The notes beneath the pieces are model-generated. The model made no database searches. It saw only the letters and a program-made list of their open reading frames with translations, and had not been told where the DNA came from. Of a stretch of 64,000 nucleotides of DNA, positions 1 to 64,000 are shown piece after piece (within the stretch, counting starts at the first letter, position 1; each line of letters opens with the position of its first letter). A program made the position numbers and the translations under genes. Source of the stretch: Globodera rostochiensis (taxonomy: Eukaryota > Nematoda > Chromadorea > Rhabditida > Heteroderidae); NCBI GenBank assembly GCA_018350325.1, contig JAEVLN010000017.1, positions 1,822,666 to 1,886,665 of the forward strand, written 5' to 3'.

Positions 1-430
1 TTTTTGTTTCAATAATTTTTTGTTTACTAAAATTTAGAAATGTTATTTGGTTTTCAGATTCAAAAAGAGCAAATAAATAAATGTTAAGGACAAATCATTC
101 AACACTTTTGCCTCTCTTAGTGATGAATGAATGATAATGACAAAGCCTTTTTCAAAATTCTTTTTGAAAAGGTTTAATACAAAAATTAAAAAACGAATAT
201 TCAATGTTTTTTTAAATTGTTTCCAGTTTATTAATTAAGCATATAATTTTTATACAATTTTTTAATTTCGCAATAAATTGATTGCATCGATATTCTCAAC
301 CTCACATTTAATCTGCTAGAATATTAGAAAATAATCCCAACATTACGCTCGAAAATGGGCAGATTTGCATCCAAAAATAAATGAAAATATAAATATTCTC
401 AAATTTTATATATTTTTTTTAATATATTTT
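1..430. other. Left-edge non-coding stretch
   Basis: AT-rich sequence upstream of the MGAT2-like gene. A short upstream ATG at 355 opens a reading frame that stops within ten codons and is out of frame with the gene. I see no other gene. Confidence 0.5.
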
Positions 431-3400
431 ATGTTCAACTTTATTTTGCGCATGTTTCGTCCATCAGCAGCCATTTTTGTCTTAGCGGTCGGTGTTTTTA
501 TTTTTAAATTTAAACAAAAATATTTTCAGTTTTTGTTTCTGTTGCCATTTTTATTTTATATAACATTCAATGCGACCTCATCAATTTATTGGCAAAAAAT
601 TGATGTAATCTCGGTGTTAATGGATGACAATGCCACAAATTTCCAACATAAAAATGAGACCGAAAAAGTGACAGAATTGGGAATTTTGCCAAAGTTGGAA
701 ATTTCCAACAAACTTGAATGGCATCAATTGTTGACAAATTCGTCTAAAATTTTGTCAACGTTCAAAAAAACGACAGAACATTTTTCTAATTTTCAAAATT
801 CGAATTCTAACAAATTCGACAAAAAATCAGAGACTCCTCCAATTCAGGTGCAGTGAATTAAATTAAAAATTTAACCGTTTTTTCATTTTTCGAGCTCCAT
901 TCGTGGTTTGTACAATCTGACGGAGCCAATTTCCAGCAATGTTGATTTTGTGATCATTGTGCAGGTACTTGAAAATAGAACACAAAAGCAAATATTTGAT
1001 TAACAGATTCATGATCGGATAAAATATTTAAAAGCTCTGATCCAAAGCTTGTCAAAAGTCGCCACCATTGATCGCGTTTTGTTGGTGTTTAGCTGCGATT
1101 TTAATAGTGATGAAATTCGCAATTTGATACGAGGCATCAAATTTTGTAAGGTAAAAATTTATGAATTTGATTTGTCTTTAACAAATTGTAAAAAGGCACA
1201 TTCCATTAACTTTTGGTTAAGATCTTTTGTAGATTAGAGTAGAGCGCGGGATCTCGGGATTGAGACTGAATTGAATCGGTTTTTTGAAGATTGAAATTAT
1301 TTCAATCATTTTTCTCCATTTAAAGTCACGACTTTTAAAACACGATCGCGGGTTTTCATTAAAATAAGTTTTAAAACTTTAAAATAATCATAAATAAAAA
1401 TTATTTTGCATAAAATAAAAACTCCTGCCAACGTAAATCTTGCTCTACTCTGGTTTAATATAATTCTTAATATTTCACTAATTATTAGGTTTTAAATTAA
1501 GATTAAAAAATTTTTTTAGACGCTACGCATCACTTTTCCATACAACATCCAACGTTATGAACATGAATTCCCCGGCCAGTCTCCTTCAGACTGTTCGGAG
1601 GATGGAAAGAAGTTTAATTATTAGCATTTAATTAGGGTTGCTTCTCGATCCCGACGCTCCCGACACGCGGCCCGACACTTCCAAAAAAACGCAATCCCCG
1701 ACTTTCCCACCCCCGAAGGGTCGGGGATCAACGCTAATTTGAATATAAATGGATTAAAAATTACTTTTATTTATTTCAGTCTAAACTGCACAAACTTAAA
1801 TTCGACGGATATTAAAGGCGAACATCGAAAAGCAAATCTTGCACAAATAAAGCATCATTGGTGGTGGAAGGTAGGCAAATTATGTAAATAACAACCGTTA
1901 CAATTTTGTTTTAAAATCTTTAATTTTTGGCTGAAATGATTAAATTACAAAAACAACAACAACAACGAAAAGTTTTAGCTCAACTACATGTTCGAGCAGG
2001 TATTGCCCAAATTTGGGGTGGAAAACAAATTTTTGGTTCTGCTCGAAGAAGACCACATTGTGGCACCTGATTTTCTGCACACACTTCGGTTGATTGTCAA
2101 AAATCGCAAAAAGTATGGTTAATTTAGTTAAATACAAGAAATTAAAAAATATTTATTTATGTTTAAAAGACTGAAAGATTTGAGTTTTTATGTAGGGCCT
2201 AATACCCGATGCGGGTATGGCCATTGACGGATAACGGCTATTGCGTACATTGAGAATACAAATAAACCCGTACCGCATGCGGGAATACAAATAAACCCGT
2301 ACCGCATGCGGGAATACAAATAAACCCGTACCGCATGCGGGAATACAAATAACCCAGTACCGCATGCGGGAATACGAATAACCCAGTACCGCATGCGGGA
2401 ATACGAATAACCCAGTAGCGCATGCGGGAATACAAATAAACCCGTACCGCATGCGGGAATACAAATAACCCAGTACCGCATGCGGGAATACGAATAAACC
2501 AGTAGCGCATGCGGGAATACGAATAACCCAGTACCGCATGCGGGAATACGAATAACCCAGTACCGCATGCGGGAATAATAACCCAGTACCGCATGCGGGA
2601 ATACGAATAACCCAGTACCGCATGCGGGAATACGAATAACCCAGTACCGCATGCGGGAATACGAATAACCTAGTACCGCATGCGGGAATACAAATAAACC
2701 CGTACCGCATGCGGGAATACAAATAACCCAGTACCGCATGCGGGAATACGAATAACCCAGTACCGCATGCGGGAATACGAATAACCCAGTACCGCATGCG
2801 GGAATACGAATAACCCAGTACCGCATGCGGGAATAATAACCCAGTACCGCATGCGGGAATACGAATAACCCAGTACCGCATGCGGGAATACGAATAACCC
2901 AGTACCGCATGCGGGAATACGAATAACCCAGTACCGCATGCGGGAATACAAATAAACCCGTACCGCATGCGGGAATACAAATAACCCAGTACCGCATGCG
3001 GGAATACGAATAACCCAGTACCGCATGCGGGAATACGAATAACCCAGTAGCGCATGCGAGAATACAAATAAACCCGTACCGCATGCGGGAATACGAATAA
3101 CCCAGTAGCGCATGCGAGAATACAAATAAACCCGTACCGCATGCGGGAATACAAATAACCCAGTACCGCATGCGGGAATACGAATAACCCAGTAGAGCAT
3201 GCGGGAATACAAATAAACCCGTACCGCATGCGGGAATACAAATAACCCAGTACCGCATGCGGGAATACGAATAACCCAGTACCGCATGCGGGAATAATAA
3301 CCCAGTACCGCATGCGGGAATACGAATAAACCAGTAGCGCATGCGGGAATACGAATAACCCAGTACCGCATGCGGGAATACGAATAACCCAGTACCGCAT

Positions 3401-5397
3401 GCGGGAATAATAACCCAGTACCGCATGCGGGAATACGAATAACCCAGTACCGCATGCGGGAATACGAATAACCCAGTACCGCATGCGGGAATACGAATAA
3501 CCCAGTACCGCATGCGAGAATACAAATAAACCCGTACCGCATGCGGGAATACAAATAACCCAGTACCGCATGCGGGAATATGAATAACCCAGTACCGCAT
3601 GCGGGAATACGAATAACCCAGTAGCGCATGCGGGAATACAAATAAACCCGTACCGCATGCGGGAATACAAATAAACCCGTACCGCATGCGGGAATACAAA
3701 TAACCCAGTACCGCATGCGGGAATACGAATAACCCAGTACCGCATGCGGGAATACGAATAAACCAGTAGCGCATGCGGGAATACGAATAACCCAGTACCG
3801 CATGCGGGAATACGAATAACCCAGTACCGCATGCGGGAATACGAATAACCCAGTACCGCATGCGGGAATACGAATAACCCAGTACCGCATGCGGGAATAC
3901 GAATAACCCAGTACCGCATGCGGGAATACGAATAACCCAGTACCGCATGCGGGAATACGAATAACCCAGTACCGCATGCGGGAATACAAATAAACCCGTA
4001 CCGCATGCGGGAATACAAATAACCCAGTAGCGCATGCGGGAATACAAATAAACCCGTACCGCATGCGGGATTACGAATAACCCAGTACCGCATGCGGGAA
4101 TACGAATAACCCAGTACCGCATGCGGGAATACGAATAACCCAGTACCGCATGCGGGAATACGAATAACCCAGTACCGCATGCGGGTATCGTTTATTAAAA
4201 AATGTTTTTTTATTCAAGCATTTGTCCCGGGTGTGAACTCATTTGTCTGGGAGCATATCCGAACTCATTCAACAATTATGCCGAGGATGCCAACAAATTG
4301 GGCGTCGAAGTGTGGTTCAGCAGCAAAAACAATTTGGGAATGGTCATCGATGAGCGATTATGGCGGCAAATTCAAAATTGCTCAAAGGTTTTACAATTTT
4401 CAAAAATTATTTTTGTTAAAATAAATTTGTTAAAGAAATTTAAAGAATTAAAAAAAACAATTGCTATTTTGATAAATAAAATCTTTAACAGAATATATTA
4501 ATTATGAAACAATTTTTTCTCTCTGAACTCTAATTTGTAAATGATTAATTAATGATAATTTAATCCAAAATAAATTTGTCCTATCACTCAATAATCTGGT
4601 CCTTTCCCGCTTTTCTGTGCATGGGACGACTATAATTGGGACTGGACCTTATTGCAGTTGAGCATTCAGTGCTTTCCGAAAAAGTTGGAAGTGATCTACA
4701 CACAGTCACCAAGGTGAAGATTATCTACTTTGTGATTGATTTATTATTAATTATCAGAGTATTAGCCTAAAGAGCCGGATTGGATCAGATCATTATGATC
4801 GGATGATCCAAACCAGAGTTGCTCCCCGACCTCAACACTCTCAAATACGCTTTTAAATTGCCGTTTTAGATGTCAAAAACAATCAAAAAATGTTTTAAAG
4901 AGGAATTTTGTCAAAACAAAATTAGTGTATATACATTTATTGCAGGGTTATTCATATCGGAGATTGTGGTGTGCATTGGCACAAATGTGAGAATGATCAG
5001 CGGTCACTGGACCTAGCACTGTTTGTATATTTATTTAAAAATATATTAATATAAAAATATATTTTAAAAAATGTTTAGAAAAAATGCAATTTTTAGTGAT
5101 TTGTTCAAAAGTGCAAATGCATCATTTTTTCCAACAAAATTGGAAGTTTCACACACGAGCAAGCGTATGTTTGGCGTGCCGTCTGCTGCCAATGGCGGTT
5201 GGGCTGATCCAAGGTACAAACAATAATTTTGTTTTACATATTTATCACAAAAAAACCATTTTTTACAAAATGTTTTAATGATTTTAATGAAATTAAGGGA
5301 CCAACGATTATGCGAACTGAACACCCATCCTTTGGCTGTAGATGATCCACGCTTAGTTCTAATTAAAGCTCGCGCAGTTGTGGATGGGAAAAATTGA
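431..5397 (+). CDS. MGAT2-like alpha-1,6-mannosyl-glycoprotein 2-beta-N-acetylglucosaminyltransferase
   Basis: Golgi enzyme that adds the second GlcNAc branch to N-glycans. Eleven exons keep phase: 431-852, 895-964, 1007-1150, 1520-1611, 1780-1870, 1979-2112, 4219-4387, 4610-4713, 4946-5020, 5079-5213, 5298-5397. The product opens with a hydrophobic type II anchor. Family landmarks then appear in order: VDFVIIVQIHDRIKYL, DRVLLVFSCDF, KHHWWWK, the LEEDH metal-site region, CPGCELICLGAY, WDDYNWDWTL, HIGDCGVHWHKC and NGGWADPRDQRLCEL at the C-terminus. MGAT2 is usually about 450 aa, which fits. The first in-frame ATG is 431, with another at 452. The intron 2113-4218 holds a long satellite, and the intron 1151-1519 holds a short inverted-repeat element. 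The 3' end of the intron before exon 8 is not AG. Caenorhabditis has one gene of this family (gly-20). Family call firm, exact start less so. Confidence 0.9.
1236..1451. mobile_element. Short terminal-inverted-repeat element (AGAGTAGAGC family)
   Basis: It begins AGAGTAGAGC and ends GCTCTACTCT, so the termini are inverted repeats about 216 bp apart in an MGAT2 intron. The interior carries the motif gggattgagactg, related to text seen at 20165, 23453, 31670, 36430 and 58850. It looks like a non-autonomous MITE. Confidence 0.5.
1633..1732. mobile_element. GGGTTGCTYC-type MITE remnant
   Basis: It begins GGGTTGCTTCTCGATCCCGA and includes cccccgaagggtcgggga. It is related to the better-preserved copy at 47393-47491. 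The right terminus is decayed. Confidence 0.35.
2240..4195. repeat. 29-bp satellite array, about 67 copies, inside an MGAT2 intron
   Basis: Tandem units of 29 bp, with some 26-bp variants, each contain the perfect palindrome CCGCATGCGG. Two sub-types alternate in irregular blocks: one continues gaatacgaataacccagta, the other gaatacaaataaacccgta. Because 29 is not a multiple of three, long spurious ORFs appear in all minus-strand frames; they are not genes. The flanks carry cccgatgcgggtat and ccgcatgcgggtat, so the seed was probably a near-perfect palindrome around ATACCCGCATGCGGGTAT. Confidence 0.97.
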
Positions 5398-6274
5398 TGT
5401 AGTGATAGGCTAAATGATGGTGGGGGGGGGGGAAATCCCGTTTTTAATGAAACAAAAACATTTTTGTATTGCTTTATGTGTAAAATCCAATTTTAATAAT
5501 ATAACAAATTTTGCAACATGAAAAGATGATGAAATCTGCCAAAAAAAATGAATAATATATTTACCTGTCTCTCTTTTTTCACGTGAACATTAACGCAACA
5601 TAGCAACAATATATTGTTTACATAAATGATATTATTCCCATCCCACCCCCCTTCGCCATGCCAGCTTGGCAATTTATTAAAATTAAATAGAAAAATAAAA
5701 AACTATTCGCTCATTCTGTTATGAAAGCTAGCAGAGTTTAAACATTATTTCCATAAATTAAATTGAATCCAAATTTTATTGTTGAAGAGCATCAACGTCA
5801 GTCTTGGGACCTTAAAAAACAGCCCCGGGCGCTTCAAACCCATGACAGCCAAAACAACGCTAAAGCCCGATAATAAAATTGCGGGAACGGGAGTCCCGCG
5901 TTTTTCCCGCTTTCGCAAAAATCCCGCAAGCTTTTTGCGCGATCCCCGCTTAGATTTTTGTTAAGAAAACGCGCAAAATTTCGAGAATTTATCATTTCGA
6001 AAATTTATCAGATTTTTGAATTTTTCAAAATACAATTTTTTTTTATGAGAACTTCTGGGGGGGGGGGGGTCGGCGGTGCCGATAGGCGCCTTCAAAAAAA
6101 TTTGGAATTTTTACAATTTGTAAAAGATGTGCAACCAAAATTTTAAAAATAACAGTAATTTTTTAACAATAAAAAGTCGAATTTATTTATAACAAATTAA
6201 TTTTTTGATTGTTCATTTCTCCTAATTTAAATTAATTTATGAGTTTATGTTATAAATTTTAGAAAACAAAGTGA
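5398..6274. other. Intergenic stretch with a poly-G element remnant
   Basis: No gene seen. A G-run near 5422 and the block 6050-6095 (long G-run followed by tcggcggtgccgataggcgc) match, in reverse, the element at 60899-61110 in the BTB-SPRY gene. Text at 5820-5955 (gggagtcccgcg...) looks like another repeat remnant. Confidence 0.5.
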
Positions 6275-8034
6275 ATGAATTCTCAATTTATTTTATATTT
6301 TTGTGCTATCTTCAGCATCACCAACGGGTTTAAACCGAAGTTTATAATAAATTTTTCAAAACGACCCGAAGTTTTTGTCTTGTTAAACCCACATTTTAAA
6401 TTTGAAATAAATGGAGGAATGCAAGAAATTGACTATTCTTACCAAATTAGTGATTTGAATTGCACAATGTGCCAAATTAAAATCCAGAAAGAAATTAGCG
6501 ATGTTTATTCTGTGACAGAAAAAGTGCAATTTAATTTCTTGCTACACACAAAAGCGCCAGAAGAAAATGAAGGTAATTTATAGGGCACAGTTTTATATTC
6601 AACAAAAATGGCCATATTTGTTAAAAGATTTTGCCATAAAAATTTTTAAAAAATGTTTTTAATTAATTATTATTATGTATTATAGTCGTAACGCGATATT
6701 TTGAACTTTCAATTTATAAACCAAACTTTCAAAAACATTTTCAATTATCGCTTGGCAATTTGTCAACCAGTGGAAGCGTAAGAAAGAATATATTTTTTGG
6801 CGAAATGATAAATGAAAATCAAATTTTATTGGGCAATTTGTCCATTGAATTGAATCCATTTGCGCCTTTGCCGAATGGACGAATACGCGAAATCCATTTG
6901 GGCAGTGAACAAATCAAAATTGCAAAGCCAAATTCAAATGTAAACAAAAAGTTTTTCATTTTATTAACAAATTTTTTTTAAATAAAATAGTAAATCAATT
7001 TATTAAATTAATCTTAAATATAAAAAAACTCAACTAATATAATGCTTAACTTGCATAATTACGAGTACAGAATAAGTTCCCCGTTGGTCACTTCAATTCA
7101 AATGTGAATTTTGAACAGCTTCACAACATTGGTGGTACAAAAGGCAAAATGATACTGAAAATTTTTCATTTTATTCATTTCAAACACGAAGAAGCTGTTA
7201 AATTGGGCGCATGCCCAATTTGTTTAGCACAATTTGCTATGGGCAATGAACAAATTGTGCAAATTCATCCAAACAAAAATGTCAATAGTGCACCGGTTTA
7301 GTGCCAAAATTATTTATTTTAATTTATTTATGTTTTTTTTCAACGATTTTATTTTGACAAAAAATTCAAAAAACTTAGTCACTATTCATAATCAAAAACG
7401 TGTCCCGCGCTAAAATGTGCATATTTTCAGCATTTGTTTCATCTTCAATGTATCAACAGTTGGTAAATTTGTTGGAATATTTAAAAAATTTTTAAAAAAT
7501 AATTCAGGTTTATAGAACAAGACAAAATGGAATGCCCGGTGTGCAGGTTTAAACACAACCCAAAGGTGTTTTTGATATTTAAAAATATTAATTAGTTTTG
7601 TTTTAAAGACACTAAAATTTCTGCCATTACTATCCGAAAATAAACAAAATGAAGAACATCAAAATGTTCTGTTTTTGAATTATCACCAAATTCTTGAGCA
7701 AATTTTGGCGGAGGAGAAAAGCGGCACATTTAAGCACAGACAGGCGAAGGGCGCTTTGATTGGCTTTGAAAAACATATTGAAAATTTGAATATGAAAATA
7801 AAGCAAATTTTCGAAAGCAATGAACACAAATTGCAAATGCAAAACGGCAAAATTGTGCCAAATGATTCCATAAAAACAATGAAAATTATGCTCAAGCAAA
7901 TATTGGCAATTGAACGTGGCGAAAGCTCGAGAAATTTGTTGCAAGAGCTCGAAAATGTAAATTCGGTGTTGGCGAATATTGCCAAGGAAGCGTTTGACGC
8001 GATAGAAATGATTAGCGAAAAAGATGAAGAATGA
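6275..8034 (+). CDS. Signal-peptide protein with a degenerate RING-H2 finger
   Basis: Six exons keep phase: 6275-6572, 6686-6939, 7119-7280, 7431-7462, 7508-7565, 7609-8034, predicting 409 aa. The N-terminus MNSQFILYFCAIFSITNG is a plausible signal peptide, followed by an ectodomain-like region I do not recognise. The RING-H2 begins CPICLAQF, continues HLFHLQCINSW on a 32-nt exon and ends with CPVCR, as in E2-binding ubiquitin ligases. The third zinc ligand, normally the Cys just before the HxxH pair, is Lys in this model (NKN-HLFH). The C-terminal 140 residues are charged and helical. The same 32-nt exon occurs in the membrane RING genes at 43-46 and 50-53 kb, so these are probably relatives. 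I see no clear membrane segment. Exon 3's acceptor is the least certain. Confidence 0.6.
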
Positions 8035-8488
8035 AAAAAAACATTTTTAAAGACATTTTAAAACTTTTGGACTTTTAATTTGCTAAGTGCCAACAATGAA
8101 AGCCCTTTAAATTACCTAAGTTTAAATTGTTGAATTTATTTTATTGACTGAAATCAGACAGTTTGTTAAACTGAAAAAGTTCAAAAATGAGTAAAAAAAA
8201 TCGCTGGGTGTGGGATTTATTAAATTTTGGTCCAAATTGAAAAACAACTTTTGGATATTTAAAAAAAATAAAACAGTCAAAACCAACGGCTTTGAAAAGA
8301 GTTAAATCAATGCGCACATTGCAAACAACCGGAAAGAATGGTATCGATAATGGACATTTTGCAATCAGCTTGATGAAAACAACATTTACTCAAATCAAAT
8401 TGTTTTATTTGACTATTTTTTAAATGATCAATTATATCATCATTTCAATTGTTTTCTGCGCGTCCGAGTTCAGCTTTTTGCGCGTTGT
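8035..8488. other. Convergent intergenic gap
   Basis: AT-rich sequence between two genes that converge. I see nothing beyond likely 3' untranslated sequence. Confidence 0.5.
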
Positions 8489-10255
8489 TTAATTAGAGTA
8501 TGGTGGAGGAGGAGGCGGTGTTGGGGGCGGCGGAGGAGGCGGTAGCGGCGGAGGAGCCCCGTAGCTTGGAGGGGCAGGCTGATACGATGGTGGCGGGGGA
8601 GGAGGCGGTGGTGAGGGAGGCGGTGGTGGTGGAGGCGGTGGAGGTCCGTAGCTTGGCGGTTCTGGAGGTCCGTAGCTTGGAGGAGCAGGCTGATACGATG
8701 GTGGCGGTGGTGGTGGGGGTGGAGGCGGCGGTGGCGGTGGAGACGGTGGTGGTGGAGGCGGAGCCCCGTAGCTTGGGGGTTCCGGAGGTTCGTACGATGG
8801 TGGCGGAGGAGGAGGCGGTGGCGGAGGAGGAGCTCCATAGCTTGGTGGTTCCGGAGGTTCATACGATGGTGGTGGTGGAGGAGGCGGCGGTGGTGGTGGC
8901 GGGGGAGACGGTGGCGGAGGAGGAGCTCCGTAGCTTGGGGGTTCCGGAGGTTCGTACGATGGTGGCGGAGGAGGAGCTCCATAGCTTGTCGGTTCCGGAG
9001 GTGCGTAGCTTGGTGGTTCCGGAGGTCCGTAGATTGGCTGTTCCTGAAGTTCGTCCGATGGTGGCGGAGGAGGAGGCGGCGGTGGCGAAGGGGGAGGCGG
9101 TGGTGGAGGAGGAGCTCCGTAGCTTGGTGGTTCCGGAGGTCCGTAGCTTGGGGGTTCCGGAGGTCCGTAGCTTGGGGGTTCCGGAGGTCCGTAGCTTGGA
9201 GGTTCCGGAGGTCCGTAGCTTGGGGGTTCCGGAGGTCCGTAGCTTGGTTGTTCTGGAGGTCCGTAGCTTGGCGGTTCCGGTTCATACGATGGTGGCGGAG
9301 GAGGAGGCGGTGGTGGAGGAGCTCCGTAGCTTGGAGGTGCGGGCGCATAGCTTGAGTTGGAAATACGTATTTTAAAGGTTTGGGATAAAACGTACCTAGC
9401 GTCACGTCGCCATCTAGGAGCTTTGTATCCTCCATAAGTTGGAGGAGGATGCGGCGGAGGAGGTGGCCTCAAATGTTTTTGTTTTTAATATTTTTTAAAT
9501 TAAACAAAAATTTTACGGCGGTTTCTTTCCACATTCCTTGGGGTAGTTGCACACTTGGTTCACTTGGTCAAAGACAAGGCCATATGGACAATTCAGCTTG
9601 GTTGCAACTCCTCCCGAGCACGCATAATAGATTTTGGACGCACAGTATTTTGGCGCTTGCAAACCGTCACCTTTGCCTAAACGACTTTTTGTTGCTTTAA
9701 TCGTGCCAATTACGGTAACTTACATTTGTAGTAAGGTGGGGGAGGGTAACTTGGCGGCGGCGGGCCGTAACTGGGCGGGGGCGGTGGATGCGGCGGCGGC
9801 GGGCCGTAACTGGGCGGGGGCGGCGGTGGTGGAGGCGGGGGCGGTGGTGGAGGCGGCGGCGGCGGTGGGGGCGGCGGCGGGCCGTAACTGGGCGGGGGCG
9901 GCGGTGGTGGAGGCGGGGGCGGCGGTGGTGGAGGCGGGGGCGGCGGTGGGCCGTAACTGGGCGGGGGCGGTGGTGGAGGCGGCGGCGGCGGTGGGGGCGG
10001 CGGCGGGCCGTAACTGGGCGGGGGCGGCGGTGGTGGAGGCGGGGGCGGCGGTGGTGGAGGCGGGGGCGGCGGTGGGCCGTAACTGGGCGGGGGCGGTGGT
10101 GGAGGCGGCGGCGGCGGTGGGGGCGGCGGCGGGCCGTAACTGGGCGGGGGCGGCGGTGGTGAAGGCGGCGGAGGCGGTGCGCCGTCACCGCTTACGGACG
10201 TTCCCACAAAAAATAGGGAACAAATGACAAATGTAGTCAATGGAATCAAGTTCAT
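8489..10255 (-). CDS. Secreted proline-rich protein with a chitin-binding CBM14 domain
   Basis: Four exons keep phase (10255-9724, 9676-9517, 9467-9396, 9350-8489), predicting 541 aa. MNLIPLTTFVICSLFFVG is a clear signal peptide. Residues about 25-175 are poly-Pro punctuated by SYGPP. Exon 2 encodes a peritrophin-A type chitin-binding module (residues about 180-228) with six cysteines: YCASKIYYACSGG, LNCPYGLVFD, VCNYPKEC. The rest is PPP blocks separated by SYGPPEPPSYG and SYEPPEP units, ending YSN. CBM14 proteins bind chitin in cuticle, eggshell or pharyngeal lining, and the Tyr-rich extensin-like arms suggest a cross-linked matrix protein (inference). The intron 9395-9351 is only 45 bp. The repeats are GC-rich against an AT-rich background and could be mis-sized in an assembly. 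Confidence 0.85.
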
Positions 10256-11068
10256 CGTTGACTAAATTTTAACAATAAAGCGACAATTTAAAATAATAAA
10301 AATATTTAAATTTATTTAATTCTTAATTATTAATGTTGAAATTGTTTGATGAATGATTGACTGAATTATTTGCCTGTCAATGAGCCTTAAATACTCATTT
10401 TAAATATTCTTAAAGCTCGCGAGATTAAAAGTCGCACAATTCCGAAGTCAATTATACACAAAATGCAATGACTAAACCAAATTTTGGCATTTCAATACAT
10501 TTTGAGTGTATTTAGAGCAAAAATTGAAACATTATTCATTGTTGAAACAAAATTTGCTTCTATTCATTCACCTCTTTTATGGAAAAAGGTCAAATTTTAA
10601 AATGTTAACTGAGCGATTAACAAATTTTAAAAACAATCTTTGATTTTCAGCTGCTGAACAAGCGTATTTGGCTGGAAATGTTAATATTAATTTAGTTTCC
10701 TATATGATTTCAAAATTCTATTAAAATCACCCAACACAATTAATTACTTTAATTTTTAACTTTTTTCCCTCCAAATTGTTTATTTTGAACTAATTTTACA
10801 TAAAATAATACTTAATCACTATTTATACGTCATATTTAATAAGTAGAGAAAGGATTTCAGGCATTTTTTTGCCTTTGTTTTGAGAGTTTTTAACCCCAAA
10901 AAAACAATTTTTGATTTATAGCGACTTTGTAGTGTCAATTAGTGCCTATTTTGGACTTTTTTGTGAATAAATGCCCTTTTTGATGTATTATAAATCCTTT
11001 CTCAATTAATAATAATGAATAAGAATAGTTTTTGTAAATGTCATTGGATTGGGTCTTCAAGCTTGCAT
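10256..11068. other. Gap between proline-rich gene and myosin 3' end
   Basis: AT-rich, no convincing ORF. It should hold the myosin 3' UTR near 11068 and the promoter of the proline-rich gene near 10256, but I see no diagnostic motif. Confidence 0.5.
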
Positions 11069-14000
11069 TCATTTTGAAGGTCCATTCATAATCATCGCTC
11101 CGCTAGCGGCGCGCATCAGTGCCGATGATGACGCGGCGCGCATTGTGCCGAACGCGTTCGGTGCCGCATTGACGCGGATTTTGGAACGGACGCGCATCAG
11201 CGAGTTCTCCGCCTCGTCCGCGCGCTCCTCCGCCTCGCCCAGCTGGGACTGGATCTGGCGGTACTTTTGCACGTTCATCGCAGACACCTCCTCCTTTAAG
11301 TTGGGGGAGAATATTACGCCAAACATTTAAATTGGGAGAAAAGCGCTCTGTTTCGATGGCACTCTGTCCAATTTGTTCATTTTCTGAAGCCTTACCGCCT
11401 CCTCAATTTGCTTCTTGTGAACTTTGATCTTTGACTGCAATTTCTCGATCAATGACTGCATTTTGGCCCCGCTCTTCTTCTGTTCCTCCACTTGGAATTG
11501 AAATTCACGGCATTCGCGGTCGGACTGGTAAAATAAATAAATAATAAAAAATAGGTAGTTTATTTACCCCTTTAAATCGATCTTTTAAGATTACTTTACC
11601 TTAATGAGTTTAGAAAAAAATATAACAATATTTTATTTCTTTTTGCTATTAAAGAAATTACAAATAATTAAACACCTTGTTTAATTGACGCATCACTTCC
11701 TTGTGGCGCTTCTGCTCCAGGTCCAACTCGTGGTTACGGGCCATGATCAGTTGCTGAAGTTGATCAACTGTACGTTGGCCAATTCGTTGCGCGGTTGCTT
11801 CCGCTTGATCGAGACGAAGTTGCAATTCCTGAAATTTCCAATTCATTTTACGCTTACTTTAGAAGTAAATAAATGAAAAAGCGCTATCATTATAATAAAA
11901 TTTAAAAATTGAAATAATTAATTATTACATATCTGCGGGCAATGAATACTAATCTATGTAATTAAATTGATGAGACCTTTTATTTTTAACTTTTTGCCAA
12001 AAGAGATAAGCCCAGAAAAGTTAAAAAAAGATTTAAAGAAGCATTTCAACAAAAAATTTTGATAATTATAATTTCGGATTTATTGACTTTTTATTCATTT
12101 TATTATAATTACCAATTAATTTTAAATTGAGGAATTGTCAATTTAATTTTACAAAAATGCATTCGCCCACCTTCAATTGCGCGTCAAGGCCCCGTTTTTG
12201 TCTTTCCACGTGGTCATTGTGGTGTTGCTCATTGCGCAACTCTTCTTGAAGACGTGCCACATCAGCGCCCACCTTTTTGGACGATTCTTCCGCCATTTTC
12301 AGCTCGTTCAACGTTTTATCCAAATCGGTCTAAAAAACGTCAATTGGTGGGGGTCTGGCCTTTTCAGATACAAATTCGAATAAGCGTTTTTGGTTTCGTC
12401 AATTTTTGTTAAGGCAAAAAAAAAATAAAATTCAATAAATTAATTTTAATTATTTTAATTTAATTTATTTTATGGATTAATTAAAGCTGCCTTCGTCAGC
12501 TGCAGATCATTTTCAACTTGTCGACGTGCAGTGCTCAGCTGCGAGTTGTCCATTTGAAGTTCCGTCTTCCGCGCGCGTTCCTCCTGCACCTCGACTTCGA
12601 CATGTTGTTTTTCGCGCTCCATTTGTTCTTTGCGTACAATGAGCTCGTCACGCTCCGACAAAACAATATTCAATTTTCTAAAAAATTTATATTTAAAACA
12701 AATAGGTAGTTTATTCGACGTAAATAATTAATTTATTTGGCTTTTTAAGCGTTAGGCACATTTTTAATTATTTGAGAAAAGAAAACTCGCTTAAATGTCG
12801 TCAAAAGAGATAAAAATGTTAGTTAATTTTCATTTGTATTTAAAAAAACGGATTTTGCGTCATTAATTTAATTTAATATTTAAGAAATTTCGAACGAATT
12901 TTGGGAAAAACTTCAGCGGCGTACGGATCGAATCCAGTCTTGCTTAAACCCCTAACCGATTCAGACATTTCTTAAAACCATTCGGATGCTCTCGTTCAGT
13001 TGAGGCTATTGTTAAACTAAAGCTTTACGATTGAACAAAACAAATGCCAAAAAAGTTATGGTAAAAACCCCCAAAAAAGTCGGGATTTTTTAAGTTTTCA
13101 ATCATAGCTTTTTTTGAGAGTTGTCCAACGTAAAGCTTAAAGCAGAGCATAATAAGAGCTCCATGCTCCATTTCGTTGAAAGCCTTTCTAAGAATGCCTG
13201 AATCGGTTAATGTTCAAGCGAGTTATCGCCCCGGTTTGTGCATTCGGACCGGTCTGGATGATTAAGTTGGCAATTAAAAATTCATAAATTTATATAATTA
13301 TAAAATATAAATTAATTATTGTTGTTGCCGCTCACTTCTCACTCATCAAGAAATTTTCACGTTGTTCCTCTCGACGGCGCTGCTCCTCCTCGACCTGAAT
13401 TTTTTTTTTGTTTTTTTAAATGAAAAAAAAACATTAAAATTAAATACAAAAAAGGCTTAACCACCCATCAACCAACCAACCAACCTGTAGTTGAAGTTCC
13501 TGCACTTGGACAATCAATTTTTTGATCGTTTTTTGCGCTTCCATATTTGTTTTGTTCGCCATGTCCAAGCCCAGCTCCAAATCGTTGATGTCCGTCTCCA
13601 ATTTTTTCTTGGACTGTAAAAATTTAAATTATTTAAAATTGAAATATTTTTTGGTGAAAAATCAAATCATTTTTTTTTTCAAAAATAATGTTTGTTTTGC
13701 CTGCATAATCGCCTGCTTTCCACGTTGTTCATTTTCCAGCGAAGTGCGAATGGACTCGATGGCCCTTTGATGATTTTTGATGGTATTTTCAAAGTCCTCC
13801 TCCTTCTCGCGCACTCGACGGTCAATTTCGGCACGAATTTGGCCCACCTGAAAATATTATATTTTTTGTTTATTCTTAAGCATAGATTTTGCCCAGAAAT
13901 CTTCAATTTGTAGCTTTTTTTTTTAATTTAAAAAATTAGTAAATGTAGAGAAAGTGCAAATTTTTTGAAACTATAAATACCCAAGTTTATTTCCGATTTG

Positions 14001-17000
14001 CTTTTTTAATTGATTGTTTATTGAATTTGTGAAAAATTTGTCGAAATTATTTGTGAAAATAAAAAATGACTCCACCACCTCAACTTGGAGACGTTGCACT
14101 TTGCTCTCCTCAATCTCCAGCGCCGCCTCCGCCTCGTCCAACGCGTGCTGCAACTCCTCCTTCTCCAATTCCAACTGGCGGATTTTCTTCTGCACGTCGT
14201 GCACGTTGCGCTGACCGCTCGACAATTGTTCCTTTAATGGTACGCGAAATAAATGCACATAAATTTTAAATTTAAAAAGGAAAATAATTTTAAATAAAGT
14301 TTAAAATTTCACTTGAAAATCACGCAAAGTGAGTGCCAATGATTTATTCTCCCGGCGCAGCTCATCGCCTTGTTCACCCAACGAACTCGACGCACTTTGC
14401 AAGGCGTAAACCTTTAACAAATTCCATTCAATTTTTTGAAGATTAAAATTAAAAAATTAAAAACTTTGTTAAGAAAGAATCAAAATTCATCTCTAAAAGT
14501 TAGAAATTAAGAAAATAATCACAAAAAACTCTGTTTGTTAGCAGCTACCTAACTCCTCGAGAATTGTTTAAAAATATTTAGCCTCAAAAAATATTTTAAA
14601 TTTTAATGCTCACGTCAGCGGTACTTCGACGGCATTCTTCTTGCGTGCGTTCAATTTGGGAGCTCAGATCGTCACATTGGCGGCGCCAATCGTCCAACAC
14701 GCGCTCGTGTGTCTCCTGCTTTTTCTGCCATTGCAAAATTTGAGTTTGCGCACGCTCCGCCTCGGCACGCGCCTCCTCCGCGTCCGCCAACAACTTTAAT
14801 AAAAAAAACTTTTATAAAAAAGTCATCGATTTTTAAAAACGTCCAGTTGGCAGATTTTCGAAATGGATCTGAGCATTTTACGATTATTACCTAACTTCGT
14901 TTTCAAATTAAATTATTTAACAAAAATAATATTTTGGCATTGTGTTTTTTGTTTCTTTACCTTTGAATTTGTTTTATCAACAGCCAAAATTTTTGAGTTT
15001 AATTCAGCCAGGTGATCATTGATCTCCAATTTTCTGTTCATTCGTCGTCGCCGCTCTTCCTCCAATTCGTCCACAGCGACAAGGCCTTCGCCTGAATTTT
15101 TATAATTTTTAAATTTTGTAAAATGTTTTTTTATTTTGGCAAAATGTCAACACAAAGTCAGTCGTCACCTTCAAATTTGCCTCTCCACTGGGCCGATTCG
15201 GCTTTGGCCTTGCTGAGCTGCTTCAGCAGTTCCTCCTTGCCCTGCACTTCCTCATCATGTGCCTCCCGAATTTGTTCAATGTCATGCTCCAACGCCTTCA
15301 CATTGGCACTGACCTGAAAAGTTAACAAAAAAAACATTTTAATTTTATAATTATTATAATTTTAAAAAAATACAATTTTGTGTGCCCACCTCCATTCTTT
15401 CTTGGTGCTCCTCCTCCAGAATGCGCTTCGCGTCCTCAAGTTGTGCCAATGCTTGAGCCTTGCGTTTGCCCATTTGGGTCAGCTGACTTTCCAATTCCTG
15501 AAGCAAAATTAATATAATTTTAAATAAATTATTATTAATGTTTTTTTTGTTGCAAAATGTTACGAGTTCACCTCACTCTGCCGCTCGTGATCACCGGCTT
15601 CGGTTTGTAAACGTGATTTGGTCGCCTGCAGCTCTTGGATTAGCCTAAATTATGAGAGCTGTTTAAAGGAGACTCGGTTCTCGATTCGCGGTAAATTTGA
15701 GTCTTGAACCTCCCGAGTAATAACTACCAAATTTATATTATTTTTTTAAATTGTTTTAATCATTTTCTGAATTTTACCTGTTTTGTTCATCAAATCGCGC
15801 TTGCAACTCGAACACTTGCGCTTCATAATTCTTTGCCAGCCGTTCATGTTCACCTCGTTGCCGCTGCTCCTCCTGTTGTTGTGCTTGAACATCGTCCAAC
15901 TGTCGTCGAAGGGCGTCCTAAAAGAAAAATGAAAAATTTTTTTTTTATTAATCAATTGCATTTTCTAAAAAGGAAAAAAAATTCAAAGGCCAATTTGGGC
16001 AAAAATGGATCGGGACGAAGACGAACTGAGGCAATGGACGAGGGGGTCTGGGTCTTGGGGGTCGGTTTAAGAATGACAATTAGAGGATTCCCAAAACTAG
16101 ACATTCTTCTACTTTATGTATTCTATTTGGTCCCCAAAATGGTCTCCCACCGGGCAAATTATTACAAATATTAAAAATCTGGATCCGACACCGCTGGTGC
16201 TTCGTCACACAACTCTTATTTTCATAATAAGTTATGCTAAACTTATAAATGTATCAATTTTCAAGATCTATAACACTATTTAAAATTCGGTAGACGCTTA
16301 AATTGTTAAAATTTTATGAAAAAAATGAAATAAAAACAATTCAAATTCAAATTCACCTTGTCTTTTTCGGCTTTGCCACGCTGCGTTTGAACTTGTTCCA
16401 AGCGTTCCGTGAGCTCGCCCGCCTCGTCAGCATTTTTCTTTCGAATTGAGCTCAGTTGGGACTCACATCGCTGGTTCAACTCCTCCAATTCTTGCCGAAG
16501 TCGCATCAAATCCAAATCCTTCTTTTTGCCCAGCTCCATTTGAGCGGCCACCTAAATTTAAATTTCTATAAAGTAGAGGAAACATTTTCAGAATATAAAT
16601 TAAAAATTGTTTAAATAAATTGTAGTAATTTTATATTTTTAGATTATAAGCTTTATTTGAATTATTTATTATTTTCACTTTTCCAGCTTCTTCATCAATG
16701 GAGTCATTGAGATCGTCTAGTTGGCTTTGCATATTCCCTTTATTCTTGTCACTTTTTGTACGGCTAAAATTGGCATTAGTGACTAAATAAAATATTTACT
16801 AAATAAAAATATGAAACTATTTATATTTAAAAAAAGATTAAAATTAATAACACCCCCAAATTCAGAATTGCCTGTTCCTCTCCTGCTCCAATTCCTCCTC
16901 CAACTCGACGAGCCGCGTTTGCCGATCCTTCAGGTGCCGTTGCAGTTTTCCCACAATGCCATTCTGCTCTTCCAATTTCCCGTTTAGGTCCATTATTTCG

Positions 17001-20000
17001 CCGTCAACGCGCTGCTGGCGCGTTTCAGTCTCGGCTTTATGCTTGTGCATTTCGCCAATTTGTTCTGAAAATTAATTTGTTATTCTATTCTCATTTTCTG
17101 TGTTTTCTCTTTATTCGTTTTTTTTTGCTCCAAATATATATCTTTATTTTTATTAAAATTAAAATAAACAATAACCGAGAAACGACCTCCAACCACTTCC
17201 GTCATCAAAATGTTTCCCCACTAATCGTTTGCCCCTCCCCAAATTTAACAATTAATTGTCCCTGGAGGCGGGCGGTCTCCCCCCCCCCCCTCCCGTTGGC
17301 CTGTTCCTAAACATCGAATCCGGACGCCGATTCCCCCCCCCCCCAATCTTTCCCCCACTTTCCCATTCCGAATTGGGGATTTCCGATACGGAAAGTTCAT
17401 TGTTTCGGTAATTTCTGTTTATATAAAACGCTGATACGATTATCTGACCTTCGACAAGATGCAGTTCGGCCTCCAACTTCTTTTTGTTCTTCTCCATGTC
17501 CAACCTTTGACGACGTTCCCGGTCCAATGTGTCCTCAATTTCCTCAATTGACCGCTCCAACTTCGCTTTTGCACGCGCCGCTTGTGCATGCTTTTCTTGT
17601 TCACCCTGAAAGCTTCTTTTTTTGTCAAAATTAAATTTAATTAAAAATATTAATAATGAATTTAGGTATATATCAGGGATGGGTCATCCCGTTTCTTAAA
17701 ATACGGGACACGCGATTACGGGACAAAATTTTTTTCTAAAATTTAACTCTATTGAAAATTCAAAATTACCCAGGAGACCAAAGGTGTTTTATTTAATTTG
17801 AATCCTTTTTCTTTATAAAAGTGTAATTCAAAATAGGCCATAGACGCCGCCAGGAAATTTTTGTAACTTAGTCTATGCAATAATAATACGGGACACGGGA
17901 CGGCCTATCCATGGAATATATATAATATATATATATATAAATATATATTTATATATTTTGCCTGCAATTCCTCGGCCACGCGTCTGTTGTCTTCCTCAGC
18001 CCGTTTGCGCTCTTTGTTTGCTGCCGCAATGGCTTCATCCCGTTGCGCGATTGCCTCATGATTTTCTTTAATGCGTTCGTCCATCTTCCTCTTTTCATCC
18101 TCAACTCTAAAAAAATGGAATTATAAAAATGCAAAAAAATTTGTTTATGGAACAATAAAAAAACTAAAGTCATTCAAAAAGATTAAATCAAAAATAACAC
18201 ACACAAAGTGATAATAAAATAACAAATTAAATTCTATTTAAAAAAAGGTTACAAATGTGCTTTAACAATCAAAAATTTGACAAAACAAACTTTTTTTTTT
18301 CTTTTTTTTGTTTGGTCTACAATATTTGGTGATTTGTTTATTCATATTTCCTCTGTAATTTAAATTTAACAAAATATATATATCCTAGTAAATAAAAATA
18401 TAAAGAATAAAAAAATTCGTTGTAAAAATTCAAAATTGTTAAATTGGCATTGTGCCTCCCCCACCTTTTCAAGTTCTCCTCAAGTGCACCGATTTGGTCG
18501 TTCAAAGTGTCCTTTTCCTTTTCCGCCCTTTTCAAATTGCGCTGAGTTTCTTCTGCCCGTTGGCGTTGTTCGTCCAGCCGATCTTTGGCGTCCTCCAATT
18601 GGCGTTCCAATTGCGCTTTGGACGAATTCAAATTCTGAGACGGGGGGCAAAACAAAGAAAATAATTCAATTAGTGTTCTTTTTAATTGTAATTAATTAGT
18701 CATTAAAAAAGGGGCGGCCAAATGCACGCGCGCGCACGCACCATCACTTCCGACTCAATGGCACTGCCGCCCTTGCGCGTTCGCTCCAAGTCGTCCTGCA
18801 ACTTTTTGCGCTCCTCCGCCACCTTTGCGTGCTCCGCTTCGGCCGCCTTGCGCGACTCCTCCTGCTTTGCCAGTGTCTCTTCCATAACCTTAAAAATAAA
18901 TTGTAATGCATTTTTTGAAAAATTATTTAATGCTAAATTAAGAAAAAATGATTTTAAATAAAATGTTGTGATTTTTTTTAACCTTTAATTCGCTCGCCAT
19001 CTTCTCCAATTCTTCCTCATGCTTGTCGCCTTTGCACAACGGCTTAACCTTTCCATATAACAAATACCATTGCCAAGTGCGAAGCACACACCTTTTGGAA
19101 TATTATTTTAATTTTGAATTTATTATTAAATAAATTATCAAGAGTTAAGCAATGGTGGTCAGATTAATTGTTTCCTACATTTAAATTTATATAAATGTTT
19201 TAAATCATCAATAAAAATGTGTTAATATTATTTTTAAAAAAAGATCGGGCATGCAAAGCTTTACCACGACTTCACATTTCGTTGAATAATGTCATAGGAA
19301 TTCCACTGGCGCTTTCGACGACCCGCATCTTTTTTGGACAAATAGCCACGAATTTCGCATTGCAAGCTGGTGATCAGTTGGTTCATTTTCTTGTCTCGAA
19401 GCTCTTCAATGTGCGCTAACACACCGGCTTTGAAGAACACCTAAAAAGTCAAAAATTAATTAAACTAAAAACCTTTTTATTATGTAATTGGGGAAGTTAG
19501 ACTCATATCAAAAAAAGACCGGCTCCGATCAGGTTAAGCAAATCAAAAAAAGGGATCAGTTTGAGCAAATTATCTTAATTTTTTATCAAAAAGTGCACAT
19601 TGGGGACTTATCCCACTTACTTTTGTGTGCCCAACTTTGTACATTTCCACTTGGAGGTCATTGCTGGACACTAATTTGTCGAGGATGTTTGCAGTAGCGA
19701 CCTGAATTTTAATTATAATAAAATTTTACTAACATAATATAATTATTAAAAAAAAACAATTTTTCATAATAAAATAATGGATTTGTAAATGTTTCTTCAC
19801 CTTTGGGTCCGTGCTGGATCGCGCTTCTTCGGCAGCCAAAATGCCGTAGCGCACTTTGAAGTCGTTGTGCATTGTTCGGTTGGGAAAGCCTTTGCGACAA
19901 ATGCGAATGCCCTCCAACACGCCGTTGCAAGTCAACTGGTTGAGCACAAGCGCGGCGTCGATCATTCCTAAATTTGTTATAATTATAAATAAGAATTCAT

Positions 20001-23000
20001 ATGAATTTCAAATAAAAATAAAAACATAAATAAAATGAATTAATTACCCGATTGTTTCTTTTCATTGGGAATGATGCAACGAATAAAGTGCGGGTGCGTC
20101 TTGTGCAGCATGTTCATCAAGTTGTTCAACGATTCACGGTAAAGCATGGACACTAAACACATTAGCAGAGTAGAGACCGAATGATCGAGAATCTCGTCAA
20201 CATTTTTCCAGATCTCGATCTTTTTTCAAAATTTCGATGGAAATCTCGATCGACCCTCATGTCCAGGCTCGAATTAATAGTCACCAAAACTTGTGATATT
20301 TCTGTAGACAATTCTTTTTTGTATCGGATTAACAATCATTTTAAAAATATTAAAAAACTTTTTTTACGCTTAGATAGTTTTGCTAAAACAACGGGGACCA
20401 CACATATAAAATTTGTTTGTTTTATTTAACTTTTTTACTATTTAATTGACAATATTTTTACCCGTCATGAAGGAGCCGGATTTGCCCTTCTTTTTGCCGC
20501 CACCACCCGACTTGACGGCTGCCGCCGCTTCTTCTTGCGTCTGGTAATTTGCCCAAAGCTCGCCGATCAATAAATTGCCCTTGGCCCCTTTCATCACAGA
20601 GACCCAAAATTTAAAAAAATATATTAATTTTTATATATATTTATTTATTTAATTGAATTTACCAATGTGTCATTCAACGGGTCCTTGTTCTTCTCCAACC
20701 AATTGGTTACGTTGTAACGCACTAAATAAAATAATATCAGCAAAACTGTTTGTTTGTTTTCTAAGGATAGGTAAAATGTGGCACAATTAATTATTCCTCC
20801 AATGGTACATACAATCTTATAAGTATTATTATTTTATTACATTTTAATGGGGATTTTTTTATTTATAAATTAATCCCCCCCCCCCCCCCACCGGTGCCGG
20901 CGTAGTGGCGCATCGCCAAATGCGCTTCGGCTTGTTTGCCCTTGGGCGGCTTTGGCTTCTCAAAGTTTGGGTGCTTGCCCAAGTGTTGTTCGACCAGCTT
21001 TTGTGCCAATGTGAGGTCGGTCGCTTTTGGCACAATGCATTCCTCGTCAAGCATGGAAATGATTCCTAAAAAATGGGTGCTTTTTATAAATGCAATTTTG
21101 TATTTTGGATTGATTCCTAAAAAATGGGTGCTTTTTATAAAACCAATTTTTTATTTTGGGATGAAACACTAAAGAATCGTTTTAATCGATCCATACGTTC
21201 TTAAGAAAATTAAAGAAAAATTACCCATGGGTTTTTCGATCAGCTCAATGCAAGCCTGCAAGTCCAACCCGAAGTCGATGAATGTCCATGCGATGCCCTC
21301 CCGCGCGTATTCCTCCTGCTCCAGCACGAACATGTGGTGGTTGAAGAACTGTTGCAGCTTTTCATTTACTTAAAATGATTAGTGTTAAACACATATGTAC
21401 TTATAAATATTTGATTTTCAAAAATAAATTTAATGAGATTTAAAACAATAAATATTTGATTTTCAAAAATAAATTTAATGAGATTTAAAACATATAAATA
21501 TTTGATTTTTAAAAAAAATTTATTTGAGATTGAAAACATATAAAATATTTGATTTTTTAAAAATAAATTTGTTTTAGTCGTTTAAGCATTTAATATTTAT
21601 TTTTAAATGTTGTATTCTGATAAAAATTCGGTAATTTTTTTTCGACCCTAATTTATCTTTTAAATTGAGGGTTTATGTAAATATTAATTTTCTTCTTCTT
21701 GTTAAAATTATTTTTCCGAGTTTTAGTGATTGTGACACAACCCGGCGACAAACTAATTGAGTTGACCTATTAAATAAAATCTTTTTATTAATAATTTTCT
21801 AAATTTTATTAAAATCGTCATTTTTTTCTTTCTTTTTATTTCCATTGATCAATAAAATAATCCATAAAAAATGTTGCCTTCCCCAATGTCCATGTTCTTC
21901 AGCAGAATGCTTGATGAATTCTTTATGTCTTGCCATATTTCGAAACTAATAAATCGATTTAAAGATTTGAAACCAATTTATTTGTGCAAATATATTTATT
22001 ATATTTATTTGTAAACAACGATGTCGTCTGGTCTGCTTGATAATTGCATAAACAGCTAATATCTGGAATTTTTTGAAATTTTCATCTCTTATTATACACA
22101 CTAATGCCTTAATATATTGTATAATTAAAGGAAAATGGGAAATATTTTTCTATTTTTGATATTAGCAACAAATGTTCTAAGAAGCAGTTCAACCGATGCA
22201 ATTCGCTCGGTTCTTCAAAATTTCTTCAGATCTGCGGAAATGGACTCAGAAGATTCAACCCATTTAGGACATTCGATTCGAAATGAGTAATATGAAAATT
22301 TTTTGAATCATTTTTAAATACAAAAATATTTGTCTTAGATCAAGCCGAGGCCGCAGTCCACAGGAACTGGACGCTCTCCGAAAGCATTTGCTGTCAATAC
22401 TCAACCAAATTGAGCACGACCTGCACTTGAGGGGCAACGGCAATGTTTGGCTACGCCATGGGGGCCATGGCCAAGCTGTGGACAGGGAATACCAAATGAA
22501 CGAATTGCAACATTTCCGTGACAACATTTTGGCGGCCCCGACAATCAAATCGTTGAAAAAGATTAAAGCAAAATTGCCCACATTGGAAGTGTTAAGTGAC
22601 GACGAAAAAATAGGTTAGCAAAATTCCGGTCCATCAACAACAGCATCAGACACAATTTCTGCAATTTATCTAACTTTTAGGGGTTTAGAAAAAAATTTTA
22701 AATCAATTTATTAAATGTAAAGCAAGTCAGAAAAGATTAGAAAATTTATTTGAAATTTAATATGCGAGTTTTAAATGATAAGCTTTGACTTTTTGGCATT
22801 TAAGAGGTGTGGCATGCGGTGCCGGTATGCCGAATCGGGCTGGACGTGATTCAAAATGTACGTGATCCATGATCATGTCCAGCCCTGATACCGATGGCAA
22901 ATTAGAGTCTTTGATGCATATTAGAGCGATTCGAGACTTGAAATTTACCGAGAACCGAGAGCGAGAAATGACCCCGAGACTCGAGCCCGAGACCCAAAAA

Positions 23001-26000
23001 ACCGAGAAATTTCTCGACTCGGGAACCGAGACCGAGACTCTCGAACAGCTCTAATGCCTAACATTTAAAAGTCGATTCCGGCAGTTAATAATAATTTAGT
23101 AGAAATTTATCGCTCTTAACTGCTTTGAGTGAATCAAGAGTCTCGACCTCGCAACCGCCCGTTTGACAATTTAATGAACCCAAAATATTTTTTGTTTTGT
23201 TGTAGATGCCATTGCACTAAAATCTGAATGGGTCAACGTTTTGGAAGATGCCCAAATGGAATTTGTGCGGGTGGATAAGTGTCGAAAACTGATGAAAAAA
23301 TTTGACGAGGTCCAAATTTTGAACGAAATTGTCAAAATAGCGAAATGGTCTGATGCCTACCATTTCATTTACGTCGATGAGAAGGGCGTACCGTTTGGGA
23401 GAAAATTCAAAAATGCGGCAGAACAAATTGAACGGTATTTAATAGTGGTTTAGAGTAGGGACCGGTGTAATCAAATTTCCGGAGCCGGATTTTCAATTTT
23501 GAAAATCTACCGGAGGGATTTTTCCGGATAAATTCGGGTACGGAAAAAATCCCGAAGGGTCAAAAAAACCCCTGATCAAAAAAGCGGGACTAACGGACTA
23601 AACAAAGATTTCTAAATTTGAAAAAACTGGGGGATCATATAATGGGGATTTTCAGTCTAAAAACAACCATTTCAGTCCCAACCCGCTCTATTCAAGTTTA
23701 TATTTGAGAGAAATGAAAGTTTTTTTTAATTTTGTTAAAATATTTTTATTGTGCCAATTGTTAACATTACGCAATTGTTTTAATGGATTTAAATTCAACC
23801 ATTTTCACTGATTTGAGATGTTGGCACGCACTGGACGAGCACGAATACCCATATAAAATGTTAAAAAACTGTCGAGTACCGAAAAAAGTGGACCGACACG
23901 ACGATTACGTAAATTGGGTCAAGAAAACGAATGGCTTGAGGAAGGGAAAGAGCGCGTTCAAATGCAAGACTTGGACAGTGCGCCAAGAAGTTGAGAAATT
24001 AAACGAAATATTCAAAGCAATTTATGATGGGTCGGCACTTCCGAAACAAATTTGCGCCGAATGGGAAAGAGGCCAACTTTTTTATAGACGGCGTAGAAAT
24101 AACAACGCTAATCGAATGGTAGAGCAGAAAAAAACGACTGAAATAAGCGGTTTGAACTCCAAAATTACCGAACTAAATCCAAAATCGGATGATTCTGATA
24201 GGTATACAGTAGATTCAAAATCGGATACGGTAGAAATGAATCCAAAATCGGATTTTTCCAATGGAAGTACGGTTGATTCGGACTCGGACTCGGACACGGT
24301 AGAAATGAATCGAAAATCGGATGTTTCCGATGGAAGTACGGTCGATTCGAAATTGGACACAGTAGAAATGAATCCAAAATCGCCCAAGCCGAGCCCAACC
24401 AAAATGAAAAAGAGAATTGAGACCAGTACGTATGATTCCGATAGAAGTACGGTCGATTCGAAATCGGATACAGTAGAAATGAATCCAAAATCGGATGTTT
24501 CCGATGGAAGTACGGTCAATTCGGAATCGGATACAGTAGAAATGAATCCAAAATCGCCCAAGCCGAGCCCAACCAAAATGAAGAAGGTAGCTAAATCTGA
24601 TTCCGATTCAGGCCTATTCATAACAAGAAGAGGAATAACAGATCGAAGTAAAATCCCACATAGTTCGGATACGATAGCCTCCCGATCGGATACGATAACC
24701 TACTACAGTAGTAGTCCAAGAAAAAAACAAACAAAAGTCACAAAGAAGGACGCTTCATTGCTGCTGTCTTCACCCAATGTTTCTGGTACAAATCGTTCAG
24801 CTCCATTTGAATCTTCTTCAACATCGTCTTCATCAAAATCAACGTTCTTCTCAAATTCGGCGACAAACACATATTATCCTTCACGGTTACCGACGTCGTC
24901 CCCATTGACATCATCAAACTCCTCCAGCAGACGGGTTCGACCTGTATCAGCAACACCACCAACATCAACAACAAAAGTGTCGTCCTTGTCAAGCAAACAA
25001 AGTCCATCCCCATCGACATCATCAAACTCCTCCAGCAGACGAGTTCGACCTGTATCAGCAACACCACCAACATCAACAACAAAAGTGTCGTCCTCGTCAA
25101 GCAAACAAAGTCCATCCCTTCCATCGTCATCATCAGATTCCTCCAGCAGACGAGTTCGACCTGCATCAGCAACACCACCAACATCAACAACGACAAAAGT
25201 GTCGTCCTCGTCAAGCAAACAAAGTCCATCCCTTCCATCGTCATCATCAAACTCCTCCAGCAGACGAGTTCGACCTGCATCAGCAACACCACCAACATCA
25301 ACAACGACAAAAGTGTCGTCCTCGTCAAGCAAACAAAGTCCATCCCTTCCATCGTCATCATCAGATTCCTCCAGCAGACGAGTTCGACCTGCATCAGCAA
25401 CACCACCAACATCAACAACGACAAAAGTGTCGTCCTCGTCAAGCAAACAAAGTCCATCCCTTCCATCGTCATCATCAGATTCCTCAAAAAGTGATGCAAA
25501 ACAATCAAACAGAAGAGATGATCAGGACGAGGCCATTCGCTACTTTACGCCCGAAGAAGATTTGACGCCAAAACGCCGATTTCCATCATCAATTGATGCG
25601 GACGAGGAATACAACAGAGGAGATCAAGAGGTCACCAAAATTGTTAATAATTTTAATTATGATTTTTGTTTTTAGCTCAGAAAAGTACCCATTTTTGCTG
25701 CTCGACACCCGGACTTGTGGTTAAATTATGAGCAATTAATCGATTGGAACTGTTCATCATTAAAGGTCGGATTTTTCAAGAAACGGGCGGAATCCAACCC
25801 GATAGTATTTGAATCCGAGTGTCAAAATGTTAAATTTGGAAGTACCTTTGAAATAGGCATTCTAAATCCTAATGAATTTTTTATTTTTGATAAAACAGTT
25901 CGGAATAACACAATTTTAGCGAAAAAAAACAATATTTTTAAGCTTTTTTCTGACTTATTGTAAAAAAAATAAAAGATATCAACTTAAAAAAAGGAACCCC

Positions 26001-29000
26001 ACTGATTAAAACAATATTTATATGGGACGGATTGATATGCAACAAAAATGGCCAAATTATGAATTTAGCAACAAATTTTTGCCAAAAATATGCGTTGAAA
26101 TCCCCAAAATTTTGTTTTTATTGCATTTCCGTTAAAGAAATTTAGTTTAAAAAAAGGCAAATATATGCAAAATATGCATTTATTTTCAATCAAAACGTAA
26201 AAACCCCTCTTGTTTTGATTGATCTCAAAAATTTATTGCACTAATTATGCAAAAAGCATTTTTAGGGTGAAGAAAGGCGTCGCTGTGAGGGCTGGGAGGC
26301 CATTTATCGGGCCATTAAGCGATACATCAAATTTATATCCATTCAAAATACACCCAAAAATGACGCTTTTTTCGCCAATATAGCAGTTCAGCCCAGATTT
26401 ATGCCAGCTCTTCAGCAAATTGACAGTCGGAGTACAGAAAATACAGCAATTTTGAATCAAAAAATGCCAAAATTGGATGGCAAACCGATGTATGAACAAC
26501 GAGCTGGCATGGAGCTGACCCAAGTGATGCTTTTGGTCAGAAACGTGCACAAACGGCACGGCACAATTACGGAACCGGTCAGATTCCTGAACAGAGAACT
26601 TGTGGAAAAGGTGCGGGGCTGGGCTGAATTTTTAGGCAACTTTTTGAAAAGCCCGCCACACAAGCGGACGTATCGCCAAATTGATGAACACAAAATTGAA
26701 GAGTAAGTATTTTTTTGAAATAAAATCAGTTACCGTATTCACTCTTGTAAATTCCACACTCTCTAATAAAGCCGCCCTTTCTGAGGAGGTTTTGAAAAAT
26801 AATTCCACATGTGGAATTACAAGAGTGAATACGGTAAATAGAATTAATAATAATTCAGTGCTCGTCACCTGCTGGAATGGATTAGCAAAAACAATTTTAT
26901 TCTCGAAGGGATGGCCGAAGCAAAACTGATCCCTGAACCGCCATGGCCCCAACTTCATGGGCACGGTTCTGCTGCGGCTGTACAACAGAAGCAAATTGGA
27001 CCAACAACAGACATCAACGAAGTATTTATTTTCTTTTATTATAAAGTACTTAAGTATATAAAATTGTCTTTTTCATTTAAAACTAATAAATTAAATAAAT
27101 AAAAGAAAAGACAAAACCGACTTAAAACGCCTATAGGCACAATACCGAGACGCGCTCAACTTTGCTCGCACGCGGAGCCACAAATTGTGGCTGTCCGATC
27201 AACCAAAAAACGTGGCATGGAAGTGCCAAGAAATGAGTAGCAAAATGCGCAAGCGTTGCATGGATTGGGCCTCCATTCATTGGGCAATTCGGCACTATAT
27301 CAAATTCTTGACGGCAATTGAAGGCAAAAGTTTGGCGCATTTGTCCGAGTCTGAATTGCCTAAAATTGCTCTGTTCCCTAAACTAAAGCCGAGCATTGCC
27401 CGAGGCCGTGTCAAATCGGAGGAAAGGCTGCAGAGACAGCAACCGTTTTTTGAGGTCGTTGTGCTAAAAAATAGACAGTCGAGAATAGTGATCGGAATTA
27501 TATTCACTCGGGATCCCGATCCCAATCAGTATTACAGATTTTGTCCGAGATCAGTCAGCAAGTATTACAGAGAATAACGAAAATACAAAAACCGGTACTA
27601 TCCGGCTCGAGAACAATGAGTTAGTTCGTTTCCAAACCGAGACTAAGAACCCACTTTAAATTATTGGGAATGATCAATAGCATATTAAGCCCATATATTT
27701 AATTTTATGAAGAGAAAAAGCCTAAGAAAATCTCTTAAGCAAAATAATTCAATTTTACAATTATTTATTTTACTTTCTATTTGCAGCACAACGGTTTTAT
27801 GGAATTAACCCAAGTGATGCGCAAGGTTGAAAGCGTGTACGAATTGCGCAATAGCCAGAACTTTCCGAAGCCCCTCCTTTTCATGAACTTTGATTTGATC
27901 GACAATGTTTGGGGATGGGCGAAATTTGCGGCAGAACCCGGAAAATATTTGTCTTATCAGAAAGCGAATGGAACTGTGGTCAATAGCAACGATTCCAAGC
28001 AGTTCAAGTCGCTTCTCAATGAGTAATTTTTGAAAAATTTATTAAAGGTTAAAAAAAATGCCTGGCCAATTATAGCGGTGTATATTTAAGCCCCCAATTA
28101 ATACATTTTTATCCGTTTTTTGCTTTGTTGAGCTGGTCAAATCACACCAAAATCAGTCAGATCATTTTTGTTAAAATAAAACATTTAGTAAATAATATTA
28201 AAAATAGCATTAAATTTGACATTATTTTAGAGCGCAATCTGTTCTGAAACATGTTCTTGGCAAAATGCAAGAAAATTGGCTCTTCCCAAATTTTGACCAA
28301 AACATTTTGACCCCTGCGCCAATGCCTTTTATTGATACAAAAATTGATGATGAAAATAGACTGGGACGGAATCTTGGCAAAGCAATGCCAAAAGCCGAAG
28401 ACGATCCGAAAAATGATCGAACTGTGGGATTTTTTTTTTTTTGATAATTACCAAATTTAAATTCCAAAATATTGAATTTGTTTTTTAGAATACTCTGTAC
28501 CATGACGCAATGTCAGACTTCAGTCAGACATTGTCAGATGAAGCGGAACATTTGTCTGAAAAGCAACACCATCTGGTGCGAACAAATAACAAACAGAATT
28601 TTTAATTTTACAATTAATTCCCCCCCCCCCCGGGGATATCTCAAAAAAGGGGGATATCCGCCCAGATTCCCGCATATTTTGGCTGCAACTCGTTCAAGAC
28701 TGGATCCTTTTGGCTCAAATTTTCTTAAACCACCCGATAAAAGTGCCGGTTGAACTGTTGGTCTTTTATTTTTTAAATGTCTGCCAAAATAAATTTTTAA
28801 ATAATTTATAATATATATTTTTTTCAAATTGCATTTTTATTTTTCAGCATTCCGAAAGTTCCTCCGTAAATTCGATGAAAAGGGAGCGCAGAACCGAGGC
28901 AAGAGAAATTTTGCGCAAATTGCGCTCCGGTAAAGTGAGTTTCCAAAAGAATGGCGAGCACTATCCGCTGAGTCCCACAGAAATCACAGAAATTTTGGCC

Positions 29001-32000
29001 AAAATTGACCAGGCAAACAGTGAAAAAGAAATTGAAGAAGCGGCGGCAAAGTTTCCGGACGGAGAGGAAAAAGTGAACAAAAAAGTGAAGGAGGAAAATC
29101 ATCGCTATAAAAAGGCAAAAAATGAAAGTGATCACTTTTTGTCGTCCGTGTCGGCACAACAAAAATGGCAACAAATTGAACGCACATTGCGCGAACAGTT
29201 AGAAAAAAGAGGTCCGAATTTAAGAAAAAAAAAATGAATAAAGATTATAAACTATTAGAGCCAGCCCGGACGATCGAGATTTTCAAATGAAATCTTTTAT
29301 CGACAAAATTTTATCGAGATCTTCGAGATTTTTTGAGATTCTGATCAAAATCCGCGAGTCCGGACTCTAGTCTCCAATAAAATCCAAATAACCTACAATT
29401 ATTGCTCCTCGTTTTATTATTTCTTTAAACATTAATTATTTTGTAATAAAAATTCTACAATAAATGAACAAATAAATGTAGGGACCGACCGCTACATAAA
29501 TCGCCAAAAAATTGCGGACCCTTATGATGCCGGGCAGCTGATAATACGTCAAAACGACGAAAAGCGGATCATTTTGATCCCGCGGGAAGAGGAAATTATT
29601 CGGACAGTTTACCACGTGGCCAACCCCGAGGGGACGCACGGAAAACTCCTGGGCAAAAACATAAAGAAAAGTTGGAAAAATGCCAAAAAATGTTTGAATT
29701 TGATGGACGACCAAAATGCAGAAAAAAGTGTTATTGAATTCTGCAAAATGGCCATTGAGGCCGAGGATCGTGCCGAAATATACGAAAAATGGGCATCCAT
29801 CGGCAAAGAAATGCAGCGAGGAATCCCACTAATTTACATGGTGAAATTAACGAATTTGCACAAAATTGGTTATAAAAACAATTATTAATTTATTTTTTAA
29901 TAATAAATTATTCGGTTTTAAAACTGTGCAAATAGCTATATAATTTATTGTGAATTTTTTTTATTACTAAATATATAATTAAAGAAAAATGATGAGAAAC
30001 CAATGAAAGTGAATGAATTGCTCCTTTTGTTGGAAAAAGCATTCAACGCACTCGTAAATGGTGAGAAATTGCCATTATTGCCAAGGCCAGTCAAACGAAC
30101 CGAATTATTGGCCTCAAATTATCATCATAAAATAGACCAACAACGGCACAAAACTAATCGAAGAACGGCACCAAGTAACATTTTGTACGAATAATAAAAT
30201 AATAAATTTTTTATTTAGATACAAACTCTATTTTATTTATTGGATTTTAAAAAATGAATAAATTAATTTATTTAATTACTAAAAGGTAGTAAAAAATTTT
30301 ATGAATAAAATTTAAAAACTATAATTTTGGTGTATTTTAAATGCAATTAAATATATAATTTAGACATCGCAAAAAGTTACGCCATTGCCGATCAGCTGGG
30401 AGGGCGAATTCCGGTTGATTATGGACAACTCAAAGGCTACGGTAAACGGACACCAGCTTATTTTGGTAAATATTTGGTTTTTTTTCCAAAATGTTCATTC
30501 AAAATTTTATTTTAAAATATTTGTAACCTTTTAAATTAAAAAATAAATAAAGATTATTATTCGTTAGCATTTCTATTTGAACATTTAGTGAACATTTTTA
30601 GACAATCATAAGCTGGTGGAACAAACAGAAGAAGAAGAAGAAAGAAAGGCTTCAGAGGTGCGCAGTAAAGCGGCCATTAAGCAAATTGGGCGTTACCAAA
30701 ACAAAGAAATCACAAATTCGCCCCAACACAATTACAGGGTAATTAGAGTTCAAATTAGAGCAAAAATTGATTAGGTTTTCAAAATTTTGCACCTTCAAAT
30801 TTAAAACTCTATCGAAAAAACTATTAAAATATCACAAAATTTCTGGCATTCTCGATCTGATCATCAAGGGTTGGTATATCCTAGCATCATCTTATACTGA
30901 TTCTTAATGATAGGCAAATTGAATTAATTATTTATGACTCTATTTTAGGGGTATGATGGACCGTCTGAAGTTGATAGCCCTACAAACAGAGAAAGTCCAA
31001 ATTCTGGTAATTTTTCTATAAATGCCAATTTTGAGGATAAATGCCTATTTTGTCATTATTGAAATTAAAAAAATGGTATCCTAAAAATCTAGATTAAAAT
31101 ATTTAAATTTTGGAAACAAAATGAAAGGAAAATTTATTTTAAGATGTAAAGAACAACAAAAAAAGCGTTGCACATAATTTTTTTGAGAATATTTATCAAA
31201 AAAATAAGCACAACCAAATGGAAAAGAGAAAGGCTGAAGAAGAGGCACACAAATTGGCTATAGACAAAAAGAAAGCAGAGGAAGAGCAAAGAAAGCGGAA
31301 TTGGAATGAAAAAGAAAAAGCCCGATTGACAGAACAGAAGAAGAAGAAAACAAATGAAAGGCACAATGAGGAGGAGCGAAGGAACAGAGAAAAAGAGTTG
31401 CACAGAGAGTGGGAGAAAAAGGAGGCGGGAGCAATGAGAAATGAACGAGAAAAACACATTGAAATGGAAAACAGAAGAGAAGAGCTGATGGAAAGAGAGA
31501 AGAAGAAGGCAGAGAGAGAAAGAAAGAAACAGTTCCGGGAAGAGATGATAAAAAGACAAGAGACATGGAACACAAAATCGATAAGAACGGGCGAAGGGGC
31601 AGGAGGTCAGAGAAAGCAAAATATAAGCTAATCAACAGAGACTGTCTCTGGCAGACAGTGTCTTAACTAGAGTAGGCCGGGAACGGGATTTTTGGTAAAA
31701 ACTGAGATCGGGATTGACTGGGATCGTAAAAGCCGGGATCGGGATTGACCGGGATTGTAAAAGCCGGGATCGGGATCAGCATCTCGAACCGGGATCGGGA
31801 GTTCGCTTTTCCCACCCCTTTTGGTTTTTTGATTTCCTCCAACCAAAATGAAATTAATAACTTCTAAATTGTCATCAAATATTTTTTTTATATTGAAAAA
31901 AGTTAAAATAATTTTTAGAATTGTTTACACCACTGTAAATGTTCAGAGAAAAGTATAATTTACATAGTCGGTGAACTGAACCACACCACAGACACACTTA

Positions 32001-35000
32001 AACTGCATCATACACCACAACCAAACTGCACATTAGCGCTCAAAAATCTCGGGATTGAGACTAAAATGCCCGTTTTTGGGACTGTAATTCCCTCCCTGAA
32101 TCCCGATTTTTGTTCAAATTATTAATTTTTATTTGTTTTATAAAAGAGTAAAATTTTTTTTTAAAGTTTCTCAGACAATATTAACTCTATAATTTTTTTT
32201 CTAGCAAAGCCGAAAAGCCATAACATTGGCTCAATGTACTGAATGAGGGGAGGTTCGTTTGCATTTTGAACATTTTATTTTATTTTATGATCATTTTATG
32301 ACTGATCATCAATTATTTTGTTTTACATTTTTTTTGTCTGTCTCTTTTTTGATTGGGGGTTGGGCAAATTCATACATTTCTTATATTTGTGGTATAAATT
32401 TTTTATTTGTGATGATTATGAAAAACATTATTATGTTAATATTGCGTTGTTTTTAAATTTAATTAAAAAAATATGTATTTATTTAATTATAAAACGGTTA
32501 AACCAACCAAAGTTAATCCACAGCTGCTCAAAACTGTTCAACTGAAATTTGTTACGTCAGTTTATCATTTCAATAAATTTTCTTACAGTTAAATTTTAAA
32601 AAGTTATTAAATTCTCAAATTGAATTGAATTTAATATACACTTTCAAAAAGTTTTTGTTTATCCAAACCCTAAATACTATTCGGGTGCTCAGCCTCGAAG
32701 TTTTTATGTATTTGGTGTTTATTTAAATATGAAAGGAACAAAGGCTTACATCGAAAATTTCGAAGCCGGCAATGTCGAGCACTCCGATGAACGAGTCTCG
32801 ATTGAGCCCTTTCTGGTCGAGAGTGACGTTGCACTTCTTCACCAACCAGTCGAAGATGCGCGCGTACAACGCCTTGGCCATGGCGCCGATGGCCCAGCTG
32901 ACCTGCTCCATGTTCTGCCCCTTGGACACCCATTCGTTGCCGACTCGCACCCGTGGCTTCACCAACGCGTTCAGAAGCATCTGCAGAAAATTTGAAATTC
33001 CTTTAATAATTTTTCCGCACGGCAAATAAAAATTTTATTATTTTTAATTAAAACAAATTCAAATTGCTCCTGCCTCTGTGTCCACACCGAACATATCCGA
33101 CGCAGCTGCAGCTTCTTCAGTTTCATCTGCTTCGGCTTGCTCTTCACGCGGACGCTGCTTGAACTTCATGTTCCCTAAAATTTCAAAAAATTCAAATGGA
33201 ATTTTCAAAATGTTTGTTTACCCATGTGCATTATGCCAGACATCATCCGATAACAGTCCGACTTCTCTTGTTCATTGAAGTTGAGCACATCAAATGCTTC
33301 ATCGGTAAGTTTGAACTCTTCCTATATTAAAAAAATAAAAATAATATGTAATTAGGAAAACAAACCAAAAAAGAGTTATAAGAAAATTAATTTTAGATAT
33401 AAACTCCGTTTTTGAATGTTTTAACTTAAATAAAAGATCTACAAATTATTGAAGAAAAACTCAAGAAAGTTTGTCACCAAAATAATTATTTTACCTTATC
33501 ATCGACTCCATCGATGGTTAGCTCAGCCTGGGCCACAAAAACGTATTCCTTGAGTGGCTTAGTAAGCTTGAGCTTCTTCTTCAACTCGGGCTTAAAGTCG
33601 GAGAAAATTTGGTAGAAAATGTGGTAGCAACGTTCGCCGGGTGCTTGACGAATTACACGAGACTTTTCGAGCAAATCTAAATAATAATAAAACTTTTTTT
33701 TAAAAAGTTAAAATTAGTTTATTTCATTGTTGACTTTTGAACAAAAGTTTTTGCAAAACCAAAAAAAGCAAGCGTTATTGTTTTTAAGTTTCATTTAAAT
33801 TGGCCTAACAGTGCTCAATGTCACACGAGGCCACACGTCCGGCACGATTGAAATGAATTCGTATGAATTTGCCGAAACGTGACGAATTGTTGTTTCGCAC
33901 GGTTTTGGCATTGCCAAACGCTTCCAACACCGGATTGGTTTGGACCTAAATTTTAAAATCAAATTTAAATATGTATATAAATTACGGGGAATTTTGAAAA
34001 TTGAAAATTCCGGAATTTCCGCTCAAAACGGTAAATTTTAAAATTTCCAATATATATTATATTATATATAAAATATAATTATTGTATGAAAATTTCCTCA
34101 CAATTTGGTCCTCCAAAGTGACCGTATTCTTCGGCTTAGCCTCCTCAGCACCAGCGGCCTCCATTTGACTGGCACCGACAGAAGCGAAATATGCGATTAC
34201 TTTCTTTGTATTTTCAGTTTTTCCAGCGCCCGATTCGCCTGCATAATTTTTTTTTGATAATTTGCTTAATTATTTAAATCTGTAAATAATTTATTTTATC
34301 TTTTTATTAGCAAGCATTATTCTACCGTAACAAATACGTTTTAGTAAAGCTAGAATTAAATTAATATTGCACAAAGTCTTTTTAGTCAATTACGTTGAAC
34401 TAAAAAATATATTTTTTTATTGAAAATAAAGCGAATTACCTACCCAATACAAATTAAATTTCAACATTTTTTATGAATTAGACAAAATTACCGACCGGTG
34501 ATCAGCATGGACTGATTTTCACGATTCTGCAGCATGTTCCGATAGGCTTCATCAGAGACGGCGAACAAATGTGGCGGCATTTCATTTCTACGCTTTCCCA
34601 TAAACATTCGTGCCACCGTGTCAGTGTAAATTGGCAATCGCTTGTACGGGTTGATCACCACACAAAAAAGGCCAGAATAGGTCTGAAATACGTACAAAAA
34701 AAAGATTAACCTTTATTTCGGAACCAATTAGTTAAAAGAATATTTTAATAAAACACATATTTAAGTAAAATAAATAAATAATAAAATCTATTTTTAAATA
34801 AAATGCCATAAAAATTAAGTGAAAAACAAATTACATTCTCATTTTTCTACGAGTACAAGTTTTTAATTTTTTCTTTCCGTATGACTTAAATTTATCTTAA
34901 ACGCTCCAAATTTTTTTAATTAAAAACTTATAAAATTAAAAAATTTTTACATAAATGAGCATAGCCTTGTAGCGCGCTCGCAGATTGTAGAGCACAGAAG

Positions 35001-35493
35001 CGTCATTGAGAAAAGTCAGGTTGGACATGTCTTCCTAAAGATTTTCATTTTTTTCTTACATAAATGGTAAAATAATTTACCGTTTTTTCAAACTTTGGTG
35101 GATTCATTTCTTGGACCATTTCTTTTTTAACGGTTCGCTGAAAATATTTTAAAACAATTTAAAATTAGTTTTGTTTTCAACAAATACCTCCGAATCGCCA
35201 ACTTTCACAGTCACCTGCTCACCCTTGGTTGATGTAACTTCAGCTTCCAAATAGCCTTCTTCCGGATCTGAAAATAAATTAACAATTAAATTATAAACAA
35301 GACTTTTATTTAAAAAAAATTATTATTTTAACTTACCGGGTACCCAAACATTTTTCTTCAAGTCGTAAGGCCGTGATTGTTCCTGCAATTTGGTAATAAA
35401 ATTAAAAACATTTCAAATGTTCACCTTTAGCAGAACATCGCTTGGAAGTCTCAGGTAAATCCAGCCAGGATCACTTTGGTATCTGTGAGTCAT
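11069..35493 (-). CDS. Muscle myosin II heavy chain
   Basis: Thick-filament motor protein. About 45 exons run from ATG 35493 to the stop at 11069. The N-terminal DPGWIYLRL leads into an SH3-like fold. Motor landmarks follow in order: [12 protein letters not shown]-loop GESGAGKT (exon starting 34239), [18 protein letters not shown] (ends 32755), [10 protein letters not shown] (32541-32508), the actin-binding loop [23 protein letters not shown], and [18 protein letters not shown]. The lever arm and a heptad coiled-coil rod follow, with [25 protein letters not shown] and RADEAENSL, ending in a short non-helical tail. It aligns residue for residue with the nematode MHCs UNC-54 and MYO-1/2/3 as I remember them; I cannot say which is the orthologue. 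Rod introns have GC donors at 16871, 13700 and 12490. The exon at 20603 has a GG acceptor. One 11.1 kb intron contains another gene. Confidence 0.95.
17640..17925. mobile_element. Inverted-repeat element in a myosin intron
   Basis: The block begins gggatgggtcatcccgt with acgggacacgcgattacggg and ends acgggacacgggacggccta, so both ends carry related cgggac words in opposite orientation. It is probably a MITE remnant. A second intron, at 17270-17350, holds only long C-runs. Confidence 0.4.
21061..21160. repeat. 50-bp direct duplication in a myosin intron
   Basis: The word gattcctaaaaaatgggtgc and its flank occur twice in direct orientation, about 50 bp apart, next to the exon starting at 21065. 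The second copy duplicates the splice-acceptor region and the first bases of that exon. Confidence 0.7.
21397..21570. repeat. About 60-bp AT-rich tandem repeat
   Basis: The word taaatatttgattttcaaaa with its flank recurs about four times in direct orientation just inside the giant myosin intron. Confidence 0.8.
22135..31631 (+). CDS. Large putative secreted repeat protein nested in the myosin intron
   Basis: Eighteen exons agree in phase: 22135-22286, 22339-22613, 23206-23434, 23818-25630, 25676-25765, 26266-26702, 26859-27021, 27137-27454, 27787-28022, 28231-28423, 28489-28575, 28848-29211, 29482-29868, 30010-30174, 30364-30465, 30602-30738, 30949-31006, 31144-31631. They predict about 1,897 aa. 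The N-terminus [19 protein letters not shown] looks like a signal peptide. Block A (about 50-330) precedes a Ser-rich linker with DTVEMNPKS units and 5-6 copies of a 38-residue [16 protein letters not shown] unit. Domain B then occurs twice ([13 protein letters not shown] with [34 protein letters not shown] with [20 protein letters not shown]; each followed by a [12 protein letters not shown] motif). Block A returns weakly, then a Lys/Glu coiled coil. I recognise no family. It could be two or more genes: internal stops at 23453, 25675, 25963, 29237 and 30195 are avoided only by splicing. Confidence 0.62.
24895..25490. repeat. About 114-bp coding tandem repeat
   Basis: Five copies plus a partial unit, starting at about 24915, 25029, 25139, 25256 and 25370. 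Each encodes a Ser/Thr/Pro-rich unit with [13 protein letters not shown]. Near identity between units suggests recent expansion or homogenisation. Length is conserved modulo three, so it is a genuine coding repeat. Confidence 0.9.
26731..26836. mobile_element. 106-bp MITE in an intron of the nested gene
   Basis: Left end taccgtattcactcttgtaa with ttccaca, right end the inverted copy (tgtggaatt... gagtgaatacggta). The element sits entirely within the intron 26703-26858. Termini start and end with TA, which may be the target duplication. Confidence 0.8.
28619..28760. mobile_element. Poly-C-fronted repeat fragment in an intron
   Basis: A run of C, then ggggatatctc and gggggatatccgccca, within the intron 28576-28847. 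This resembles the poly-G/C repeat class at 6050, 50435 and 60900 only in its terminal homopolymer. Probably element-derived. Confidence 0.3.
31632..32507. other. Remainder of giant intron, repeat remnants only
   Basis: Contains a gagtaggccgggaacggga block with several cgggatcgggattg copies (31670-31800), and AT-rich sequence. No supported gene. Confidence 0.5.
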
Positions 35494-36830
35494 ATTTTTG
35501 GTAATCAAATCTAAATCCATTAATAAAATTATTTTGACTCAAATAAAGTTGATTAGAAGTTCATCTCTTGTATCCCGGATTGAAATTTTGGTTCGGCTAA
35601 TCGGAAAGTGCCTAATCAATTTTGAAATTTTTTTACATAATCGGTGCTTTAGATGATAAACTTTTTATTTTTCGAATACAATACGTAATTAATTGTTTAT
35701 GTTTAAAAGGAGCAATATGAACTTGGGGGTCCGTCCGTGAATATTGCAATTGAACAGAACGCAACTTAAACTGTTCAACAAACGCTCAACCCAAATTTTT
35801 CGAGTTCAGCTAAAACAATAAAGCAAACAGAAATTTGAGATATGAGAATTGGTAACATGGCCACAAAACAAAACCCAACCAATCATTTTGTCCGCGCAAA
35901 ACCAGCATCCGAGCGGTGCTTCAGCAACGCCTCCGCGCTTTTACTTCTCGCTGTTTGCCCAGTCAGTCATTAACTACGAGAGCAAGCAGCATTTTGCCCC
36001 CCCCCAACCAACTGATCGGCCAAACAAAAAGGGGTGAAAAGCGCTCAAAATATCGGGGCAAACTAACTGATCAGCTTCTTCCTTCTTTTTCTCTTTCAGC
36101 CTCTTGATCAGAGGACGGATCAGCGTCTCCTCCAGTTTCCATGGAGCGCAGAGCATTGGAAGAAATGCGCACTCCTTCGACAACCTTGTGGCCGGCCACT
36201 TTTGTGGGATGTTAAGAGGACGAAATAGAGAAGACACAAAAGTGTCGGATGACACTCACAAAGAAGAAGAAGAAGTGATCGCAAATAGTGGTGGGATGAA
36301 ACCAGGGAGAAGAAAATTGCAAAAACAAAAAAAACGGGTAAATTCAGTGGAAGGGTTTTTGTTAGCTCATAATTTATTTAAAAGAATTTTCAAACCGACA
36401 TTAGCGTCTTTGTTAATACCTAGAAGGATTTAAAGGAAAAGCCGGGATCGGGATTATAAGCCAAAATTTTAAATCATTAAGTCGAGACTAATGGACAAAA
36501 TTTAATATTTGTAAATTTTGAGAAAACCGGGATCATATAAGGGAGCCAGTCTCACTCCCGATCACGCTCTACTTTATCTGTTAGGAATTTGTAAATTATC
36601 ACAGTAAGAAATTGTCAATAATTGTGGTCATTGTACGCTTCAAATTGTTATATCTTCTTAACGGAACCAAAGCAGGCGTCCAAACAAAATACACTTAAAA
36701 TATCAAAAATTAATTATAGAATAATAAAAAAAAGGCTCACAACATATCCTTAATAAATAAAGCCCAAAAATAAATTAAAATTAAAAATCCACAATTGAAA
36801 TAGCGCTTTTTGACCTGTAGAAGGCAAATG
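35494..36830. other. Myosin upstream region
   Basis: It should contain the myosin promoter and 5' UTR. There are short plus-strand ORFs at 35849-36037 and 36104-36433, but neither shows recognisable protein features. A repeat block (36430-36580, cgggatcgggattataag... cacgctctac) matches 58850-58945 in reverse and marks the outer end of the inverted duplication. Confidence 0.5.
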
Positions 36831-37168
36831 AATGTGGCGGAAACCCCACGGACGGCGGTGGTATCTGAGGTGAACGTCGTCGATGCGGTGCTAAAAAATG
36901 TTAGTTTTTAATGTTTAATACATCAAACATTTATTTATATTACGTTGAATTAGTCCTCTTAGTCGTCGTAATTAGAGAAGACTAAAAATAATATTTTGTT
37001 TGATAACCTTCATTTACAGAGTTGGACAATAATGATATTATTAGCTTGAAGTTTTATGAATTTGTTCTTCTACAAAAAAAGATTTCGGTACGACGAAAAA
37101 AATGCACGCTCATTGATTTTTTAAAATTTAATTTTTGTTGAGAAACTTTTAAAGATTTAGCGGTTTCG

Positions 37169-39503
37169 TCAATCGGAAATAACGTGCCGAAAATGCTTTT
37201 TTTGTTTGGCTTTGGACATTGCCAATGCCGGAGGCATTGTGCCAAAATTTTCATGGACCTTTCGAATGCCAAGACAACACACGACATCGTAGCCCATGTC
37301 ACAGCAAATGCTGGCCGCAAACACATCCCCGTATCTCTCAACACAAATGGCCCAACGGCACGGACAATATTTCTCCACTGTCCGAGTGCAGCTTATGTTC
37401 CCATACATCGATTTTGTGGCGGGAATAAGTTGATTAAAATTTGCAATAATAATCTCGTCCGATTCCTAAAATATTAATTGATAATTTGAACTTTCATTTT
37501 CGAATTTCATTTTTTTCCCCACTTGTTTTTAAAGTAAATAGGAATGTTGTTGACGTAAATAAATGGGTTAATTAAACAAATAGTTACCGTGTCTTCAGAT
37601 CCAATCTCAATTCTGAGTGATTCCTAAAATATAAATCATAAATATATGTTAATAAATGTTAAAAATCGCAAAATTATTGTTCTGCCAAAACCAATCGAAA
37701 ACTCATACGTTTGTACAGCACACCAGGTCATAGCCGTCTGGACAACAAAGGCTGGCACCCCACCCATTCCGTTTATGGCACATGGCCCAACGGCAATGGC
37801 AATGTTTCTCCACAATCGTTTTACATTTTTCCACCGATGATATCATATTCTTAAACACAATTATGGATCAGGTTTAGTTTTAAAATGTTAAAAATGGATA
37901 TTAAAAAACTTTTATATAAAAAATAAGGAGCAAAGAAATAAAAAATTGATACCGTAACAGGGTCCGGCTCAATTATATAGTTTTTTTCCGATGTTGGCCA
38001 TGGTTTGTCTTAAATCAAAACAAAAAAATCGACTGATTGATTTAAAAAGAAGAATTTAAGATTTTCAATAAAATTAATGTTTAGGTTAATTATTTTTATT
38101 GTAAAATTAACAAAGAAAACACTCATCTCATCGCTGTCACAATGCTTTGCCAATGCTCCGTCACAGCAGCCACAATGCAATCCAAAGAATTGTACACAAC
38201 ATTCCCAGGGGCAATGAATATCGAGCGTTTTGCGCGAAACGCATTCCTTTGAATTATGCATTATTTGGAGTGAATATTCTGTCATTATTCAATGAATTTT
38301 AATGAATTTAAAAAATATTTAATGTAAAACAAATTAGTAGAGATGCGCACAATTTTTGTTAGAATATTTATTAAATTTTTTAAAACTCATAAGGATCATT
38401 GATCAATCATTGACAAATTTAAGTTTTTGTTGGATATTTTAGTGAAAAAAATTGAGCGTTTTGAACAAAACGCATTCCTTTGAATTATGCATTATTTTAT
38501 GTGAATATTCTGTCATTATTTAATGAATTTTAATGAATTTAAAAAATATTTAATGTAAAACAAATTAGGGATGCGCACAATTTTTGTTAGAATATTTATT
38601 AAATTTTTTAAAACTCATAAGGATTATTGATCAATCATTGACAAAATTTAAGTTTTTGTTGGATATTTTAGTGAAAAAAAGTCTACCGTGGCACAGTACT
38701 CGTATTTCATGCCCTTTTTTTCGGGGCGACAAAAGCAATTTAGGGCAGTCCACGGTGAACTAAGCCAACATGGGTAGTAATTGCAGACGCGGTCAATAAT
38801 GCCGAATTTGACACAATTCTTGAGACGTTTATGATAGAAAAAAATAAAAAAAAAATAAAATCGTACCACTTCCAACTTCTCTCGTTTCTGTAATTATTTT
38901 GTTAAATATTTACAAAAAAAATTTTTTTTAATTAAATGAACACACATAAAAATAAATATTTTCCCTGTCTTACCTGGATATTTGTAGCTAGAGGCTAAAA
39001 TGCAAATGATTAAGAGAATCAATCGCCTGCACAAATTGAATGTACAATAAAATATTGCCCTGTAACAACACTGCGATTTGAAGCCGTCCATGCAGCAAGT
39101 GTCGTTGAACTGATCGCCGTCGTTATGTCTGCATCCGCTCCAATGGCACATCAGACGGCACAGTTTCAATTTTCCATGCTGATTGCATTTATTGTCCAGC
39201 AATTCGGGTAACCATGTGGACAAATAGGTGCCCAACCCCGCATTTTGGACCGTCGACAGAACACCAATTCCCACAACATCCGCAGGGTTTGCACGTTTTT
39301 CACTAAAGGACAATTTTACAAAAATATGAATTCATGCCAAATAATTCAATTTTTCGTTAATAGGTTAAAACGGAGCAAACAGCTCAATTAAAGGCGCTTT
39401 TAATGATCCAAACAAACCGTTGGATGACGTCATCAAGGTTTTCAACAAAATTGCCGTCCACGTCAACGATGTTTACCATTATGATCAGCGCCAACAACAG
39501 CAT
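37169..39503 (-). CDS. Five-module cysteine-rich secreted protein, left-arm copy
   Basis: Mirror copy of the gene at 55916-58255. ATG 39503 begins MLLLALIIMVNIVDVDG, a likely signal peptide (exon 39503-39418). Modules follow in separate exons. A (from 39302) has KLKLCRLMCHWSGC and DTCCMDGFKSQCC. A 21-nt micro-exon lies at 38887-38867. B has CNYYPCW and LNCFC. C has CPWECC and CGCCDGALAKHC (exon near 38246-38124). D has KHCHCRWAMC and CCPDGYDLVCC. E has YCPCRWAICVERYG and CCDMGYDVVCC, running to the stop at 37169. Exon A ends at TACAGG before GCAATA, so a GC donor is needed to reach the next exon in phase. Differences from the right arm are few. Another exon-like block at 36836-36893 is also conserved and may be an alternative 3' end. 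Function unknown; disulphide-rich secretion is inferred from the cysteines. Confidence 0.7.
38340..38675. repeat. Direct duplication carrying a broken copy of exon C's start
   Basis: A block of roughly 190-240 bp, with the word caatcattgacaaatttaag, occurs twice. One copy adjoins the real exon C (GAATGCGTTTCGCGCAAAACG). The other carries a decayed counterpart (gaatgcgttttgttcaaaac). The same pair exists in the right arm at about 56740-57190. Confidence 0.85.
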
Positions 39504-40429
39504 GTTTATGGCAAATGTAAACTAAACAAAACATTTGATTAAAAATGAATTTGAGCATCAAAAATTTCACAAAAAACTGAAGTTGAATGGAATATTCTGA
39601 TTTAAATTTAAAACTCAAAACAATTTGTTTTTCAATATTTTTTTATTTCTTTCTTTAAAACAAAAAGTTTTCAGTATAAAATGGTTTTAATAGAGCAAAC
39701 GAACTCATTTTTGGCTGCTGATGTTTTTGAATTTTATTCCATATTTTGGAAAAATTTTAAAATGGAAATAGCAAAACATTCTGAACATCATTCATTTTTT
39801 TTAATGACTGCTGTTTATTCGCTATTTGACTGTTTTTAAGCGATTCAGTCATTTGGAATGGCTATTAGTAAAATAATGACTCAATCGGAAAGCAATGGCT
39901 TTTGGATAAATAAATATAAATTGTAAATTTAAACAGAATTTTGAAAAATTTCTTGTAATATCGAATAATTTATTAATAGGTAATAAAAAATTAACATTGG
40001 GTGTAGAAAAATTTTTGGAAGTGCCATCGATAGTCTCATTAACTCTTATGGAATGAATACTCAGAATGCCCGGGAGCGTTTACCGTACCTCCAATTTACA
40101 AAGGTTGGAAATAAAAAAGCGATTTTTAATTAGCATTTCCAATTTTGAGCATTTTTTTCTTAAGGAATTTCCGAGAAAATACCAAAATAGACGCAAAAAA
40201 GCCATTTAGGCAATCAAAATTCGTATAGACATAAAACTCCAAAATAGGAAAAATAGGCATTATAAAGTCCACTCTAGATGCTCCAAATAAGCTAAAAATG
40301 CGTTTTTCGTGCTTACTCGACGAGCCAAGTTCGCAAAAAAAACATTTGCCTAAAATCCTAGTTCAATTAATTTTTGAATGATTTTTTTAAAAATTATTTA
40401 TATATAGATATTAAATTTTAATGATTATA
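39504..40429. other. Gap with a short ORF shared by both arms
   Basis: A plus-strand ORF at 39681-39839 starts MVLIEQTNSFLAADVFEFYS. Its mirror at 55737-55477 is longer (86 aa). Conservation here may simply reflect the recent duplication, so I do not call a gene. The rest is AT-rich. Confidence 0.4.
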
Positions 40430-41944
40430 TTAAGTAAAAAAAGATTTAAAATCAAACCAAAATGACAGAAATTTTAGGGGTTGAAGGAAAAAAGTTTTAG
40501 TTATAGTATATTGAATGCCCGGCATTTGCATTTCCCCAAATTCTTCGCCGCCTCCAATCTGCGAAGCCATATCGTTGATGCGGAGCATCAATCGCAGAAG
40601 GTCGGTGTCGTGGCAATGCTCCGCGATCACCGATGCCCCGCTTTGGAGAAACCACGTGCCCTTTCGCGGATTGCGGATAGACACGTGGTGCGGCGAAGTC
40701 GAGAACGCCAGCAGCATGTCCATGTCCTTCGGGACACGGACCAGAATTTGTTGAGATTCGTGGTGCCGTTTGCGTAACTGTCGTCGTGGGCTGTTCCTTC
40801 TGCGCCCAGCAGATGTGTCAGCACTTGTGACAACAGAGTCGCGCACATGCATGCCGTAGTCCACCAAGCCTGAAAATGATATCAAAAATTATAAATTTGT
40901 TTTTAAATTTTACACAATACTTCAATTATTATTTTGTTTTATAAAAAAAAGCGTGCAATAAATAAAAATTATCTCACCTCCCCTGCAAGCTGCAACCAAA
41001 AACTAAATAAAATCATAAATTTAATTGAAAATAAAATTTGTAAACATATATTATTAATAAATAAAAAAATACAATTTTTGGTTTATTTATGAGCAGTGGG
41101 CAGTTTTCGGCGTTGAGTCGGCCGATGAAAGCGTGTAGATTGACGACGTTGTCGTCACACCATAAATTCCCTCATAGCGCCCATGGCTCATGAGGCATAC
41201 GCGGTGCTTAATTAAAAATTTTATATTTAATTTTTTAATAAATATTTGATTTAAAATATTTTATTATTTTCAAAAGGCACACATCACATACCTTTGTACT
41301 TGCTCGTGCTCCGACCTCCGGGAAAACGTTTGTACGGTTTCCATCACCTAAATCAAAATAAAATTATTCAACAAATTTAAAAATTTTAAATTACATCAAA
41401 ATAGTTTAAGCTTATTTTAATAAATTCATATTCAATTTATTACCTGTGCCGTTAAGTTCCTCTTGTACAACACGCGATAGTGCAGCTTTGTCAGCAGCGT
41501 CCGAATTTTGGCGCTGTCGGCCCAAGAGCCATGGCGTGTTGACAACTGCCGAAAATGCACGTTCTCGATGACAAGTGCCATCCCTCGAGGCCGTTCGGTG
41601 TTCGCGTAAATCTGAAAAAATTTATTTATAAAAAAAATTGGTTTATAATTCATTTACTTACTTTTCACCCAGTTCGATCCCGACCGCAGTTCAAAAACAG
41701 ACGCGTAACTCCTCTGTTGGCAGCCTCTAACAGACCTCAATCCGAAAAGTCGGAATCGTAGTCGATTTCCGAAACTTCCGACACGCTTGAGTCGTCTTCA
41801 TCCGACTCAGAATGGTGCTTAATAGTTTAAAATAATAAATTTATATATTTATATTCTTTGAATAAATTGATTTTTTGAACTTTAAATACCCACCTTTGAA
41901 CGGGCATGCTTGCCATGTTGTCTTCGACCTTGAGCTCCCGACAT
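40430..41944 (-). pseudogene. Caspase-like gene, probably broken
   Basis: Cysteine protease of the CED-3/caspase family. From ATG 41944: MSGAQGRRQHGKHARSK, then an acidic exon (SESDEDDSSVSEVSE). The p20 exon has ERPRGMALVIENVHFRQL and KRNLTAQ. A short exon has METVQTFSRRSEHE. Next comes LMSHGRYEGIYG with the catalytic His, then NAENCPLLINKPKI, a small exon with AACRG around the catalytic Cys (the family consensus is QACRG), and p10 with LLAFSTSPHHVSIRNPRKGT to the stop at 40430. Between SHGRYEGIYGV and the following DDNVVNLHAFIG the frame shifts by one base within a single exon. The acidic exon runs into TGA where the right-arm copy reads GGA. I therefore call it a pseudogene; sequencing indels would be the alternative. 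Confidence 0.65.
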
Positions 41945-42092
41945 CGTCATGAATATTTTCTAAAATTGGCAGCAAAAATTAAATTATTTCTATGATTAGC
42001 TATAAAAATTTAAAAGTCTGGCAAAGCAAAATGACGGGTATATGGTTGAATAAAAGAATCTTTCATCTATTTGAAGAAAAATCATACGGTGG

Positions 42093-42305
42093 TCAAACGA
42101 AAATTTTCTGGAATGACATCAATCGCAGAAAGTCGGTTTCGTGGCAATGCTCCGCGATCACCGATGCCAGGCTTTGGAGAAACCACGTGCCCTTTCGCGG
42201 ATTGCGGATGGACACTTGGTGCGGCGCAGTCGAGAATGACAGCAGCATGTCCTTGTTATTCGGGACACGGACCATTGTTGAGACTCGTGGTGCCGTTTGC
42301 GTGAC
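42093..42305 (-). pseudogene. Caspase p10 fragment
   Basis: A second, partial copy of the p10 exon of the neighbouring gene: KDMLLSFSTAPHQVSIRNPR, TWFLQSLASVIAEHC, then divergence after DFLRLM. No p20 exons accompany it. It lies just upstream of the main caspase-like locus in the same orientation, so it is a truncated tandem duplicate. Confidence 0.75.
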
Positions 42306-43160
42306 TCTAAAATGATATCAAAAATTAAAAAAGTTTTTGGAAAATGAATGCAAATTTCAAAAATGCTTAACAATTTTTGAATTATTTGGCATAATGTTAC
42401 TTAAAAATGACCATAAAATGTGATTTTTCGGCAAAAGTTTCTACGCAGAAATATAACGAATGAAGCTATGTTTACTTAAATTTTTTGGTTTTAAAGAAGA
42501 AATGTCGAATTTGATGCTTTTTGGTGCTCAATATGCTTTTTTCACGTTCTGATGATGCTTTTGAAAATTTTGAGATCGGAGCCCTGCTATTATATGCCCT
42601 TATTTCACGTTTTTTAGTCCCTAAAAAAATTAGAAAATCTAAGTTTTTCTTTTTGAAATATCAAAATGAAAAAAACTTTGATCATTATGGTGCATTTTTT
42701 GGTTTTATTACATTTTTCTTTATGAATTTTGGCCAAAAAAGTCACTTATAGTTAGGTACTATTTTACGCACCAAAAAATAAAAGACTAAAAAATAGTCAC
42801 TAAAAACTTGAAAAAAACGATCGTTGTGCCTAAAAAAAACTCGATTTTTGTGCTTTTCAGAGCAAGGCGCGTTCAGGAAAAAAATAGTAAAAAAATACTA
42901 AAAATTCCAGCCCTATTTATAAGTATTCTTATAGAAAATATCCCACACAAATTATTTAAGTTTAATTTCATAAGAAATAACAAAATAATTTGCGTAAGCA
43001 TTCATAAATCAATTAACGGAAATTACAACAAAAAATACATACATATAATCCAACGTAAAAATGTTTTATAAGCTGCGCAATATTATGAATAAACAAATAT
43101 TTTTTTATTTTCTTCGTATTTATCAAAAGGCCCAATTTAATTTTTAATTATTTATTTAAG
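42306..43160. mobile_element. Repeat-derived gap upstream of left membrane-RING gene
   Basis: Contains the words cactaaaaacttgaaaaaaacg, ttcagagcaaggcgcgttcag and ccaacgtaaaaatgttttat. These recur in reverse at 52840-53140 and in part at 63085-63300, so a dispersed repeat is included. No gene seen. Confidence 0.55.
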
Positions 43161-46049
43161 ATGATGCGTTTAATTCCTTTGATTTTGTTGCTTTTTTACA
43201 CAAAATCTTCGGCAATTTCCTTTACCAAATGTTTTGGTCATAAATCGGTGGAGGGGAATAAATTATGCAAAAATCAATCGGCTGAAGGAAATTTTTGGGT
43301 TGAACAATTTCAAAAAGGAAACTTTGGACCATTTGGGGGCAAAAAACTATTAAAAATTATTAACGAATTGAGCAAAAAACAGCGTCTTTTGGAGGCAATT
43401 TATGATAAAGTCCCGGAGGTAATATATTAATTAAAATTAAATTTTTGAATGAAAGTTTCCATAAATGAATTGAATATTTACTTTTTTAAAAGGATAATCC
43501 CAATTTGAATGGACATTTTTCGATGGACGAATACAAATATTTGAAAACACGGCAAAATGCGATTTTGCACAATGATCCGGCTCTGAGCCAAGTTTTGCAA
43601 AGTTTAATTAATGCCGAAACGAGCGCCAAATTGGAAATAAAATTTGGTACAATAATTTTTTATTCTATTTTATATTTTTGTTTATTTATTATCAGCAATT
43701 ATTCATTTTATCTAATCTTAAGTTTTTATTACTTACAGATTATTTTGATGATTTGTTGGTGAAAAAATTAAAACAACGGCTTGCATTTGCGCTGATTTTC
43801 ATGGCAAACCGTAACCGAATTCAGCTCGACCACAATTTGACGAAAATCGATCAAAATGACTTTTTACAAAAATTGGCCAAATTTTTGCATCAAGTACAAA
43901 ATCTTCTGCCCTTTAATTTATTTATTCATTTTATTTTTTTAAAAAAAAATTATTAGAGCAAACAATGCGACAAAAAGAAATTTGGACAAAACTGCGCAAT
44001 TTATTGTAGCAACGGAAATAACCAAAACTATTCGAAAGGAAAACGATTTCTTCAATTTGTTGCAAAATCTCTCGAAATTGACTGGAATGTCACTGCACCT
44101 TCGAATCGACAACACGGTTGGATATAGCCAATGGCGCAATTTACAAAATATTCGCTAAATTTAATAAATAAATAAAATATTTTATATAAATGAAAAAATT
44201 TTTATGAAAATCAGGCGGAAAAAAGCGTCGTCGAAAACGTCAACAATTGTATTATGTAATTATTCTGACGATCTTTGTTTGCTTCTGCGCTATTTTTCTG
44301 TTATTTTATTTTATACTCTGTGCTGGTTTTTTCGTTGCCCCGGCGATCAGATTCCCCAATAGTAATTTTGAACACACAGCCGTTGTCCCATCCATAATTG
44401 GCCTGGAACGGATCAATAACAAATGTAATTGTTTTTATTTAAATTAAGTTTTAAAAATGGACTCGGCCACTTTCTAAATTGGGTGATTGTAGGGTCCGGA
44501 ATTACAGCGAGTTTTTAGTCCATATAAATTCATATTTTGGCTTTTTTGAGAATAAATCCATATTTCGCCATTTTTTCATAATATCCATATTTTGGCCAAA
44601 AATTCAAGAAAAATTCGGAGTTTTTGTGAAAATTTCATAAGAAAAATGCAATAAAACGAAAAATGAATCCTTAAAAATCAAAAAATTTTCAAACCAAAAA
44701 TGCACCCCCTTAAAAATGACTTTTTCTTGGACCAAAAATCCATGATTTACTATTTTTTATAAAATTTTCAAAAAACATGTAAAAATAGTACATTTACAAT
44801 CATGAGAGGAAAATTAATAAAGAATGACGAATTTTGAAGGTTTTTACGCATAAATTGAGAAGATTTGGTCCGTTTTAGCACATTTTTTAGTCCAATTTTG
44901 GCACTTGTTGGGGTTTTTGTTCCATATTTTGGGGTTTTAGTCCATATTTTGGGGGTTTTAGTCCATATTTTGGGGGTTTTAGTCCATATTTTGGGGTTTT
45001 TAGTCCATATTTGGGGTTTTTAGTCCATATTTTGGGGGTTTTAGTCCATATTTTGGGGTTTTTAGTCCATATTTTGGGGGTTTTAGTCCATATTTTGGGG
45101 TTTTTAGTCCATATTTTGGGGGTTTTAGTCCATATTTTGGGGGTTTTAGTCCATAGTTTGGGGTTTATAGTCCATATTTGGGGTTTAGTCCATATTTTGA
45201 GGTTTTTAGTCCATATTTTGGGGGTTTTAGTCCATATTTTGGGGTTTTTAGTCCATATTTGGGGTTTTTAGTCCATATTTTGGGGTTTTTAGTCCATATT
45301 TTGGGGGTTTTAGTCCATATTTCGCGTTTTTTATAAATCCGGGCTCTAGTGATTAGCATTTCGAAACATGCGGCTTACGGATTGTATGTTTTCAGATATA
45401 GAAGCTTTCGAAAAGATTCCACCAATTCTTGTTGACAAACAACGGGCAAATGAAGAAGAGTTGGAATGTGCAATTTGTCTCAATTTGATTAATTTGGATA
45501 CGAAAATTAGACCATTACCTAATTGCCAAGTAAGCTCTAATTATAATTACATATAAATATATTTTATCAATGTTATTTTTGCATTAATTTTAGCACATTT
45601 TCCACAACAGTTGCATTGTAACTTGGTGATTTAAATATTTGTAACAACAAGAATTAAAATTTACGGAATTATTACTAAAATTATTGGCTTAATTTATGAA
45701 TGATAAAATTAAGGATTCGAGGAGGACGTAATTCATGTCCAATATGTCGTCAAAAAATTTGGGATATGTCATCACCATTGCAACAAAATGGTTTTGTCTT
45801 ATTAATAGTGTTATTTTTGTTTTTAAAACGCATAAATAGTTTATTTTAGATATGGAGCATCAGCAGAACATTGCGTCGTCCAGTGGACTCGGAAATAATT
45901 CGGCAACGCAAAATGATGCGATGGTCGAAGCTGACCAGATTGTTGAAGAACAGCAACAATTTGATAATAACCAATCAGAAATTGTCGAAGTGCCCGAGTT
46001 TGACCAATTTTCTTCACAGGCTCATGATAATAATAATAATAATAATTGA
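43161..46049 (+). CDS. Single-pass membrane RING-H2 protein, left-arm copy
   Basis: Nine exons keep phase: 43161-43418, 43493-43646, 43739-43893, 43957-44116, 44215-44424, 45396-45529, 45594-45625, 45714-45790, 45850-46049; 459 aa. MRLIPLILLLFYTKSSA is a signal peptide. The ectodomain (about 220 aa) contains CDKKKFGQNCAIYC, whose C-x8-C-x3-C spacing and FG resemble the start of a DSL/EGF module, plus NxS/T sites. A stop-transfer RRRKR precedes a hydrophobic segment (about 254-279). The cytosolic part has a textbook RING-H2: CAICLNL, LPNCQHIFHNSCIVTW, CPICRQK, then a Gln/Asn-rich acidic tail. This is the layout of membrane E3 ligases, but without a recognisable PA domain. Two start Met codons adjoin; the right-arm copy lacks the first. 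The intron 44425-45395 contains a tandem repeat. Confidence 0.82.
44900..45330. repeat. Tandem repeat of a 22-24 bp G/T-rich unit
   Basis: About 17 copies of the word tagtccatattttgggg in the fifth intron of the membrane RING gene. The ORFs it creates on both strands are repeat artefacts. The preceding 400 bp also carry single copies of gtccatattttgg-like words, so the array probably grew from a dispersed repeat. Confidence 0.9.
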
Positions 46050-46571
46050 TGCGTGGATCAGCATGAAAGATGTCCGCGATTTATTGTTGTGAAATAATTT
46101 TGCATTTAATAGCAAATAAATAAAAGAATTGATTTGAATTTTTGGTTAGTATTTTACAAATCTGTAAGATAAAACCAATGACATTTTAAGTCTAATTTGA
46201 TTTGACATCACACATATGATATTTTTGTGATTGGGGAAAAAATGAGTTTTTTTCAAATAGGCAAAAACTTAAAAAAGAAAAAATTTAAATTAACAATTAA
46301 ATATATATTTTTAAATAAATCTTATCTACTTATCTATCTGTTTTTCCCCTGAATCACCATTTAGTTTCACAAATTCCAGTGTCATTGGACAACTCTCTTT
46401 CTATTAAACAAAAAAACGAAATTAATTCACTACAGAATTCACACACTTCCCATCAAAAATAATCACCCAGCAGCTCCACTGGTTAGTCAACACAAAAAAT
46501 GTACACAATTTATTTTGAATATTTATTTATTTTATTATTTTATTTGGTGTTTAATTTAGCTCATTTTCAAA
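46050..46571. other. Short intergenic gap
   Basis: AT-rich sequence between the left membrane-RING gene and the central cysteine-rich gene. No feature seen. Confidence 0.5.
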
Positions 46572-49500
46572 ATGTCTGGTATGTGGCGCTTTCTCTCGCT
46601 GAACATCATGCTTGTCAAGCTGCTACACGCACCGATCAGCGCATTCGATGTTGACATTGCCGTTCCTGAAGAGTTTTGTTGCGCAAAACCGGATAATTTA
46701 TCTAATTTATTTAAAATAAATTATAAAATTTTAAATAATTTTTTGACTCTAGCAAGAAGGCCGAACAATTTGAAATTGCTGGCATTGGCGTTCTTGGCAC
46801 TTTGTCGGAGGCCGCGTTAGGCGCTTTTTTGTCGACTTGGCTGCCCGAATTGACGACAAACAAATGCGACCAGAGGAAGAAAATGGAATCTTGCGGCAAA
46901 TTCGTTTGGGGCACGTGTGTTGAAGAAAACAGCGGGATGGTTACCAACGACGACCCGTGCTGCATGGACGGCTTCGAATGGCAATGTTGTGCCAAGGCAA
47001 TATTGTTAATGCAAAGGGTGGTCCAAAATTCCCTTAATTAGTTGAATTTAAATTATAAAGGGCTGAGTTTTTTATGTTATTTTTAATGTCTTTTTGTAAT
47101 TTAAAAAAAAAATCTTAAATTTTGAAGTGAATGAATTTTTTAAAGCATTAAAACCTTTACCGGTTCCCTTCCTTGCCTTTTTGCTTTTATAGCCTCCATT
47201 TTCCACAACAAAAAATTCGTATTTAAAAATAACAAATAAAAACGGAGGCCGATCATTTAATTGCTGCTGTTTGGGCCTTATATTTGACTAATCTTTTACT
47301 GCTCGAACATAAGGCAAAACAAATCCATGGTCTGAAAGGGGCCCAAGACCAAAAAGGTCAAACTCCTAACGACCTCCCGATTACTTTGAACTAGGGTTGC
47401 TCCCCGATCCCGAATCCCCGACATTTTTGGTCGGGGGTTTTCATGCCCAGAATCTTGCGATTCCACTCCCGAAGGGTCAAGGAGCAACCCGACTTTGAAC
47501 TATTCCACGGTATGTATGTGTAGGTGATCACTATTTTGAGTTTTACCGTCATTTTACATGACACTATGTTGTGGGGGTATGAATCTGAACTTTTATAAAC
47601 ATAATTTTATTCTACATTATTTAGGAAATTAAATTGCTCAATGTGGTATGTATGTTTTGGGGTTATTTGTAGTTTTAAATTTTATTTAATACAAAATTTT
47701 GTAGCATTGTCTGAGAGCCGGCTTCTTTAAATTTAATTATTGCAACTGCGGTTCGTGTTTTCTTAGTTCCACTCCTTGGACGATATGGAACTGTGCGTGT
47801 TGTACAATTGAAGGGCCGAAATGTGCGACGGTACGTGTGTTAAAAATAAACATTTAAATTTCTTTTTGTCAAATTATTTATTATAATTTGATAAATAGAG
47901 TCAGCATTTTCAGGCAATAAAATCCTTGAAATAAGGTCTCAAACATGCGCAAAAACCCTGTGAAATCGGTAATAAAAGTACCAAAATAGGGTTCCATGAC
48001 TTTTCGTCAATGGACTTTTCGTCAACGGACTCTTCGTCAACGACTTTTCGTCAATAGACTCTTCGTCAACGACTTTTCGTCATTGGACTATTCGACAACG
48101 ACATTTCGTCAATAAGAAAGAATTAAAAAAAACAACAAATTTCAATTAAATTTAAGTCAACACCAAATTTTCAAGTCTAGGGTTATTCGGGGCGAAGAAG
48201 CCGATTCTGGCCTCCATTCGACCAATTTCGAACCCTGGACCCAAATTCAAATGTTATTCAAAATTTCAAAAATTTTTCAGAAATCAATTTTAGCCTTCAA
48301 AAACACGCTTAAAATCATCCAAAAAGTACAATTCGATCATTACTTGCTGTTTTGTTGTAATGATGTTTTTGAATGATTTTAAGCCCTTTGTTGCATTTTA
48401 AAAATTTTTTCAAAAAATCATAATGTTGAAAATCATAATCAGATGATGTCTATATGATAAATCTGTTGTCATATTCGTGATCAGCAACCTCGATAACCCC
48501 CGAGTACTTCTCAGAATTGCTTAAAACCCTCTTAAAAATTTTTTTGTGCGACAAATAAACTTAGGTAACTATTCCGAAAAATTGTGTTGGCTTAAATTTA
48601 ATTAAATTTATTGTTTTTTTAAATTCTTTCTTATTGACGACATGTCGTTGACGAATAGTCCAATGACGAAAAGTCGTTGACGAAGAGTCCATTGACGAAA
48701 AGTCGTTGACGAAGAGTCCGTTGACGAAAAGTCCATTGACGAAAAGTCGTGCCACCCCAAAATAGGCACTAAAAAGTCGCTTTAATTCAAAAATGTTCGG
48801 AATAAACGCTTTTTGGGCTTAACAACTTTCAAAGCATATTCGCAAAAAAACAAGGTACTGCGTTATTTTTTTATTTTGCCATTTAAATCAAATTTAATTT
48901 TGTCATTTTAAAGAAATGCGTTTCGCGCCCGACCTCTGACACTGAATGCCCGTGGGAATGTTGTCTTCGAGGCGGTGACAAATTAAAATGCAAACAAAAA
49001 CAAAAACTTTTTTCAGATGTAACCGATCGCAGTTTAACATGCGGATGCTGTGACAAAGAATTGGCATTGCTTTGTGATCAGTTATGTCCCGACAAAAAAC
49101 GAATTCATATAAATGAAAAAATATTTAAAATTACAAAAAAAAAAATAGGGATTAAATTTCATAAGGAGCCCAAAGAGATGCTGCTTTCGGAGGACAAGTG
49201 CAAGAAGATTGTGGAGAAACATTGCCATTGCCGTTGGGCAATGTGCCATGAAAGGGCCGGGTGGGGTGCCAGCCTTTGTTGTCCAGATGGCTATGACCTG
49301 GTGTGCTGTACATCGGTATGAATTTTTTGATTGTTTTTTTTGCAGTCAAAAATTCCCCATTTTTTTGTTAATTTAGGTTGAACAAATTTTATCTTTCGAA
49401 ACGATTTTTTGGCAACCTTTTTCAAGCAGCATTCTAAAACAAAATCAAATGATTTCTGAGCAGAATTCTTTTTTGTTAAAATATATATAATTTGATCACT

Positions 49501-50010
49501 TTTTAGAATTCAATCAAGATTAATGTTGACGCAAAAAAGGTGTGGCTATGTAATTATGTTGTTATAATGTGTTTAAAGGGAGAGACCTTATGCATTACTA
49601 GAGACCGGAACGAGACGAGATCTCGAGACAAAATCTCGACGAGATTCTCGAGAAGTCTCGTCTCGACATCTCGCTCGAAGCTTAAGTCCGGTCTCTATGC
49701 TTTACGAAGGACACAAACTTTAATAAATAATAAAATTGGACCGTTTAAATTTTATCAACAATGTTTTTAGAAGTCAGATGAGATTTTAATTGCCAATTTT
49801 GGCGCTGCTTCTCAAACGGCCATGGCACGTGAAATGTACAAAAATGACGTGTGCCTGAAGACGGTGAAAACATATTGCCCTTGCGGTTGGGCAAAATGTA
49901 TTGAACGGCATGGAGGACGATTTGAGGCCAGCATTTGCTGTGATAAGGGCTTCGACATCGTGTGTTGCCTCGGGCTTCGGAAGTTACGATTTTGCAAAAA
50001 GTTTAATTGA
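46572..50010 (+). CDS. Five-module cysteine-rich secreted protein, central diverged copy
   Basis: Seven exons keep phase: 46572-46672, a second from 46753, 47625-47645 (21 nt), 47705-47830, 48914-49315, 49507-49539, 49771-50010. With exon 2 ending at 47017 by a GT donor the product is 395 aa. A GC donor after QCCAK would match the arm copies and give a slightly shorter protein. The hydrophobic N-terminus is MWRFLSLNIMLVKLLHAPIS. A helix-like stretch GIGVLGTLSEAALGAFLSTW precedes module A (PCCMDGFEWQCC). Module B is CNCGSC with NCACC; C is CPWECC with CGCCDKELALLC; D is KHCHCRWAMC with CCPDGYDLVCC; E is YCPCGWAKC with CCDKGFDIVCC. C and D share one exon here but are split by introns in the arm copies. 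D and E follow C-x7-C-x-C-x3-C-x11/12-CC-x7-CC. Function unknown. Confidence 0.75.
47393..47491. mobile_element. 99-bp MITE with target duplication
   Basis: Termini AGGGTTGCTCC and GGAGCAACCCG are inverted repeats. The 10-bp word ACTTTGAACT flanks it directly on both sides (47383-47392 and 47492-47501). A 9-10 bp duplication suggests a Mutator-like origin. It lies in the intron of the central cysteine-rich gene. Confidence 0.85.
47991..48756. mobile_element. Foldback-type element with long internally repetitive inverted ends
   Basis: About 170-180 bp at each end are near-perfect inverted copies, themselves built from tandem gacttttcgtcaa-type words (48001-48110 and, reversed, 48640-48748). 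A non-coding AT-rich middle separates them. The 10-bp word CCAAAATAGG flanks both sides (47981-47990 and 48757-48766). It sits in an intron of the central cysteine-rich gene. No transposase is present, so it is non-autonomous. Confidence 0.85.
49590..49700. repeat. Palindromic gagactcg repeat
   Basis: The block is dense in tctcgagac and gtctcgtctcg words arranged as inverted repeats, flanked by tagagaccgg and ccggtctcta. Similar text occurs at 22910-23050 and 29270-29370. Probably a small inverted-repeat element in an intron. Confidence 0.45.
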
Positions 50011-50475
50011 AAGTTTAATGAAAAAGCAATTAATTCGGTCTCTAAAACGAATGTTATCTAGGCTACCCCGGTTCTAGATGTTCATCTCGCTTCCAAGAAA
50101 AACAAAGTTCTTTTCCAATCAACAAAATTTTTCGTCTTTAGGAATCTCCGATTACGATTGCTATTACAACGACGGAATGATACCAGCTTTTTGTATAATG
50201 ATAAAAACATTTATTGCAAATTAATTTGCATAAAATTGGAAAATGCAATTATCCTGTGTAAAATTTGGATTTGTGACATTTTTTTTTTGAATTTTTTTTC
50301 TCGTCGCCTCATTGTCATAAATAAAGTCTTAATAATCGCTAACTGAGACAATTTGTTAAGAAAAATGGTCAAAAAATTACGAATATTGCAAAACAAAAGG
50401 GTCCCCCTTATGGTTTTTTTTCTAAAATTTCATTTCGGGGGGGTGGGCATGCCCCCCCCCTGCCCCCCCCCCTCG
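50011..50475. mobile_element. Gap with poly-G/C element end
   Basis: AT-rich sequence ending in ttcgggggggtgggcatgcc and long C-runs, then ctcgctacgggcctggg. This resembles the terminus of a mobile-element class. The element's edge overlaps the last codons of the adjacent minus-strand RING gene. Confidence 0.5.
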
Positions 50476-52748
50476 CTACGGGCCTGGGTATGAGATAGGC
50501 CGATTTTCTGTTATTTGATCATTCTCAGATTGATGGGCAGGTGCTGTTTCTTGCTCGATTTGGTTAACATCGACACTTTCCGTTGAAGAATCGTCTCTGA
50601 TATTAGCGGATGACGAAATGTTAAGCTGATTTTCTACACCTAAAAAAAAAGGTTGAACAAAACGAACAAATTAAAATGGAGCTTACAAAAAAATGTAAAA
50701 TTAATTTGTGTTTTGGTTTTTATAAGTTGATCGCTAAAATTTGAAAATCATCACCGTTTTGGTTTTGTGGTCGAGCAGCTGACAATTGAATTATTTCTTG
50801 GCGACAAATCGGGCAAGTGTTATGCATACCTTGAAGCCTTAAAATATTAACATGACAACTTTTCATTAATTAGTTAAATAAAAAAGCTAAATAAAATATT
50901 TTTTCCGATTATTCATCATTTTTTGCATTACCAAACTTCAATGCAATTGTTGTGGAATATGTGCTTAATTGAAAATTTATTTCAAAATAAATTATTTGCT
51001 AAATTAGGTACCTCGCAAGAGGGTAAAGGCCGAATTTGTGTTCCAATATCAATCGGACCAAGACATATTGCACATTCCGAGTTTTCATTGGTATAAATTA
51101 AGGGAATCTCTTTAAAAGCATCATAATCTTAAACAGTGAAATAAATTTTATAAACAAAATTTGGTAAATATGGAGCATAGGGCCTCGACTCAAAACAACT
51201 TATATACAGTTTATTGCGTGCTTAAAACGAATAAACAATCATAAATTTGAACGCGCTTAACTTTAAACTGCTTTTTAAATTAGTTTAAATTTTGAAAAAG
51301 CATTGGGAGAGTTGGTCAAAATTTACGCGTCCTTTCATTTTAAAGGTTTAAAAAGTGTCTGGGTCTTTCTTCCTATGCTTTTTTTAATTCCAACACCCAG
51401 TTTAAATGTCGGCACGCTAAAATTTTTGATTGCTTACGATTCGTTTTTAGCACCAAAAACCCCCAAAAAGTGATTTAAGCGATAAAAGTTGTTATAATTA
51501 AAGTAATTTTTTTAAAAATAAACAATTCAATATTTTTATCTGATCACATGTGTTAGCGATTGGTGGCATTCTTGCTGCTACTATTGTTTGATTTGTTGAA
51601 TTCGTAACAGAGCCCAATGTAAAAAAGATTAATGTACCGCAAAGTACAAATAAAACGAATAGCAAAAGGACGCCGAGAAGCCCAAAGAGCCCATATAGAA
51701 TTAAGCGAGCAATGCTTGTACGTCTTTTTCGTCGCTTTGCTATAAAATCTTTTTTTTTTAAATTTGAAATATTTTATTGAAATGAATTTTTATGCCTTTT
51801 TGTCGATTTGAAGGTGCAGTCGCATTCCAGTCAATTTCAAGAGATTTTGCAACAAATTGAAGAAATCGTTTTCCTTTCGAATAGTTTTGGTTATTTCCGT
51901 TGTTACAATAAATTGCGCAGTTTTGTCCAAATTTCTTTTTGTCGCATTGTTTGCTCTAATAATTTTTTTTAAAAAAAATAAAATGAATAAATAAATTAAA
52001 GGGCAGAAGATTTTGTACTTGATGCAAAAATTTGGCCAATTTTTGTAAAAAGTCATTTTGATCGATTTTCGTCAAATTGTGGTCGAGCTGAATTCGGTTA
52101 CGGTTTGCCATGAAAATCAGCGCAAATGCAAGCCGTTGTTTTAATTTTTTCACCAACAAATCATCAAAATAATCTGTAAGTAATACAAACTTAAGATTAG
52201 ATAAAATGAATAATTGCTGATAATAAATAAACAAAAATATAAAATAGAATAAAAAATTATTGTACCTAATTTTATTTCCAATTTGGCGCTCGTTTCGGCA
52301 TTAATTAAACTTTGCAAAACTTGGCTCAGAGCCGGATCATTGTGCAAAATCGCATTTTGCCGTGTTTTCAAATATTTGTATTCGTCCATCGAAAAATGTC
52401 CATTCAAATTGGGATTATCCTTTTAAAAAAGTAAATATTCAATTCTTTTATGGAAACTTTCATTCAAAAATTTAATTTTAATTAATATATTACCTCCGGG
52501 ACTTTATCATAAATTGCCTCCAAAAGACGCTGTTTTTTGCTCAATTCGTTAATAATTTTTAATAGTTTTTTGCCCCCAAATGGTCCAAAGTTTCCTTTTT
52601 GAAATTGTTCAACCCAAAAATCTCCTTTAGCCGATTGATTTTTGCATAATTTATTCCCCTCCACGGATTTATGACCAAAACATTTGGTAAAGGAAATTGC
52701 CGAAGATTTTGTGTAAAAAAGCAACAAAATCAAAGGAATTAAACGCAT
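50476..52748 (-). CDS. Single-pass membrane RING-H2 protein, right-arm copy
   Basis: Paralogue of 43161-46049 in opposite orientation. The first four exons, from ATG 52748, are almost identical (signal peptide MRLIPLILLLFYTKSSA, ectodomain, CDKKKFGQNCAIYC). From the membrane exon onward it diverges. KRRKRR precedes a hydrophobic stretch with LILYGLFGLLGVLLLFV, then N-glycosylation motifs. The RING-H2 is CAICLGP, LPSCEHIFHNNCIEVW, CPICRQE, followed by a Ser/acidic tail ending SYPGP. Exon 4 ends AAAG before GCATAA (51795), a GC donor, where the left copy uses GT. The final codons and stop lie in poly-C element sequence (50476-50495), so the C-terminus has been replaced by an insertion. Exon structure otherwise matches the left copy, including the 32-nt RING exon. 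Confidence 0.75.
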
Positions 52749-53735
52749 GTCTTAAATAAATAATTAAAAATTAAATTGGGCCTTTTGATAAATACGAAGA
52801 AAATAAAAAAATATTTGTTTATTCATAATATTGCGCAGCATATAAAACATTTTTACGTTGGATTATATGTATGTATTTTTTGTTGTAATTTCCGTTAATT
52901 GATTAATTAATTGATTTATGAATGCTTACGCAAATTATTTTGTTATTTCTTATGAAATTAAACTTTAATAATTTGTTTTAGATGTTTTCTATAAGAATAC
53001 TTATAAATAGGGCTGGGATTTTTAGTCTTTTCACTATTTTTTCCTGAACGCGCCTTGCTCTGAAAAGCACAAAAATCGAGTTTTTAGGCACAACGATCGT
53101 TTTTTTTCAAGTTTTTAGTGACTATTTTTTAGTCTTTTATTTTTTGGTGAGTAAAATAATACCTAGCATTTGAAGCCGTTTCAAGTTCGCTAAAAAATAT
53201 GGATTTCCATATAAATTATAGCCCTAATAATTATCAATAGGATCCGGATTTAAATTGACTAAAAAACGCGAAATATTTTAAAATATTGACCAACCCCCCC
53301 CCCCTCAAAATATTGACAAAAACACCAAAATTGCTTTTTACGGATTTGTGCGTTAAGCTTAGAGTGGATGGGTATATAATTAGGACTGACTCGTTCCCCG
53401 CCAACTCGTTCATCTTTTAAAAATATTTCTAGAGGTTTACAGGGTCGTAGAATGCAAATCTGCCCTTAGTTTCGACCTCCGGACTCGATACGGGTACTCA
53501 CAGGGCTCGAATACGTGTTCTACGCACTAATTTTGTACGATTAGAACTAGAGTAGTGCACGGTCGGTTAACCGAACCGAAACCGAAAGCCGGCTTTTTTG
53601 GCCCAAAAACCGAAACCGAAAACCGGGGGTCGTTAAACCGGTTTAACCGAAAACCGGGGGTACCGGTTTTCCGGTTTCGGTTGTAAAAACGAGAAAATAC
53701 ACCCCTAATGATGGTATTACTGACATATCGGTCAG
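52749..53735. mobile_element. Repeat-rich gap
   Basis: Holds the mirror of the repeat at 42740-43080 (52840-53140), then C-runs near 53287 and a 53555-53700 block of ccgaaaccgaaagccggct-type words. No gene seen. Confidence 0.5.
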
Positions 53736-53739
53736 TGGA

Positions 53740-53810
53740 ACTTGTGGTGTAATGGTGAGTGGTGTCTGCTGTTATGTTTTTGGTAGGGGTTCAAACCCTG
53801 ACTGTGTAGA
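53740..53810 (+). mobile_element. tRNA-like SINE head
   Basis: A box-like tggtgtaatggtgag (53745-53759) and B box ggttcaaaccc (53788-53798) are spaced as in a tRNA promoter, but no clean cloverleaf or acceptor stem is evident. A second partial copy lies at 63690-63765 with the same A-box word, and both are preceded by acaccccta. I read these as tRNA-derived SINE fragments, not tRNA genes. Confidence 0.5.
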
Positions 53811-53877
53811 TTATTTTTTTATTAGTTTCAGTGTTATTGAACGAATAAAAATATCTAAATTTATTATTTTAAACTAT

Positions 53878-54400
53878 TAAGCACCATTCTGAGTCGAATG
53901 AAGACGACTCGAGCGCGTCGGAAGTTTCGGAAATCGACTACGATTCCGACTTTTCGGATGGAGGTCTGTTAGACGCTGCCAAAAGAGGAGTATGCGTCTG
54001 TTTTTAAACCGCGGTCGGGATCGAACTGGGCGAAAAGTAAGTAAATGAATTATTAAACCAATTTTTTTTAAAATGAATAAATTTTTTAGATTTTCGCGAA
54101 CACCGAACGGCCTCGAGGGATGGCACTTGTCATCGTGAACGCGCAAGGCGTACTCCACCATTCCAAAGTATGTCTCTTTGGGATTTTCGGGGTTCTTGGT
54201 TTATACAATCGGTTTGCCAGATTTTTAGCACTTACGCGAAGGAGGAGGACATCTTGCAGATGTTCACGCGCGTCATCCGCATGGTAAATGGCATGGAGTC
54301 TAGGTACAACAATCGGACGAGGCAACTGCCCGAAATCATAACGACCCTAACCAAACGCTTTTTTTTCTACCTCGGGTGGGTATATTAAAATTTGGCAGGC
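53878..54400 (+). pseudogene. Chimeric caspase remnant lacking the catalytic core
   Basis: Mirror of the left-arm caspase locus with an internal deletion. An acidic exon (SESNEDDSSASEVSEIDYD) and the first p20 strand (NTERPRGMALVIVNAQG, from 54090) are joined at about 54168 directly to a p10 segment (WDFRGSWFIQSVCQIFSTYA to RFFFYL). The SHG His and ACRG Cys segments are absent. The p10 is in a different frame and differs strongly from the left-arm p10, so it comes from another caspase paralogue. It cannot encode an active protease as it stands. Confidence 0.8.
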
Positions 54401-55476
54401 TTGAAATGGTTTGGAAGTTGTTTCGCCCTTTTTTCGTACTTTGATTTCATTCCCTTTGTCTTGTGGGTGGTCGGCTTTGGAACAGCTTCAATATGCACTC
54501 TTTCTTTGCGTAATTGCTAAAAATCTGACAGAGGCGCTAACCTGTTACTAATGTTTTTATAATTTTTATTGCTGTCTTAACTCATCATTCATATTTTAAT
54601 GATTTATTTTTTATCATTTCTCTTCGTTAATATTATCCGATTTATTCATTTTTATTTTATTTTTTTGTTACATTAAATCATCAACAGTATCCCTTTGACG
54701 AATAAAGAAATAAGGAAAGACCCTATTCCAATTTTGCTGCGTCCTTTTTCCCTGCTGAGTAGAGATCCTCCCCCCCATTGGCATTCATTAAAATCTACCT
54801 TATCCTGTTATTAGGTAGGTTAGGAGCATTGGCTGAATCGATTATGACTCAACTAAGTTCAACCCGAAAGATTTTGTGAAGGTCCCAAAAAATCCCCTCC
54901 ATTTCATTTCTCTCAAATATTCACATTCAATTTAAATATTGAAAAATTAATTCTAAGGCGCTCGGCGCGCTAACAAAACACCGAAGCCACGAAACACCGA
55001 CTAAAACACCGAAAAAATAATAAAATTTTTTAAAAGTTGATAAAAAGCTCTTTTTTTGGGGTATACTAGTGTTAGAATCCGAATCTGACCTCTATCTCGA
55101 CCAATTTCGAACCCCGGACCCGGATTTGAACAAATTCGCAAAAATGTAAAATATTTTTTCTAAGGGATATCTTAACAATTTCAAATCAAAAGCAATTCAG
55201 TCAAAAAAATTTAGAATATGGAAAATTTTAAAAAACTGCATTTTTTGGCAGGCAGAATTTTTGTCTCGAAAAAGTAAATTTTTAGGGGTGCAGATTTTTG
55301 GCAAATGTTTATGTGCATTCATTGTGCTTTGTAATTGTTTTATTTGTTGCATACAATAAAAGAGATGATCAAATGTTTTGTAAATTTTTTAATATATTTT
55401 CAAAATTTAATTAAATTTTGGAGGGAAATGTGTATGTGTCTCAATTTTATTCGATATTACAAAAAAAAAATTTTGT
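54401..55476. other. Gap in right arm
   Basis: No gene recognised. Low-complexity and repeat-like words only (aaacaccgaagccacgaaac near 54980). The counterpart in the left arm is the caspase-cysteine-rich interval, but similarity is weak here. Confidence 0.45.
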
Positions 55477-55737
55477 TTAAATTAACAATTTATATTTATT
55501 TATCCAAAAGCCATTGCTTTCCGATTGAGTCATTATTTTACTAATAGCCATTCCAAATGACTGAATCGCTTTAAAACAGTCAAATAGCGAATAAACAGCA
55601 GTTATTAAAAAAAATGAATGATGTTCAGAATGTTTTGCTATTTCCATTTTAAAATTTTGTTTTTTATTCCAAAATATGGAATAAAATTCAAAAACATCAG
55701 CAGCCAAAAATGAGTTCGTTTGCTCTATTAAAACCAT
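55477..55737 (-). CDS. Hypothetical 86-aa ORF shared between arms
   Basis: Starts MVLIEQTNSFLAADVFEFYS. The left-arm mirror at 39681-39839 has a three-residue deletion (FWKNFK against FWNKKQNFK) and an earlier stop. No signal peptide, domain or splice signal supports it. Listed only because it is duplicated; it may be non-coding. Confidence 0.15.
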   Translation of the reverse strand: MVLIEQTNSFLAADVFEFYSIFWNKKQNFKMEIAKHSEHHSFFLITAVYSLFDCFKAIQSFGMAISKIMTQSESNGFWINKYKLLI

Positions 55738-55915
55738 TTTATACTGAAAACTTTTTGTTTTAAAGAAAGAAATAAAAAAATATTGAAAAACAAATTGTTT
55801 TGAGTTTTAAATTTAAATCAGAATATTCCATTCAACTTCAGTTTTTTCTGAAATTTTTGATGCTCAAATTCATTTTTAATCAAATGTTTTGTTTAGTTTA
55901 CATTTGCCGTTAAAC

Positions 55916-58255
55916 ATGCTGTTGTTGGCGCTGATCATAATGGTAAACATCGTTGACGTGGACGGCATTTTTGTTGAAAACCTTGATGACGTCATCCAAC
56001 GGTTTGTTTGGATCATTAAAAGCGCCTTTAATTGAGCTGTTTGCTCCGTTTTAACCTATTAACGAAAAATTGAATTATTTGGCATGAATTCATATTTTTG
56101 TAAAATTGTCCTTTAGTGAAAAACGTGCAAACCCTGCGGATGTTGTGGGAATTGGTGTTCTGTCGACGGTCCAAAATGCGGGGTTGGGCACCTATTTGTC
56201 CACATGGTTACCCGAATTGCTGGACAATAAATGCAATCAGCATGGAAAATTGAAACTGTGCCGTCTGATGTGCCATTGGAGCGGATGCAGACATAACGAC
56301 GGCGATCAGTTCAACGACACTTGCTGCATGGACGGCTTCAAATCGCAGTGTTGTTACAAGGCAATATTTTATTGTACATTCAATTTGTGCAGGCGATTGA
56401 TTCTCTTAATCATTTGCATTTTAGCCTCTAGCTACAAATATCCAGGTAAGACAGGGAAAATATTTATTTTTATGTGTGTTCATTTAATAAAAAAAATTTT
56501 GTTTTTTGTAAATATTTAACAAAATAATTACAGAAACGAGAGAAGTTGGAAGTGGTACGATTTTATTTTTTTTTAATTTTTTTCTATCATAAACGTCTCA
56601 AGAATTGTGTCAAATTCGGCATTATTGACCGCGTCTGCAATTACTACCCATGTTGGCTTAGTTCACCGTGGACTGCCCTGAATTGCTTTTGTCGCCCCGA
56701 AAAAAAGGGCATGAAATACGAGTACTGTGCCACGGTAGACTTTTTTTCACTAAAATATCCAACAAAAACTTAAATTTGTCAATGATTGATCAATGATCCT
56801 TATGAGTTTTAAAAAATTTAATAAATATTCTAACAAAAATTGTGCGCATCTCTACTAATTTGTTTTACATTAAATATTTTTTAAATTCATTAAAATTCAT
56901 TGAATAATGACAGAATATTCACTCCAAATAATGCATAATTCAAAGGAATGCGTTTTGTTCAAAACGCTCAATTTTTTTCACTAAAATATCCAACAAAAAC
57001 TTAAATTTGTCAATGATTGATCAATGATCCTTATGAGTTTTAAAAAATTTAATAAATATTCTAACAAAAATTGTGCGCATCTCTACTAATTTGTTTTACA
57101 TTAAATATTTTTTAAATTCATTTAAATTCATTGAATAATGACAGAATATTCACTCCAAATAATGCATAATTCAAAGGAATGCGTTTCGCGCAAAACGCTC
57201 GATATTCATTGCCCCTGGGAATGTTGTGTACAATTCTTTGGATTGCATTGTGGCTGCTGTGACGGAGCATTGGCAAAGCATTGTGACAGCGATGAGATGA
57301 GTGTTTTCTTTGTTAATTATACAATAAAAATAATTAACCTAAACATTAATTTTATTGAAAATCTTAAATTCTTCTTTTTAAATCAATCAGTCGATTTTTT
57401 TGTTTTGATTTAAGACAAACCATGGCCAACATCGGAAAAAAACTATATAATTGAGCCGGACCCTGTTACGGTATCAATTTTTTATTTCTTTGCTCCTTAT
57501 TTTTTATATAAAAGTTTTTTAATATCCATTTTTAACATTTTAAAACTAAACCTGATCCATAATTGTGTTTAAGAATATGATATCATCGGTGGAAAAATGT
57601 AAAACGATTGTGGAGAAACATTGCCATTGCCGTTGGGCCATGTGCCATAAACGGAATGGGTGGGGTGCCAGCCTTTGTTGTCCAGACGGCTATGACCTGG
57701 TGTGCTGTACAAACGTATGAGTTTTCGATTGGTTTTGGCATAACAATGCTTTTGCGATTTTTAACATTTATTAATATATATTTATGATATTATTTTAGGA
57801 ATCACTCATAATTGAGATTGGATCTGAAGACATGGTAACAATTTGTTTAATTAACCCATTTATTTACGTCAACAACATTTTCTATTTACTTTAAAAACAA
57901 GTGGGGAAAAAAAATGAAATTCGAAAATGAAAGTTCAAATTATTAATTTATATTTTAGGAATCGGACGAGATTATTATTGCAAATTTTAATCAACTTATT
58001 CCCGCCACAAAATCGATGTATGGGAACATAAGCTGCACTCGGACAGTGGAGAAATATTGTCCGTGCCGTTGGGCCATTTGTGTTGAGAGATACGGGGATG
58101 TGTTTGCGGCCAGCATTTGCTGTGACATGGGCTACGATGTCGTGTGTTGTCTTGGCATTCGAAAGGTCCATGAAAATTTTGGCACAATGCTTCCGGCATT
58201 GGCAATGTCCAAAGCCAAACAAAAAAAGCATTCTCGGCACGTTATTTCCGATTGA
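55916..58255 (+). CDS. Five-module cysteine-rich secreted protein, right-arm copy
   Basis: Nine exons keep phase: 55916-56001, 56117-56360, 56534-56554 (21-nt micro-exon, KREKLEV), 56603-56734, 57177-57300, 57415-57470, 57574-57714, 57799-57834, 57959-58255; about 378 aa. Signal peptide MLLLALIIMVNIVDVDG. Module A: CRLMCHWSGC, DTCCMDGFKSQCC. B: CVKFGIIDRVCNYYPCW, LNCFC. C: CPWECC, CGCCDGALAKHC. D: KHCHCRWAMCHKRNGW, CCPDGYDLVCC. E: KYCPCRWAICVERYG, CCDMGYDVVCC. The donor after exon 2 is GC (TACAAG before GCAATA); the ORF reads on to a GT at 56446 but that choice breaks phase. Exon-like blocks at about 58441-58480 and 58530-58622 are conserved in both arms and could replace the last exon's end by splicing after GIRK. 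I know no family with this module; an extracellular role is inferred. Confidence 0.72.
56740..57185. repeat. Direct duplication in the intron before exon C
   Basis: Right-arm counterpart of 38340-38675. Two roughly 240-bp copies containing caatgattgatcaatgatcc; the first ends in a decayed version of exon C's start (gaatgcgttttgttcaaaac), the second leads into the real exon at 57177. Confidence 0.85.
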
Positions 58256-59485
58256 CGAAACCGCTAAATCTTTAAAGTCAACAAAAATTAAATTTAAAAA
58301 AATCAATGAGCGTGCATTTTTTTCGTCGTACCGAAATCTTTTTTTGTAGAAGAACAAATTCATAAAACTTCAAGCTAATAATATCATTATTGTCCAACTC
58401 TGTAAATGAAGGTTATCAAACAAAATATTATTTTTAGTCTTCTCTAATTACGACGACTAAGAGGACTAATTCAACGTAATATAAATAAATGTTTGATGTA
58501 TTAAACATTAAAAACTAACATTTTTTAGCACCGCATCGACGACGTTCACCTCAGATGCCACCGCCGTCCGTGGGCTTTCCGCTACATTCATTTGCCTTCT
58601 ACAGGTCAAAAAGCGCTATTTCAATTGTGGATTTTTAATTTATTTTACGGCTTTATTTGATTAAGGATATGTTGTCAGCCTTTTTTTATTATTATTCTAT
58701 AATTAATTTTTGAACTTTAAGTGTCTTTTGTTTGGACGCCTGCTTTGGTTCCGTTAAGAAGATATAACAATTTGAAGCGTACAAAATGATTATTTTGTTC
58801 ACAATTTATTGACAATTTCTTACTGTGATAATTTACAAAGTCCTAACAGATAAAGTAGAGCGTGATCGGGATGTTGTCCAGTAGTCTCGACTTAATGATT
58901 TAAAATTTTGCTTATAATCCCGATCCCGGGTTTTCCTTAATCGGTAAAGTACCGAAGCCTGAGTACCGAAAAAGCTTCGGTACTTTCCCGTACCGACCGA
59001 ACACTAATTTTATTGCCTCCAGACTCAATTGGCCATACTCAACCGTACTCAAACGTCCTCTACCGTACTTCTTTCACCATGGAATTCGTTCCGTCGCCCA
59101 ACACTGCTATTTTGCTTCTCTGCCCCCCCCCCATTTCGTTTTCTTCTCTCGTCATCGATTTATTGATTGATTAAACAACGTGCAAATGCGTGCATAACTA
59201 TTGACTAAAAACCGCCATTGACTAAAAACTCCCAAAATATTGACCAAAAACCCCAAAAAGTGCCAAAATATTATTGAAAAACGTGCAAACTGACCAAATC
59301 CAGTCAAATTTTGCGTAAAAACCTTCAAAATTGGTCAATCTTTACAGTTTTTTTTATTATTAGTCAAGAAAAATTAAATCTTTAGGCTTGCTTTTAGACA
59401 TTTTCAATTTTTATTGCATTTTTGCAGCAAAAGATTAATTTCTATTGGTTTATTCCAGACGCCTTTAAAAATATAATTTTGTGAA
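58256..59485. other. Outer edge of right arm and intergenic region
   Basis: Conserved exon-like blocks (58441-58622) are followed by the outer repeat (58850-58945, gtagagcgtgatcggg). Then come a gtaccgaa-rich block (58945-59010) and a ttgactaaaaac-type repeat near 59200-59260. No separate gene seen. Confidence 0.5.
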
Positions 59486-62220
59486 ATGCCAAAAGCAAAC
59501 TCTTCCCTGGGGCGGATGAAGCATTTGCTGGACACGGGCAATGGGGCGGACGTTCACTTTTTGGTGGGTGGAGGAGACGAAAAGGAGGCGAGTTCTGAAA
59601 AATAGTGAAACAATTACTTTTATTAATGATATTCAATTACTTTAATTAATTATATTTCAATTACTTTAATTAATTATACTTCAATTTTTTTTTGTTAAGC
59701 TTATGCCGGCACATAAAACGATTCTGATGGCGGCCTCCGACGTTTTTGGTGCAATGTTCCCTTTTGATGCCCGAAATACCGGTAAGCTGCAAAAATAATA
59801 AACGAATTTTTTAATTATAACGAATTTTTTAGACTCTTCGGAAGAGACTAAACCCGTGGAAGTGCCGGACGTGGAGGTGGAGGCGTTCAAGGCGATGCTC
59901 AGCTTCATTTATGTGGATGATGTGAGCGGGCTGAACGGGGACAATGCAATCGCTGTGCTTTATGCGGGTCATAAAATTTTTATGCATTTTATCGGTTCAA
60001 ATTTTTTAATTTAAGCTAAAAAATATGATCTTCCTGAACTTGTCGATTCGTGTTTGAACTTTCCCATATCGAAGCTGAGCAATGTTTTTTTCGCGTTTGG
60101 CCAGGCTCGCTTTCTTGGAGAAGAGGTGGGGAGGGGGGCAAATTATAATTGATTTTTAAATAACATTTATTATCTTTTTTAAGAACCGGTGGGGAGAGGG
60201 GCAAATTATAATTGATTTTTAACCCTAAATATATTTTATTCTTTTTTTTTAAAAACCATTATTAATTATTTTATTATTTCGGGACTTTGCTCGCCGTTGT
60301 TTGGAGCACATCGATGTGAATGCGGACGCTTTGATCCTCTCGGAAGAGTTTTTGCAAATTGATCAAAAATCATTGTGTGAGATTCTGGACCGTGACGAGT
60401 TGATGATCAGCGAAGAAATTGCAATTTGGAATGCCGTAAATTTATAGAAAATAATAAAACAAGTTAAATTTTTTTATATTTCCTTTTTTTTTAAATTTAG
60501 GCACTTCGCTGGGCGGACGAAAAATGCCGTCAAAATGGGAAAGAGCCTTCGTCGGCGAATAGACGCGCAATGCTCGGCCCGGCACTTTTCACAATTCGTT
60601 TTCCCCTCATTTTACATGAGGACTTTTCTGACAATATTGGTTGGACGCTTTTTTTGGGGGACTTTTTATTAAATTTAAAATACGGTTGACTACCTGCGCT
60701 TTTGACAGTTCCGTCCGGAGTGTTGACGGAGGGCGAGTTGATCAGCGTTTTTCTGCATTATTCTCGTCCGGACCGCGCTCGGGCCGAGCCTTACCAGCTG
60801 CAATTCCCAACTAATGGACGTGCTTTTACAGGTGGTTGCCCTGTCGTTTACCTATCAAATTGCCTCTACTCATATAGAGCACATATAGGCATGGCCATAA
60901 TTAGGGGGGGGAGCAGCTGCCCCCACCCCCGAAATGTTTTTTGAGGAATAAAACCATAGGGGGGGGGGGACCCTTTTGGTTTGACCAATTTCTTAACAAA
61001 TTGTCATCAAAAATCAAAGAATTTTTCCCGGCGGCGCCTATCGGCACCGCCGACGCACCCGCGCAAGCATCGATTTTTTTTGATGAAAATTTTTTCTGGC
61101 TACGGCTCTGCAAACAGGAAAATCAGAAAACAAAAGCGAAATGATATTTAATATTTTGAAAACAAAAATTATATTTCCTTAGGACTAACGCTTCAAAATC
61201 GATGGGATTCCGGTGCATGTCACGGGGACCTCGCGCTCATTGGGCACAATCGTTTGAGTGTCCAAATTACTGCAGACAATTCGAGTAAATAATTTTATGT
61301 TAAAGTGATTTGATTAATTAAAATGGTTATGAAAAAAGTTCACAAAATTTTTGAAATAACTTTTTTTTCAGTATATCGCTCTGTCCTCGCCGAGCGGCCA
61401 ATTCCAAAAGGGAAATTCGGCATTTTCTATTACGAAGTGACCATTGTAGTGCAAAAAGGGTAAGTTAAATAACAAATACATAACATTTAATTAAAAAATA
61501 TAAATTTATAAATAAAAATGTAACCAAACAATCTAGTCATAAAATAAAAATTAAATTATTATTATTATCGTGTGTTTGGCGGACGCTTATTGTCTAAACT
61601 TAAAATTACAAATATAATTATTATTATTGGTTAATGTACAACCTAAAAAAAATAAAGTTATTATTGTATGTTTGATGAACGACGGATTAATAAATAAAAA
61701 GTTAAGCTTCAAAATGCTTTAGCGGCAGCTTTTTCTATAGAAAATTGTATTTTTTAGCTTTGTTTCCATTGGACTTGCGGCCAAACGAATGCCATTGGAC
61801 AAATGGGTTGGATGGTACAAAGGCACTTACGCATACTCACGCTGGGGCGATTTTTGGGGCCACGCGGTTGAGGGATGTCCCCATGGCCGCAATGGACGCC
61901 CTTTCATCGCTGGAAAGCCAAAATTTGGGGAAGGTGACGTCATCGGATGCGGCGTTAATTTGGCAACACGCCAAATCATTTACACGCTCAATGGCCAACG
62001 TTTGGGTGAGAAAGAAAAAGTCTGAAAATTAAAAGAGCAATTTCTTTTTTAAGTATTTTTTGATTAAATTTATTTGTTTGTTTTTGCAGAAACGGCCGGT
62101 TTGTGTGTCGATTCTGCCGCCAATTTGTTTCCGTGCGCGTCGTTGTATTGCTCTGGCGATAAAATTGAAGCGAATTTTGGCCCCAATTTTAAATTCAACA
62201 TTGCCGCCGATGGCATTTAG
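59486..62220 (+). CDS. BTB-BACK-SPRY protein
   Basis: Eleven exons keep phase: 59486-59587, 59700-59781, 59833-59967, 60016-60125, 60283-60435, 60501-60639, 60709-60831, 61183-61284, 61372-61459, 61758-62005, 62090-62220; 470 aa. BTB (about 18-115): [62 protein letters not shown] (about 116-260): [42 protein letters not shown] (about 290-470): [69 protein letters not shown] proteins usually serve as Cullin-3 substrate adaptors, with SPRY as the binding face. No signal peptide, so it is probably intracellular. Intron 1 begins GC (GAG before GCGAGT). The intron before exon 5 ends TTTCGG rather than AG. Intron 7 carries a poly-G mobile element. Confidence 0.92.
60130..60225. repeat. Short direct duplication in BTB gene intron
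   Basis: The phrase gggcaaattataattgattt, with its ggtggggag lead, occurs twice about 60 bp apart in the intron whose 3' end lacks AG. Confidence 0.8.
60899..61135. mobile_element. Poly-G-fronted mobile element in BTB gene intron
   Basis: A G-run, ggagcagctgcccccacccc, a second G-run, and cggcgcctatcggcaccgcc lie within the intron 60832-61182. The last phrase matches 6066-6090 in reverse. Non-coding. Confidence 0.5.
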
Positions 62221-64000
62221 AAAGTGAAAAACGAGGACATTTTTATCATTTATTTTTTCTTTGTCGATCAAAAACATTTTTTATTTCAATTCATTTTTGA
62301 ATTTAACACTTATTTCGAGAAAAACAAATCCATTTTGAGATTTGTCTCAACACAAATTCGGAGATGCACTTGAAATCACAAGTAAAAAAGGTCCTAGTCG
62401 ATTTATGTGTCCCAAGAGATCCAATAACACATGTCTCCACATTAAATTATGGGCAATATTTGACCCTGGAAGAAAGCTCTTGAGGTGATTTGGGCAAATG
62501 AGGAATATTTGATTTATTTTTGGCACTGAATCCCAAAAGATACGCATATTTAACAGGCGGAGGACGTGATTGGCTGATTTTTGCCCGATTCAAAAAAAAA
62601 GATTTTTTTTTTTGGGATTGGTTTGAGCTGAGCATGGCGACTATGTAAACGGCTGTTTTTAACCTTTCTTCCGTAAATTTTGTCTTTAACTTCAATATGT
62701 ATTATCAGCTCTCTCGTCTGCGCCTTCATCCATGAAATGCTCTCAAAATGAAAAACAATTCTCAATGGTTAAATGTGAAATTCTATGATAATTGCTTATC
62801 CCCAACTATTAGAGTACTAAAAGTGCCATTTTTCGGTGCATATTTCGGCATTTTTGGCATATTTAAGCCTTTTTTTGTGCATATTTATGCGCATAGGTAT
62901 TTGGCGATTTTTGGTGCATATCGGTCCGGTCTCTAAGCATTAGCATTCGAAGATCAAGAACGAGACAGATGATGAAATTGACATGATTGGTCGAATGGAC
63001 AAATGCCTAAAATCGAAAAATTAATTTAAAACAGAAATTCACAATGACAGAGGTCAATCGCCACCAGAATTGAGAATCTAATAAAAAATATTTTTTTATT
63101 CATAATATTGCGCAGCTTTAAAACATTTTTACGTTGGATTATATGTATTTTTGTTGTAATTTCCGTTAATTGATTAATTAATTGATTTGTGAATGCTTAC
63201 GAAAACAACGATCGTTTTTTTCGAGTTTTATTGACTATGTTTTAGTCTTTTATTTTTTGGTGACTAAAAAATAGTACCTAAGTGACTATTTTGGCCTTTT
63301 TCGGAAAATTCCTTAAGAAAGATGTAATTAAACCGAAAATGCACCCTAAAGATCAATTTTTTCTAATTTTCAAAAAATGCACTCCTAAAATGGACTTTTC
63401 GAGACTTTCTGTCTGCCAAAAAATGGATTTTTAAAATTCTCCATATTTAAAATTTTTTTGACAAAATTGCTTTTGATTTGAAATTGTTGTCACAAACGAA
63501 TTTAGATTATAAATATCGCGAAAAAATTTTGACCAGCTTACACACCTAATTTTGACCTTTTTTGTGACTATTTGGCCTTTTTTGGTGACTAAATCGGAAT
63601 CCCGGATCCCGTCCCGGTTGAGCCGGGACTAACCGGGAAAAATACACCCCTACTATAAGATGGGATTTTTGCGCGCAAAAGGGAGTTTGGTGATGGTGTA
63701 ATGGTGAGTGGTGGTGTCATGTGAAGTGTGGGTGGGGTGGTGTTCTGATCCCCTAATGTGTTGTAAATGATTTTTTCCGACTTTCTCTTTAAATTTTTCC
63801 GTTTTTTAAAAAATATTTTAGATACAATTCACAAGTTTTTCATTTCATTTTTTGGTTGGACAAATTCACTGAAATGTTTAAAAATTTATGCCTTTGTTCA
63901 AAGTTAGTGATCTTAAATTACTTTAGTGCAGTGGTAGCATATGTTCTTATTTATTGGGTTCGGATTTTCATAAATTTTAATCTTATATTCAAAATGAGAT
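62221..64000. other. Right-edge non-coding stretch with dispersed repeats
   Basis: No gene supported. 63085-63300 repeats the ttacgttggattatatgtat block found upstream of both membrane RING genes. 63590-63650 has cccggttgagccgggact. 63690-63765 is a partial tRNA-like SINE head. Confidence 0.5.

What the first reader, a model, noticed from the sequence alone, without database searches (positions are those of the whole stretch)
22135..31631. A putative 1,900-residue secreted repeat protein nested antisense in a myosin intron
Eighteen exons join with no phase conflict across 9.5 kb. Separate-looking ORFs become one because an internal repeat spans the junctions: the end of exon 5 plus the start of exon 6 aligns with the intact exon 8, with equal spacing from W to C (WNC...RRRC against WKC...RKRC). 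The layout is signal peptide, block A, Ser-rich expanding repeat, domain B twice, block A again weakly, charged coiled coil. I recognise no known family.
Basis: partly seen in the sequence, partly recalled or inferred. Interest (0 to 1): 0.8.

Follow-up and report, generated by a model that had tools for sequence, protein, structure and literature searches.

The report
Nested Globodera-only repeat protein gene
Inside a large intron of a muscle myosin gene of a potato-cyst-nematode relative, on the opposite strand, lies what looks like a real many-exon gene for a large repeat protein that was found elsewhere only in Globodera pallida; most of the proposed gene holds up, but its first three exons may belong to a separate small gene.

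Summary
The observation largely holds. An 18-exon, frame-consistent model (22135-31631, 1,896 aa) lies inside one 11,139-bp myosin intron (21369-32507, minus strand). New evidence: the one relative found, a Globodera pallida protein (UniRef A0A183CGN7), matches from mid exon 6 through exon 17 (740 of 815 residues) and keeps 11 of 11 junctions, 6|7 to 16|17. The internal repeat is real (B1/B2: E 4e-17, z 26) and picks the 5|6 junction out of 48 donors. Exons 4-17 as one gene: about 0.9. Not secured: exons 1-3 may be a separate small gene, because a second signal-peptide-like ATG at 23713, just behind two TTTCAG sites, fits exon 4 in phase; exon 18 has no outside support and no AATAAA/ATTAAA within 800 bp after its stop. 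The database name "ULP protease" is not borne out. No family matched the pieces searched; both structure models are unusable. Function is inferred: probably a secretory-pathway, mucin-like multidomain protein. It fails the promoter criterion for dorsal-gland effectors (0 DOG boxes).

The parts
21369..32507 (-). Myosin heavy chain intron that contains the gene; flanking myosin exons end at 32508 and resume at 21368
   Evidence: Pfam Myosin_head on 32723-33034 (profile 302-379) and 21169-21369 (profile 390-444); a short exon at 32541-32508 reading LNSFEQLWINF fills the gap, (boundaries read by eye)
22135..22286 (+). Exon 1: ATG in AAAATG context, hydrophobic N-terminus (signal-peptide-like)
   Evidence: no outside support; codon usage not coding-like
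22339..22613 (+). Exon 2, block A part 1
   Evidence: codon usage +0.096; no homologue
23206..23434 (+). Exon 3, block A part 2; reads on to a stop at 23451-23453 if not spliced at 23434
   Evidence: join to exon 4 weak
23713..23759 (+). Rival first exon: ATG with signal-peptide-like MKVFFNFVKIFLLC, donors after 23750 or 23759 in phase with exon 4; TTTCAG at 23650 and 23670
23818..25630 (+). Exon 4: block A part 3 (C-x16-C), Asp/Ser repeats, then Ser/Thr/Pro-rich 36-38-residue tandem repeats
   Evidence: 636-codon open frame; repeat spacings 108, 111, 114, 114 and 132, 174, all multiples of 3
25676..25765 (+). Exon 5: start of B1 (W..C)
26266..27021 (+). Exons 6 (26266-26702) and 7 (26859-27021): rest of B1
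   Evidence: P0001 match starts at residue 920 of the model, in mid exon 6: 72 of 79 and 50 of 55 residues; repeat against B2
27137..28423 (+). Exons 8 (27137-27454), 9 (27787-28022), 10 (28231-28423): B2
   Evidence: P0001 100 of 106, 70 of 78, 56 of 65 residues; 8+9 joined score 176 against B1, 101 and 85 apart
28489..30174 (+). Exons 11 (28489-28575), 12 (28848-29211), 13 (29482-29840), 14 (29985-30174): block A'
   Evidence: P0001 27 of 29, 113 of 121, 110 of 120, 55 of 63 residues, same junctions; C-x16-C as in exon 4
30364..31006 (+). Exons 15 (30364-30465), 16 (30602-30738), 17 (30949-31006)
   Evidence: P0001 30 of 34, 40 of 46, 17 of 19 residues
31144..31631 (+). Exon 18: Glu/Lys/Arg-rich coil and stop
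   Evidence: phase fits; not in P0001 (1 of 8 columns); minus strand also open there; next ATTAAA only at 32462

Best explanation
A protein-coding gene, found elsewhere only in G. pallida, sits on the plus strand inside a myosin heavy-chain intron. Exons 4-17 (probably to 18) encode one large protein: a Ser/Thr/Pro-rich, mucin-like tandem-repeat stretch, two copies of an undescribed cysteine-pair domain (B), a diverged copy of block A, and a charged tail. Shown by sequence: open frame, most joins, duplication, conservation in a second Globodera protein. Inferred: it enters the secretory pathway (a signal-peptide-like start exists at 22135 and again at 23713); the Ser/Thr/Pro repeats act as an extended, glycosylated spacer; and the B and A domains, each held by one disulfide, are binding heads at a body surface, gut or gland-secreted matrix. 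Its place inside the myosin intron needs no functional link to myosin. The confidence is for the whole statement including secretion; for exons 4-17 as one real gene it is about 0.9. It holds whether exons 1-3 belong to this gene or not.
For: P0001 keeps 11 of 11 junctions 6|7 to 16|17; 740 of 815 residues identical outside exon 18. Substitutions are more conservative than random single-base changes (mean BLOSUM62 0.12 against -0.34, sd 0.18; 4 of 1000 random sets as high). B1/B2 E 4e-17, with introns 6|7 and 9|10 both in phase 2. 5|6 join 2 of 5000. Exon 4 repeat units keep frame. Of 11 cysteines eight fall into C-x10-C twice and C-x16-C twice; the other three are C168, C268, C298. Weak donors occur in the myosin gene of the same window: of 11 donors read by eye, GTGGGG, GTGAAG, GTTGGT, GTTAAA, and the large intron has an AAG acceptor.
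Against: No expression data could be seen. P0001 is presumably itself a gene prediction; it begins at a Met inside exon 6 and ends before exon 18, so it supports neither end, and it has an 11-residue insertion five residues before junction 6|7. Codon usage is weak: 9 of 12 exons 6-17 score above zero when left out, wrong frames often score as high, and exons 1, 4 and 5 score -0.19, -0.07, -0.24 against -0.10 (sd 0.07) for non-coding. Four of 17 donors are GTC; none of the 11 myosin donors is, and the unusual Globodera donors reported in PMC4901422 are GC with an otherwise good consensus, so they do not explain these. Net positive charge and five RRVR motifs would also suit an intracellular protein. 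By 19-residue hydropathy the exon-1 start reaches only 1.19. SignalP was not available.
Confidence: 0.45

Rival explanations
1. Two genes, perhaps an operon-like pair: gene I = exons 1-3 (22135-23453, about 224 aa, signal-peptide-like); gene II = a short first exon at ATG 23713 spliced to exons 4-17 or 18. (Compatible with the best explanation for exons 4-17.)
For: ATG 23713 gives MKVFFNFVKIFLLC; the TTTCAG sites on the plus strand of the intron are 23650, 23670 and 28842 (the last is the exon 12 acceptor), none before exon 1; donors after 23750 and 23759 are in phase with exon 4. Exon 2 and exons 2+3 show no significant likeness to A' (833 and 106 of 1000 shuffles).
Against: Exon 3 adds to the exon 4 match with A' when joined (240 of 5000 shuffles), and exon 3 alone reaches 19 of 1000, though in a register that overlaps exon 4's match. 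Start 22135 has the AAAATG context reported for Globodera, 23713 has GAAATG. No AATAAA or ATTAAA between 23454 and 23712, only GATAAA at 23527. The 3|4 phases agree.
Confidence: 0.4
2. The protein is intracellular (nuclear or cytosolic), the hydrophobic start being misassigned; the Asp/Ser repeats are phosphorylation sites and the RRVR repeats nuclear signals.
For: Net positive charge in each of six blocks and RRVR in five places; exon 1 scores non-coding; the database name points to an intracellular enzyme.
Against: Two signal-peptide-like starts; C-x10-C and C-x16-C pairs; the enzyme name is not borne out.
Confidence: 0.25
3. A dorsal-gland secreted effector of the parasite.
For: Found only in Globodera in the searches made, signal-peptide-like start, expanding repeats.
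Against: 0 DOG boxes within 500 bp of either start (one ATGCCA lies at 23206, about 505 bp before 23713), whereas PMC4901422 asks for two or more. No second relative in the length ranges searched; the own assembly could not be searched.
Confidence: 0.1
4. A SUMO/Ulp1-type cysteine protease, as the UniRef name says.
For: Name of A0A183CGN7.
Against: No C48 match in Pfam at E up to 1, no PDB match at E up to 10, no [DN]C[GSA] site in P0001, which has four cysteines in all (motif recalled).
Confidence: 0.03
5. Chance open frames joined by permissive splicing.
For: Sites were chosen to fit; eight of 17 donors are not GTA; codon usage is weak.
Against: P0001 and the B1/B2 repeat.
Confidence: 0.02

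Closest known systems
UniRef A0A183CGN7 (P0001), Globodera pallida, 'ULP_PROTEASE domain-containing protein', 840 aa
   Same: Matches mid exon 6 through exon 17, 740 of 815 residues, same 11 junctions, its four cysteines conserved
   Different: Lacks exons 1-5, the first half of exon 6 and exon 18; has an 11-residue insertion before junction 6|7; its name is not supported by a domain match
DOG-box dorsal-gland effectors of Globodera (PMC4901422, passages seen)
   Same: Signal-peptide-like start; no 19-residue window above 1.4 hydropathy in the model
   Different: No DOG box within 500 bp of either start; expression unknown
Mucin-like secreted proteins with Ser/Thr/Pro tandem repeats (general class, recalled)
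   Same: 493 residues with 29% Ser, 11% Thr, 9% Pro, in part tandem units
   Different: Also carries two B domains and block A', which match no family in the libraries searched; secretion not shown

Membership tests
Ulp1 / C48 peptidase | C48 domain by profile | tested here: not met
   Pfam, P0001, E up to 1; 17 exon pieces, E up to 1
Ulp1 / C48 peptidase | catalytic Cys in a DCG-like site (recalled) | tested here: not met
   none in P0001; in the model one NCS at 848-850, which is part of the B repeat
DOG-box dorsal-gland effector | two or more ATGCCA within 500 bp upstream of the start | tested here: not met
   0 for start 22135 and 0 for 23713; definition from PMC4901422
DOG-box dorsal-gland effector | signal peptide, no transmembrane segment | tested here: inconclusive
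   hydropathy only; no SignalP
DOG-box dorsal-gland effector | parasitic-stage expression | not testable with these tools
   no expression data held
Nested antisense gene | lies wholly in one intron of another gene, opposite strand | tested here: met
Mucin-like repeat protein | Ser/Thr/Pro-rich tandem repeats with frame-keeping spacing in an open frame | tested here: met
Mucin-like repeat protein | O-glycosylation and secretion | not testable with these tools
   needs protein data
Any Pfam, NCBIfam or PHROGs family | profile match at the family cut-off | tested here: not met
   Pfam: 17 exon pieces and P0001. NCBIfam: P0001, exons 2, 3, 4. PHROGs: P0001, exons 2, 3, start of 4. Best E 0.016 (a PHROG of unknown function); no Pfam or NCBIfam match reached its cut-off. 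Exons 1, 5 and 18 were not given to NCBIfam or PHROGs

The most novel reading that the evidence does not exclude
Blocks A and B are new protein domains born inside Globodera, duplicated within one gene (B to B, A to A') and carried on an expanding mucin-like spacer as a secreted surface or host-interface protein. The gene, or an operon-like pair of secreted-protein genes, is lodged antisense in a muscle myosin intron.
Probability: 0.3. Interest if true: 0.6.

Novelty: new member of a known kind. Interest (0 to 1): 0.4.

Why it matters
It gives a well-supported case of a lineage-restricted gene built by internal domain duplication, filed in a database under an enzyme name that its sequence does not support, and with a public model that seems cut short at both ends. 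If the B and A domains are new folds in a secreted protein, they would be a compact test case for how parasite lineages make new secreted proteins. Nested antisense genes and lineage-restricted orphans as such are common (recalled), which limits the surprise.

Tried and rejected
Family searches of exon pieces and P0001 gave no significant match. PDB sequence searches of the B part, P0001 and exon 13 gave nothing credible; block A was not searched against the PDB. A likeness of exon 13 to the integrase H2C2 zinc-binding motif (seen by eye, recalled) was dropped because Pfam did not list that family at E up to 10. Structure models of P0001 as a single sequence (pLDDT 38.1) and of the B core from three rows (pLDDT 39.2) are unusable, so no fold search was run. 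The scan of viral contigs found no relative (7 pattern matches, none confirmed). The block A search found none with E up to 10 among 2516 candidates of about 300-950 aa, so a 224-aa or a much longer model would have been missed. The first search drew its words from the first 500 of 812 residues; the A' search scored only the 7994 candidates sharing most words. Codon usage was too weak to settle exons 1-5. The alignment of P0001 with 13 window exons by MAFFT was misplaced for several short exons and was not used for counts; the pairwise alignment was. Paper searches listed nothing recognisable as this gene (listings with the start of abstracts); only PMC4901422 was opened, passages only.
Full report
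WHAT WAS CLAIMED. Eighteen exons on the plus strand, 22135-31631, join into one secreted repeat protein of about 1,900 residues, antisense in a myosin intron, of no known family.

GENE MODEL. With GT-AG sites I rebuilt 18 exons giving 1,896 aa with no internal stop (site table). The choice matters: an earlier trial with an exon-14 end at 30184 broke the frame, and the donor after 30174 (CAA|GTAACA) restores it. Because sites were picked to fit, phase agreement alone proves little. Nine of 17 donors are GTA, one GTT, three GTG and four GTC; three acceptors are GAG, AAG and AAG. In the myosin gene of the same window I read eleven donors by eye, not checked by alignment: seven GTA, two GTT, two GTG, no GTC; the acceptor of the large intron is AAG. 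GTG and GTT donors are therefore ordinary here, GTC less so, although two of the four GTC donors (8|9, 12|13) lie at junctions that P0001 shares. A Globodera rostochiensis genome paper reports 3.46% GC/AG introns, the highest for any nematode, with an otherwise good CAGG[T|C]AAGT consensus (PMC4901422, passages seen); none of the 17 donors here is GC, so this does not explain the weak ones.

NESTING. Pfam finds the myosin head in 32723-33034 (profile 302-379) and 21169-21369 (profile 390-444), both minus strand. The gap between them is filled by a 34-bp exon at 32541-32508. The intron is therefore 21369-32507, 11,139 bp, and contains the whole model.

OUTSIDE SUPPORT. An 812-aa query (exons 5-14; words from its first 500 residues) against 5.8 billion proteins returned one protein with E up to 10 among 4506 candidates: P0001, UniRef A0A183CGN7, Globodera pallida, 840 aa. 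It runs from residue 920 of the model, in mid exon 6, through exon 17 in the same order: 740 of 815 aligned residues are identical (8 further columns in exon 18 do not match: 1 of 8), and 11 of 11 junctions 6|7 to 16|17 are kept. Four gaps separate the two proteins (11, 1, 2 and 3 residues, all extra in P0001); the 11-residue one lies five residues before junction 6|7 and leaves that boundary slightly open. The 82 differences (7 of them the non-matching exon-18 columns) are more conservative than random single-base changes: mean BLOSUM62 0.12 against -0.34 (sd 0.18), 4 of 1000 random sets as high. The DNA of the relative was not at hand, so dN/dS could not be taken. P0001 is presumably a prediction; it starts at a Met inside exon 6 and leaves the model at the exon-17 donor, so its ends look cut (inference). 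The query for block A (residues 1-335 of a 544-aa query) found none with E up to 10 among 2516 candidates, and the query with P0001 residues 425-840 found only P0001 itself among the 7994 candidates scored. Within the window no further copy turned up (tblastn; one weak match at 41077-41190, E 0.5).

INTERNAL REPEATS. B1 (exons 5-7) and B2 (exons 8-10): 29% identity over 150 columns, E 4e-17, z 26, 0 of 300 shuffles. Both carry C-x10-C, and introns 6|7 and 9|10 share phase 2. Exon 7 against exon 10 alone is not significant (635 of 1000 shuffles). Exon 5 by itself is not significant (80 of 1000). Exons 8+9 joined score 176 against B1, apart 101 and 85. Exon 5 has no start codon before the B homology and its frame opens right behind the stop that ends exon 4's frame, so exon 4 is its natural partner. 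Exon 4's repeat units are spaced 108, 111, 114, 114 and 132, 174 bases, all multiples of three, while an array elsewhere in the myosin intron (21405-21569) is spaced 45, 46, 47. Block A against A': z 5.6, 0 of 2000 shuffles with the window's A', and z 5.8, 2 of 2000 with the G. pallida A', but blastp E only 0.012-0.015. The signal sits in exon 4's start (z 3.8, 0 of 1000); both have C-x16-C. Exon 2 gives z -0.8, exon 3 z 2.7 (19 of 1000, in a register overlapping exon 4's match), exons 2+3 z 1.3.

THE OPEN START. Exons 3+4 reach 67 against 53 for exon 4 alone; 240 of 5000 shuffles of exon 3 do as well. If unspliced, exon 3 ends at a stop at 23451-23453. At 23713 lies an ATG reading MKVFFNFVKIFLLC, with donors after 23750 and 23759 in phase with exon 4. 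The TTTCAG sites on the plus strand of the intron are 23650, 23670 and 28842, the last being the exon-12 acceptor; that TTTCAG is the splice-leader-type acceptor is recalled. Exon 1 has no such site in the 120 bases upstream. Against two genes: no AATAAA or ATTAAA lies between 23454 and 23712 (GATAAA at 23527 does), and start 22135 has the AAAATG context that the paper reports while 23713 has GAAATG. Both N-termini are as hydrophobic, without Asp/Glu, as about 2% of open ATGs in the window (17 and 16 of 812), so each alone is modest evidence. I put one gene from exon 1 at about 0.5 and two genes at about 0.4.

THE OPEN END. Exon 18 fits in phase but is not in P0001. After its stop the next AATAAA or ATTAAA is at 32462; nearer variants are AATGAA at 31847 and TATAAA at 32139.

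OTHER TESTS. Codon usage trained on exons 6-17 is weakly coding: 9 of 12 of these exons above zero when left out, but wrong frames often score as high; exons 2, 3 and 18 at 0.096, 0.030, 0.025; exons 1, 4 and 5 at -0.194, -0.073, -0.241; non-coding mean -0.10, sd 0.07. DOG boxes within 500 bp: 0 for each start. Families: no match at a cut-off in Pfam, NCBIfam or PHROGs for the pieces given, none in the PDB for the B part and P0001; four matches at E 0.65-0.86 for exon 13 are not credible. Both structure predictions are unusable. The 'ULP_PROTEASE' name finds no support.

HOW IT MOST LIKELY WORKS. Shown by sequence: an open, duplicated, Globodera-conserved gene in a myosin intron. Inferred: passage through the secretory pathway, a glycosylated extended spacer, and disulfide-held binding domains; place and partner unknown. 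The dorsal-gland effector reading is disfavoured by its promoter, not excluded. The species is probably a Globodera distinct from, or a diverged strain of, the UniRef G. pallida (inference from 91% identity).

CHANGES ON RE-CHECKING. Mended: P0001 covers exon 6 only from its middle; the GC donors of the paper do not account for the weak donors here; exon 3's own score, the blastp E of A against A', the missing polyadenylation signal after exon 18 and the limits of each search are now told.

Noticed in passing
40430-42317, minus strand: Caspase (Peptidase_C14) pieces: 40430-40885 (E 3.9e-13, profile 146-233), 41432-41653 (E 4.5e-8, profile 1-51), 42093-42317 (E 7e-12, profile 151-204); the C-terminal part occurs twice, suggesting two tandem caspase genes
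   Followed up: partly
9513-10261, minus strand: Pro-rich (SYGPPPPP) open frame with a hydrophobic start (9710-10261) and, in the adjoining open frame 9513-9719, a chitin-binding CBM_14 domain (E 2.4e-10); possibly one secreted protein
   Followed up: partly
26730-26837: Perfect 21-bp inverted repeat with 66 bp between the arms inside intron 6, MITE-like
   Followed up: no
47998-48113 and 48633-48748: Arrays of the same short unit in opposite orientation about 520 bp apart, like a foldback element
   Followed up: no
2254-4185: 67-copy array of a 29-bp unit, 93% matches
   Followed up: no
UniRef A0A183CGN7 (P0001): Named ULP protease, but no C48 domain or catalytic-site motif was found; possibly a misleading automatic name
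   Followed up: yes
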